A DNA stretch of 64,000 nucleotides from Mesostigma viride (Eukaryota; Streptophyta; Mesostigmatophyceae; Mesostigmatales; Mesostigmataceae). The stretch is from assembly GCA_009746045.1 (NCBI GenBank), contig RPFO01001996.1:1-64000 (forward strand). Reading direction: 5' to 3'. The position numbers and the translations under genes were made by a program. The notes under the pieces were generated by a model, which searched no databases, had not been told where the DNA came from, and saw only the letters and a list, made by a program, of their open reading frames with translations. Shown in pieces: positions 1 to 64,000 of the stretch. Numbering within the stretch: position 1 is the stretch's first letter; each line of letters starts with the position of its first letter.

Positions 1-376
1 TAAGCGTAAGCGTAAGCGTAAGCGTAAGCGTAAGCGTAAGCGTAAGCGTAAGCGTAAGCGTAAGCGTAAGCGTAAGCGTAAGCGTAAGCGTAAGCGTAAG
101 CGTAAGCGTAAGCGTAAGCGTAAGCGTAAGCGTAAGCGTAAGCGTAAGCGTAAGCGTAAGCGTAAGCGTAAGCGTAAGCGTAAGCGTAAGCGTAAGCGTA
201 AGCGTAAGCGTAAGCGTAAGCGTAAGCGTAAGCGTAAGCGTAAGCGTAAGCGTAAGCGTAAGCGTAAGCGTAAGCGTAAGCGTAAGCGTAAGCGTAAGCG
301 TAAGCGTAAGCGTAAGCGTAACCGTAAGCGTAAGCGTAACCGTAAGCGTAACCGTAAGCGTAAGCGTAACCGTAAG
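1..376. repeat. TAAGCG hexanucleotide array, copy 1
   Basis: About 62 head-to-tail copies of TAAGCG run from the window edge. TAACCG variants appear only in the last 60 bases, where the array meets the purine tract. The left limit is outside the window. The same array, with the same variant pattern at its right end, recurs at 33237-33795. Neither strand carries the G-run typical of telomeric repeats, so I call it a simple satellite. Confidence 0.97.
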
Positions 377-757
377 AGGGATGGAGGGATGGAGGGAGGG
401 AGGGAGGGAGGGATGGATGGAGGGGAGGGAGGGAGGGAGGGAGGGAGGGAGGGAGGGAGGGAGGGAGGGAGGGGGGAGGGAGGGAGGGAGGAGGGAGGGA
501 GGGAGGGAGGAGGGAGGGAGGGAGGGAGGGAGGAGGGAGGGAGGGAGGAGGGAGGGAGGGAGGGAGGGAGGGAGGGAGGGAGGGAGGGAGGGAGAGGGAG
601 AGGGAGAGGGAGAGGGAGAGGGAGAGGAGAGGGAGAGGGAGAGGGAGAGGGAGAGGGAGAGGGAGAGGGAGAGGGAGAGGGAGAGGGAGAGGGAGAGGGA
701 GAGGGAGAGGGAGAGGGAGAGGGAGAGGAGAGGGAGAGGGAGAGGGAGAGGGAGAGG

Positions 758-848
<91 letters not shown>

Positions 849-965
849 AGAGGGAGGAGGGAGGGAGGGAGGAGAGGGAGAGGAGAGGGAGAGGGAGAGA
901 GGGAGGGAGAGGGAGAGGGAGAGGGAGAGGGAGAGGGAGAGGGAGAGGGAGAGGGAGAGGGAGGG
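377..965. repeat. Purine-only tract (GGGA, GAGGGA, GA units)
   Basis: Nearly 590 bases carry almost only A and G on the + strand, moving from GGGA-type to GAGGGA-type to GA-type units and back. Long mirror-like purine tracts can form triplex DNA. Long open frames here (Arg/Glu/Gly-only peptides) are by-products of the repeat. The tract has counterparts at 33796-34538 and 43010-43287, which together form the copy-2 version. Confidence 0.96.
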
Positions 966-1974
966 TTTAGCCACATCGTGTTTTGTTCTTGGATTGATGA
1001 CGCACCGCACGCAACGCTCGTGACCTGCACCCGCAGGCGAAAAAGAACGAACCACAATGATAGCATGGTTGTGAGTGACAATTGACGACATCACGCTACA
1101 AGGAGCATGACGCAAAAGGGATTAAAAATCGGCATGAAAAACCTGGTGAAAAATAAGAGGGAGAGGGGGGGAGAGGGAGAGGGAGAGAGAGTCGTCGTTC
1201 AGGAAGCCGGCATGACGCAAAATGGGATGAATACTCAACATGACAGGTGAAAAAACATGAGAAAAACAACGTACATAAAATCCCGCAACTCACTCTTGTT
1301 GTTGCTGATGCTGCTGTCGTTGTTCTTGTTGTCAGGCCCGTTGTTCTTGATTTAATGATGTAAGTGCTGCTCGTACGCAACGCTCGTGACCTGCACCCGC
1401 AGGCGAAAAAGAACGAACCACAATGATAGTATTGTTGTGAGTGACAATTGACGACATCACGCTACAAGGAGCATGACGCAAAAGGGATTTAAAATCGGCA
1501 TGAAAAACCTGGTGAAAAATAAGAGGGAGAGGGGGGGAGAGGGAGAGGGAGAGAGAGTCGTCGTTCAGGAAGCCGTCATGACGCAAAATGGGATGAATAC
1601 TCAACATGCCAGGTGAAAAAAAAAATAGAAAAACCACGTACGTAAAATCCCGCAACTCACTCTTGTTGGAGCTGATGCTGCTGTCGTTGTTGTTGTTGTC
1701 AGGCCCGTTGTTCTTGATTTCCAAAGAAGAAAGCCGTGAAGCTGCTCGTACGCATTATGGGGGCTGCACCCGCAGGCGAAAAAGAACGTGGACCACAGTC
1801 GGTCACTGGACGTGCGGTGGCGGGCGTGGTGGGCGCATCCGGCGGTGCGCGCCTGCAAAACACCGCATCAATTACCTGGGCGGGCTGGGTGCGCACCTTC
1901 CAAAGTCCCTGGTGTGTGTCAGTGCAGCGTCGACATGGCATGCGAGGATATGTGCGTACGTACGACGAATCATG
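966..1974. repeat. 366-bp tandem duplication, segment A copy 1
   Basis: A block containing CCTGCACCCGCAGGCG, GACGACATCACG and a short GAGAGGG purine run starts at about 1011 and repeats at about 1377. A third, partial copy begins near 1751. The 3' part holds CTTGTTGTTGCTGATG-like runs. No coding signal was found; short frames on both strands stop early and differ between copies. The whole block recurs at 43288-44222. Confidence 0.85.
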
Positions 1975-2555
1975 TGAAACGACTGGTCCAACCTGAAAAA
2001 TTTTAAATTTTTGCCGTGTCCAGTAACGGTCCTAGGTTGCACCCGCGGGACGTTCCGACAGCTGTACAGAAAAGATCACAAAGATACGCCGCGCAACGAC
2101 GCCTGTGCCCGGCAAATCATTTGTGAGCCCGGAACTGAACAGTCACTGCAAATGTCGAGTATTTATTGCTCCATCCCCACAAAAAAGCGTTCCGGACCTG
2201 TTCGAAGCGAAGAGCACTGACAGGGATCGGACCCGAGCCAGATTTGTGTGCGGACCATGATGGCTGGCCTCCCTCACTCCGCAACCTCACTCTGGACGCA
2301 GGTTCGATCCTGTCAGTGCTATTCGCTTCGAACAGTTCCGGAACGCTTTTTTTGGGGGGGTGGAGCAATAGATTTTCGACGTTTGTAGTGACTGTTCAGT
2401 TCCCGACTCACATTTGCCGGGCACTGGCGTCATTCCGCGGCGTATCTTTCTGATCTATTCTGTACAGCTGCCGGAACGTCCCGCGGGTGCAACCTAGGAC
2501 CGTTACTGGACACGGCAAAAATTCAAAATTTTTTTAGGTTGGACCAGTCGTTTCA
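1975..2555. repeat. Foldback palindrome, copy 1 (right outer arm truncated)
   Basis: The sequence from TGAAACGACTGGTCC at the left returns as its reverse complement GGACCAGTCGTTTCA at the right. Arms are roughly 260 bp with a short centre near 2245-2285. The arms share CCGTGTCCAGTAACGG, CGGCGTATCTTT and TGTTCGAAGCGA-type blocks. This architecture fits a foldback or MITE-like non-autonomous element. The copy at 44223-44970 has longer arms, so this one appears to have lost about 215 bp from its right outer side. Confidence 0.85.
2301..2310 (+). other. Degenerate tRNA B-box-like sequence in foldback
   Basis: GGTTCGATCC resembles a Pol III internal B box but lacks one A that is present in the copy-2 counterpart. 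It lies in the right arm near the foldback centre. No complete tRNA cloverleaf can be drawn. Confidence 0.3.
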
Positions 2556-3157
2556 CACCAAACGACTTTTTGCACCAATAGGAGTCGACACTGCGTGTTC
2601 AGACTCCCAAGTACTCGGGCACCCACACCTGCCGGGGGAGTACATTGTAATGCTATTCACTAGAACAGTTCCGGATGTAGCGTTAGTGATGATGTTGTAC
2701 AATATATTTCAATCACGTTTGTCAGAGTGTGCGTTTTTCCGACATGTAGGGCAGGTTGTACAACATTCTGTGCGCCAACCATGTGTACTACATGTATCGA
2801 TTAGTATCACTACATGTATATTCCGTCATGATCGCAGGATTAGTAACTACTGGGCTACATGTTAGTGTACCCTTACTAGGCTACTATGTAGAACCTTCAG
2901 AACCTGATTCTACCTTCCAAAATTCTAATTATGCGCCATGGATCAGTTTTGAAATGTAGAACGAGCCTACGTGGAGGGCATGACATCAGTCCAGCTGGCA
3001 CCGCCGCGCACCATGACCGAGGGAACACGCCGTCACGTGCATGTAATGCAATGTTTGGAGACGACGGGCATGCATGCATGGTTAATTTTTGGCGGCGAAT
3101 ATTTTCCGCGCCAAAAAAATTCCGCGGTACCCTCCGTACCGTGAAAAGTGGGTGCAC
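2556..3157. other. Non-coding flank between foldback and inverted-repeat arm, copy 1
   Basis: This about 600-bp sequence is present in both block copies (matching about 45105-45694). It includes short self-complementary stretches around CATGTATCG and GGCGCGGAAAATATTCG. A 111-codon frame at 2931-3266 is the same in both copies, but it spans the arm boundary, has no recognisable domain and the copies are near identical anyway. I see no gene here. Confidence 0.6.
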
Positions 3158-4141
3158 GGTGCGCGCACCCCTTGCGGAAGTGGCCATGGCGACTGCTTTT
3201 AGACGAAACGTGACAAATCTGGCTCGCGGAAAGCAGAAAAAATGCTCGATTCTTGGAGAAAATTAGTTACTGATTCTAATTTATGGTGGGATAGTTGCGA
3301 TCTATAATGTCGCGGGCTCTTTTTCTTTACCATCGGCAGGGGGGGTCCGGCCTGAATTTCTGTCGGGATGAATAAAGTATAATTGATGCCTGCAGGTGTG
3401 ATTGTCGATTGTTGCCAGTTTTGATGGTCCTAATGGAAGCTAGTTTAATGATGTTTCTAAAGCCGTAAAAATTCCCGCTGCTATCTTTACCTTTCCCGTC
3501 ATTTTGCGGTAAGATAACATTAGGCCTGCGCCATGCGCGCCCGACCTCTCCATGAAAGGGTGGCCTTTCTTGTGCGCCTGGGCACGAATAAATGCCCGTT
3601 ATGGTACGTTCTTGTATTAAACGTCCTAAGATAGCGCTTTCCTGCTTTCTTACCTCGTTGAGCGTAAGCTTTTTGCCTTCTTTCCGGCCAGATGCAGCCA
3701 TGAAGTTGCGGGTCCTGGCGCTGCATCGCTGGATTCCTGGATGTTTTTAAGCAAGTTCGTCTGTGACGTGGCTGGCTTGCTGCAGCGCGTGGCCCACAAC
3801 CTGTCGGGAAGGTGTAATGCTTTTATTTCCATGCTTCTCTGAAATTTCTTTTGCTTTATAGACAGTTGTGTTCGAGGAAATTCACGCGGTCTTCCTAAGC
3901 AGCGGCATCATTTTCCCCAGACACTGACGAGCTGGCACCTGTCTCCTAAAGAGAGCGGCTCGTGCTTGTTAGAAAGGAGGCAGTGTGCATTTTGCGGGAC
4001 ACAATGCTTTGGTGGCACATGCGTCAGGTAGGCTGTTCCAATGGTCTCTTCACCTTTCCCACTGAGTAAATGTTAGCATTTGTCATGCTAACCAGAGCAG
4101 CTAGCCACAGGTTGGCTGGATAAAAAGTCAGCTTATTTTCT

Positions 4142-4150
4142 CTTTATATA
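4142..4150 (-). promoter_or_regulatory. TATA-like motif TATATAAAG, minus strand
   Basis: On the minus strand CAGTATATAAAGAGAAAA matches a eukaryotic TATA box and is kept in all three arm copies. Downstream in that direction (4100 to 3300) lie short frames at 3650-3832 and 3327-3701 and a donor-like GAG|GTAAGA. These frames are broken in the 16-kb copy, so a functioning gene is not shown. Confidence 0.35.
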
Positions 4151-4370
4151 CTGCGTGTGTGGTCCTCCACGTGTCCGGCTTGTTGGGCATTTTGGAAGAG
4201 GGTTTATAATGTGTTGTTGGGTGGAACAACTTGGTTGTTGGCACAAAATCACACATTATTAGCCTGAGATAGGCATGACATATGCTGCTCAGGCGTGTCG
4301 TCCTACCAGCCTTGTTGTTAAGGGTAGACTCACAAGGCTGGCTGTGCCGATGGAGGGGTGGGGCGTGCTA

Positions 4371-5141
4371 GCCCCCCCCCACACCCACGCATGCATGCTA
4401 GCCCACCCCCACACCCACGCATGCATGCTAGCCCCGGCCCCGGCCCCCCCACACCCACGCATGCATGCTAGCCCCCCCCACACCCACGCATGCATGCTAG
4501 CCCACACTCACACCCACGCATGCATGCTAGCCCACCCCCACACCCACGCATGCATGCTAGCCCCCCCACACACCCACGCATGCATGCCAGCCCCCCCACA
4601 CACCCACGCATGCATGACCGCCCCCCCCCACACCCACGCATGCATGCTAGCCCACCCCCACACCCACGCATGCATGCTAGCCCCCCCACACACCCACGCA
4701 TGGATGCCAGCCCCCACACACACCCACGCATGCATGACAGCCCCCCCACACACCCACGCATGCATGCTAGCCCCCCACACACACCCACGCATGCATGCCA
4801 GCCCCCATACACACCCACGCATGCATGCCAGCCCCCCCCCACACTTACGCATGCATGCTAGCCCCCCACACACACCCACGCATGCATGCCAGCCCCCCCC
4901 CACACCCACGCATGCATGCCAGCCCCCCCCCACACTTACGCATGCATGCTAGCCCCCCACACACACCCACGCATGCATGCCAGCCCCCCCCCACACCCAC
5001 GCATGCAGGCTAGCCCAACCCCACACCCACGCATGCATGCCAGCCCACCCCCACACCCACACGTGCATGCCAGCCCACCCCCACACCCACGCATGCATGC
5101 CAGCCCACCCCCACACCCACGCGTGCATGCCAGCCCACCCC
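4371..5141. repeat. GCATGC minisatellite, about 29-30 bp units
   Basis: About 26 units of the form CACACCCACGCATGCATGC plus TAGCCCCCCC-like spacers. Each unit has the self-complementary core GCATGCATGC, so cruciform extrusion is possible. Both strands are open for more than 100 codons in several frames (His-Thr-His-Ala-Cys repeats), a by-product of stop-free repeat units. It recurs inverted at 14875-15645 and direct at 46905-47675. Confidence 0.95.
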
Positions 5142-5418
5142 TAGCTTGAGCGTGCTTGTAAAGTTTTTGCATGGTTTATTAAAATGAGTGGAATATGTAT
5201 TTATTGCATTAAATGTTAATTTTATTGATCATGAATGAAAATGGTCAACATTGCCGAAGTGCCCCTAAATTGCTCAATATTGTGTGCTCAAGAATTCAAT
5301 GAGGATTGTCATCATGGAAACCCGCACAAATTCACGATTCCGGGCATGCATGTGAAAGTATCAAGAACAATTTTCAATTAAGAATGGTATCTCATTGTTC
5401 CATGAATCAATATGACTC

Positions 5419-6460
5419 CATGTACGTAGACAAGCCATGATGACCCCATGGGAGCCTAAATCCTCATCATTAAATACATAAATGCCACCCATGTACGTAG
5501 ACGGGCCATGATGACACCAATGGAGCCTGAATCCTCATCATTAATTACATAAATGCCAACCATGTACATAGACAAGCCATGATGACACCATGGGAGCCTG
5601 AATCCTCATCATTAAATACATAAATGCCAACCATGTACGTAGGCCAGCCATGATGACACTATGGGAGCCTGAATCCTCATCATTAATTTCATACATGCCA
5701 ACAACACGTAGACGGGCCATAATGACACCACGGGAGCCTGAATCCTCATCATTTATTTTATGAGACATCCATGTACGTAGGCCAGCCATGATGACACCAT
5801 GGGAGCCTGAATCCTCCACATTTTTTTTCTGAGACATCCATGTACGTAGGCCAGCCATGATGACACCATGGGAGCCTGAATCCTCATCATTAAATACATA
5901 CATGCCATCCATGTACGTAGACAGGCCATGATGACACCATGGGAGCCTGAATCCTCATCATTAATTACATAAATGCCAACCATGTACGTAGACGGGCCAT
6001 GATGACACCATGGGAGCCTGAATCCTCATCATTTTTTTTATGAGACATCCATGTACGTAGGCCAGCCATGATGACACCATGGGAGCCTGAATCCTCGTCA
6101 TTTTTTTTTCTTTGACATCCATATACGTAGACGGGCCATGATGACACCATGGGAGCCTGAATCCTCATCATTAATTACATACATGCCATCCATGTACGTA
6201 GACGGGCCATGATGACACCATGGGAGCCTGAATCCTCATCATTTACTATTCCTTGACATCCATGTACGTAGGCCAGCCATGGAGACATTATGGGAGCCTG
6301 AATCCTCCTCGTTAATTACATAAATGCCAACCATGTACGTAGACAAGCCATGATGACACCATGGGAGCCTGAATCCTCATCATTTACTATTCCTTGACAT
6401 CCATGTACGTAGACGGGCCATGATGACACCATGGGAGCCTGAATCCTCATCATTAATTAC
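5419..6460 (-). repeat. 70-71 bp satellite array, reverse-oriented part, copy 1
   Basis: About 15 monomers in reverse orientation. Each has a constant core of about 52 bp containing GAGGATTCAGGCTCCCATGG and TGTCATCATGG, then CTACGTACATGG. A variable linker of about 19 bp follows: GGCATTTATGTAATT, GTCAAGGAATAGTA or poly-A-rich types. Peptides such as NDEDSGSHGVIMAGLRTWMS read from it are by-products of the repeat. Confidence 0.95.
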
Positions 6461-9400
6461 ATGGATGGCATTTATGTATTTAATGATGAGGATTCAGGCT
6501 CCCATGGTGTCTCCATGGCTGGCCTACGTACATGGATGTCAAGGAATAGTAAATGATGAGGATTCAGGCTCCCATGGTGTCATCATGGCCTGTCTACGTA
6601 CATGGATGGCATGTATGTAATTAATGATGAGGATTCAGGCTCCCATGGTGTCATCATGGCTTGTCTACGTACATGGTTGGCATTTATGTAATTAATGAGG
6701 AGGATTCAGGCTCCCATGGTGTCATCATGGCTTGTCTACGTACATGGTTGGCATTTATGTAATTAATGATGAGGATTCAGGCTCCCATGGTGTCTCCATG
6801 GCTGGCCTACGTACATGGATGTCAAGGAATAGTAAATGAGGAGGATTCAGGCTCCCATGGTGTCATCATGGCCCGTGTACGTACATGGATGGCATGTATG
6901 TAATTAATGAGGAGGATTCAGGCTCCCATGGTGTCATCATGGCTGGCCTACGTACATGGATGTCAAAGAAAAAGAAATGATGAGGATTCAGGCTCCCATG
7001 GTGTCATCATGGCTGGCCTACGTACATGGATGTCTCATAAAATAAATGATGAGGATTCAGGCTCCCATGGTGTCATCATGGCTTGTCTACCTACATTGTT
7101 GGCATGTATGTAATTAATGATGAGGATTCAGGCTCCCATGGTGTCTCCATGGCTGGCCTACGTACATGAATGGCATTTATGTAATTAATGATGAGGATTC
7201 AGGCTCCCATGGGGTCATCATGGCTTGTCTACGTACATGGTTGGCATTTATGTAATTAACGAGGAGGATTCAGGCTCCCATGGTGTCTCCATGGCTGGCC
7301 TACGTACATGGATGTCAAGGAATAGTAAATGATGAGGATTCAGGCTCCCATGGTGTCATCATGGCCCGTGTACGTACATGGATGGCATGTATGTAATTAA
7401 TGATGAGGATTCAGGCTCCCATGGTGTCATCATGGCCCGTCTACGTACATGGATGTCAAAGAAAAAAAAATGATGAGGATTCAGGCTCCCATGGTGTCAT
7501 CATGGCTGGCCTACGTACATGGATGTTTCATAAAAAAAATGATGAGGATTCAGGCTCCCATGGTGTCATCATGGCCCGTCTACGTACATGGTTGGCATTT
7601 ATGTAATTAATGAAGAGGATTCAGGCTCCCATGGTGTCATCATGGCCCGTCTACGTACATGGATGTCAAGGAATAGTAAATGATGAGGATTCAGGCTCCC
7701 ATGGGGTCATCATGGCTTGTCTACGTACATGGTTGGCATTTATGTAATTAACGAGGAGGATTCAGGCTCCATTGGTGTCATCATGGCTGGCCTACGTACA
7801 TGGATGTCAAGGAATAGTAAATGATGAGGATTCAGGCTCCCATGGTGTCATCATGGCTTGTCTACGTACATGGTTGGCATTTATGTAATTAATGAGGAGG
7901 ATTCAGGCTCCCATGGTGTCTCCATGGCTGGCCTACGTACATGGATGGCATTTATGTATTTAATGATGAGGATTCAGGCTCCCATGGTGTCATCATGGCT
8001 TGTCTACCTACATGGTTGGCATTTATGTAACCTGAATCCTCTCATTAAGAAAATGAAGAGGATTCAGGCTCCATTGGTGTCATCATGGCTGGCCTACGTA
8101 CATGGATGTCAAGGAATAGTAAATGATGAGGATTCAGGCTCCCATGGTGTCATCATGGCCCGTCTACGTACATGGATGTCAAGGAATAGTAAATGATGAG
8201 GATTCAGGCTCCCATGGGGTCATCATGGCTTGTCTACGTACATGGTTGGCATTTATGTAATTAACGAGGAGGATTCAGGCTCCATTGGTGTCATCATGGC
8301 TGGCCTACGTACATGGATGTCAAGGAATAGTAAATGATGAGGATTCAGGCTCCCATGGTGTCATCATGGCTTGTCTACGTACATGGTTGGCATTTATGTA
8401 ATTAATGAGGAGGATTCAGGCTCCCATGGTGTCATCATGGCCCGTCTACGTACATGGATGGCATTTATGTAATTAATGATGAGGATTCAGGCTCCCATGG
8501 GGTCATCATGGCTTGTCTACGTACATGGTTGGCATTTATGTAATTAATGAGGAGGATTCAGGCTCCCATGGTGTCTCCATGGCTGGCCTACGTACATGGA
8601 TGTCAAGGAATAGTAAATGATGAGGATTCAGGCTCCCATGGTGTCATCATGGCCTGTCTACGTACATGGATGGCATGTATGTAATTAATGATGAGGATTC
8701 AGGCTCCCATGGTGTCATCATGGCTTGTCTACGTACATGGATGGCATGTATGTAATTAATGATGAGGATTCAGGCTCCATTGGTGTCATCATGGCTGGCC
8801 TACGTATGTACATGGATGTCAAAGAAAAAAAAAATGATGAGGATTCAGGCTCCCATGGTGTCATCATTGCCCGTGTATGTACATGGTTGGCATTTATGTA
8901 ATTAATGATGAGGATTCAGGCTCCATTGGTGTCATCATTGCCCGTGTATGTACATGGTTGGCATTTATGTATGTAATTAATGATGAGGATTCAGGCTCCA
9001 TTGGTGTCATCATGGCTGGCCTACGTATGTACATGGATGTCAAAGAAAAAAAAATGATGAGGATTCAGGCTCCCATGGTGTCATCATGGCCCGTCTACGT
9101 ACATGGATGTCAAGGAATAGTAAATGATGAGGATTCAGGCTCCCATGGTGTCAGATGTCATGGCCTGTCTACGTACATGGATGGCATGTATGTAATTAAT
9201 GATGAGAATTCAGGCTCCATTGGTGTCATCATGGCTGGCCTACGTATGTACATGGATGTCAAAGAAAAAAAAATGATGAGGATTCAGGCTCCCATGGTGT
9301 CATCATGGCCCGTCTACGTACATGGATGTCAAGGAATAGTAAATGATGAGGATTCAGGCTCCCATGGTGTCATCATGGCCTGTCTACGTACATGGATGGC

Positions 9401-12400
9401 ATGTATGTATTTAATGATGAGGATTCAGGCTCCCATGGTGTCATCATGGCTGGCCTACGTACATGGATGTCTCAGAAAAAAAATGATGAGGATTCAGGCT
9501 CCCATGGTGTCATCATGGCTGGCCTACGTACATGGATGTCAAAGAAAAAAAAATGATGAGGATTCAGGCTCCCGTGGTGTCATTATGGCCCGTCTACGTG
9601 TTGTTGGCATGTATGAAATTAATGATGAGGATTCAGGCTCCCATAGTGTCATCATGGCTGGCCTACGTACATGGTTGGCATTTATGTAATTAATGATGAG
9701 GATTCAGGCTCCCATGGTGTCATCATTGCCCGTGTATGTACATGGTTGGCATTTATGTAATTAATGATGAGGATTCAGGCTCCATTGGTGTCATCATGGC
9801 CCGTCTACGTACATGGACCGTGGCATTTATGTATTTAATGATGAGGATTCAGGCTCCCATGGGGTCATTGATGATCATGGCATTTATGTATGTAATTAAT
9901 GATGAGGATTCAGGCTCCATTGGTGTCATCATGGCTGGCCTACGTACATGGATGTCAAGGAATAGTAAATGATGAGGATTCAGGCTCCCATGGTGTCATC
10001 ATGGCCCGTCTACGTACATGGATGGCATGTATGTAATTAATGATGAGGATTCAGGCTCCCATGGTGTCATCATGGCTTGTCTACGTACATGGATGGCATG
10101 TATGTAATTAATGATGAGGATTCAGGCTCCCATGGTGTCATCATGGCTGGCCTACGTACATGGATGTCAGAAAAAAATGATGAGGATTCAGGCTCCCATG
10201 GTGTCATCATGGCTGGCCTACGTACATGGATGTCAAGAAAAATGATGAGGATTCAGGCTCCCATGGTGTCATCATGGCCCGTCTACGTTGTTGGCATTAT
10301 GTAATTAATGATGAGGATTCAGGCTCCCATGGTGTCATCATGGCTGTCTACGTACATGGTTGGCATTTATGTAATTAATGATGAGGATTCAGGCTCCCAT
10401 GGTGTCATCATGGCTGTACGTACATGGTTGGCATTTATGTAATTAATGATGAGGATTCAGGCTCCCATGGTGTCATCATGGCCCGTCTACGTACATGGAT
10501 GGCATTATGTAATTAATGATGAGGATTCAGGCTCCCATGGTGTCATTGGCTGATACATGGCATATGTATGTAATTAATGATGAGGATTCAGGCTCCATGG
10601 TGTCATCATGGCTGGCCTACGTATGTACATGGATGTCAAAGAAAAAGAAATGATGAGGATTCAGGCTCCCATGGTGTCATCATGGCTGGCCTACGTACAT
10701 GGATGTCAAGGAATAGTAAATGATGAGGATTCAGGCTCCCATGGTGTCATCATGGCCCGTGTACGTACATGGATGGCATGTATGTAATTAATGATGAGGA
10801 TTCAGGCTCCCATGGTGTCATCATGGCTGGCCTACGTACATGGATGTCAAAGAAAAAAAATGATGAGGATTCAGGCTCCCATGGTGTCATCATGGCCCGT
10901 CTACGTACATGGATGTCAAAAATAAATGATGAGGATTCAGGCTCCCATGGTGTCATCATGGCTGTCTACGTACATGGGCATGTATGTAATTAATGATGAG
11001 GATTCAGGCTCCCATGGTGTCATCATGGCTGGCCTACGTACATGGATGGCATTTATGTAATTAATGATGAGGATTCAGGCTCCCATGGTGTCATCATGGC
11101 CCGTCTACGTACATGGATGGCATTTATGTAATTAATGATGAGGATTCAGGCTCCCATGGTGTCATCATGGCTGTCTACGTACATGGATGGCATTATGTAA
11201 TTAATGATGAGGATTCAGGCTCCCATGGTGTCATCATGGCCCGTCTACGTACATGGATGGCATTTATGTAATTAATGATGAGGATTCAGGCTCCCATGGG
11301 TCATCATGGCTTGTCTACGTACATGGTTGGCATTTATGTAATTAATGAGGAGGATTCAGGCTCCCATGGTGTCTCATGGCTGGCCTACGTACATGGATGT
11401 CAAGGAATAGTAAATGATGAGGATTCAGGCTCCCATGGTGTCATCATGGCCCGTCTACGTACATGGATGGCATTTATGTAATTAATGATGAGGATTCAGG
11501 CTCCCATGGTGTCATCATGGCTTGTCTACGTACATGGTTGGCATTTATGTAATTAATGAGGAGGATTCAGGCTCCCATGGTGTCATCATGGCTGGCCTAC
11601 GTACATGGATGTCAAGGAATAGTAAATGATGAGGATTCAGGCTCCCATGGTGTCATCATGGCTGTCTACGTACATGGATGGCATGTATGTAATTAATGAT
11701 GAGGATTCAGGCTCCCATGGTGTCATCATGGCTTGTCTACGTACATGGATGGCATGTATGTAATTAATGATGAGGATTCAGGCTCCATGGTGTCATCATG
11801 GCTGGCCTACGTATGTACATGGATGTCAAGAAAAAATGATGAGGATTCAGGCTCCCATGGTGTCATCATGGCCCGTGTACGTACATGGTTGCCATTTATG
11901 TAATTAATGATGAGGATTCAGGCTCCCATGGTGTCATCATGGTGTATACATGGTTGGCATTGTATGTAATTAATGATGAGGATTCAGGCTCCCATGGTGT
12001 CATCATGGCTGGCCTACGTATGTACATGGATGTCAAGAAAAAAATGATGAGGATTCAGGCTCCCATGGTGTCATCATGGCCCGTCTACGTACATGGATGT
12101 CAAGGAATAGTAAATGATGAGGATTCAGGCTCCCATGGTGTCATCATGGCTGTCTACGTACATGGATGGCATTATGTAATTAATGATGAGGATTCAGGCT
12201 CCATGGTGTCATCATGGCTGGCCTACGTATGTACATGGATGTCAAGAAAAAAATGATGAGGATTCAGGCTCCCATGGTGTCATCATGGCCCGTCTACGTA
12301 CATGGATGTCAAGGAATAGTAAATGATGAGGATTCAGGCTCCCATGGTGTCATCATGGCCTGTCTACGTACATGGATGGCATGTATGTATTAATGATGAG

Positions 12401-14598
12401 GATTCAGGCTCCCATGGTGTCATCATGGCTGGCCTACGTACATGGATGTCAGAAAAAAATGATGAGGATTCAGGCTCCCATGGTGTCATCATGGCTGGCC
12501 TACGTACATGGATGTCAAGAAAAAAATGATGAGGATTCAGGCTCCCATGGTGTCATCATGGCCCGTCTACGTGTTGTTGGCATGTATGAAATTAATGATG
12601 AGGATTCAGGCTCCCATGGTGTCATCATGGCTGGCCTACGTACATGGTTGGCATTTATGTAATTAATGATGAGGATTCAGGCTCCCATGGTGTCATCATG
12701 CCCGTGTATGTACATGGTTGGCATTTATGTAATTAATGATGAGGATTCAGGCTCCATGGTGTCATCATGGCCCGTCTACGTACATGGATGGCATTTATGT
12801 ATTTAATGATGAGGATTCAGGCTCCCATGGTGTCATTGATGATCATGGCATTTATGTAATTAATGATGAGGATTCAGGCTCCATTGGTGTCATCATGGCT
12901 GGCCTACGTATGTACATGGATGTCAAAGAAAAAAAATGATGAGGATTCAGGCTCCCATGGTGTCATCATGGCCCGTCTACGTACATGGATGTCAAGGAAT
13001 AGTAAATGATGAGGATTCAGGCTCCCATGGTGTCATCATGGCCCGTGTACGTACATGGATGGCATGTATGTAATTAATGATGAGGATTCAGGCTCCCATG
13101 GTGTCATCATGGCTGGCCTACGTACATGGATGTCAAAGAAAAAAAATGATGAGGATTCAGGCTCCCATGGTGTCATCATGGCTGGCCTACGTACATGGAT
13201 GTCAAAAATAAATGATGAGGATTCAGGCTCCCATGGTGTCATCATGGCTGTCTACGTACATGTTGGCATGTATGTAATTAATGATGAGGATTCAGGCTCC
13301 CATGGTGTCATCATGGCCTGTCTACGTACATGGATGGCATGTATGTATTTAATGATGAGGATTCAGGCTCCCATGGTGTCATCATGGCTGGCCTACGTAC
13401 ATGGATGTCTCAGAAAAAAAATGATGAGGATTCAGGCTCCCATGGTGTCATCATGGCTGGCCTACGTACATGGATGTCAAAGAAAAAAAAATGATGAGGA
13501 TTCAGGCTCCCGTGGTGTCATTATGGCCCGTCTACGTGTTGTTGGCATGTATGAAATGAATGATGAGGATTCAGGCTCCCATAGTGTCATCATGGCTGGC
13601 CTACGTACATGGTTGGCATTTATGTAATTAATGATGAGGATTCAGGCTCCCATGGTGTCATCATTGCCCGTGTATGTACATGGTTGGCATTTATGTAATT
13701 AATGATGAGGATTCAGGCTCCATTGGTGTCATCATGGCCCGTCTACGTACATGGACCGTGGCATTTATGTATTTAATGATGAGGATTCAGGCTCCCATGG
13801 GGTCATTGATGATCATGGCATTTATGTATGTAATTAATGATGAGGATTCAGGCTCCATTGGTGTCATCATGGCTGGCCTACGTATGTACATGGATGTCAA
13901 AGAAAAAAAAATGAAGAGGATTCAGGCTCCCATGGTGTCATCATGGCCCGTCTACGTACATGGATGTCAAGGAATAGTAAATGATGAGGATTCAGGCTCC
14001 CATGGTGTCAGATGTCATGGCCTGTCTACGTACATGGATGGCATGTATGTATTTAATGATGAGGATTCAGGCTCCCATGGTGTCATCATGGCTGGCCTAC
14101 GTACATGGATGTCTCAGAAAAAAAATGATGAGGATTCAGGCTCCCATGGTGTCATCATGGCTGGCCTACGTACATGGATGTCTCAGAAAAAAAATGATGA
14201 GGATTCAGGCTCCCATGGTGTCATCATGGCTGGCCTACGTACATGGATGTCAAAGAAAAAAAAATGATCAGGATTCAGGCTCCCGTGGTGTCATTATGGC
14301 CCGTCTACGTGTTGTTGGCATGTATGAAATTAATGATGAGGATTCAGGCTCCCACAGTGTCATCATGGCTGGCCTACGTACATGGTTGGCATTTATGTAA
14401 TTAATGATGAGGATTCAGGCTCCCATGGTGTCATCATTGCCCGTGTATGTACATGGTTGGCATTTATGTAATTAATGATGAGGATTCAGGCTCCATTGGT
14501 GTCATCATGGCCCGTCTACGTACATGGGTGGCATTTATGTATTTAATGATGAGGATTCAGGCTCCCATGGGGTCATCATGGCTTGTCTACGTACATGG
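6461..14598 (+). repeat. 70-71 bp satellite array, forward-oriented part, copy 1
   Basis: Roughly 115 monomers continue from the inversion point at about 6461 to the right arm. Linker types (ATTTATGTAATT, AAGGAATAGTA, AAAGAAAAAAA, CTCATAAAATA) recur in repeated orders, giving higher-order repeats: the stretch around 8870-9700 closely resembles 13300-14400. Between about 9.9 and 12.9 kb many monomers carry single-base losses, such as CTCCATGG for CTCCCATGG. No gene is supported. Confidence 0.95.
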
Positions 14599-14874
14599 AG
14601 TCATATTGATTCATGGAACAATGAGATACCATTCTTAATTGAAAATTGTTCTTGATACTTTCACATGCATGCCCGGAATCGTGAATTTGTGCGGGTTTCC
14701 ATGATGACAATCCTCATTGAATTCTTGAGCACACAATATTGAGCAATTTAGGGGCACTTCGGCAATGTTGACCATTTTCATTCATGATCAATAAAATTAA
14801 CATTTAATGCAATAAATACATATTCCACTCATTTTAATAAACCATGCAAAAACTTTACAAGCACGCTCAAGCTA

Positions 14875-15645
14875 GGGGTGGGCTGGCATGCACGCGTGGG
14901 TGTGGGGGTGGGCTGGCATGCATGCGTGGGTGTGGGGGTGGGCTGGCATGCACGTGTGGGTGTGGGGGTGGGCTGGCATGCATGCGTGGGTGTGGGGTTG
15001 GGCTAGCCTGCATGCGTGGGTGTGGGGGGGGCTGGCATGCATGCGTGGGTGTGTGTGGGGGGCTAGCATGCATGCGTAAGTGTGGGGGGGGCTGGCATGC
15101 ATGCGTGGGTGTGGGGGGGGCTGGCATGCATGCGTGGGTGTGTGTGGGGGGCTAGCATGCATGCGTAAGTGTGGGGGGGGCTGGCATGCATGCGTGGGTG
15201 TGTATGGGGGCTGGCATGCATGCGTGGGTGTGTGTGGGGGGCTAGCATGCATGCGTGGGTGTGTGGGGGGGCTGTCATGCATGCGTGGGTGTGTGTGGGG
15301 GCTGGCATCCATGCGTGGGTGTGTGGGGGGGCTAGCATGCATGCGTGGGTGTGGGGGTGGGCTAGCATGCATGCGTGGGTGTGGGGGGGGCGGTCATGCA
15401 TGCGTGGGTGTGTGGGGGGGCTGGCATGCATGCGTGGGTGTGTGGGGGGGCTAGCATGCATGCGTGGGTGTGGGGGTGGGCTAGCATGCATGCGTGGGTG
15501 TGAGTGTGGGCTAGCATGCATGCGTGGGTGTGGGGGGGGCTAGCATGCATGCGTGGGTGTGGGGGGGCCGGGGCCGGGGCTAGCATGCATGCGTGGGTGT
15601 GGGGGTGGGCTAGCATGCATGCGTGGGTGTGGGGGGGGGCTAGCA
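14875..15645. repeat. GCATGC minisatellite, inverted copy
   Basis: Reverse-complement counterpart of the 4371-5141 minisatellite, with the same unit order, including the distinctive GGCCGGGGCCGGGG unit at about 15566-15580. Equal length in both arms suggests recent duplication or gene conversion between arms. Confidence 0.94.
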
Positions 15646-15860
15646 CGCCCCACCCCTCCATCGGCACAGCCAGCCTTGTGAGTCTACCCTTAACAACAAG
15701 GCTGGTAGGACGACACGCCTGAGCAGCATATGTCATGCCTATCTCAGGCTAATAATGTGTGATTTTGTGCCAACAACCAAGTTGTTCCACCCAACAACAC
15801 ATTATAAACCCTCTTCCAAAATGCCCAACAAGCCGGACACGTGGAGGACCACACACGCAG

Positions 15861-15869
15861 TATATAAAG
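15861..15869 (+). promoter_or_regulatory. TATA-like motif TATATAAAG in right arm
   Basis: Counterpart of the minus-strand motif at 4142-4150, now reading rightwards. The possible transcript would run into the outer arm and the single-copy region after 16857. No intact gene follows. Confidence 0.3.
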
Positions 15870-16856
15870 AGAAAATAAGCTGACTTTTTATCCAGCCAAC
15901 CTGTGGCTAGCTGCTCTGGTTAGCATGACAAATGCTAACATTTACTCAGTGGGAAAGGTGAAGAGACCATTGGAACAGCCTACCTGACGCATGTGCCACC
16001 AAAGCATTGTGTCCCGCAAAATGCACACTGCCTCCTTTCTAACAAGCACGAGCCGCTCTCTTTAGGAGACAGGTGCCAGCTCGTCAGTGTCTGGGGAAAA
16101 TGATGCCGCTGCTTAGGAAGACCGCGTGAATTTCCTCGAACACAACTGTCTATAAAGCAAAAGAAATTTCAGAGAAGCATGGAAATAAAAGCATTACACC
16201 TTCCCGACAGGTTGCGGGCCACGCGCTGCAGAAAGCCAGCCACGTCACAGACGATTAACTAGCTAAAAGACACCCAGGAATCCAGCGATGCAGCGCCAGG
16301 ACCCGCAACTTTCTGGCTGCATCTGGCCGGAAAGAAGGCAAAAAGCTTACGCTCAACGAGGTAAGAAAGCAGGAAAACGCAAGCTTAAGACGTTTAACAC
16401 AAGAACGTACCATAACGGGCATTTATTCGTGCCCAGGCGCACAAGAAAGTCCACCCTTTCATGGAGTGGTTGGGCAGTACGCATCGCGCAGGGCTAATGT
16501 TATCTTACCGCAAAATGACGGGAAAGGTAAAGATAGCAGCGGGAATTTTTACGGCTTTAGAAACATCATTAAACTAGCTTTCCTTACGACCATCAAAACT
16601 GGCAACAATCGACAATCAACCCGGCAGGCATCCAATATACTTTATTCATCCCGACAGAAATTCAGGCCGGACCCCCCCTGCCGATGGCAAAGAAAAAAAG
16701 CCCGCGACATTATAGATCGCAACCATCCCGCCATAAATTAGAATCAGTAACTAATTTTCTCCAACAATCGAGCATTTCTGCTTTCCGCGTGCCAGATTTG
16801 TCACGTTTCGTCTAAAGGCAGTCGCCATGGCCCCTACCGCAAGGGGTGCGCGCACC

Positions 16857-17489
16857 ATGCCGACATAGCTTTTGGGCCTCAATTTGCACCGAAATTTGGT
16901 CCGTACCGTCCAGCTCAGTCGGATTATGTATGTGGATCGGCCGTGTTGGTTGCATACGCAGGTATATTAATTCTTGCATTCGCCCCGGACCTTCCCCAGG
17001 ACAGGTCAGGATATAACAATAATTCTTGCATTCGCCCCCGCCCTTTCCTATGGCCTGGTCAGGTTTGGGCGCGACGCCACTAGCGCGGCGCCCGCGACAG
17101 AGTGGCCAGGCTCGAGCACGTTTTCTGGATCCCAAGCACCGGATTGGACACTGTCCGAGGACTGGACAGGAATTGGCTGACCAATCGGATGCTTGCTCGT
17201 CGTCTCCAAAAACATATATAAAGAGCCAAATCGCGCGAACTACGCAAGGATCCTTTAAGCAGCGTTACTCTGCCGAAATGTCAACCTAGGCCGGTCAAGT
17301 GACGCCGAGGTGTTCACCGATAGTTCAGGTCAGCCACAGCGCGCCTTCGAATGTAGGCACGGTCGCATTTTTTTTTAGGAAATGTAGAATTGTTGTCGAC
17401 CAGCTACCAACGCCCGACCGGACCCATACAACGGAAACATCAAGGCGATGTGATGTAGGTGTGTCTGATATGTCATTAATACACAGAGC
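16857..17489. other. Single-copy region outside the inverted repeat, no intact gene
   Basis: This stretch is not part of the arm duplication. AATTCTTGCATTCGCCCC occurs twice (about 16970 and 17025) as a short direct repeat. GGACAGG/CCTGTCC-like elements are scattered through 16990-17170. Open frames at 16812-17135 (minus) and 17026-17289 (plus) show no recognisable domain. Confidence 0.5.
17171..17223 (+). promoter_or_regulatory. Promoter-like cluster: paired CCAAT boxes and TATATAAAG
   Basis: An inverted CCAAT box (ATTGG, about 17172) faces a direct CCAAT box (17181), followed 34 bp later by TATATAAAG at 17215-17223. The first ATG downstream (17278) opens a frame of only three codons, ATG TCA ACC TAG. 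Either the downstream gene was lost or replaced by the AT-rich sequence, or this drives a non-coding RNA. Confidence 0.35.
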
Positions 17490-17957
17490 ATCGTGAATAT
17501 AATATATAATATAAATTATATAATATACTATAATTAATATATAATTTTAATTTTATGTTAATTTTAATGTTATTTCATATAACATAATATAGCATAATAT
17601 AATATAATATAATATAATATTATATAAAGTAGTATATAAAAAATTAAAATGTAAAAGAAAAATATCTACCTTATTGGGGTTTAATGTTCCTTTCCAGTTC
17701 AGCATAAGTACACTCTTGAGTGTGTGCAATGTTTGGTTATACGCCATTGTCTTAAAATAGCAACCAATGTAAACCTCCGTCCTAACCACATTTGGATACA
17801 ATAAAGACATTGATGCCTGACACATAGCATTCATTGCTTGAAATACCATGCATATTTTGTGTCAATGTTCTGCAGACCACAGCTTCAAGTGGGCATACTT
17901 CGCTTTCCTCAATATAATGGCGACATGGCATTTGGTGAAAGTGGTGAGTGCCATGAA
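17490..17957. other. AT-rich low-complexity stretch and left flank of gene island
   Basis: From 17494 to about 17650 the sequence is almost purely A and T (TATAAT and AATATAAT runs). It then becomes ordinary AT-rich DNA with no gene. It is the nearest boundary candidate for the gene island on the left. I found no terminal inverted repeat here matching the right flank at 32504-32551. Confidence 0.6.
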
Positions 17958-18512
17958 GTTGCGCCGGCCGTCGTTATCCATGACGAACTGAATGGGTTTC
18001 GTGCAAATCAAGTTTTTTGTTTTGGTGTTCCAGTTGCGCCGGCCGGCGTTTCCAATGGTATCTTGCGCGCACTTGCAAAAGCTTGCACGCTTATCAACAT
18101 TTTGTGTTGGTAAACATTTTATCACCTCTGGGATTTCCGCCTTCACTACCTGAGTTGCTTCTTTGTGGTTTTCAAATGCAACCGAGTTACGCCGGCCGTC
18201 GTTACTCATGACAAATTGTAGGGGTTTTGTGCAAATCACTTTTGTATGGTTTATGTACATGCATCCAGTTGCGCCGGCCGGCGTTTCCAATGGTATCTTG
18301 CAGTTGCGCAATCAGGCCCCATTACCAAAAGTGTGTTTGTACATCTTTTTTACACCTGAAGGATTTCTGCCTGCATATCCTGAGTTGCTTCTTAATGGTT
18401 TTTAATTGCGCCCGAGTTACGCCGGCCGTCGTTATTAATGACAAACTGTATGTGTTTCATAAAATCACTTTTGTATGGTTTACATGTATCCAGTTGCGCC
18501 GGCCGGCGTTAT
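17958..18512 (+). repeat. Left subterminal array of the 20-bp motif (6 copies)
   Basis: Three tandem units of about 228 bp each hold two motifs. The first type is GTTRCGCCGGCCGTCGTTA at 17958, 18186 and 18416. The second is GTTGCGCCGGCCGGCGTT at 18033, 18268 and 18493. All read in the + direction, towards gene A. Sequence between motifs is much less conserved. The block is directly upstream of gene A and may serve as promoter, 5' intron or transposase-binding region. Confidence 0.85.
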
Positions 18513-18656
18513 TAATGACGCTTGTCGTTCTTGTTTGATGCCCATCGTTTTCGTCGTGTCTTTAATGGTGATTATTTATCATTACTCATCCTCAGGGCTT
18601 TCGGTGCCGCGGGATTAAGAGGCGAAAAAAATCAGCTGCCGTCTGACCAAAGTCTG

Positions 18657-21600
18657 ATGGCGCGATCGGGGCGGGGGGCCGTTTCCGACGGTTCGCGTCC
18701 CTTGTCCAATGACGACCGGGAGCCTGCACTTCGCGGTCTCTGGAGCGACAAGTACATCGAGAACAAGGGGTACAAAATTGCCAATGACATCTTTCCTATC
18801 ATGGCGGAACGCGTGAAAGCAAACAACCACAGGACGCCAGAGATGAGCGCGGAGGTTCTGTCTTGCGCAGCTTCAAGACTAAATGCCATGGTGGCGGAGA
18901 GCAACGGCATTAAGAAGAGGAAGAACTGTGACGGCGGGCTTCCTGAAAATTGGGCGGAATCTCTTCGGGATAACATCAAGAAGGCTTTTGGCGACTTGGG
19001 AACATCTGAGAAGGATCGTGGGCTTAGGTGGGCCTTGTGTGGACTTGTTACGAAGGCAATGGAGGGCGTCCCGGACAGGATTGTGGAGCGCGCGTTCGGG
19101 ATTGACAGGCGCTTTGTCGCAACTGTTCGGGGTCACAGGGATGGAATGGAAGAAGGGGAGGACGACCTTTTGATGAGTGCGCCAGAGAGGAGGAGGAGGA
19201 AAGACGAGCTTCCGACGGAAGTCATTGCCCTGATACAAGCGTGCTGGAGGGATGATAACTTGACGCGGGCGTCTCCGAACATGAAGGATGTTCATTGTGA
19301 ATGGACCAGAAAGGATTACAAACATACACTAGCGTTTTCGGAGGGTGCGCGCTACTATACTGTCTCCAAGTCGAAGATTTACGAAGTGTTCATTTCCCGC
19401 CATCCGGAGTTGAAGCCACCGCGGCGGATGGACAGTAGGGAGGGGGGGGGGGGGGAGGGAGAGGAGGGTGTGAGGGGGGGAAATCAGGTGATTTTGGAGA
19501 CGGAGGCAGGGATGTCAATGCTACGCACGAATCAGAAGAGCACAGTTCATGTGGGATACACTACTTTTTGCAAGCATATGCCCGCATGCGTCAAGGGGCG
19601 GTGGAAAATGCGGAACTTGTGCGCATGCCAGCACCACACTACCATGCAGTCCATGGTTGGGGGGTTGGCCAAATTTCGTGCAACTTTTCATGCCAGATGC
19701 GAGTGCGGACCTGAATGCCACGCGTGCGATCATGGTAGCCAGCTCGACGTGGGGTCGTCCGTGCCCACATGTTCCATTTTCAAAGCCACTCACACGACAG
19801 AGTGGGTGAACAAGTTTACTTGTGAGGTGGAGGGGATGAGGGAGGGGGGAGGTTCGAGGTCGTCTGTGGGGTCGTCGCGGCCGCAGGTTCAGCCTTTTCA
19901 GGGCGAACTTGAGGATCTGCCCATGCATGGGAGGGTGCTGGACGACGAGGAAGGGGTGCCCGATCATGACCTGGGCGAGGAGTTGGGGGTTTGCTCGATC
20001 CGGCGTAAGGCTTGTGTGTTGGGCACTTGCCTGGCTCCCAAGTGTGGAATTCGGAACTTCATGTTATGCGAACGGGAGGAGGCTTCCAACCACCTGATTT
20101 CATGGACCAGATACGAGATGCAGGATGTGCCGCCGGGTGCGGTTCTTGGGCCAGAGGTAATTTTTAGTGGAGTGGTTGCGCCCCAAGGCGTTTCTTTTGC
20201 AATGTTTCCTGAAGTTCTTGGGCCAGAGGTAATTTTTAGTGGAGTGGTTGCGCCCCAAGGCGTTTCTTTTTCAATTTTTCCTGAGGTCCTGTCTTTTTTC
20301 TTTCTACAGGTCATTGGTGGGTCGAAGTTGATGTCTTTTCTGTATGTGCACACTGCGCATATGCAGGACGACTGTGACGAGATCGCAAAGGCTGGTGGGC
20401 AGCGATTGACGCAAGTCGACGTCAAGTCCACACCAACGGAGCTAAAGGAGGCAATTGTGGACAAGTGGCCGGACTTCATCCAGCATTGCTTCAACGCGTG
20501 GTGGCAAGCGGACGCCTCCAAGGAATGTCTCTCAAGGATGCGGGTGGGGGACCTTGTATGCCACACAGATTACGCCGAGAACTACCAGTCTTACACCTAT
20601 CACAATCTCCAAGCACAGTATTGGCATCCAGTCACATTCGTCCTTATGCCCTGGATCGTGCGCTACTTGGATCCAGCGTCGGGAAAGGTCGTGAGAAGGG
20701 AGTTTCACTTCATCGGACAGGGCGGAATGAAAAGGGACGGGCGGGCCCTCCGTTTTGCTATCCTCAAAATCCTGGCGACACTACGGTCAGAAGGGGTAGA
20801 GGTGAAGCGCTTCATTGGGTGGTCGGACAATTGCTCCATGCAGTTCAAGTCAAGGAATGTGATCGCGGAAGTGGCCCGGCTGCTGACGGAGGATCCGCAC
20901 CTGGAGTCATTTGAGTGGAATTACTTTGGGGAGCAGCACGGAAAGGGGGAGGTGGATGGAGCTGGTGGGACTGTGAAGTGCATGTTGAGGAGGTGGCACA
21001 TCAGGGAAGAGAACCAGGACAAACAGACGGCCGCCCAGTTGGTGGAGAATCTGGCGTCGGGGGCGGTGGGCGGGACCACAACGACCAGGCGTAACTTCTT
21101 CGAGTTCCCCGAGGTAATTAAGTGTACAGTCCTCGTTCAGGGAATAGTTACGCCGGCCGTCGTTTCTAGGGCGTTCTTGGAGTCCTGGCGATCAGGAGTG
21201 CTTAATAAAACACAACTAGCTCGATGGTCTCGTAACTTCAACTTTCCCTTGTGCAAATCTTGTCTTCGACGCGCAGGTGCTTCCTTACAGCCCAGGGCGC
21301 GGCGAAATCAAAGGAGTGAAGAAGGCGCACTGGTGGCGCATGGACAAGTCGAATGTGACGCGCTTAATGCTGCGCCAGTATTCCTGCTATTGTGGCGGTG
21401 CGTGCGCCGAGGAAAGGTGGTGGGATTGTCGAAAGGAGTGGACCGACATGGACGGCTGGAATGTGGGAGGTGCTCGGATGAAGCTCCACAAACTGGGGGA
21501 GCCAGTGCAAAGGAACCCAAACGGACAAGGGGGGCACGCAGGGACGCGACTGAACAGACTACAGGCAGAGAGGACGATGATGGGAAGGAGACTGAAGCTG

Positions 21601-22008
21601 CGAGACATTTTTGCCGTCGAGTCCTACTCTGGTGATGAGTCCCACGATCCAGATCATCCATATTGGCTAGCGGAAGTCTTGCAGGAGCCTTATCAGGTGG
21701 CCGCTACTTTCGTGAGGCGAGTGGCCGACAGAAACGGCAAGGTCGATAGGGAGTTGTTCCGTAAGGGACAATGGGTGGTGGGGGTGCGCTACTGGGACAG
21801 ATTTCCGGGTATGGCGACGATGTTCAAAATGGACGCCGATGCGCAAGCTGAACAGCCAAACTTGGTCAATTGCTACCTGTGCATGGACGCGGGGTTCGAA
21901 CACACCATTGTTGTCAACCCAGCTAACAATCGCCAGGCCATCTTGACCATTCCGACAGACGTCGAGAAACGGCTCACGAACTTGGCCAAGAAGAGACCTG
22001 TTGAGTAG
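18657..22008 (+). CDS. Gene A: probable DDE-type transposase-like protein, 3 exons
   Basis: Exons 18657-20156, 20310-21113 and 21277-22008 join in phase 0 to give about 1011 residues. A Cys/His-rich region (residues about 305-372, with CACQHH and CECGPECHACDHG) looks zinc-binding. Candidate catalytic acids follow: D587 in HTDYAENYQ, D673 in WSDNCSMQFKSRN, then E708 or D716 in YFGEQHGKGEVDGAGG. The 34-residue gap between D673 and E708 fits a DD(34)E transposase core, and HGKG-x2-DG-x-GG recalls uncharacterised transposase-like proteins of animals and protists from memory. The C-terminal part has YSCYCGGAC and a WLAEV/WVVGVRYWDR module that may be a small beta-barrel. The frame is open further upstream to 18522; ATG 18657 was chosen because an acceptor-like TCCTCAG precedes it at 18595. 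Introns carry the 20-bp motif. Transposase function is inferred. Confidence 0.72.
20157..20309 (+). other. Gene A intron 1 with 72-bp internal duplication
   Basis: Donor GAG|GTAATT at 20157 and acceptor TTTCTACAG at 20309. The intron holds a 72-bp tandem duplication that includes the exon end CTTGGGCCAGAG, so a second identical donor lies at 20229. Each unit carries GTTGCGCCCCAAGGCGTTTC (20175, 20247). The intron is a multiple of three and has no stop, so retention or use of donor 2 would keep the frame and add 51 or 24 residues. Confidence 0.75.
21114..21276 (+). other. Gene A intron 2
   Basis: GAG|GTAATT donor at 21114 and GACGCGCAG acceptor ending at 21276; both flanking exons are in phase 0. 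The motif GTTACGCCGGCCGTCGTTTC sits at 21147-21166, 33 bases after the donor. Read through, the frame stays open, so the splice is inferred from the sites and the motif rather than from a stop. Confidence 0.7.
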
Positions 22009-22552
22009 GCCAGCTCGCCCGGGCTTGGTTGGACGAGGTGGACAGCCTTGAGAGCACGTGCTTCGTTGTGAGCACTTGCCTTTCAGCCGTGATTTGCAAA
22101 CGAGTTCCTTGTCCTGAATTGTAAAGCTCGATTCATGCTCTTTTAAGGAAGTGTATAATATTATCCAGATCATGTATATATTTAGATCTAGACCTGAGTT
22201 CAAATAACATTTCTTAGAGGGCTGAGATGCGCGAGGTCCAGCATACATGTATATATCCATGGAGACATGTTACAAACTCAAATGTTTCATTGTACGTACC
22301 ACTAGCTCGTCGACGGGGGTATCCCATGTAATGTATGATTTATGAATTAATTAATCGCTTAATTGTACAATTTAAATGGATCATGAACTTGTCAAGTGGC
22401 CTAATTTGGTTTATTTGGTTCATCATTTATTGATGTCAATCATTCTTAATTGAATCTCGAGCAATAGCAATCATGAAGCACATCCTAATCATGTGATTCG
22501 CATAATGAGAATAGGCAACAAGTGCTAAGTACTTTGAGGAATGCGGGGTTGG
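22009..22552. other. Convergent 3' intergenic region between genes A and B
   Basis: About 540 bp of AT-rich DNA separates the stop codons of gene A (+) and gene B (-). It includes AATTAATTAATCG and several TATA/AAT-rich runs that could hold polyadenylation sites for both genes. I see no gene in it. Confidence 0.55.
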
Positions 22553-23181
22553 TCAGGTTATTATAGAGCTAGAGCTACAAACGGCACATATATTGCAAAC
22601 TTTGCGCTCCAGGCATGGAATTTCAAAAGTACCAAAATTGGAGCAGTAGATGTTGGGGACGCCCAACAGGCCGCGAGCCTGCTTCCTGCTGGCGATCCCC
22701 ATCCTCATCACAGATACGCCCGCCGGCGTTTCCAGTAACAGGCCGCGAGCCTCCTTCCTGCTGGCGATCCCCCTCCTCATCACAGATACGCCCGCCGGCG
22801 TTTCCAGTAACAGGCCGCGAGCCTCCCTCCCGCTGGCGATCCCCCTCCTCATCACAGATACGCCCGCCGGCGTTTCCAACGACAGGCCTCGAGTCTCCTT
22901 CACCAGCACGCTGGCGCTTACCTCCCCCCCTTTTGTCTTCATCCCCCCCCATTGTCTCCTCCCGCGAGCCTCCATCATCCCGACTGCGCTTTTTCCCTCC
23001 CCTTCCATCTCCTCCCCCGTCCCTCTCCCCCTCCCCCCTCCTCCCTCCTCCCCATCCCCATCCCCTTTCTCCCCCTCCGCCTGCCCCCCACCCACCCCGG
23101 GCGGGTGCCCCTCAGCAATATCCTCCTCCCCCTCTTCCTCCTCCCCCTCTTCCTCCTCGTAAACCTCTTCCTTCTCCGAGC

Positions 23182-23243
<62 letters not shown>

Positions 23244-26200
23244 GAATGATGATCCCCGTCGTCTTCGTCGTCCACGACCACGGCAAAGTCCATGTCGACG
23301 TCTTGCCACCCATCTTCAAGAAGCCGATATTTGATAAGTCGGACCAGGCGCTTCCACCGGCGGATATGGGCGGGTAACCCGAACACCAGCAGAACTCTGG
23401 AGGGTCCCTTCAACAGGGCCTTGGTGATCTGGTCAACCACATCCCACGCGGCATACCTCAAACGGGAGGAGGGTAAGGGTATCTGGCTGTCGACCGGAAT
23501 ACAGTCTTGATCCCACTCGCGCAGGTTCCTCCACTTCTCGTTGCTGTCAGCTGTCAGGTCCAGCACAGCAAACGCCTGGTCCTTCAGCTTCCCAGGAAGG
23601 TCTTCAGACCCCGTGTACAACTCGTCCACCACCTTCGTCACCACCAGATCCTTTCTTTTTTCGTTTTCCTTCCATGTCATTGTCCTGTATGCGATCCAGT
23701 CGGGTCCCATCTTCACCCCGTCCCAATAGGTGAAGGCTTCCAGCCTGTCCCACCACCCCCTCTTGGCCTTGGCAGTCCCCTCCTCCTTAGCCGCCGCCTG
23801 CACCTCCTCCTCCGCCGCCGCCTCCTGCTGTGGCACACCCAGCAGATGTTTGGTCTTCACCCCCAAATCGTCATACAAATGACGGGGGTGGGAAGCGAGC
23901 AGCCCTCTCGGGAACTTCCAGTCCTTCTGGTCGACCACTTTCCTTTTAGCCGGCGGAAGGTCCCTCAGCGTGAGAATGATCGCCCTCGTGGCCGTGACGA
24001 TCACCCGCCAAAAGTCTCTGGTCAGGCGGCAGTCGGCGATGAACTTGTCGAGGTCCGTGGCGACGGTGCCCTTCAGCTTCACGCCAAACACGTGCTCCCT
24101 CACCAATACGGGGTCGAAAGTCCCGTTTAGTTGTTTGCAAGCGGCCATCAGCTCGGGGTTCTCCAGGAACTTGATGTGGGCGAATTGCTTTGCCGCCTCT
24201 ATCAAATTCTTGGCGACTTCCATTATTTTTATCAGGTTGCTGGGAGGGGCCTCACAGGACATGATCGGCGCTTGGATCAGGCTGTCGAAGTACTGGAAAC
24301 TCGCAAGTTCCCGATGCGCGGTGAAAATGGACAGTTCGTGCGCCTTGTCTTTAGGGCGCGTGTCAAGGAAGTCTTGCCGAGCCGCGATATCCTGTGCGAT
24401 CGCCGGCTTGCCGTCGACAGCGGGCTTCAAAGGGTCCTCACACCAGAACAGCCAGCGCTGCATGAAGTTCTTCTGGTCCGGCCCCCACTTGTCCGTCTCT
24501 TCAGCCCCTCCTGCCTTGTCGCCTGCGCCGTCCCCTTCGGCCTTGGCTTGCTCTCCTTTCTGCCAAAAGGGCTTCACAATCGCCCAGATCTTGCCGTACA
24601 GAGGAGTTGGGAGAGACACGCCCTTCCCTCTCTTGACGGGTCCATATGCCTGGTAGGCCCGGTGCACATCCCCCAGCGCTGAGCCCCACGTTGCCTTGGC
24701 TTGGGCTGTGTCCTCGGCGTTCATGGCGTTCCCGAGCTGCCTGACAACTTCGATCATCTTGCCGACTTGTTCGGTAACCTGCATCCCCGTAGGGCAACAA
24801 CGCGCAGAGACACATCGACAGTCCTCCCAAATAAGCACAACTCAACTGAGAACAAGAATACGACTGACAGAAACGCCGGCGGTCGCATCTTGACCAAAAT
24901 ATGGCATGCTAAGGTGGAACATGAAAACCCCTTATAGAAACGCCGGCGGTCGCATCTTGACCGAACTAATGGCATACTGAAATTAACACAAGAAAACCAC
25001 TTATAGAAACGCCGGCGGTCGCAACCTGGCTTACCTTCTGTTCACGGATCTGCCACCAGGTCGGCAGGATGGTCTCACCCTTGAGCATCTGCACGTCCAC
25101 CCCCCCGAAATTCGTCCAATCAGTTGCCCACTCCTCCAGCTTCGCCGCGGCCACGGTCTTCGTGACCTCCTGCTCCTTCCCTCCCCGCGCAACGACCCTG
25201 AGCTTTTCCGCCTTCATGAAACCATTCAGCATTGCCTGGTACCACACAGATCTTTGGTCCACCGTCATATTGTCGGTGACCAGTTCGAATTTCACCGATT
25301 TGATGAGTGTGGTAAAGTGGTTCCCGTCCAGCACGAGAAAGCCGCAAATGGCTGGCGGCAACGGTGGCTTCTTCTCGAGTGGAGCCATCTCCCAGGCGGA
25401 CTTGCACAAACTGTCCAAAAGCGCGGCCTTTCTCACGTCCACGGGCTTAAGTGAGTCCAGAATATCGGCCGGTCCTGTCAGAACCGCGGTGGAAGCAGCT
25501 TCGGCCATTCCCTTGGCCGAGCTCGTTCGCAGGTAGATATCAATCTCTTTGTCAGTCATTGCGCGAGCGTAGCCAGCCTTCATTGTCCGTGCCCCCCCAT
25601 CTCCCCGAAGAGTTGCGCGAGCTGACGCTGGGTGCCTTCCTTTTTCATCCAGTCATGAAAACTGTTGGGGCACCGGTCAGCCAAAAACTGGAACGAGTAC
25701 CGCCACACAGGAATCACCAGCTTGTCGTGGCCGTAGTCGGACTCCGAGTTTGCAAAAATGGTGGCGTTCTGCTCGGCTCTAGACAGATGCAAGTCTCGTG
25801 CGAGGAGCTTCTGAGGCCCCACGAACAGGTTCCTTGTCCACACCCGATTTCGATGCACCAAGGCTTTGGACATCTCATCGAGGTCCCGAGGCTGAACGGC
25901 AAGCTGCTTCCGCAACCGTTTGCCCTTCGCGATCTCATCGTTCACATCCAGGATGTCATCATCATCCTGCGACACCGGGGACTTCTCCCATTTCTCAAGC
26001 AGAGACACGGGAGCATCCGCAACCTCCACCTCCTTTCCTTTCCCCTTTCCCTTCAGCGCCTTCCCCTTGTAGGTCGCAAGTGCTTCGGAGAGTCCCTTCT
26101 GGTGTTCGTCGACGGCAGCAGTCCACGTACTATCTATTTTCATGTTCTCGCGGCGCGCGTGCTGGTCGAGGCTGATTGAGTACAGGATGGCCGCGTGGGT

Positions 26201-28355
26201 CGCCCTCTCGGCCTGCACGTACTGCGTTGATGCGAAAAAATCAGGAAAGCATAACCAAAAGGAATAAAGTAAATGCCGATTGAGAAACGCCGGCCGTCGC
26301 AACCTACATGAAACCTGAACCTCAACATCAAAGCCCCCCTCACAACAGAGGTATACTTACCTCGTTCCCCTTAACAATGATATGAAAAAATCAGGAAAGC
26401 ATAACCGAAAGGAATAAAGTAAATGTCACACTTGAGAAACGCCGGCCGTCGCAACCTAGATGAAACCTAAACCTCAAGATCAGAGCCCCCCTCACAACAG
26501 AGGTACACTTGGCTCATTTCCCTCAACGATGCGAAATCAGGAAAGGAAGTAAGTGTTAGTCAAAAGGAAGTAAGTGTCACACTTGAGAAACGCCGGCCGT
26601 CGCAACCTACATGAAACCTGGACCTCAAGAACAAAGCCCCCCTCACAACAGAGGTAGACTTACCTCATTCCCCTCAACCGCTGCTGCTTCAGCCGCTTTC
26701 TTCGACCCCTTCGCGATCTTCGGAGACTTGTCCCGGCGGGCATCGTGTTCCTTCAACATCTTGATCAGAGTCTTGGCGTCCGCCATCGTCACCGTCTTCA
26801 GTTTACACTTCCTCTCCTTCCCTTTGCCCTCGAACAGGTTCTCCTCCATCCACTTTATCAAGGCCTTGGCGCTCGGGATCTCCTCAGGCTGTGTGGCGCC
26901 ATCGGGCGCGCACGCATTCTTCACGATCAACTCAGCGACTTGATGGAGAGTCATCATCTGGTTCCGTACCTCAGGTGGGGCTGTTTCCGTTCTCACCTCG
27001 GCCACAACCCACTTTGCCAACTTCTTCAGTTGATAAGCATCCGCTTGCTCCTTAAAGCGTGTCATTTTCGCAGTATCGCCGTCGCTTCCACCCGCGCCCT
27101 CTGACACAGGCTCACCGACAGCGATAGCCCCCTCTCCCTGGAGATTTGCCCCACCCTGACGACCGGCTTCCTGCAAGAACATTATCAACGGAAGATTTTT
27201 AATGTAAGAAAAGTGTAGAGAAACGCCGGCCGTCGTAACTCTGTCAATTGAGGACGAACCTAAACTTTCAATTTGTAAGTCAACGGTAACTTACCCTTCC
27301 CCCCTCTGCAGTGGAACCACCGTAAGATCCACTTCCCCTCCTGTCACCGCCCTCTTGCTGCTCGAACGGACTTCCCTGTAAAAATAGCAAACGCGATTGT
27401 CCATTCACAAGAAAAAAATTACTACAAAAATAAACAAGGATATACGCACGCAAACCTTTTCAATACAAGTAAACCGGAGAGGAATCTGACGCACTCATGT
27501 ACCTGGGTGCTTCCCGCCATTGAGCGGGCTTCTCTTGCACCAACATCCTCTTGCCGGCCCTGCGAACATTTCAACGGAAAGTAAAAATCCGCTTAGTTGT
27601 CGGAAATGACATGTCTGGCGAATATTGCAAAAAAATGCGTATTGTATTTCACGACATCAATTTAATGGGCGGAGACTTACGAAGATCGGCCCGCCACCTT
27701 CCAAATTGCCCAGCGTCATATCGAAAACATCGAGGACTTCCCCTCCATCGACCCCCTTCCCCCTTCCCCTCTGCCGCGGCGGGGGCATATCGCCCGTCGC
27801 GACCGGCTTGGAAGTCGCGGGGGGATCCCTTGCGGTTGAGGGCACTGCGGCCGACTCGTGCACACTCTCCCCCCTCTTTTGGGCTACTGCGGCAGGCGCG
27901 GCATGGGAGGGCGCGGCGGCTACTGTCTCTGGCGCATTCTGAGCCAACCGACGCAACCTTAGCTCCTGCTGGAGCAGGGTTTCGAAACGAGGCATGAATG
28001 TGCGCTTGGAGGTATAAGGCACCTTGGCGACTTCAGGTTTGTCATTAAGGATGTCTTGGTACAGCGCGAATTGCTGTTCACGAGTGCCATTCGCGAGTCG
28101 CTCAAACCGCTCAATCTGAATCCGCTTAACCGGATCGTCCACCATCTCAAGACCACCGTGGTACTCATCCTTCCCAGTGACCGCGGCAAAGCTGACACCA
28201 GATTCCACCATTGGGGGCGGCGTGCCCTCCCTTGCACGCTTGTGAGGAGGCTGTTGTGGGGAGGCGCCTTGGGCCTGAACTGGTTGCCCTTCTGACCCTT
28301 CCCCCCTAGGGGGAGAGTCGCCGACCACCTGCGATGTAGGGCCGCCCTTTTCCAT
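22553..28355 (-). CDS. Gene B: large unidentified protein, 6 exons, one probable frameshift
   Basis: Exons from the 5' end: 28355-27681, 27559-27503 (19 codons), 27375-27295 (27 codons), 27170-26664, 26221-25035 and 24778-22553. Every junction is phase 0 with GT-AG sites. The product is about 1577 residues if a one-base discrepancy is allowed at a run of seven C at 25592-25598; as read, the frame stops shortly after and resumes at 25583 in another frame. The N-terminus is Pro/Gln-rich. Exon 4 is helical with a Lys-rich end. Exon 6 is hydrophilic with Trp-rich segments, then a poly-Asp/Glu tract (residue about 1350 on) and 24-residue repeats near the C-terminus. I recognise no family. The start ATG follows directly after an acceptor-like GTTGCAG, so a 5' untranslated exon may exist. 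It may be a partner protein of the element that carries gene A. Confidence 0.7.
22655..22880. repeat. 72-bp tandem repeat with plus-oriented motif inside gene B 3' end
   Basis: Three full units plus partial ends carry GATACGCCCGCCGGCGTTTC at 22713, 22785 and 22857. The 72-bp period equals 24 codons, so the minus-strand frame stays open and would encode ETPAGVSVMRRGIAS-type repeats. The motif is antisense to gene B here but matches the orientation of gene A. Either gene B has captured motif repeats as a coding tail, or its true end is earlier. Confidence 0.75.
23180..23241 (-). repeat. GAT/CAT trinucleotide run encoding poly-Asp
   Basis: About 20 CAT units on the + strand read as a run of Asp codons in gene B. 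A Glu-rich stretch (about 23100-23170, CTC-rich on the + strand) follows. Acidic tracts like this are common in nuclear or chromatin proteins, but nothing more specific can be said. Confidence 0.85.
24779..25034 (-). other. Gene B intron 5 with three tandem motif units
   Basis: Donor AAG|GTAAGC at 25034 and acceptor GGGATGCAG ending at 24779. Three tandem units of 67-69 bp each contain GAAACGCCGGCGGTCGCAWC on the + strand (24870, 24937, 25006). The first motif begins only 9 bases after the donor. The tandem growth resembles that in gene A intron 1 and gene B intron 4. Confidence 0.75.
26222..26663 (-). other. Gene B intron 4 with three tandem 151-bp units
   Basis: Donor GAG|GTAAGT at 26663, acceptor CAACGCAG ending at 26222. 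The intron is three units of about 151 bp, each with GAAACGCCGGCCGTCGCAAC (26284, 26436, 26587) and, at the unit edges, relics of the exon end plus donor (CTTACCTCGTTCCCC at 26355). The duplication therefore included the exon boundary and leaves a decoy donor inside the intron. Confidence 0.78.
27220..27239 (-). other. 20-bp motif in gene B intron 3
   Basis: GAAACGCCGGCCGTCGTAAC on the + strand, in the intron 27171-27294, 55 bases after the donor. The two other upstream gene B introns (27376-27502 and 27560-27680) have no copy, so the motif is not required for splicing in general. Confidence 0.8.
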
Positions 28356-28577
28356 CTGCAACACAAAACAAAAAAATTGGAAAAAACATACGAGTCAGCA
28401 GGAAGATGCGCCCCACGTCGCAACTCAATACAAAAAATGCATCATTATGTCAAGGTACAAACAACGTTATAATTCAGAATGAACAGAGATTCATAACAAG
28501 AGAACGACGCACTAAAAGATGCGACCGCCGTCGCAACTTTCGTCAATTCACTCTCTATACAAACAACTCTATGTCCC

Positions 28578-29312
28578 TCATAAAGAATCAATTGGCAAGG
28601 AAATGCAAAAAAATTCCGTTACCACCTCCGTCGACCCATAAGTGGTTCGCGAATGGGAAATCGCTGCTGATTTTCGGTCGAGCCCTTCACGGTATTTTCG
28701 AAATCTCGAGGCAAGGTTGCGCGGAAGAGGGCCCCCCTCAATCATGCGTGCGATCGGACTGGCCATGGAAACGGATACCTGGTTCCTGGACTGCCTTGCA
28801 CGGTCAACCATCTTGAAACTTCCCCGGAGAAGGAAATCAGACGTCAGACGGTTGAATATGCGAACGTCAAGATTTGACCAACCCATCATCCATTCCACCA
28901 CCTTCTCCGCGGCATCATGGAAGACCTGCCTCTCATCCGCCACTCCTCGAGACCCAAACACACAATCGGCCGTGTTATCGTCGTGCCTCTTAAGGCGAAT
29001 GTTCACGTCCTCTTTGTCATCATCCATTTCCGACAGCCGAATTACAGCCCTTTTGGCTCCGTCCACTCCATCCTCAAGAAGGACGTCCATCTGCGCCCCT
29101 CCCACACAATTGTTGTCAACGTATTGTTGCAAATGACGGGAAATCATGTCCTTTCCAAAAGCTACGATGTGTTCCCCACACAGACCCATGTCGGTAATTG
29201 ACAGCTTTTTACATTTCCTATCCCGGCACTTCTTTTCGGGATCCTTCTCAAAAATCCGGAAAACAGCGTCCTGATATGGACGTCCCCTTATGTCGACCGT
29301 CAGACTGGACAT
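28578..29312 (-). CDS. Gene C: unidentified 244-aa protein with Cys/His cluster
   Basis: A single open frame from ATG 29312 to the stop at 28578. Near residue 29 lies C-x4-C-KK-x9-C-x2-H (CRDRKCKKLSITDMGLCGEH), probably a small metal-binding module. The rest is mixed alpha/beta with acidic patches. Gene D has a comparable C-x4-C-KK-x9-C-x3-H start, so C and D may be paralogues. The start ATG is immediately preceded by TTTCGCAG, an acceptor-like sequence; a GGCCGGTATGTT block just upstream is shared with gene D. Two variant copies of the 20-bp motif follow the stop (28518 and 28405). No family is recognised. Confidence 0.65.
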   Translation of the reverse strand: MSSLTVDIRGRPYQDAVFRIFEKDPEKKCRDRKCKKLSITDMGLCGEHIVAFGKDMISRHLQQYVDNNCVGGAQMDVLLEDGVDGAKRAVIRLSEMDDDKEDVNIRLKRHDDNTADCVFGSRGVADERQVFHDAAEKVVEWMMGWSNLDVRIFNRLTSDFLLRGSFKMVDRARQSRNQVSVSMASPIARMIEGGPLPRNLASRFRKYREGLDRKSAAISHSRTTYGSTEVVTEFFCISLPIDSL

Positions 29313-29592
29313 CTGCGAAACCAGAACATACCGGCCGCGAGTAGTTTATATTATTAAAAAAAACTGGCATTTATTAAGTCATCTTCATCTATTTATGCGA
29401 GCTAAAATTTGAAGAAAATGCAACAAAGAAACGCCCTGGGGCGCAACTTCCTCAACAACCACTTTCTACGTACAAACGAATGGCAATCACATCGACTACG
29501 ATTGTCACTACATACGAATGTCCAGACAATATAATGTGTATGTAGAGGGGGGGCATTCAAGACCAGAGAAACGCCGGCGGGCGCAACTCATA

Positions 29593-30459
29593 TCAATATA
29601 GACTGTCCCGCGACTCGTTCCACTCTCTGCAGGTTTTGCAACAACCGATCGAGCGAACTCTCGGAACCTCTTTCGCCGCCATTTCATCGACACGAGCGAA
29701 CATCTCTTCTTTGGCGGCCACCAACTTTGCCTCCTTGTTGCCGGTGTCAGGATAGATTTCGGACCTCCTCGTCTTCATCGGGGCCACTCTCTCCAAATAC
29801 TCTGCACACAGAGAATCCTGCTCCTCCTCCACAATCGCCTTCACGCCGGATACAATCGCTTTGGCTTTTGTTTCCACGCGAAAATCGAACTCTCGTTGAG
29901 TTATCAGCGGAATGTCGGCGAGTGCAAAACACATACGCCGATAAAGTTCGCTTACATCCGTGTCACGCGAGTCGGCAAAAGGTGTCGTCATCAAAAAGCA
30001 TCTCAAGCTACTCCAACCATTTTCTTGGGCGCCGGCAACGTAGCCTCCCTTTGCCAAGTCCGCACCTGTCGCGGAGTCTTTGACTATCCAATCTTCAAGG
30101 AAGTACTCGTCTCCCCTGGTGAAATCAAAATTTACACCCACGACCTCTCCGACAGTCATGTCCAGGCGAAGTCGCAGGGCCCCCCCCGCCAATCCAGGTC
30201 CGAGGGCGCCCGCCATTCCAAGTCCGCGACTGAGGGCATTTTCGATGTGACGAGAATGTTCTTCGTGCTTTCGGCAATACAAGTCAAATCCGAGAGCGGT
30301 TTTCTTGCAAGTGGACACATCACACTTGCGCGGCGCCCCTATTGAGCGAGCAACACTCTGAATGACAGTGGCAACCGCTTGGTGTTGTTGAAGTCGTTGC
30401 CAATCCTCCATCAGGAGGTGACTAGACGAATCGGACGAATCTTCCGTCGAACCGGACAT
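29593..30459 (-). CDS. Gene D: unidentified 288-aa protein with Cys/His cluster
   Basis: The frame runs from ATG 30459 (codon 4 of a slightly longer frame) to the TGA at 29593. After a Ser/Asp-rich start and a helical stretch it has CDVSTCKKTALGFDLYCRKH, a C-x4-C-x9-C-x3-H metal-binding candidate. A Gly-rich hinge and a longer globular part follow, containing MCFALADIPLITQREFDFRV, which loosely resembles MYAQLADMNFCIQEGFF in gene E. A second Cys pair, CCKTC, lies near the C-terminus. TTGTCGCAG directly precedes the chosen ATG. The 20-bp motif occurs 9 bases after the stop (29568) and again at 29428. Function unknown. Confidence 0.66.
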   Translation of the reverse strand: MSGSTEDSSDSSSHLLMEDWQRLQQHQAVATVIQSVARSIGAPRKCDVSTCKKTALGFDLYCRKHEEHSRHIENALSRGLGMAGALGPGLAGGALRLRLDMTVGEVVGVNFDFTRGDEYFLEDWIVKDSATGADLAKGGYVAGAQENGWSSLRCFLMTTPFADSRDTDVSELYRRMCFALADIPLITQREFDFRVETKAKAIVSGVKAIVEEEQDSLCAEYLERVAPMKTRRSEIYPDTGNKEAKLVAAKEEMFARVDEMAAKEVPRVRSIGCCKTCREWNESRDSLY

Positions 30460-30623
30460 CTGCGACAAGTTACGATAACATACCGGCCCCGGAAAATAAA
30501 ATTCAAAAAACGTTTTGAAATTTTTTTATTGTACTTGTTTATTAATACGAAGGTTTAAATTTGGCGCAAAGAAACGCCCCAAGGCGCAACTTGTCGAACA
30601 GCAATATGGCGATAAAACATTAT

Positions 30624-30824
30624 CTATTCAATGTGCGATTGATGTGCTGAAACCTTCCAGACTTTGACACTGTCCGGTATCACCGGACTCGGACGAGGAG
30701 TCGAGTCGGAAGCGAGCCAGTAATCCTCGACTATTTTTTTGATGTACAATGGAAGACTCCTTCCATTATGTCGAAGTGTGTCGGTCCTTTGCCTTTTGGC
30801 CAAACTCTCCTTAACCTCCACCAT
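30624..30824 (-). CDS. Gene F: short basic protein, about 66 aa
   Basis: ATG 30824 lies three bases after an acceptor-like CCTACGCGCAG, and the frame ends at 30624. The product begins MVEVKESLAKRQR, followed by a helix-prone IKKIVEDYWLASD and a Pro/Ser tail. It is too short to classify. It could be a terminal exon of gene E's transcript or an independent small gene in the same co-directional series. One motif copy lies downstream at 30571. Confidence 0.4.
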   Translation of the reverse strand: MVEVKESLAKRQRTDTLRHNGRSLPLYIKKIVEDYWLASDSTPRPSPVIPDSVKVWKVSAHQSHIE

Positions 30825-30925
30825 TTCCTGCGCGTAGGAGGAAAATGATACGTTATAAACATTAAACATTAAACATTAAATATAACATCATATAAACAAG
30901 TTATTACTCTACATTTCAAGTTTTT

Positions 30926-31681
30926 CTAAGAGGCAGAGCCGTCGTGGAAGTTGAAGGAGAAGTCGACATCAGACCCCATAGTTTTATCCAGTATCGTCGT
31001 CACGTTAACCCCCCACTTCACCCCTGCCAGCACCTCCCTCGCTTGCCTCAGACGTTCGCATCTATCCTTATGCCTACTCCAGTCCGCACGCTGGCACTCC
31101 TCACTGCAATATCTGGCATCCCTACATCCTCTACACCACTTGATATGAGGTCCTGTTTCGCACCCACACCCCTCCTTGGAGCACTTTCGCGTACTACGCA
31201 TGCGATCCCCATCCCTCACGATCGGGTCAGAGAGCAAGAAAAAGTTCATGTTGAGGGGTACTGCCCCTACACATGCATCAGCCCTCACGCGCAGAGAATG
31301 CGTAACATTCGGGTAAAATGCGCGCCCGTAGGTGCACCCAAGCTGAGCCCCTTCCTCTTCCCCCAACTCTATCTTTGGCCCCTTTGTAATGAACGACACC
31401 AAAAGGCGGAACTCCGTCCTTGGGTCTATGGGCACTCTTAGATCCATCTGTGGTCTGAAAAAACCCTCTTGAATACAGAAGTTCATATCAGCTAGCTGGG
31501 CGTACATAATTCTCTCCATTTGGCTGAACGAATCAAACGCCAATAAAACGGCCAAGTGGCGGCCTGTCCTCTCCTGCGCGACTCGAACTTCCTCGAATAT
31601 GACACGCGACAGAAAGCGAACTTGTTTGAAAACGTTTTGAAGGACGCTTCCGTAGACTTCATTCACGATCTCGGACTCCAT
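30926..31681 (-). CDS. Gene E: MYND-type zinc finger protein, about 251 aa
   Basis: ATG 31681 was chosen because an acceptor-like GAAAAAG precedes it; the frame itself opens at 31705. Residues about 167-208 match the MYND pattern: CGC, then CRGC, YCSEEC, H and C in the order C-x2-C-x4-YC-x3-C-x7-H-x3-C. MYND fingers bind peptides or act as protein-protein contacts, often in transcription regulators. The 160-residue N-terminal part is globular and of unknown family, with a loose likeness to gene D. It lies in the middle of the minus-strand series between G and F, with gaps of 68 and about 100 bp. Confidence 0.75.
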   Translation of the reverse strand: MESEIVNEVYGSVLQNVFKQVRFLSRVIFEEVRVAQERTGRHLAVLLAFDSFSQMERIMYAQLADMNFCIQEGFFRPQMDLRVPIDPRTEFRLLVSFITKGPKIELGEEEGAQLGCTYGRAFYPNVTHSLRVRADACVGAVPLNMNFFLLSDPIVRDGDRMRSTRKCSKEGCGCETGPHIKWCRGCRDARYCSEECQRADWSRHKDRCERLRQAREVLAGVKWGVNVTTILDKTMGSDVDFSFNFHDGSAS

Positions 31682-31749
31682 CTTTTTCAGGGAAAAAACG
31701 AACAAAAAAATTCATAAACATTAATTTATTATTTTATAATAACAAGTTA

Positions 31750-31989
31750 CTATTCCTCGGAATAGTTTTTTTTTATCCATTCCACAAACGCGTTTGTCAC
31801 AAACACCTTCCATGCTTTCTCAAGAACTTGTCCCCCTGATGTTTTTGAGTATTCAAACTCGTCATCCGAAGAAACCAACTCCGGCACATCCTCCGAGAGG
31901 GTCTCTAAATTGTCATCGGCTTTCCTTTTGCGCTTGTGGTTTCCGAAGCATTTTTTTTGTTCTTCTTCTGACATTTGTTCTGCAACCAT
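31750..31989 (-). CDS. Gene G: small acidic/basic protein, about 79 aa
   Basis: The frame from ATG 31989 to 31750 starts MVAEQMSEEEQKKC, then HKRKRK (nuclear-localisation-like), an acidic middle (LSEDVPELVSSDDEFEY) and a helical end (AWKVFVTNAFVEWIKKNY). The true start could be the second Met, since GGTTGCAG before AACAAATG is acceptor-like. It is the first gene after the right motif array. I recognise no family. Confidence 0.5.
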   Translation of the reverse strand: MVAEQMSEEEQKKCFGNHKRKRKADDNLETLSEDVPELVSSDDEFEYSKTSGGQVLEKAWKVFVTNAFVEWIKKNYSEE

Positions 31990-32100
31990 GGAGTCATTTC
32001 GAGGGGGGTGTGGTTTAACGGGTGCAGATTTAAAGTAATTTGTTTTAGGTGAACGATGGTAAAAACTTCATTAGATATTTTAAACGAACGAGAAGCAACA

Positions 32101-32503
32101 GAAACGACGGCGGGCGTAACTATCATGGGAAACTTTGATATCACAAGATCACAATGGACACGAACGCGCTGCAACTTTCACGACATATTCTTCGACATCG
32201 AAAATAAAAAAGAAACGACGGCGGGCGTAACTATCATGAAACATTGATCTTACAAGAAGCTGACGGGGATGCAACTTTCACGACAAACACTTCGACATCG
32301 AAGATGCAAAAGAAACGACGGCGGGCGTAACTATCATGGAAAGATTGAGCTTACAAGATGACAAGTTAACTGACGGGGGTGCATCTTTCCCGAGATATAT
32401 TTCGACATCGAAAAGGCAAAAGAAACGACGGCGGGCGTAACTAGCACAACCAATGTTGGTCATGTGCTCTTCCAGTAAGACAAGAAACGACGGCGGGCGT
32501 AAC
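32101..32503 (-). repeat. Right subterminal array of the 20-bp motif (5 copies)
   Basis: Copies of GAAACGACGGCGGGCGTAAC (+ strand) at 32101, 32212, 32312, 32422 and 32484. A second, degenerate TGCAACTTTCACGACA-type element lies between several of them. In gene G's direction each reads GTTACGCCCGCCGTCGTTTC. The array mirrors the one at 17958-18512, with opposite orientation, at the other edge of the gene island. Confidence 0.88.
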
Positions 32504-32551
32504 TATCACACGGTCCAGGAAGAGTGACGTTGGCAGAATTATGGTGTTTGT

Positions 32552-33236
<685 letters not shown>

Positions 33237-33795
33237 GTAAGCGTAAGCGTAACCTAAGCGTAAGCAAGGGTAAGCGTAAGCGTAACCGTAGGAGAGGGAG
33301 GGCGTAAGCGTAAGCGTAAGCGTAAGCGTAAGCGTAAGCGTAAGCGTAAGCGTAAGCGTAAGCGTAAGCGTAAGCGTAAGCGTAAGCGTAAGCGTAAGCG
33401 TAAGCGTAAGCGTAAGCGTAAGCGTAAGCGTAAGCGTAAGCGTAAGCGTAAGCGTAAGCGTAAGCGTAAGCGTAAGCGTAAGCGTAAGCGTAAGCGTAAG
33501 CGTAAGCGTAAGCGTAAGCGTAAGCGTAAGCGTAAGCGTAAGCGTAAGCGTAAGCGTAAGCGTAAGCGTAAGCGTAAGCGTAAGCGTAAGCGTAAGCGTA
33601 AGCGTAAGCGTAAGCGTAAGCGTAAGCGTAAGCGTAAGCGTAAGCGTAAGCGTAAGCGTAAGCGTAAGCGTAAGCGTAAGCGTAAGCGTAAGCGTAAGCG
33701 TAAGCGTAAGCGTAAGCGTAAGCGTAAGCGTAAGCGTAACCGTAAGCGTAAGCGTAACCGTAAGCGTAACCGTAAGCGTAAGCGTAACCGTAAGA
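33237..33795. repeat. TAAGCG hexanucleotide array, copy 2
   Basis: The same hexamer as at 1-376, with a mixed first part (TAACCTAAGCG, a purine interruption near 33290) and about 70 clean units. The TAACCG variants at its right end reproduce the pattern at 320-376, which anchors the alignment of the two repeat blocks at an offset of about 33.4 kb. Confidence 0.95.
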
Positions 33796-34538
<743 letters not shown>

Positions 34539-34654
34539 CCCCAGGCACACCTGGATTTGTACTACAGCACAAGTACAAATTGATTTTTTTCAACTTTGTT
34601 ATTTTGTACCTCTCTTAGGTCCAAAGGTAGGAGGTAAGTGTCTCATCATGTTTT

Positions 34655-34990
34655 GACACCGTTGCACCGTTGCACCGTTGCACCGTTGCACCGTTGCACC
34701 ATAAAACTACCATTTTATGATTTTGTATGGTGTCATGAGGTAACATAACGTCCAATACTAATGTTATAATGTCCACAAGCACTGCCTAAAGTGGGGTGCC
34801 ACTGTGCCACCGTTGCACCGTTGCACCGTTGCACCGTTGCACCATAAAACTACCATTTTATGATTTTGTATGGTGTCACGAGGTAACATAACGTCCAATA
34901 CTAATGTTATGTTGCCCACAAGCACTGCCCAACGTGGGATGCCACTGTGCCACCGTGCCACCGTGCCACCGTGCCACCGTGCCACCGTGA
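34655..34990. repeat. CCGTTGCA octamer runs within a 150-bp duplication
   Basis: CCGTTGCA repeats 4-5 times at about 34660 and again at about 34807, each followed by the same block (CATAAAACTACCATTTTATG to ACAAGCACTGCC). A third run uses CCGTGCCA (34945-34988). The same octamers recur at 38.7-38.9 kb and 41.6-42.9 kb. Confidence 0.85.
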
Positions 34991-35225
34991 CATGTCTTGA
35001 CACACACATTAATCCGAAAACCCATTTTCTTCCCCTGGAAATTATTTGGAGAAGGAATAATGGTCAGTTTGACCTCAAATTTGGCACCAAGGTTCCTTAT
35101 CAGATATCTTATGATGCCATGTGGTCAAAAAAAATTTTGGGAGTCGGCAGCATGGTAACATGGTGACATTTGCTAGCAAAGAATACCGTATTTTCAGCAC
35201 TTTCTGGCATGTACGCATATATAAA

Positions 35226-36495
35226 GACTCCAAATGAACTCAGTTGGGCCTGGGACTTTGCACATGTTCTAAACACATCCCATGCAGCATGCCCACAAAG
35301 TTGCAGGCTGGTTGGATGACAAATAGGTGACAAATGCTAGCATAAATACCCCCAAAATGCAGTTTTTCATGGTTTTTCAAGGGTTTTATCACACATATGC
35401 ATACATAATGACTCCAAATGAACTCAGTTGGGCCTGGGACTTTGCACATGTTCTAAACACATCCCATGCAGCATGCCCACAAAGTTGCAGGCTGGTTGGA
35501 TGACAAATAGGTGACAAATGCTAGCATAAATACCCCCAAAATGCAGTTTTTCATGGTTTTTCAAGGGTTTTATCACACATATGCATACATAATGACTCCA
35601 AATGAACTCAGTTGGGCCTGGGACTTTGCACATGTTCTAAACACATCCCATGCAGCATGCCCACAAAGTTGCAGGCTGGTTGGATGACAAATAGGTGACT
35701 GATGTAGCATAAATACCCCAAAATGCAGTTTTTCATGGTTTTTCAAGGGTTTTATCACACATATGCATACATAATGACTCCAAATGAACTCAGTTGGGCC
35801 TGGGACTTTGCACATGCTCTAAACACATCCCATGCAGCATGCCTACAAAGTTGCAGGCTGGTTGGATGACAAATAGGTGACAAATGCTAGCATAAATACC
35901 CCAAGAATGCAGTTTTTCATGGTTTTTCAAGGGTTTTATCACACATATGCATACATAATGACACCAATAGAGCTCAGTTGGAGCTGGAACTTTGCACATG
36001 TTCTAAACACATCCCATGCAGCATGCCCACAAAGTTGCAGGCTGGTTGGATGACACTAGGTGACAAATGCTAGCATAAATACCCCCAAATGCAGTTTTTC
36101 ATGGTTTTTCAAGGGTTTTATCACACATATGCATACATAATGACTCCAAATGAACTCAGTTGGAGCTGGGACTTTGCACATGTTCTAAACACATCCCATG
36201 CAGCATGCCCACAAAGTTGCAGGCTGGTTGGATGACAAATAGGTGACAAATGCTAGCATAAATACCCCAAGAATGCAGTTTTTCTTGGTTTTCCAAGGGT
36301 TTTATCACACATATGCATACATAATGACACCAATAGAGCTCAGTTGGAGCTGGAACTTTGCACATGTTCTAAACACATCCCATGCAGCATGCCCACAAAG
36401 TTGCAGGCTGGTTGGATGACAAAATGGTGACTGATGGTAGCGAACCCCCCCCCAAATGCAGTTTTTCTTGGTTTTCCAAGGTTTCCAACACATGG
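35226..36495. repeat. 184-bp satellite, about 7 units
   Basis: Units start with ACTCCAAATGAACTCAGTTG at 35228, 35411 and 35595 and continue to about 36490, with period about 184 bp. The first units are nearly identical; the last two differ (ACACCAATAGAGCTCAG, TTTTTCTTGG). Repeated 69-codon minus frames (CKVPGPTEFIWSHY) are by-products with no conserved start or stop logic. Confidence 0.92.
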
Positions 36496-36857
36496 GTGCC
36501 TATATCAATGAACTCAGTCAAGCCTAGAAATTTGCACAGCTCATAAAAACATCTATGTTAACTGCCCACAAGAAATTCAGACTGTTTGCATGACAAATAG
36601 GTGACAGATGCTAGCAAACATAGCACAAAAATGGCAGTTCCTAGTAATTGTTTTTCGTGGGTTTCATCCCATAGTTGAATGTCAACCATTCCAGTTTGGG
36701 ATATATAGTCAGGTTCCCAACAACACATCTAGATGATATATTATGTGATATTGCAGGAAGGCAGACTTAGGGGCACACGCCCATGATACAACGTCAACAT
36801 GTACATCAACAACACACACGTAACTTAGCTAATCATCATAATAAAAAGCACACCTTC
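36496..36857. other. Unique spacer inside the 8.5-kb element
   Basis: About 360 bp that starts as a decayed 184-bp unit (GAACTCAGTCAAGCC, CTGCCCACAAGAAATTC) and becomes unrelated sequence. No gene, RNA or regulatory site was seen. Confidence 0.5.
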
Positions 36858-37235
<378 letters not shown>

Positions 37236-38562
37236 CCACACCATCCAAGGCTGCCTGCCTCCTGTGTGTCTTCCAGGTCCAGACCAGCCTGACCTGGTAG
37301 TGTCGTCAGCTTGCGAGCGTTCCCACGTGCCTACCTATGTGGCTGGCAACATGCGTAAACCCATTCATGCATGCGTGCATGCACGCATGCGACCATATTT
37401 GAACATATCTGTCCAGGCCTGCCAAAACATGACCATGCAAAGATACACGCAAACTAGCGTACCAGCGGCAAGCATGTGTGCAAATATAAACGGCTGTTCG
37501 CCTGCCCCTCTGCCTGCACTTCATCCTGCCTGTCAGTATGTCTGCCGACACAGGATGCAGGAGGGAGGCCGCCTTCCACAGGCTAATCCCACCAAGGAAA
37601 TGAAATAAAGCGCATGAAAGCAAAGCAACCAACAGCAAGAGGCAAAAGGTTACATAGATGAATGCCACATGCAAGACGTATGGACAACATGACAGTCAAG
37701 GCGCCATAATACCCTGAGCATCCATAACATTGACGCAGTCAGGTGCGGCAATTTATCAATGCAGGTGTTTGCGGCCGTCGAATCCACGGCAGCGGTGCCA
37801 GACGGAAGGACAGCACACATCCTAGGTCCCGCAAAGAATTTCTTCAGCGGCCACCGACAGCACCGGAAAATAAAATTCCAGCAAGAAACGCAACAAATAA
37901 TAACAAACCCTGACTAGACCTCCATTTTCAACCACCCTATCACCCTAAACCAGAACTGCGGCTCACCAGATGCTCCGGAGGTCAAGCAGTATCCAGTTTT
38001 CACTTACGCACGTTTCCGCAGTATTCTCACGGCATTCCCATCGGCAGCTACCTCGGTCCGCCCCAAAAATGCTGTACGATGGAGCCCATGGATGTATCCC
38101 GCATTCGACGCCTTTTTGAAGTGATCGCGTCACGTAGGCAGCTGTAGGCACACGATTCACACGATTCCGGATAGCCCAGTTTTTCATTCTTTGATCATCG
38201 CAATCGGTCGCTATATGCATGACTCCAACCTCAGCGTGGAGCGATGCAGACTGAGAAATGTAGCAATTATACACATAAGCACGAGATTTTTTCACAGATT
38301 TCTTTCTGAAACGATTGTTTTCGCAGCAAGAATGGGAAATGCCGTCTCCATAGCTCCACGAGCTGACGACCTCGCCATCATACTAATGAAGTGAGTTGCA
38401 TGTACTAATTACTCGCGTCGTTAGTGCTTTCGGATCGGATTTGGTCGGGTACGAATTGTCACTAATCAGTATCACCAGATTTCTCGGGTAAACCGTACTA
38501 ATGAACCGAAAATTGTCGCTAATTGAGGTGCCGAAATCACTAAGGAAGTGAGCTGACCCTGT
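37236..38562. other. Non-repetitive stretch with no supported gene
   Basis: About 1.3 kb of mixed composition. The best frames (37264-37608 +, 37306-37674 -, 37963-38295 -) lack recognisable domains, show no splice logic and overlap each other on opposite strands. I report nothing functional here. Confidence 0.5.
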
Positions 38563-39058
38563 AAAGACCAAATGGTGGTGGCACGGAGTACAAAATTAAT
38601 GGTGGTGGCACGCCGCCATTGTTGTTGTTGTTGTTGTGTCCCACGCCGCACACAGGTGGAGTACAATTTGGTGGTGGCACGGTGTGCCGGTGCAACGGTG
38701 CAACGGTGCAACGGTGCAACGGTGCAACGGCCAGTGATTGGCCCGTTGCTGATTTTCTGATATGCAGCCTAGTAAAAATTGGCCGCAAATCTTGTGCCCA
38801 CGTGCGACCGGACGAATTTGCGGCCAATTTTTATTAGGCTGCATGTCAGCAAATCAGCAACGGGCCAATCACTGGCCGTTGCACCGTTGCACCGTTGCAC
38901 CGTTGCACCGTTGCACCGTTGCACCGTTGCACCGGCACACCGTGCCACCACCAAATTGTACTCCACCGGTGTGCGGCGTGGGACACAACAACAACAACAA
39001 CAATGGCGGCGTGCCACCACCATTAATTTTATACTCCGTGCCACCACCATTTGGTCTT
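38563..39058. repeat. 496-bp foldback palindrome with octamer runs in each arm
   Basis: The left arm starts AAGACCAAATGGTGGTGGCA and its reverse complement ends the element at 39058. Each arm carries a GTT/AAC run, a run of GCAACGGT octamers (5 left, about 7 right) and GGCCGCAAAT next to a spacer of about 25 bp near 38795-38820. The perfect mirrored order indicates a foldback element; unequal octamer counts show slippage after formation. No clear target duplication flanks it. Confidence 0.9.
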
Positions 39059-40660
39059 CACATGTAGGGGATATCGGACAGCACCAGCGCTGTGTATTTT
39101 GTTTACTCATGTCGTGTGCTCAACCAGCCATCCTTTATTTCCCTATGATGCATGTTTGCGGAATTCTGGCAACCTGCCATGTGGCACATGGCCAAACTCC
39201 TCAATGTCAGGGGTGCGAGGGGTTGTTTGTCAAGAGGATAGACACACGCACATGCTCAACAACTCTTGCTCCAATGCCACTGCCACTAACCCAGAAACTC
39301 GGGCACAACCACGCACGATCGCTAAGCTGCTAGCCAGAATCGCAGTCCTCGCCAAAGTGAGGGATGGGGCACCAGCTAGTTAGGCAGTCTGGTGGCTGAG
39401 GACGAGCAGGAGTTGAATGACATTTCTGAAGCAAGTAGTCACGGATGGCTTGGAGAAACATGGTGAAGCATGCAAGGGCGTGCATCTCATGCTGACAAGG
39501 GCCAGAGCAAGAGCATGAGCACAAGGCACGTGCCTGTGAAGAGGCCATTGGCCTTGCACTATCTGTTGAAGACAACTGCGGTATGGTGGCCAAGCGGCTC
39601 ACCGGGGTTGTGCAGTGGCTTCTTCATGCTAGGTATGATGGCGGCCAAGTGCAGTCCTTTGGTGGCACATTTCAAGCCGGCAACCTCGAGGTAGCAACTG
39701 AGCAGTGTATGAGCTGTCTGGCTATGCACCACAGCGCTGGCTGAGGAGATCTAGTCCAACTTGGAAGCTGCATCGCCAGCAACGTGAACCCCTATAACAG
39801 AGACAGGGACATGGGGACATCCATGGTGATGCAGAGGACCATGTGTGGCAACCTTAGTCAGGCGGGCCGGTTGCCAAGGGATGTGCTGCTACCGAATCAA
39901 GGCGCACAAAACACATCGCAGCCATGCCGACCGCCAAGATGCCTGGCATGATTAGATTACTACATTGCCAAGCTGAGTTTGCGACTACCGTGCATGCTGT
40001 GGGTTTGAACTGATCATGCTAGCGAACGTGACAGCTGGCAGTTCTTATCAAAGAGACAACCAGCGCAGGCCAGAAATCGGGAGAATCCGGACCATGGTAG
40101 CTCGAGCCTGCCGTTATCTTTTCCGCGTTTTCGAGTCGTTCAGGATGATGAAGATGAATGGTGATGGAAATGTGTATCCTTGTGCATTGAAATTATGGCT
40201 GGCTTACGTGTGGAGCGACTAGATGACCTAGACGGTGGGGCCGGAAACAGCATGCTTGATCAGGGCGTGTGTTTCTAGCCTAGCTGGCCGGGAGTGTCTA
40301 GTGGTGAGCACCATTGCTGCGATCGCTCTCCCACCATTTACGAGGAAATACCCGCAAATGGAAAACCACTGAAAAGGTCTAGCTAGTTCTTATGTCTAGT
40401 TCTTATGTCTAACAAGCCCCTACTTGAAAATTGCCTGAGCATGGCCACATGCACATATATACAGCCATGTCTAGCCACTGTTCATATTCATATATCTTTG
40501 TCTATGTGTCACAAAAGTTGTGTTATATTATCTGTGCAAGGTCTGAACAGTTAGCAACACAGTTGGTGGGAGTTGGCCATACCGTTACAAAAGAACTTTG
40601 TCATCCAAGGTTGAGTGATTAGCTGGAAACTGGCAGGTGTTGCATGGACCAGTGAACCCA
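39059..40660. other. Non-repetitive stretch with no supported gene
   Basis: About 1.6 kb without tandem structure. Short frames occur on both strands (for example 39330-39602 -, 39470-39694 +), but none has a domain, a partner exon or a plausible codon pattern. ATG-rich runs near 40140 (GATGATGAAGATGAATGG) are local only. Confidence 0.5.
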
Positions 40661-41190
40661 ATGACACTTGATGGACCTGAATTAAGTTTTGTGCAATGTC
40701 TGAAATGATGATGATTAACATGCGCGCTTGTTTTCAGCCTCAACTGAGCACACCTGGCATGGGAAACTGCACTTGGAAATGTGGCGGAAATGCAAAAATC
40801 GCACATTTTTTCTCACATTTGGTAGCGAGCTGTCAATGAATGAAGTACAACGGACCTGAATTTTTGTGCAATGTCTACAATAATGATATTTAATATGCTT
40901 GCAAGTTTCCAGCCCCAACTGAGCACATCTTGTATGAAAACTGTCATGAAATGTGTCTAAAAAACGCGAAAAACGCACATTTTTGCTAGCATTTGGTGGC
41001 ATTTTGTTACCAAATACAGTACGATGGACCTGATTTTTTGTGCCATGTCTACATTTATGATGTGCAATGTGATTGCAAATTTCCAGCCTCGACTGAACAC
41101 ACCTTCTATGGAAACTGCAATGAGATGTGGTGAAACAGTGCGTTTTTGCTAGCATTTGGTGGCAGTTTGTCACCAAATGAGGTCAGATGA
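40660..41190. repeat. Degenerate tandem repeat, about 175-bp period, 3 units
   Basis: GATGGACCTGA-type starts at about 40670, 40852 and 41023 are followed by TTTTGTGCAATGTCT, then GCAAGTTTCCAGCC and CAACTGAGCACAC. The units are clearly diverged, so this is an old duplication. A short non-repetitive stretch (41190-41460) follows with nothing notable. Confidence 0.75.
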
Positions 41191-41460
41191 CCATGGGACC
41201 TGGTGCACAGTTGGTAGACATGAGCATTAGCCTACCTGCAAATAGCCAGGCCAGGAGCTCTTTATTTGCATACTAAGTGGTATTTGTTTATATTAAAATC
41301 TGGAAAGTTGCTAAAAATAGACATGCCAAAAATAGACCAACCGATGTCGGAAAATTCTGGAAAGTCAAATTCCTTCTACTGGTGTCCTGGACATGCTGCC
41401 TACCAATATCTAGCATGTTTGGACTCAATTTGCTCCATGTAGGGCTTATAAGGGCATTTT

Positions 41461-42895
41461 TTGGCACTTTCATACCGTTGTGGAGGTGGCACGGTGGCAC
41501 GGTGGCATGGTGGCTCCATGGATAACAATTGCATGTGCAAAGGTGTGTTCTGATCAGGCACTCCGCAAAGGTGAAAACCATTTGCGTTCAGTGCCGGGCC
41601 GCGGAAAACGCGGAAAAACGGAAAGGTGTGTGTTTATATGCAATTTGAGGTGCAACGGTGCAACGGTGCAACGGTGCCACGGTGCCACGGTGGCACGGTG
41701 GCACGATGCCACGATGCAACGGTGTCATGAGCATGTCTAGGTAACCCTTGCATGACCCAAATGTTACCCTTGATAAATCCCAATGGATAACCATTGTATG
41801 TGCAAATATGTGTACGTGTTTATATGCAACTTTTGAGGTGGCACAGTGGCACGGTGGCACGCTGGCACGATGCCACGGTGCCATGGTGTCATGAGCATCT
41901 AGGTAACCCTTGCATGACCCATCCACCTACATAAAACCCATGGATAACAATTGCATGTGCAAAGGTGTGTGTTTATATGCAATTTGAGGTGCAACGGTGC
42001 AACGGTGCAACGGTGCAACGGTGCCACGGTGCCACGGTGGCACGTGGCACGATGCCACGATGCAACGGTGTCATGAGCATGTCTAGGTAACCCTTGCATG
42101 ACCCATTACCCTTGATAAATCCCAATGGATAACCATTGTATGTGCAAAGGTGTGTGTTTATATGCAATTTGAGGTGCAACGGTGCAACGGTGCAACGGTG
42201 CCACGGTGCCACGGTGGCACGGTGGCACGATGCCACGATGCAACGGTGTCATGAGCATGTCTAGGTAACCCTTGCATGACCCAAATGTTACCCTTGATAA
42301 ATCCCAATGGATAACCATTGTATGTGCAAATATGTGTACGTGTTTATATGCAACTTTTGAGGTGGCACAGTGGCACGGTGGCACGCTGGCACGATGCCAC
42401 GGTGCCATGGTGTCATGAGCATCTAGGTAACCCTTGCATGACCCATCCACCTACATAAAACCCATGGATAACAATTGCATGTGCAAAGGTGTGTGTTTAT
42501 ATGCAATTTGAGGTGCAACGGTGCAACGGTGCAACGGTGCAACGGTGCCACGGTGCCACGGTGGCACGTGGCACGATGCCACGATGCAACGGTGTCATGA
42601 GCATGTCTAGGTAACCCTTGCATGACCCATTACCCTTGATAAATCCCAATGGATAACCATTGTATGTGCAAAGGTGTGTGTTTATATGCAATTTGAGGTG
42701 CAACGGTGCAACGGTGCAACGGTGCAACGGCGCCACGGTGGCACGGTGTCATGAGCATCTAGGTAACCCTTGCATGACCCATCCACCTACATAAATCCCA
42801 TGGATAACAATTGCATGTGCAAAGGTGTGTGCATATATGCAATTTGAGGTGCAACGGTGCAACGGTGCAACGGTGCAACGGTGCCACGGCCGCCG
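41461..42895. repeat. GCAACGGT/GGCACGGT octamer arrays in a 522-bp higher-order repeat
   Basis: Blocks of octamers (GTGCAACG, GTGCCACG, GTGGCACG) alternate with TAGGTAACCCTTGCATGACC and TGGATAACCATTGTATGTGC. The segment around 41758 recurs at about 42280, giving a period near 522 bp, and further partial copies run to 42895. Frames here are repeat by-products. Confidence 0.9.
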
Positions 42896-43009
42896 CCGAA
42901 CTTTTTTTTCCTCAAAGACTTTAGTTGAAACTTTAAATGCATGAAAATGCAACTTTCAAAACTGAAGTACAATTTGAAAAATGTAGTACAATTCCAGGTG
43001 TGCATGGGG

Positions 43010-43287
43010 AGGGAGAGGGAGAGGGAGAGGGAGAGGGAGAGGGAGAGGGAGAGGGAGAGGGAGAGGGAGAGGGAGAGGGAGAGGGAGAGGGAGAGGGAGA
43101 GGGAGAGGGAGAGGGAGAGGGAGAGGGAGAGGGAGAGGGAGAGGGAGAGGGAGAGGGAGAGGGAGAGGGAGAGGGAGAGGGAGAGGGAGAGGGAGAGGGA
43201 GAGGGAGAGGGAGAGGGAGAGGGAGAGGGAGAGGGAGAGGGAGAGGGAGAGGGAGAGGGAGAGGGAGAGGGAGAGGGAGAGGGAGGG
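43010..43287. repeat. Purine tract of copy 2, part right of the 8.5-kb insertion
   Basis: A clean GAGGGA run of about 45 units ends in GGGTTTAGCCACATCG, the same junction as at 961-975 in copy 1. Its uniformity compared with the mixed tract on the far side of the insertion suggests recent expansion. Confidence 0.95.
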
Positions 43288-44222
43288 TTTAGCCACATCG
43301 TGTTTTGTTCTTGGATTGATGACGCACCGCACGCAACGCTCGTGACCTGCACCCGCAGGCGAAAAAGAACAAACCACAATGATAGCATGGTTGTGAGTGA
43401 CAATTGACGACATCACGCTACAAGGAGCATGACGCAAAAGGGATTAAAAATCGGCATGAAAAACCTGGTGAAAAATAAGAGGGAGAGGGGGGGAGAGGGA
43501 GAGGGAGAGAGAGTCGTCGTTCAGGAAGCCGTCATGACGCAAAATGGGATGAATACTCAACATGACAGGTGAAAAAACATGAGAAAAACAACGTACATAA
43601 AATCCCGCAACTCACTCTTGTTGTTGCTGATGCTGCTGTCGTTGTTCTTGTTGTCAGGCCCGTTGTTCTTGATTTCCAAAGAAGAAAGCCGTGAAGCTGC
43701 TCGTACGCAACGACCGTGACCTGCACCCGCAGGCGAAAAAGAACGAACCACAATGATAGTATTGTTGTGAGTGACAATTGACGACATCACGCTACAAAGA
43801 GCATGACGCAAAAGGGATTTAAAATCGGCATGAAAAACCTGGTGAAAAATAAGAGGGAGAGGGGGGGAGAGGGAGAGGGAGAGAGAGTCGTCGTTCAGGA
43901 AGCCGTCATGACGCAAAATGGGATGAATACTCAACATGCCAGGTGAAAAAAAATTAGGAAAACCACGTACGTAAAATCCCGCAACTCACTCTTGTTGTTG
44001 CTGATGCTGCTGTCGTTGTTGTTGTTGTCAGGCCCGTTGTTCTTGATTTCCAAAGAAGAAAGCCGTGAAGCTGCTCGTACGCATTATGGGGGCTGCACCC
44101 GCAGGCGAAAAAGAACGTGGACCACAGTCGGTCACTGGACGTGCGGTGGCGGGCGTGGTGGGCGCATCCGGCGGTGCGCGCCTGCAAAACACCGCATCAA
44201 TTACCTGGGCGGGCAGGGTGCG
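43288..44222. repeat. Segment A copy 2 (366-bp tandem duplication)
   Basis: Counterpart of 966-1974 with the same motifs in the same order. Differences are small: for example, TTTCCAAAGAAGAAAGCC is kept at about 43672 where copy 1 has TTTAATGATGTAAGTG. No gene. Confidence 0.9.
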
Positions 44223-44970
44223 CACCTTCCAAAGTCCCTGGTGTGTGTCAGTGCAGCGTCGACATGGCATGCGTGGAGGATATTTGCGTACGTACGACGA
44301 ATCATGTGAAACGACTGGTCCAACCTGAAAATTTTTAAATTTTTTCCGTGTCCAGTAACGGTCCTAGGTTGCACCCGCGGGCCGTTCCGACAGCTGTACA
44401 GAAAAGATCACAAAGATACGCCGCGCAACGACGCCTGTGCCCGGCAAATCATTTGTGAGCCCGGAACTGAACAGTCACTGCAAATGTCGAGTATTTATTG
44501 CTCCAACCCCACAAAAAAGCGTTCCGGACCTGTTCGAAGCGAAGAGCACTGACAGGGATCGGACCCGAGCCAGATTTGTGTGCGGACCATGATGGCTGGC
44601 CTCCCTCACTCCGCAACCTCACTCTGGACGCAGGTTCGAATCCTGTCAGTGCTATTCGCTTCGAACAGTTCCGGAACGCTTTTTTTGGGGGGTGGAGCAA
44701 TAGATTTTCGACGTTTGTAGTGACTGTTCAGTTCCCGACTCACATTTGCCGGGCACTGGCGTCATTCCGCGGCGTATCTTTCTGATCTATTCTGTACAGC
44801 TGCCGGAACGGCGCGCGGGTGCAACCTAGGACCGTTACTGGACACGGCAAAAATTCAAAATTTTTCAGGTTGGACCAGTCGTTTCAGATGATTCGTCGTA
44901 CGTACGCAAATATCCTCCACGCATGCCATGTCGACGCTGCACTGACACACACCAGGGACTTTGGAAGGTG
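44223..44970. repeat. Foldback palindrome, copy 2 (more complete)
   Basis: The arms extend to CACCTTCCAAAGTCCCTGG at the left and its reverse complement at the right, roughly 350 bp each. They include GTCGACATGGCATGC and TACGTACGACGAATCAT. Copy 1 lacks the right outer part of about 215 bp. The flank after 44970 has an A-rich run (45040-45090). Confidence 0.9.
44633..44643 (+). other. Perfect tRNA B-box-like sequence in foldback
   Basis: GGTTCGAATCC matches the Pol III B-box consensus, set in GCAGGTTCGAATCCTGTCAGTGC, which resembles the T-arm of eukaryotic tRNA-Ser/Leu. GATGGCTGGCC about 42 bases upstream is a weak A-box candidate. AGCACTG and CAGTGCT pair as an acceptor-like stem, but 109 bases separate the outer ends and no cloverleaf forms, so a tRNA-derived SINE relic is more likely than a tRNA gene. 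Confidence 0.35.
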
Positions 44971-45694
44971 CCGTAAGAATTGTCTTGCGAAATGAAAGCT
45001 TAGCCGTATGCACTGTTCTGAAAAATCTGATTTGTAAAAATGGAGAAAAAAAAAAAAAAGGGAAAAAAACTAAAAAAAAAGAACCCTGAAAACTGACAAA
45101 AATGCCTTTGCACCAATAGGAGTCGACACTGCGTGTTCAGACTCCAAGTACTCGGGCACCCACACCTGCCGGGGGAGTACATTGTAATGCTATTCACTAG
45201 AACAGTTCCGGATGTAGCGTTAGTGATGATGTTGTACAATATATTCCAATCACGTTTGTCAGAGTGTGCGTTTTTCCGACATGTAGGGCAGGTTGTACAA
45301 CATTCTGTGCGCCAACCATGTGTACTACATGTATCGATTAGTATCACTACATGTATATTCCGTCATGATCGCAGGATTAGTAACTACTGGGCTACATGTT
45401 AGTGTACCCTTACTAGGCTACTATGTAGAACCTTCAGAACCTGATTCTACCTTCCAAAATTCTAATTATGCGCCATGGATCAGTTCTGAAATGTAGAACG
45501 AGCCTACGTGGAGGGCATGACATCAGTCCAGCTGGCACCGCCGCGCACCATGACCGAGGGAACACGCCGTCACGTGCATGTAATGCAATGTTTGGAGACG
45601 ACGGGCATGCATGCATGGTTAATTTTTGGCGGCGAATATTTTCCGCGCCAAAAAAATTCCGCGGTACCCTCCGTACCGTGAAAAGTGGGTGCAC
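44971..45694. other. Non-coding flank between foldback and arm, copy 2
   Basis: Matches 2556-3157 from about 45105 on; 44971-45104 is present only in this copy. No gene seen. Confidence 0.6.
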
Positions 45695-47952
45695 GGTGCG
45701 CGCACCCCTTGCGGAAGTGGCCATGGCGACTGCTTTTAGACGAAACGTGACAAATCTGGCTCGCGGAAAGCAGAAAAAATGCTCGATTCTTGGAGAAAAT
45801 TAGTTACTGATTCTAATTTATGGTGGGATAGTTGCGATCTATAATGTCGCGGGCTCTTTTTCTTTACCATCGGCAGGGGGGTCCGGCCTGAATTTCTGTC
45901 GGGATGAATAAAGTATAATTGATGCCTGCAGGTGTGATTGTCGATTGTTGCCAGTTTTGATGGTCCTAATGGAAGCTAGTTTAATGATGTTTCTAAAGCC
46001 GTAAAAATTCCCGCTGCTATCTTTACCTTTCCCGTCATTTTGCGGTAAGATAACATTAGGCCTGCGCCATGCGCGCCCGACCTCTCCATGAAAGGGTGGC
46101 CTTTCTTGTGCGCCTGGGCACGAATAAATGCCCGTTATGGTACGTTCTTGTATTAAACGTCCTAAGATAGCGCTTTCCTGCTTTCTTACCTCGTTGAGCG
46201 TAAGCTTTTTGCCTTCTTTCCGGCCAGATGCAGCCATGAAGTTGCGGGTCCTGGCGCTGCATCGCTGGATTCCTGGATGTTTTTAAGCAAGTTCGTCTGT
46301 GACGTGGCTGGCTTGCTGCAGCGCGTGGCCCACAACCTGTCGGGAAGGTGTAATGCTTTTATTTCCATGCTTCTCTGAAATTTCTTTTGCTTTATAGACA
46401 GTTGTGTTCGAGGAAATTCACGCGGTCTTCCTAAGCAGCGGCATCATTTTCCCCAGACACTGACGAGCTGGCACCTGTCTCCTAAAGAGAGCGGCTCGTG
46501 CTTGTTAGAAAGGAGGCAGTGTGCATTTTGCGGGACACAATGCTTTGGTGGCACATGCGTCAGGTAGGCTGTTCCAATGGTCTCTTCACCTTTCCCACTG
46601 AGTAAATGTTAGCATTTGTCATGCTAACCAGAGCAGCTAGCCACAGGTTGGCTGGATAAAAAGTCAGCTTATTTTCTCTTTATATACTGCGTGTGTGGTC
46701 CTCCACGTGTCCGGCTTGTTGGGCATTTTGGAAGAGGGTTTATAATGTGTTGTTGGGTGGAACAACTTGGTTGTTGGCACAAAATCACACATTATTAGCC
46801 TGAGATAGGCATGACATATGCTGCTCAGGCGTGTCGTCCTACCAGCCTTGTTGTTAAGGGTAGACTCACAAGGCTGGCTGTGCCGATGGAGGGGTGGGGC
46901 GTGCTAGCCCCCCCCACACCCACGCATGCATGCTAGCCCACCCCCACACCCACGCATGCATGCTAGCCCCGGCCCCGGCCCCCCCACACCCACGCATGCA
47001 TGCTAGCCCCCCCCACACCCACGCATGCATGCTAGCCCACACTCACACCCACGCATGCATGCTAGCCCACCCCCACACCCACGCATGCATGCTAGCCCCC
47101 CCACACACCCACGCATGCATGCCAGCCCCCCCACACACCCACGCATGCATGACCGCCCCCCCCACACCCACGCATGCATGCTAGCCCACCCCCACACCCA
47201 CGCATGCATGCTAGCCCCCCCACACACCCACGCATGGATGCCAGCCCCCACACACACCCACGCATGCATGACAGCCCCCCCACACACCCACGCATGCATG
47301 CTAGCCCCCCACACACACCCACGCATGCATGCCAGCCCCCATACACACCCACGCATGCATGCCAGCCCCCCCCCACACTTACGCATGCATGCTAGCCCCC
47401 CACACACACCCACGCATGCATGCCAGCCCCCCCCCACACCCACGCATGCATGCCAGCCCCCCCCCACACTTACGCATGCATGCTAGCCCCCCACACACAC
47501 CCACGCATGCATGCCAGCCCCCCCACACACCCACGCATGCAGGCTAGCCCAACCCCACACCCACGCATGCATGCCAGCCCACCCCCACACCCACGCGTGC
47601 ATGCCAGCCCACCCCCACACCCACGCATGCATGCCAGCCCACCCCCACACCCACGCGTGCATGCCAGCCCACCCCTAGCTTGAGCGTGCTTGTAAAGTTT
47701 TTGCATGGTTTATTAAAATGAGTGGAATATGTATTTATTGCATTAAATGTTAATTTTATTGATCATGAATGAAAATGGTCAACATTGCCGAAGTGCCCCT
47801 AAATTGCTCAATATTGTGTGCTCAAGAATTCAATGAGGATTGTCATCATGGAAACCCGCACAAATTCACGATTCCGGGCATGCATGTGAAAGTATCAAGA
47901 ACAATTTTCAATTAAGAATGGTATCTCATTGTTCCATGAATCAATATGACTC
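45695..47952. repeat. Inverted-repeat arm, copy 2 left arm
   Basis: Nearly identical to 3158-5418 by eye, including the TATATAAAG motif (46678-46686, minus) and the minisatellite. Its inverted partner is not in the window and should lie to the right of 64000 if block 2 has the structure of block 1. Confidence 0.92.
46905..47675. repeat. GCATGC minisatellite, block 2
   Basis: Same unit order as 4371-5141, with a few changed C-run lengths and the unit near 47595 reading CACGCGTGC instead of CACACGTGC. Confidence 0.94.
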
Positions 47953-48118
47953 CATGTACGTAGACAAGCCATGATGACCCCATGGGAGCCTAAATCCTCA
48001 TCATTAAATACATAAATGCCACCCATGTACGTAGACGGGCCATGATGACACCAATGGAGCCTGAATCCTCATCATTAATTACATAAATGCCAACCATGTA
48101 CATACACGGGCAATGATG
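47953..48118 (-). repeat. Satellite, reverse-oriented start of block 2
   Basis: Just over two reverse monomers, matching 5419-5580, before the 1.77-kb insertion at 48119. Confidence 0.9.
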
Positions 48119-49887
48119 TCCATCTTCCCAGTAAAAGTCCTAAATTTAGGACCAAGTGGAATTAAAAAATATATATGCAAACATTAAAATTTGACCCTGG
48201 CATTCGTGCCCATGACAGATAACACACTTTTTTAGTTTCTATCAAAAACCTGGGGTCAAATAATTACATTTAGTGCATGAATGGGCCCTGCCACCTGCCA
48301 GACCTCAAAGCGCGAATTTGGCCAAAATGTGGGTTTTAGGACCATTAGGACCAATTATTGTCAACGCATGACCATGCTATCCACACGGTCCCTTGAGCAT
48401 CTTACAAGCGCTAGGGGACCCTACGAGGCCTTGGGATGGCGGGGCAGCGTATAACAAGGCCATACCCTGCTGTGGCTGCCTCTCTATATACGCGTGATTA
48501 ACGGTGTCACAGATGGTGCAGGTAATGCAATATAGGGTTGCATGGTTGCTGAGGTTGCCCGGCTTGAACATGGCCCACCCCTTGCGGTAAACTTTCTCTA
48601 AGCATATGCCAAACCTTCTTTGACATCACGGACATGCTGGCCACCACCCAGCGATGAAAAAACATTGCATTTGCATTGCAACTAACACATGAATGCAGCC
48701 AAATCAAGTTACAAAACAACGTTGAGCTAACATGCAACGCTTTGTGAGCGAATTCAGGGTGCATGTAACACGTAAACCATACTGTATATACTGTCTGAGA
48801 ACACCCTGAACGACTGCAGGCCATAGGACCATGGTTTATAACTAACACATGAGTAAAACTGCTCTTACGCATGTGTGTTTTAGCTGCAGCGGACGACGAA
48901 GATAGAGACGTAAAAAATTGTATGACGTAAACCAACTATGTGTGACAGTTATGTGCACAGAGAGCGTCCCCTCTTTTTAGGCATAGCTGGCTGACTCAAA
49001 ACACCAGGACAGCGTTGCCAGTTACACTCATGATCTAGGACAACCCGGCACGTACCTGCTACTTACGTCGCCTCATTCCAGATGGTTGCAAAAAAGTCGC
49101 TGAAATCCGCAGCGAGGTCAGCTTTCCGAGAGCTGAGCGCACCAAAGCTGGCCAACCGGTTCGACAATGATATAAACCACGCTTGTGCTGCGTTCTAGGT
49201 CCAAGAAATACCGAAAGTGAAGACCTATAAGGTGCGCTCGCTGCCCAGCCTGAACGTCCCTAAAACATGGTCGACAATGGAAATCGGGCAAGAATATCAC
49301 GGCCCAGGCGCTCCCATGTCAAATACTCCGTTTCTAAACTCCAGACTATAATAAAAATCGTCCACAAAAATTTCCTGGCTTGATTCGCACCACCATTGCT
49401 AATACACTAACATGTTTGTGCCAAAATCGACCCTCCGCGAGCAGGCGATCTGCGACCCATTTGTGTTGTGCCGCTGTGATACAGCGCTACACATAAAAAC
49501 TTGCGCAGAAAATATTCACAGCCTTTAAGCATAACTAACAACCTTTCGTTTTTGCTACTGGGCGCCCGAAATGATAAACGCACGTGAAAACGCCGGCCAC
49601 GATTGTCAGGTCGCCATATCCACCTCACTTCATTCCCGCACCCACTTTTTCGCTCCAAAATCGGTTATATTTTTGGTCGAGGTACCTACTTTCCCGCCAT
49701 TATACCCGGTACCCGGGTACGGAATCCGGGTACCATGTGCCGGTACCACGGGTCGGGTACATCATGCCGGGTACGGTCCACATGGGGTACGGTCCATATA
49801 GTGACCCCCCCCCCCGGTACCTCGGTTATAGTGACCACTAGGACGATTTAGGACAAAGTCCTAAATTTAGGACCGTGGGATGATTAA
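48119..49887. mobile_element. 1769-bp non-autonomous DNA element with 8-bp target duplication
   Basis: CAATGATG flanks both sides (48111-48118 and 49888-49895), and the satellite reads through normally when the insert is removed. The ends are imperfect inverted repeats: TCCATCTTCCCA plus the palindrome GTCCTAAATTTAGGAC at the left, the same palindrome and TGGGATGATTAA at the right. Further TTAGGACC copies lie inside (about 48340, 49830). A GGTACC/CCGGGTAC-rich cluster occupies 49690-49830. No transposase: the longest frame (48507-48935 -, 142 codons) has no domain. An 8-bp duplication fits hAT-like and some other superfamilies, but the ends are not diagnostic. Confidence 0.75.
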
Positions 49888-52047
49888 CAATGATGACACC
49901 ATGAAAGCCTGAATCCTCATCATTAAATACATAAATGCCAACCATGTACGTAGGCCAGCCATGATGACACTATGGGAGCCTGAATCCTCATCATTAATTT
50001 CATACATGCCAACAACACGTAGACGGGCCATAATGACACCACGGGAGCCTGAATCCTCATCATTTATTTTATGAGACATCCATGTACGTAGGCCAGCCAT
50101 GATGACACCATGGGAGCCTGAATCCTCCACATTTTTTTTCTGAGACATCCATGTACGTAGGCCAGCCATGATGACACCATGGGAGCCTGAATCCTCATCA
50201 TTAAATACATACATGCCATCCATGTACGTAGACAGGCCATGATGACACCATGGGAGCCTGAATCCTCATCATTAATTACATAAATGCCAACCATGTACGT
50301 AGACGGGCCATGATGACACCATGGGAGCCTGAATCCTCATCATTTTTTTTATGAGACATCCATGTACGTAGGCCAGCCATGATGACACCATGGGAGCCTG
50401 AATCCTCGTCATTTTTTTTTCTTTGACATCCATATACGTAGACGGGCCATGATGACACCATGGGAGCCTGAATCCTCATCATTAATTACATACATGCCAA
50501 CAATGTAGGTAGACAAGCCATGATGACACCATGGGAGCCTGAATCCTCATCATTTTTTTTAATGAGACATCCATGTACATACGTAGGCCAGCCATGATGA
50601 CACCATGGGAGCCTGAATCCTCATCATTTTTTTTTCTTTGACATCCATGTACGTAGGCCAGCCATGATGACACCATGGGAGCCTGAATCCTCCTCATTAA
50701 TTACATAAATGCCAACCAGGTACGTAGACAAGCCATGATGACCCCATGGGAGCCTGAATCCTCATCATTAATTACATAAATGCCATCCATGTACGTAGAC
50801 GGGCCATGATGACACCATGGGAGCCTGAATCCTCATCATTAATTACATAAATGCCATTCATGTACGTAGACGGGCAATGATGACACCATGGGAGCCTGAA
50901 TCCTCATCATTAAAAAAGTACATGCCATCCATGTACGTAGGCCAGCCATGATGACACCATGGGAGCCTAAATCCTCCTCATGAATTACATAAATGCCAAC
51001 CATGTACGTAGGCCAGCCATGGAGACACCATGGGAGCCTGAATCCTCCTCATTAATTACATAAATGCCAACCATGTACGTAGACAAGCCATGATGACACC
51101 ATGGGAGCCTGAATCCTCATCATTAATTACATAAATGCCATCCATGTACGTACACAGGCGATGATGACACCATGGGAGCCTGAATCCTCATCATTTTTTT
51201 TTCTTTGACATCCATGTACGTAGACGGGCCATGATGACACCATGGGAGCCTGAATCCTCATCATTAATTACATACATGCCATCCATGTACGTACACGGGC
51301 CATGATGACACCATGGGAGCCTGAATCCTCATCATTTACTATTCCTTGACATCCATATACGTAGGCCAGCCATGGAGACACCATGGGAGCCTGAATCCTC
51401 CTCGTTAATTACATAAATGCCAACCATGTACGTAGACAAGCCATGATGACACCATGGGAGCCTGAATCCTCATCATTTACTATTCCTTGACATCCATGTA
51501 CGTAGACGGGCCATGATGACACCATGGGAGCCTGAATCCTCATCATTAATTACATAAATGCCAACCATGTACGTAGGCCAGCCATGATGACACCATGGGA
51601 GCCTGAATCCTCATCATTAATTACATAAATGCCAACCATGTACGTAGACGGGCCATGATGACACCATGGGAGCCTGAATCCTCATCATTTTTTTTTCTTT
51701 GCCATCCATGTACGTAGACGGGCCATGATGACACCATGGGAGCCTGAATCCTCATCATTAATTACATACATGCCATCCATGTACGTAGACGGGCCATGAT
51801 GACACCATGGGAGCCTGAATCCTCATCATTTACTATTCCTTGACATCCATGTACGTAGGCCAGCCATGGAGACACCATGGGAGCCTGAATCCTCCTCGTT
51901 AATTACATAAATGCCAACCATGTACGTAGACAAGCCATGATGACACCATGGGAGCCTGAATCCTCATCATTTACTATTCCTTGACATCCATGTACGTAGA
52001 CGGGCCATGATGACACCATGGGAGCCTGAATCCTCATCATTAATTAC
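49888..52047 (-). repeat. 70-71 bp satellite, reverse-oriented part, block 2
   Basis: About 30 reverse monomers. The first 590 bp follow the order of 5600-6170 in copy 1. The stretch to 52047 contains additional monomers not in copy 1 and rejoins at the same last monomers before the inversion point. Confidence 0.95.
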
Positions 52048-53304
52048 ATGGATGGCATTTATGTATTTAATGATGAGGATTCAGGCTCCCATGGTGTCTC
52101 CATGGCTGGCCTACGTACATACATGAATGGCATTTATGTAATTAATGATGAGGATTCAGGCTCCCATTGTGTCATCATGGCCCGTCTACGTACATGGATG
52201 GCATTTATGTAATTAATGATGAGGATTCAGGCTCCCATGGGGTCATCATGGCTTGTCTACGTACATGGTTGGCATTTATGTAATTAATGAGGAGGATTCA
52301 GGCTCCCATGGTGTCTCCATGGCTGGCCTACGTACATGGATGTCAAGGAATAGTAAATGATGAGGATTCAGGCTCCCATGGTGTCATCATGGCCTGTCTA
52401 CGTACATGGATGGCATGTATGTAATTAATGAGGAGGGATTTAGGCTCCCATGGTGTCATCAATGCCCGTCTACGTACATGGTTGGCATATATGTAATTAA
52501 TGATGAGGATTCAGGCTCCAATGGTGTCATCATGGCCCGTCTACGTACATGGATGTCAAGGAATAGTAAATGATGAGGATTCAGGCTCCCATGGTGTCAT
52601 CATGGCTTGTCTACGTACATGGTTGGCATTTATGTAATTAACGAGGAGGATTCAGGCTCCCATGGTGTCTCCATGGCTGGCCTACGTACATGGATGTCAA
52701 GGAATAGTAAATGATGAGGATTCAGGCTCCCATGGTGTCATCATGGCCCGTGTACGTACATGGATGGCATGTATGTAATTAATGATGAGGATTCAGGCTC
52801 CCATGGTGTCATCATGGCCCGTCTACGTACATGGATGTCAAAGAAAAAAAAATGATGAGGATTCAGGCTCCCATGGTGTCATCATGGCTGGCCTACGTAC
52901 ATGGATGTTTCATAAAAAAAATGATGAGGATTCAGGCTCCCATGGTGTCATCATGGCCCGTCTACGTACATGGTTGGCATTTATGTAATTAATGAAGAGG
53001 ATTCAGGCTCCCATGGTGTCATCATGGCCCGTCTACGTACATGGATGTCAAGGAATAGTAAATGATGAGGATTCAGGCTCCCATGGGGTCATCATGGCTT
53101 GTCTACGTACATGGTTGGCATTTATGTAATTAACGAGGAGGATTCAGGCTCCATTGGTGTCATCATGGCTGGCCTACGTACATGGATGTCAAGGAATAGT
53201 AAATGATGAGGATTCAGGCTCCCATGGTGTCATCATGGCTTGTCTACGTACATGGTTGGCATTTATGTAATTAATGAGGAGGATTCAGGCTCCCATGGTG
53301 TCTC
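52048..53304 (+). repeat. 70-71 bp satellite, forward part before retrotransposon
   Basis: Forward monomers start at the same junction sequence as at 6461 (TTACATGGATGGCATTTATG). The order of linker types then follows a mixture of the 7.2-7.9 kb region of copy 1 and the 61.2-62.3 kb region of block 2. Confidence 0.95.
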
Positions 53305-54048
53305 TGTCAAATATCTAGCGATGTTTCTCTACTTTTGTCACGCATTATGTTATCACGCATTATATGCGGGGAAAATTGACGCCGTCAGCTAGGTGTTTAT
53401 TTACACGACTTGTTGTTGGGTTTGCATCCCTATTAATTGCACCCACAGGTCGTTGACTAGTTTAATATCATATACAATGTTTGAGTGTACTAAAATCCGA
53501 ATGATGTTGCTCGGAATACAGCAAGCGTTACCTGTCAGCACCGTTACAGGTGCCGTAATTTACATCGGCTCTCTCCGGATCAGATCAGGTCCGCAGTTTG
53601 TGGTGCCGCCCTGGAGGCGATAGGACTTTGAGCCTATCAGACCACACACACAATGTACCATGATGTGGACAATAGATTACAGGCTGCAAAGTCGTTATTA
53701 TCTAGTGTTCTTTCCGTGGTTGTAGAGACGCTAAGCTGCAGTGCCGTCAGATGTAAATCAACGGTGCATAATGCATTAGCCGCCACTACTTTGTGTGCCT
53801 AGAGTCGTTTGCTTGCCCAGCCGTGTGTGGCCCCGACCCAGTGTTGGTCGTGTGACCCTGCCCAGTGTTGGCATTGTCATTTGCCCTGGCCCAGTGTTGG
53901 CTATGGTAGACTGCGCCCAGTGTTGGCCGCACCGTGTTTTCCACTCTCAGTAAACGTATTTTAATACAAGAAGTCTTTTCCATACACTTGTGCAATATCT
54001 GGGTCATAACAGGCAAAAGATCTTTCCTCCGAGCCCCGGTTTCTGACA
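53305..54048 (+). repeat. 5' LTR (744 bp)
   Basis: Starts TGTCAAATATC and ends GGTTTCTGACA, giving 5-bp inverted tips. Four copies of CCCAGTGTTGG at 53837, 53861, 53890 and 53916 (spacing 24-29 bp) may be regulatory sites in U3 or R. CACGCATTATATGCGGGG near 53351 is a possible core promoter or palindromic element. The 76-codon frame at 53393-53623 occurs in both LTRs and is not considered a gene. Confidence 0.93.
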
Positions 54049-54060
54049 TGGTATCGAGTA
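54049..54060 (+). other. Primer-binding site (initiator tRNA-Met type)
   Basis: TGGTATCGAGTA starts directly after the 5' LTR. Its first seven bases match the TGGTATC complement of the 3' end of initiator tRNA-Met plus CCA, the usual primer of Copia-type elements. The following bases diverge from the common plant version. Confidence 0.7.
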
Positions 54061-54067
54061 GCGAGTG

Positions 54068-54466
54068 ATGCCTATGAACCCATATTTTCCAATTCCCAAC
54101 GACCGCAACCTGAGATCTGGAATTGAGCTTTTTCAATTTCCCGAAGAATCTTGCCCAGACTACCTCGCAAGAGCAAATCTGCTTTTTGCCCAAGTTGAAG
54201 ACATCTTCCCGGGCGTGTTTCCTGAATCTGCCTACTGCCGCTGGCTCCTGCGTGGCATTCGACAAGAATTTTTCAACTGTGTGTGTTTCAGCGAACTTCC
54301 AGACTTTTCAATCAGAAATCTACAGGATCTGCTCGACAACAACGCAGTATCTCTGGAGAGATTAAATCACACTTTACTTCACATTACAAATCTCCAACGC
54401 AATCAAGAACATGTCGGGAGGTGCGCCAGCTGTGGCACGAGAAGTCAAGGAGAGCAGCGTTCTTAG
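54068..54466 (+). CDS. ORF1 of LTR element, about 132 aa, unidentified
   Basis: The frame starts 19 bases after the LTR (ATG 54068) and overlaps the gag start by 56 bases in a different frame. It contains ELFQFPEESCPDYLARANLL and a helical region, and ends in a short Cys-containing tail. It might be the capsid N-terminal part, a separate small protein, or an upstream frame without function. Ribosomal frameshifting or re-initiation would be needed to reach the gag frame. Uncertain. Confidence 0.4.
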   Translation: MPMNPYFPIPNDRNLRSGIELFQFPEESCPDYLARANLLFAQVEDIFPGVFPESAYCRWLLRGIRQEFFNCVCFSELPDFSIRNLQDLLDNNAVSLERLNHTLLHITNLQRNQEHVGRCASCGTRSQGEQRS

Positions 54467-55295
54467 TGCTCTCAAGAATCTCAACTTTGATGGGAGCGAC
54501 CCCAAGAAATTCACCGGATTCCGAATCAAGGCGGAAGGGCAATTCGACGCCCTCGGATATTCAGATGTACTAGCTGGAAAGGATCCGATCGTGGTAAAGC
54601 AGCAAAAAATTGGTTACGCTGCCCTGATTGCTGGCCTCGACGGCAACGCGCTACTGCATGCCGCTACGGCCCCCAACAAGTATATGCACGAGGCGTGGAC
54701 CGTCCTGGTTGACGTCTATGGACGTGACGAAACGACATCCACCCATCAGGCCGCGACACTTGAGGAACTGCTGTCAGCTGAGCAGATTCCCATGGATTCT
54801 GTTCCTGCAAATGTCAATCTCACCGAACGATTGTACCTGCAATATAATAAATTAAGCAACAATAAACTCCATGATTCCATCCTGGTGACATCACACCGCC
54901 GCAGACTTCCTGCCCAGTATGGCCCCGTCCTGGCGGCGTACAACCTTCCCCCCGACTTGACGTGGAAAGACTACAAGACCGCCGTCCTGAAAGTGGACGA
55001 CCATCTGCGTGTGCACCGCGCGGCCCAAGCTGGCAGCTCAGATTCCAGTGCACCAGTGTATCATACTGCTGCCTGCCCCCACTGTGCGGGTACTATCGAC
55101 GAATCAGTCTTCCTCACCAAGGGTGGGAAAGTGCTGACCTGCAAGCACTGCCACCGTACCGGTCACACTGAGGATCGCTGCTGGTCCAAGAAGGCGGAGA
55201 ACAAGTCCAAGAAACCTGAGGCGCACTTCACCATGGACGGCGAGCCACTGGCTGACGACGTGGCAGATGTTCCTGCTGGTTTTTTCATTGAGTAG
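54411..55295 (+). CDS. Gag-like protein with zinc knuckle, 294 aa
   Basis: From ATG 54411 to the TAG before 55296. The N-terminal two-thirds (LNFDGSDPKKFTGFRIKAEG, then EAWTVLVDVYG and LYLQYNKLSNNKL) resembles the Copia-type gag polypeptide, which forms the particle around the RNA. Residues 244-257 (CKHCHRTGHTEDRC) are a perfect C-x2-C-x4-H-x4-C knuckle for RNA binding, preceded by CPHC near residue 222. The frame closes with a stop just before the 3' LTR, with no pol domain. The protein is intact, as expected for a recently active gag-only element. Its partner would be a full-length Copia-type relative elsewhere in the genome. Confidence 0.85.
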   Translation: MSGGAPAVAREVKESSVLSALKNLNFDGSDPKKFTGFRIKAEGQFDALGYSDVLAGKDPIVVKQQKIGYAALIAGLDGNALLHAATAPNKYMHEAWTVLVDVYGRDETTSTHQAATLEELLSAEQIPMDSVPANVNLTERLYLQYNKLSNNKLHDSILVTSHRRRLPAQYGPVLAAYNLPPDLTWKDYKTAVLKVDDHLRVHRAAQAGSSDSSAPVYHTAACPHCAGTIDESVFLTKGGKVLTCKHCHRTGHTEDRCWSKKAENKSKKPEAHFTMDGEPLADDVADVPAGFFIE

Positions 55296-55325
55296 CCGGA
55301 ATACGTGACATGCAGTACGGGGGTG

Positions 55326-56069
55326 TGTCAAATATCTAGCGATGTTTCTCTACTTTTGTCACGCATTATGTTATCACGCATTATATGCGGGGAAAATTGA
55401 CGCCGTCAGCTAGGTGTTTATTTACACGACTTGTTGTTGGGTTTGCATCCCTATTAATTGCACCCACAGGTCGTTGACTAGTTTAATATCATATACAATG
55501 TTTGAGTGTACTAAAATCCGAATGATGTTGCTCGGAATACAGCAAGCGTTACCTGTCAGCACCGTTACAGGTGCCGTAATTTACATCGGCTCTCTCCGGA
55601 TCAGATCAGGTCCGCAGTTTGTGGTGCCGCCCTGGAGGCGATAGGACTTTGAGCCTATCAGACCACACACACAATGTACCATGATGTGGACAATAGATTA
55701 CAGGCTGCAAAGTCGTTATTATCTAGTGTTCTTTCCGTGGTTGTAGAGACGCTAAGCTGCAGTGCCGTCAGATGTAAATCAACGGTGCATAATGCATTAG
55801 CCGCCACTACTTTGTGTGCCTAGAGTCGTTTGCTTGCCCAGCCGTGTGTGGCCCCGACCCAGTGTTGGTCGTGTGACCCTGCCCAGTGTTGGCATTGTCA
55901 TTTGCCCTGGCCCAGTGTTGGCTATGGTAGACTGCGCCCAGTGTTGGCCGCACCGTGTTTTCCACTCTCAGTAAACGTATTTTAATACAAGAAGTCTTTT
56001 CCATACACTTGTGCAATATCTGGGTCATAACAGGCAAAAGATCTTTCCTCCGAGCCCCGGTTTCTGACA
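55326..56069 (+). repeat. 3' LTR (744 bp)
   Basis: Same length and apparently same sequence as the 5' LTR. It is preceded by AGTACGGGGGTG, a short and weak polypurine-like tract. It ends at 56069, next to the second GTCTC duplication. Confidence 0.93.
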
Positions 56070-59000
56070 GTCTCCATGGCTGGCCTACGTACATGGATGG
56101 CATTTATGTATTTAATGATGAGGATTCAGGCTCCCATGGTGTCATCATGGCTTGTCTACCTACATGGTTGGCATTTATGTAACCTGAATCCTCTCATTAA
56201 GAAAATGAAGAGGATTCAGGCTCCATTGGTGTCATCATGGCTGGCCTACGTACATGGATGTCAAGGAATAGTAAATGATGAGGATTCAGGCTCCCATGGT
56301 GTCATCATGGCCCGTCTACGTACATGGATGTCAAGGAATAGTAAATGATGAGGATTCAGGCTCCCATGGGGTCATCATGGCTTGTCTACGTACATGGTTG
56401 GCATTTATGTAATTAACGAGGAGGATTCAGGCTCCATTGGTGTCATCATGGCTGGCCTACGTACATGGATGTCAAGGAATAGTAAATGATGAGGATTCAG
56501 GCTCCCATGGTGTCATCATGGCTTGTCTACGTACATGGTTGGCATTTATGTAATTAATGAGGAGGATTCAGGCTCCCATGGTGTCATCATGGCCCGTCTA
56601 CTTACATGGATGGCATTTATGTAATTAATGATGAGGATTCAGGCTCCCATGGGGTCATCATGGCTTGTCTACGTACATGGTTGGCATTTATGTAATTCAT
56701 GAGGAGGATTCAGGCTCCCATGGTGTCTCCATGGCTGGCCTACGTACATGGATGTCAAGGAATAGTAAATGATGAGGATTCAGGCTCCCATGGTGTCATC
56801 ATGGCCCGTCTACGTACATGGATGGCATTTATGTAATTAATGATGAGGATTCAGGCTCCCATGGGGTCATCATGGCTTGTCTACGTACATGGTTGGCATT
56901 TATGTAATTAATGAGGAGGATTCAGGCTCCCATGGTGTCTCCATGGCTGGCCTACGTACATGGATGTCAAGGAATAGTAAATGATGAGGATTCAGGCTCC
57001 CATGGTGTCATCATGGCCTGTCTACGTACATGGATGGCATGTATGTAATTAATGATGAGGATTCAGGCTCCCATGGTGTCATCATGGCTTGTCTACGTAC
57101 ATGGTTGGCATTTATGTAATTAATGAGGAGGATTCAGGCTCCCATGGGGTCATCATGGCTTGTCTACGTACATGGTTGGCATTTATGTAATTAATGATGA
57201 GGATTCAGGCTCCCATGGTGTCTCCATGGCTGGCCTACGTACATGGATGTCAAGGAATAGTAAATGATGAGGATTCAGGCTCCCATGGTGTCATCATGGC
57301 CCGTGTACGTACATGGATGGCATGTATGTAATTAATGAGGGGGATTCAGGCTCCCATGGTGTCATCATGGCTGGCCTACGTACATGGATGTCAAAGAAAA
57401 AGAAATGATGAGGATTCAGGCTCCCATGGTGTCATCATGGCTGGCCTACGTACATGGATGTCTCATAAAATAAATGATGAGGATTCAGGCTCCCATGGTG
57501 TCATCATGGCTTGTCTACCTACATTGTTGGCATGTATGTAATTAATGATGAGGATTCAGGCTCCCATGGTGTCTCCATGGCTGGCCTACGTACATGAATG
57601 GCATTTATGTAATTAATGATGAGGATTCAGGCTCCCATGGTGTCATCATGGCCCGTCTACGTACATGGATGGCATTTATGTAATTAATGATGAGGATTCA
57701 GGCTCCCATGGGGTCATCATGGCTTGTCTACGTACATGGTTGGCATTTATGTAATTAATGAGGAGGATTCAGGCTCCCATGGTGTCTCCATGGCTGGCCT
57801 ACGTACATGGATGTCAAGGAATAGTAAATGATGAGGATTCAGGCTCCCATGGTGTCATCATGGCCTGTCTACGTACATGGATGGCATGTATGTAATTAAT
57901 GATGAGGATTCAGGCTCCCATGGTGTCATCATGGCTTGTCTACGTACATGGTTGGCATTTATGTAATTAATGAGGAGGATTCAGGCTCCCATGGTGTCAT
58001 CATGGCTTGTCTACGTACATGGTTGGCATTTATGTAATTAATGATGAGGATTCAGGCTCCCATGGTGTCTCCATGGCTGGCCTACGTACATGGATGTCAA
58101 GGAATAGTAAATGATGAGGATTCAGGCTCCCATGGTGTCATCATGGCTTGTCTACGTACATGGTTGGCATTTATGTAATTAATGAGGAGGATTCAGGCTC
58201 CCATGGTGTCTCCATGGCTGGCCTACGTACATGGATGGCATTTATGTATTTAATGATGAGGATTCAGGCTCCCATGGTGTCATCATGGCTTGTCTACCTA
58301 CATGGTTGGCATTTATGTAACCTGAATCCACTCATTAAGAAAATGAAGAGGATTCAGGCTCCATTGGTGTCATCATGGCTGGCCTACGTACATGGATGTC
58401 AAGGAATAGTAAATGATGAGGATTCAGGCTCCCATGGTGTCATCATGGCCCGTCTACGTACATGGATGTCAAGGAATAGTAAATGATGAGGATTCAGGCT
58501 CCCATGGTGTCATCATGGCTTGTCTACCTACATGGTTGGCATTTATGTAACCTGAATCCACTCATTAAGAAAATGAAGAGGATTCAGGCTCCATTGGTGT
58601 CATCATGGCCCGTCTACGTACATGGATGTCAAGGAATAGTAAATGATGAGGATTCAGGCTCCCATGGGGTCATCATGGCTTGTCTACGTACATGGTTGGC
58701 ATTTATGTAATTAACGAGGAGGATTCAGGCTCCATTGGTGTCATCATGGCTGGCCTACGTACATGGATGTCAAGGAATAGTAAATGATGAGGATTCAGGC
58801 TCCCATGGTGTCATCATGGATTGTCTACGTACATGGTTGGCATTTATGTAATTAATGAGGAGGATTCAGGCTCCCATGGTGTCTCCATGGCTGGCCTACG
58901 TACATGGATGGCATTTATGTATTTAATGATGAGGATTCAGGCTCCCATGGTGTCATCATGGCTTGTCTACCTACATGGTTGGCATTTATGTAACCTGAAT

Positions 59001-62000
59001 CCACTCATTAAGAAAATGAAGAGGATTCAGGCTCCATTGGTGTCATCATGGCTGGCCTACGTACATGGATGTCAAGGAATAGTAAATGATGAGGATTCAG
59101 GCTCCCATGGTGTCATCATGGCCCGTCTACGTACATGGATGTCAAGGAATAGTAAATGATGAGGATTCAGGCTCCCATGGGGTCATCATGGCTTGTCTAC
59201 GTACATGGTTGGCATTTATGTAATTAACGAGGAGGATTCAGGCTCCATTGGTGTCATCATGGCTGGCCTACGTACATGGATGTCAAGGAATAGTAAATGA
59301 TGAGGATTCAGGCTCCCATGGTGTCATCATGGCTTGTCTACGTACATGGTTGGCATTTATGTAATTAATGAGGAGGATTCAGGCTCCCATGGTGTCATCA
59401 TGGCCCGTCTACTTACATGGATGGCATTTATGTAATTAATGATGAGGATTCAGGCTCCCATGGGGTCATCATGGCTTGTCTACGTACATGGTTGGCATTT
59501 ATGTAATTCATGAGGAGGATTCAGGCTCCCATGGTGTCTCCATGGCTGGCCTACGTACATGGATGTCAAGGAATAGTAAATGATGAGGATTCAGGCTCCC
59601 ATGGTGTCATCATGGCCCGTCTACGTACATGGATGGCATTTATGTAATTAATGATGAGGATTCAGGCTCCCATGGGGTCATCATGGCTTGTCTACGTACC
59701 TGGTTGGCATTTATGTAATTAATGAGGAGGATTCAGGCTCCCATGGTGTCTCCATGGCTGGCCTACGTACATGGATGTCAAGGAATAGTAAATGATGAGG
59801 ATTCAGGCTCCCATGGTGTCATCATGGCCTGTCTACGTACATGGATGGCATGTATGTAATTAATGATGAGGATTCAGGCTCCCATGGTGTCATCATGGCT
59901 TGTCTACGTACATGGTTGGCATTTATGTAATTAATGAGGAGGATTCAGGCTCCCATGGTGTCATCATGGCTTGTCTACGTACATGGTTGGCATTTATGTA
60001 ATTAATGATGAGGATTCAGGCTCCCATGGTGTCTCCATGGCTGGCCTACGTACATGGATGTCAAGGAATAGTAAATGATGAGGATTCAGGCTCCCATGGT
60101 GTCATCATGGCCCGTGTACGTACATGGATGGCATGTATGTAATTAATGAGGAGGATTCAGGCTCCCATGGTGTCATCATGGCTGGCCTACGTACATGGAT
60201 GTCAAAGAAAAAGAAATGATGAGGATTCAGGCTCCCATGGTGTCATCATGGCTGGCCTACGTACATGGATGTCTCATAAAATAAATGATGAGGATTCAGG
60301 CTCCCATGGTGTCATCATGGCTTGTCTACCTACATTGTTGGCATGTATGTAATTAATGATGAGGATTCAGGCTCCCATGGTGTCTCCATGGCTGGCCTAC
60401 GTACATGAATGGCATTTATGTAATTAATGATGAGGATTCAGGCTCCCATGGTGTCATCATGGCCCGTCTACGTACATGGATGGCATTTATGTAATTAATG
60501 ATGAGGATTCAGGCTCCCATGGGGTCATCATGGCTTGTCTACGTACATGGTTGGCATTTATGTAATTAATGAGGAGGATTCAGGCTCCCATGGTGTCTCC
60601 ATGGCTGGCCTACGTACATGGATGTCAAGGAATAGTAAATGATGAGGATTCAGGCTCCCATGGTGTCATCATGGCCTGTCTACGTACATGGATGGCATGT
60701 ATGTAATTAATGATGAGGATTCAGGCTCCCATGGTGTCATCATGGCTTGTCTACGTACATGGTTGGCATTTATGTAATTAATGAGGAGGATTCAGGCTCC
60801 CATGGTGTCATCATGGCTGGCCTACGTACATGGTTGGCATTTATGTAATTAATGATGAGGATTCAGGCTCCCATGGTGTCTCCATGGCTGGCCTACGTAC
60901 ATGGATGTCAAGGAATAGTAAATGATGAGGATTCAGGCTCCCATGGTGTCATCATGGCCCGTGTACGTACATGGATGGCATGTATGTAATTAATGAGGAG
61001 GATTCAGGCTCCCATGGTGTCATCATGGCTGGCCTACGTACATGGATGTCAAAGAAAAAGAAATGATGAGGATTCAGGCTCCCATGGTGTCATCATGGCT
61101 TGTCTACGTACATGGTTGGCATTTATGTAATTAATGAGGAGGATTCAGGCTCCCATGGTGTCATCATGGCTTGTCTACGTACATGGTTGGCATTTATGTA
61201 ATTAACGAGGAGGATTCAGGCTCCCATGGTGTCATCATGGCTGGCCTACGTACATGGATGTCAAGGAATAGTAAATGATGAGGATTCAGGCTCCCATGGG
61301 GTCATCATGGCTTGTCTACGTACATGGTTGGCATTTATGTAATTAATGAGGAGGATTCAGGCTCCCATGGTGTCTCCATGGCTGGCCTACGTACATGGAT
61401 GTCAAGGAATAGTAAATGATGAGGATTCAGGCTCCCATGGTGTCATCATGGCCTGTCTACGTACATGGATGGCATGTATGTAATTAATGAGGAGGGATTT
61501 AGGCTCCCATGGTGTCATCAATGCCCGTCTACGTACATGGTTGGCATATATGTAATTAATGATGAGGATTCAGGCTCCAATGGTGTCATCATGGCCCGTC
61601 TACGTACATGGATGTCAAGGAATAGTAAATGATGAGGATTCAGGCTCCCATGGTGTCATCATGGCTTGTCTACGTACATGGTTGGCATTTATGTAATTAA
61701 CGAGGAGGATTCAGGCTCCCATGGTGTCTCCATGGCTGGCCTACGTACATGGATGTCAAGGAATAGTAAATGATGAGGATTCAGGCTCCCATGGTGTCAT
61801 CATGGCCCGTGTACGTACATGGATGGCATGTATGTAATTAATGATGAGGATTCAGGCTCCCATGGTGTCATCATGGCCCGTCTACGTACATGGATGTCAA
61901 AGAAAAAAAAATGATGAGGATTCAGGCTCCCATGGTGTCATCATGGCCCGTCTACGTACATGGATGTTTCATAAAAAAAATGATGAGGATTCAGGCTCCC

Positions 62001-64000
62001 ATGGTGTCATCATGGCCCGTCTACGTACATGGTTGGCATTTATGTAATTAATGAAGAGGATTCAGGCTCCCATGGTGTCATCATGGCCCGTCTACGTACA
62101 TGGATGTCAAGGAATAGTAAATGATGAGGATTCAGGCTCCCATGGGGTCATCATGGCTTGTCTACGTACATGGTTGGCATTTATGTAATTAACGAGGAGG
62201 ATTCAGGCTCCATTGGTGTCATCATGGCTGGCCTACGTACATGGATGTCAAGGAATAGTAAATGATGAGGATTCAGGCTCCCATGGTGTCATCATGGCTT
62301 GTCTACGTACATGGTTGGCATTTATGTAATTAATGAGGAGGATTCAGGCTCCCATGGTGTCTCCATGGCTGGCCTACGTACATGGATGGCATTTATGTAT
62401 TTAATGATGAGGATTCAGGCTCCCATGGTGTCATCATGGCTTGTCTACCTACATGGTTGGCATTTATGTAACCTGAATCCTCTCATTAAGAAAATGAAGA
62501 GGATTCAGGCTCCATTGGTGTCATCATGGCTGGCCTACGTACATGGATGTCAAGGAATAGTAAATGATGAGGATTCAGGCTCCCATGGTGTCATCATGGC
62601 CCGTCTACGTACATGGATGTCAAGGAATAGTAAATGATGAGGATTCAGGCTCCCATGGGTCATCATGGCTTGTCTACGTACATGGTTGGCATTTATGTAA
62701 TTAACGAGGAGGATTCAGGCTCCATTGGTGTCATCATGGCTGGCCTACGTACATGGATGTCAAGGAATAGTAAATGATGAGGATTCAGGCTCCCATGGTG
62801 TCATCATGGCTTGTCTACGTACATGGTTGGCATTTATGTAATTAATGAGGAGGATTCAGGCTCCCATGGTGTCATCATGGCCCGTCTACTTACATGGATG
62901 GCATTTATGTAATTAATGATGAGGATTCAGGCTCCCATGGGGTCATCATGGCTTGTCTACGTACATGGTTGGCATTTATGTAATTAATGAGGAGGATTCA
63001 GGCTCCCATGGTGTCTCCATGGCTGGCCTACGTACATGGATGTCAAGGAATAGTAAATGATGAGGATTCAGGCTCCCATGGTGTCATCATGGCCCGTCTA
63101 CGTACATGGATGGCATTTATGTAATTAATGATGAGGATTCAGGCTCCCATGGGGTCATCATGGCTTGTCTACGTACATGGTTGGCATTTATGTAATTAAT
63201 GAGGAGGATTCAGGCTCCCATGGTGTCTCCATGGCTGGCCTACGTACATGGATGTCAAGGAATAGTAAATGATGAGGATTCAGGCTCCCATGGTGTCATC
63301 ATGGCCTGTCTACGTACATGGATGGCATGTATGTAATTAATGATGAGGATTCAGGCTCCCATGGTGTCATCATGGCTTGTCTACGTACATGGATGGCATG
63401 TATGTAATTAATGATGAGGATTCAGGCTCCATTGGTGTCATCATGGCTGGCCTACGTATGTACATGGATGTCAAAGAAAAAAAAAATGATGAGGATTCAG
63501 GCTCCCATGGTGTCATCATTGCCCGTGTATGTACATGGTTGGCATTTATGTAATTAATGATGAGGATTCAGGCTCCATTGGTGTCATCATTGCCCGTGTA
63601 TGTACATGGTTGGCATTTATGTATGTAATTAATGATGAGGATTCAGGCTCCATTGGTGTCATCATGGCTGGCCTACGTATGTACATGGATGTCAAAGAAA
63701 AAAAAATGATGAGGATTCAGGCTCCCATGGTGTCATCATGGCCCGTCTACGTACATGGATGTCAAGGAATAGTAAATGATGAGGATTCAGGCTCCCATGG
63801 TGTCAGATGTCATGGCCTGTCTACGTACATGGATGGCATGTATGTAATTAATGATGAGGATTCAGGCTCCATTGGTGTCATCATGGCTGGCCTACGTATG
63901 TACATGGATGTCAAAGAAAAAAAAATGATGAGGATTCAGGCTCCCATGGTGTCATCATGGCCCGTCTACGTACATGGATGTCAAGGAATAGTAAATGATG
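56070..64000 (+). repeat. 70-71 bp satellite, forward part after retrotransposon
   Basis: About 112 forward monomers to the window edge. Segments recur at large periods: the monomer reading CCGTCTACTTACATGG occurs at about 56590, 59405 and 62880, showing higher-order units of about 2.8 and 3.5 kb. CCTGAATCCWCTCATTAAG, an inverted fragment embedded in some monomers, occurs at about 56181, 58320, 58553, 58995 and 62471 (and 8030 in copy 1). The last 660 bp follow 8680-9350 of copy 1. Confidence 0.95.

Follow-up and report, generated by a model that had tools for sequence, protein, structure and literature searches.

Large transposons of Mesostigma viride carry near-palindromic motifs in introns and upstream regions that differ between families

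Results

Gene content of the locus

The window (the whole stretch of Mesostigma viride DNA that was analysed, 64 kb) contains six genes, A to F, together with repeated copies of a short motif, hereafter motif 1 (Table 1). The product of gene A is probably a DDE-type transposase, a reading that draws on its conserved blocks (HxDxAENY, SDNCSxQFKS and GEQHGKGEVDG) and its copy number. Acidic blocks are conserved in both gene A and P0002, a transposase of a second family. P0002 itself gave a weak match to DUF7869 (E = 0.12, below the cut-off), and an AlphaFold model of P0002 with P0001 had a mean pLDDT of 32.6, too low to be informative. In a Pfam scan of ten element stretches, the sole match above the cut-off was the MYND finger of gene E, with none for genes A to D or F; for gene B the scan took several stretches that together cover part of the gene, so that distant relatives may be missed. 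Three homologue searches, with gene A (E up to 0.001, about 8000 candidates scored), gene D (E up to 0.01) and an A/P0002 profile (E up to 0.01, about 8000 candidates scored) as queries, each returned two matches, both labelled Mesvir1. A sequence search of the PDB found no homologues. Genes C and D were considered as paralogues and rejected, as their alignment is limited to the zinc-knuckle-like stretch (E = 0.71). Gene F had no significant match to the small upstream ORF of a third family.

Table 1. Genes, motif 1 copies and element terminus in the window.
Feature	Position	Strand	Remarks
Six motif copies, array upstream of gene A	17958..18512	+	Tandem unit of about 230 bp, two copies per unit
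Gene A, 1011 aa	18657..22009	+	Three exons: 18657-20156, 20310-21113, 21277-22009
Two motif copies, gene A intron 1	20175..20266	+	72-bp tandem duplication including the donor site
One motif copy, gene A intron 2	21147..21166	+	Final accepted copy before the A end
A-side terminus of element (...TTGGGGACGCCC)	22635..22664	+	Downstream sequence different in 4/4 copies read
Gene B of second element copy, multi-exon	22665..28355	-	First ATG 28355; A element truncates it at 22665
Three motif copies (GATACG variant)	22713..22876	+	Antisense to gene B, in a 72-bp repeat of its open reading frame
Three motif copies, gene B intron	24870..25025	-	67-bp unit
Three motif copies, gene B intron	26284..26606	-	151-bp unit
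One motif copy, gene B intron	27220..27239	-	
Two degenerate motif copies, C/B intergenic	28405..28537	-	2 mismatches each
Gene C, orphan protein	28578..29312	-	Zinc-knuckle-like CxxxC...CxxH stretch (our reading)
Two motif copies, D/C intergenic	29428..29587	-	
Gene D, orphan protein	29593..30459	-	Zinc-knuckle-like stretch resembling that of gene C
One motif copy, E/D intergenic	30571..30590	-	
Gene E, MYND zinc finger protein	30926..31681	-	
Gene F, small orphan protein	31750..31989	-	
Five motif copies, array upstream of genes F and E	32101..32503	-	Five copies at 24/30 genome loci read

A near-palindromic motif in non-coding DNA

A search for GTTRCG-N8-CGTTTC with up to two mismatches returned 38 matches in the window, compared with a mean of 4.32 and a maximum of 12 in 100 shuffles. 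Thirty three of the 38 fall within 17958-32503. Four matches (19104 -, 22065 +, 22269 + and 26004 -, the last with a single mismatch) were rejected because the inner GKCG is absent. This leaves 29 accepted copies, which is the approximate number given by a first-pass annotation of this interval. Its description of their orientation also held: all 12 accepted copies up to 22876 are on the + strand and all 17 from 24870 onwards are on the - strand. Its 20-bp site, with outer blocks GTTRCG and CGTTTC, was too short, the full site being R-GWTRCGMC-N4-GKCGTTTC-Y. Positions G1, T3, C5, G6, C8, G13, C15 and G16, as well as the flanking purine and pyrimidine, are invariant in all 29 sites. Motif 1 is an imperfect palindrome of 20-22 bp in which two 8-bp half-sites surround a 4-bp centre, and half-site positions 7 and 14 vary separately. 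Its copies have multiplied in place through local tandem duplication, the motif being contained in every unit (about 230, 72, 72, 67 and 151 bp) and in the right array.

On an approximate exon map, coding sequence makes up 71% of the interval 17958-32503, yet 26 of the 29 sites are non-coding; counted as independent places, 10 of 11 are non-coding on the same map. Most of the longer non-coding stretches of the element's gene modules contain the motif, and recognition-like sites are present in introns and spacers, as had been proposed. The exceptions to the non-coding placement described earlier are the copies at 22713, 22785 and 22857, which lie in the open reading frame of gene B and antisense to it. 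Two of the five gene B introns have no motif. Motif 1 is on the sense strand in 10 of 11 places (two-sided P = 0.012). As a whole, the initial observation was partly confirmed.

Two element copies rather than one island

The A-side terminus (…GGGGACGCCC) at 22664 sits within gene B of another element copy, and an uninterrupted gene B was read at another genome site. The point at which motif orientation flips had been placed at the centre of a gene island that could be a self-contained mobile element. It is instead a junction, where the A element ends (22664) inside another copy's gene B, and a single self-contained island is for this reason unsupported. Membership of the motif in a mobile element is supported: 146 genome matches to gene E were scored, 119 of them full length at 100% identity, and the 30-bp A end has 272 exact copies in the genome. 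Terminal inverted repeats were looked for at the island edges and not found, and the window contains no inverted partner of the A-end sequence at up to three mismatches.

Among the matches listed elsewhere in the genome (gene E: 54 of 146, from contigs no higher than C1391; A ends: the first 100 of 272), an A module was linked to a B-F module in 17 pairs, and in 16 of these the two are arranged back to back. Two of the 54 gene E matches (C943 and C1135) are copies of about 90% identity. For 37, many of them on short contigs, no A end is listed at a distance of up to 100 kb. The window copy, which is outside the 54, shows an arrangement other than back to back. Motif 1 belongs to a very large multigene DNA transposon.

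In the 440-Mb genome, motif 1 has 4496 exact matches, compared with 104 for the reversed control. On contig C1, 94 of 96 motif places (from the first 100 listed) are grouped like an A or a B-F module among the matches listed, with groups assigned from motif spellings and spacing, without reading every gene; the A-end sequence occurs there once per A module (8 modules, among the matches listed). The motif is hence concentrated in A and B-F modules rather than spread evenly and in random orientation. Alignment of 30 loci, chosen as the best gene E matches, covered 84,077 bases and revealed 28 substitutions at 15 positions, including one CpG transition and none in the motifs. Given this choice of copies, their youth alone may explain the lack of CpG decay.

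Different motifs at corresponding positions in other families

Family 2, whose transposase (P0002-type) is 40% identical, carries GGTCGCGC-TGCA-GCGCGACC-type sites (motif 2) in 3/3 introns. Motif 2-like sites number 7 per locus compared with 0.1-0.25 in shuffles (five of 30 P0002-type loci examined). The donors of both gene A introns align with those of the later two P0002 introns, yet the motifs inside are different. A third motif (ATGCCAAC-GGCC-GTTGGACY-type) belongs to family 3, represented by gene E copies of about 90% identity; three of their upstream regions were read, and two contain it. Its 16-bp core occurs 932 times in the genome compared with 0 for the control. Presence was scored at gene E loci (30), P0002-type loci (30) and upstream regions of the ~90% gene E copies (two): motif 1 was present at 30, 0 and 0, motif 2 at 0, 30 and 0, and motif 3 at 0, 0 and 2, respectively. 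Motifs 2 and 3 had been defined from the loci in which each was then counted. The motifs of these families share an 8-4-8 near-palindromic layout and are found in corresponding introns and upstream regions, with different sequences. Motif 2 has no common strand (two +, two -, three equal). In family 3, 10 contigs among the matches listed have an E-type array, and 8 of these also have a site on the opposite strand further on.

Discussion

Genome enrichment, non-coding placement, tandem units and the swap of motifs between families give, in our estimate, an even chance that the motif is a family-specific site for a dimeric protein, encoded by the element, which would keep the element active as VANC does on VANDAL. 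Several features count against this. The sense-strand bias of family 1 is not demanded by VANC-type binding; one array lies in the gene B reading frame while two of five B introns are motif-free; and the arrays are not visibly changing at present, the same five copies being found at 24 of 30 loci.

The sense bias favours sites that serve transcription alone, where an element or host factor on promoter arrays and intronic enhancers drives the element genes and has no role in silencing. The six-copy array 145-699 bp upstream of the gene A ATG, the array of five immediately upstream of gene F, and single or paired sites ahead of D, C and B all suit such an activator. However, copies deep in introns and in the B reading frame, local tandem amplification in several types of location, and motif replacement between families exceed what promoters need, and we regard this explanation as unlikely.

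Sense orientation would also be a property of an RNA-level signal, a hairpin in introns or untranslated regions read by an RNA-binding protein of the element, for which C and D are candidates by their zinc-knuckle-like stretches, and acting in splicing, export or small-RNA control. Pairs 1-20, 4-17 (G-U, A-U or G-C), 5-16, 6-15 and 8-13 are possible in 29/29 sites; 5-16, 6-15 and 8-13 provide no covariation evidence because they never vary. However, pair 7-14 is broken in 17, 3-18 in 27 and 2-19 in 20 of the 29 sites, three motif copies are antisense (in gene B), and neither the mixed strands of family 2 nor the opposite-strand sites of family 3 (8/10 contigs, among the matches listed) fit a signal of fixed sense. 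The RNA-level role raised in the first-pass annotation was downgraded on the unpaired 7-14, the antisense array and family 2, and is somewhat less likely again than an activator.

In CACTA/Spm elements, motif arrays lie no more than a few hundred bases from the ends, which have a CACTA-type terminus and terminal inverted repeats, and in Spm/En the subterminal motifs are bound by TnpA. The two gene modules contain numerous short repeats in differing orientation, which recalls such transposase-binding sites for excision, but this is the least probable explanation. On the A side, the closest accepted copy is 1498 bp from the terminus and the upstream array 4152 bp from it, and where the modules are divergently arranged the arrays are on their inner, spacer side. 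The comparison with subterminal repeats made in the first-pass annotation is not supported, the final 1498 bp containing no accepted copy, the A end having no inverted partner in the window, and the A-end sequence occurring once per A module on contig C1 among the matches listed. Nor does the A-side edge of the element carry the inverted arrays that the annotation placed at both edges; its interpretation as a whole is partly supported. The likeness to Spm/En that remains is of an element-encoded protein with many short sites and a regulatory function besides transposition, whereas the Mesostigma sites occupy introns and upstream regions, a long way from an A end that reads GGGCGTCCCC and not CACTA.

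For family-specific binding, the closest parallel is the sequence-specific anti-silencing described for Arabidopsis VANDAL transposons. In the excerpts of these reports considered here, VANC binds short motifs in intronic, intergenic and terminal non-coding regions, its target motifs build up as tandem repeats, and the targets of VANC6 carry a different motif (PMC5735166, PMC10398659). On the same excerpts, the Mesostigma element is similar in being a multigene DNA transposon whose introns, intergenic DNA and other non-coding sequence have short motifs, in accumulating them as tandem repeats, and in having related families with different motifs, which a protein would presumably target here too. 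In contrast, the Mesostigma motif is near-palindromic and 20-22 bp long, compared with 8-9 bases in those accounts of VANDAL. Moreover, its elements are very large with repeat-bearing spacers, and its transposase has no Pfam match, whereas that of VANDAL is Mutator-like. The Pfam scan, which covered gene B in part, found neither a VANC relative nor a Mutator-type transposase, and no link of descent to VANC can be drawn since the match above the cut-off is limited to gene E (MYND). Anti-silencing is known for VANDAL; for the Mesostigma element it is proposed.

The binder would be a protein of the element itself, more likely an orphan accessory product of genes B-F than transposase A, and may act on motif sites both in cis and in trans. 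Binding would protect the promoters and gene bodies of the element from host silencing by keeping them open, and may also activate its genes, as VANC does for VANDAL. Joint change of motif and binder would confine the effect to the element's own family. Also in favour of this reading, 5mC mostly at CG and CMT/DMT orthologues are reported for Mesostigma viride in the excerpt considered (PMC6947507). We propose more tentatively, as something possible though short of probable, that in an early-branching streptophyte alga an unrelated group of transposons independently evolved a VANC-like self-recognition. Each of three or more families would have a private 20-bp palindrome, marking its own introns and upstream regions, and a co-evolving dimeric reader, with motif and reader switching together while the neighbouring gene stays ~90% identical.

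Taken together, these very large algal transposons carry many short, near-mirror-image tags in their non-coding parts, and their relatives carry different tags at matching places, a pattern which resembles the self-recognition system by which some Arabidopsis transposons escape silencing. If true, this would be a second and apparently unrelated case, and would point to family-specific marking of non-coding DNA as a general silencing escape for large DNA transposons. The three motif/family pairs form a ready test system, with different tags in matching introns, more than 100 near-identical copies and a host with reported 5mC, and may be a source of new sequence-specific DNA-binding proteins.

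Motif 1 within the island

At two or fewer mismatches, 38 matches to the 20-bp tag GTTRCG-N8-CGTTTC (motif 1) were found in the window, compared with a mean of 4.32 and a maximum of 12 in 100 shuffled windows. Thirty three lie inside the island (17958-32503), of which four without the inner GKCG (19104, 22065, 22269, 26004) were rejected. The 29 accepted copies give the consensus R-GWTRCGMC-N4-GKCGTTTC-Y, an imperfect palindrome in which a 4-bp centre separates two 8-bp half-sites. G1, T3, C5, G6, C8, G13, C15, G16 and the flanking purine and pyrimidine are invariant in all 29, and few bases alone set the strand. The strand split described in the first-pass annotation was recovered, with 12 copies on the + strand up to 22876 and 17 on the - strand from 24870.

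The copies are largely non-coding (26/29 sites, 10/11 independent places), in an interval that is 71% coding by an approximate exon map. The sole coding exception among the places is a 72-bp unit in the gene B open reading frame, with three motif copies antisense to B. Besides the right array, several places show local tandem duplication, each with its own unit (about 230, 72, 72, 67 and 151 bp). The right array has an unchanged set of five copies in 24 of 30 loci, which counts against fast array change today.

Features of the island and surrounding repeats, with accepted motif 1 copies
Feature	Position (strand)	Motif 1 copies
Very large inverted repeat, 95%; 71-bp satellite arrays between (3154-16860)	13543-16860, inverted vs 3154-6470	
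Additional inverted copy of 14432-16860, 98%	45691-48118	
Gene A upstream		six
Gene A, probable DDE-type transposase	18657..22009 (+)	
Gene A introns, both		two and one
A end	22664	
B-F module (genes B to F)	22665..31989 (-)	
72-bp unit in gene B	22665-22901	
Gene B introns, three of five		three, three and one
C-B spacer		two (weak)
D-C spacer		two
E-D spacer		one
Gene F upstream (right array)	32101..32503 (-)	five
(GAGGGA)n and (GTAAGC)n, two kilobases adjoining the gene F side	32568-34538	

Structure and age of the element

In the host genome (439.9 Mb), exact matches number 4496 for motif 1 and 104 for the reversed pattern. On one contig (C1), 94 of 96 motif places among the matches listed group like the A module or the B-F module, as judged from motif spelling and spacing. 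The window and three A copies read elsewhere have a common A end, ...GGGGACGCCC, beyond which the sequence differs, and a B-F copy from another locus is continuous across the point matching 22665, with no A sequence. The window therefore has an A end inside gene B of another copy. Seventeen of 54 gene E copies checked have an A end within 100 kb, among the A ends listed, and the layout is divergent in 16 of these 17 linked pairs (13.6-60 kb apart), with motifs mostly pointing outward, in the direction of transcription. Given this usual arrangement, the element is probably a B-F arm, a long spacer and an A arm. The orientation flip noted at the island centre marks a junction between copies, not the centre of one element.

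The element's youth is evident from gene E (a MYND zinc finger protein), for which 119 of 146 scored matches are identical and full length, and from 30 loci, picked as best matches, that contain 28 substitutions in 84,077 aligned bases. Residues 400-900 of gene A are 96% identical to a EukProt protein labelled Mesvir1 (taken as Mesostigma viride), in a cluster of nine. The putative DDE nature of gene A rests on conserved blocks, the structure model being too poor to use.

Numerous small contigs begin or stop at roughly 1-2 kb from gene E, which suggests breaks in the assembly within the (GAGGGA)n/(GTAAGC)n repeat. Two public gene models matching gene D fuse its end to sequence resembling the start of gene B (P0003) or to another protein (P0004); these joins are either annotation errors or real chimaeric transcripts.

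Motifs of related families

P0002, a relative of gene A (40% identity across the searched region), has 45 scored genome copies of its first large exon. Motif 1 was absent from P0002-type loci, both the three first read and all 30 fetched. The P0002 upstream region and three introns bear GGTCGCGCTGCAGCGCGACC, GGTATCTCTGCAGAGTGACC (twice) and weaker forms (motif 2). Each of five loci examined has seven such sites, none in the covered exons, and the family shows no common strand. Both gene A intron donors (after GPE and FPE) share aligned positions with the later two of P0002 (after AGE and FPE), so matching introns carry different tags.

Two of three regions upstream of gene E copies at 88-90% identity contain three ATGCCAAC-GGCC-GTTGGACY-type sites each (motif 3) and no motif 1; the third, broken up by other sequence, has neither. 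Another variant motif-3 site lies past the stop codon of a ~90% gene E. Genome-wide, the 16-bp motif-3 core TGCCAACGGCCGTTGG occurs 932 times against 0 for the reversed control. Among 100 places listed, all 28 multi-site clusters are on a single strand; where an E-type array and the other paired array lie close together they are divergent (3/3 contigs), and on 8/10 contigs with an E-type array an opposite-strand site lies 7-14 kb beyond it. Motifs 2 and 3 were derived from the same loci where they were counted.

Discussion

A palindromic, mostly non-coding, locally multiplied and family-replaced site is consistent with a dimeric, element-encoded protein, and we infer that an accessory protein would read the tag. 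The closest known parallel is VANC of VANDAL elements. Its target motifs are described as short, located in intergenic and terminal non-coding DNA as well as introns, and forming tandem repeats, with different motifs for VANC21 and VANC6 (PMC5735166; PMC10398659). No description of the present elements was found in the titles or abstract openings of the papers listed in literature searches.

The motif may instead serve transcription activation alone. A hairpin acting at the RNA level is less likely: it draws its best support from the sense-strand bias in family 1 (10/11 places, P = 0.012), but the 7-14 pair is unpaired in 17/29 sites, certain copies are antisense and family 2 sites share no common strand. 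Subterminal transposase sites are disfavoured, since the final 1498 bp at the A end hold no accepted copy.

In Mesostigma viride, 5mC is reported chiefly at CG (PMC6947507). CpG transitions account for 1/28 substitutions, a scarcity that agrees with unmethylated copies but also with youth.

At one locus of a ~90% gene E copy (L079), the next ORF past gene E looks unlike D and has, by eye, an F-box-like stretch. Accessory gene sets may therefore differ between families.
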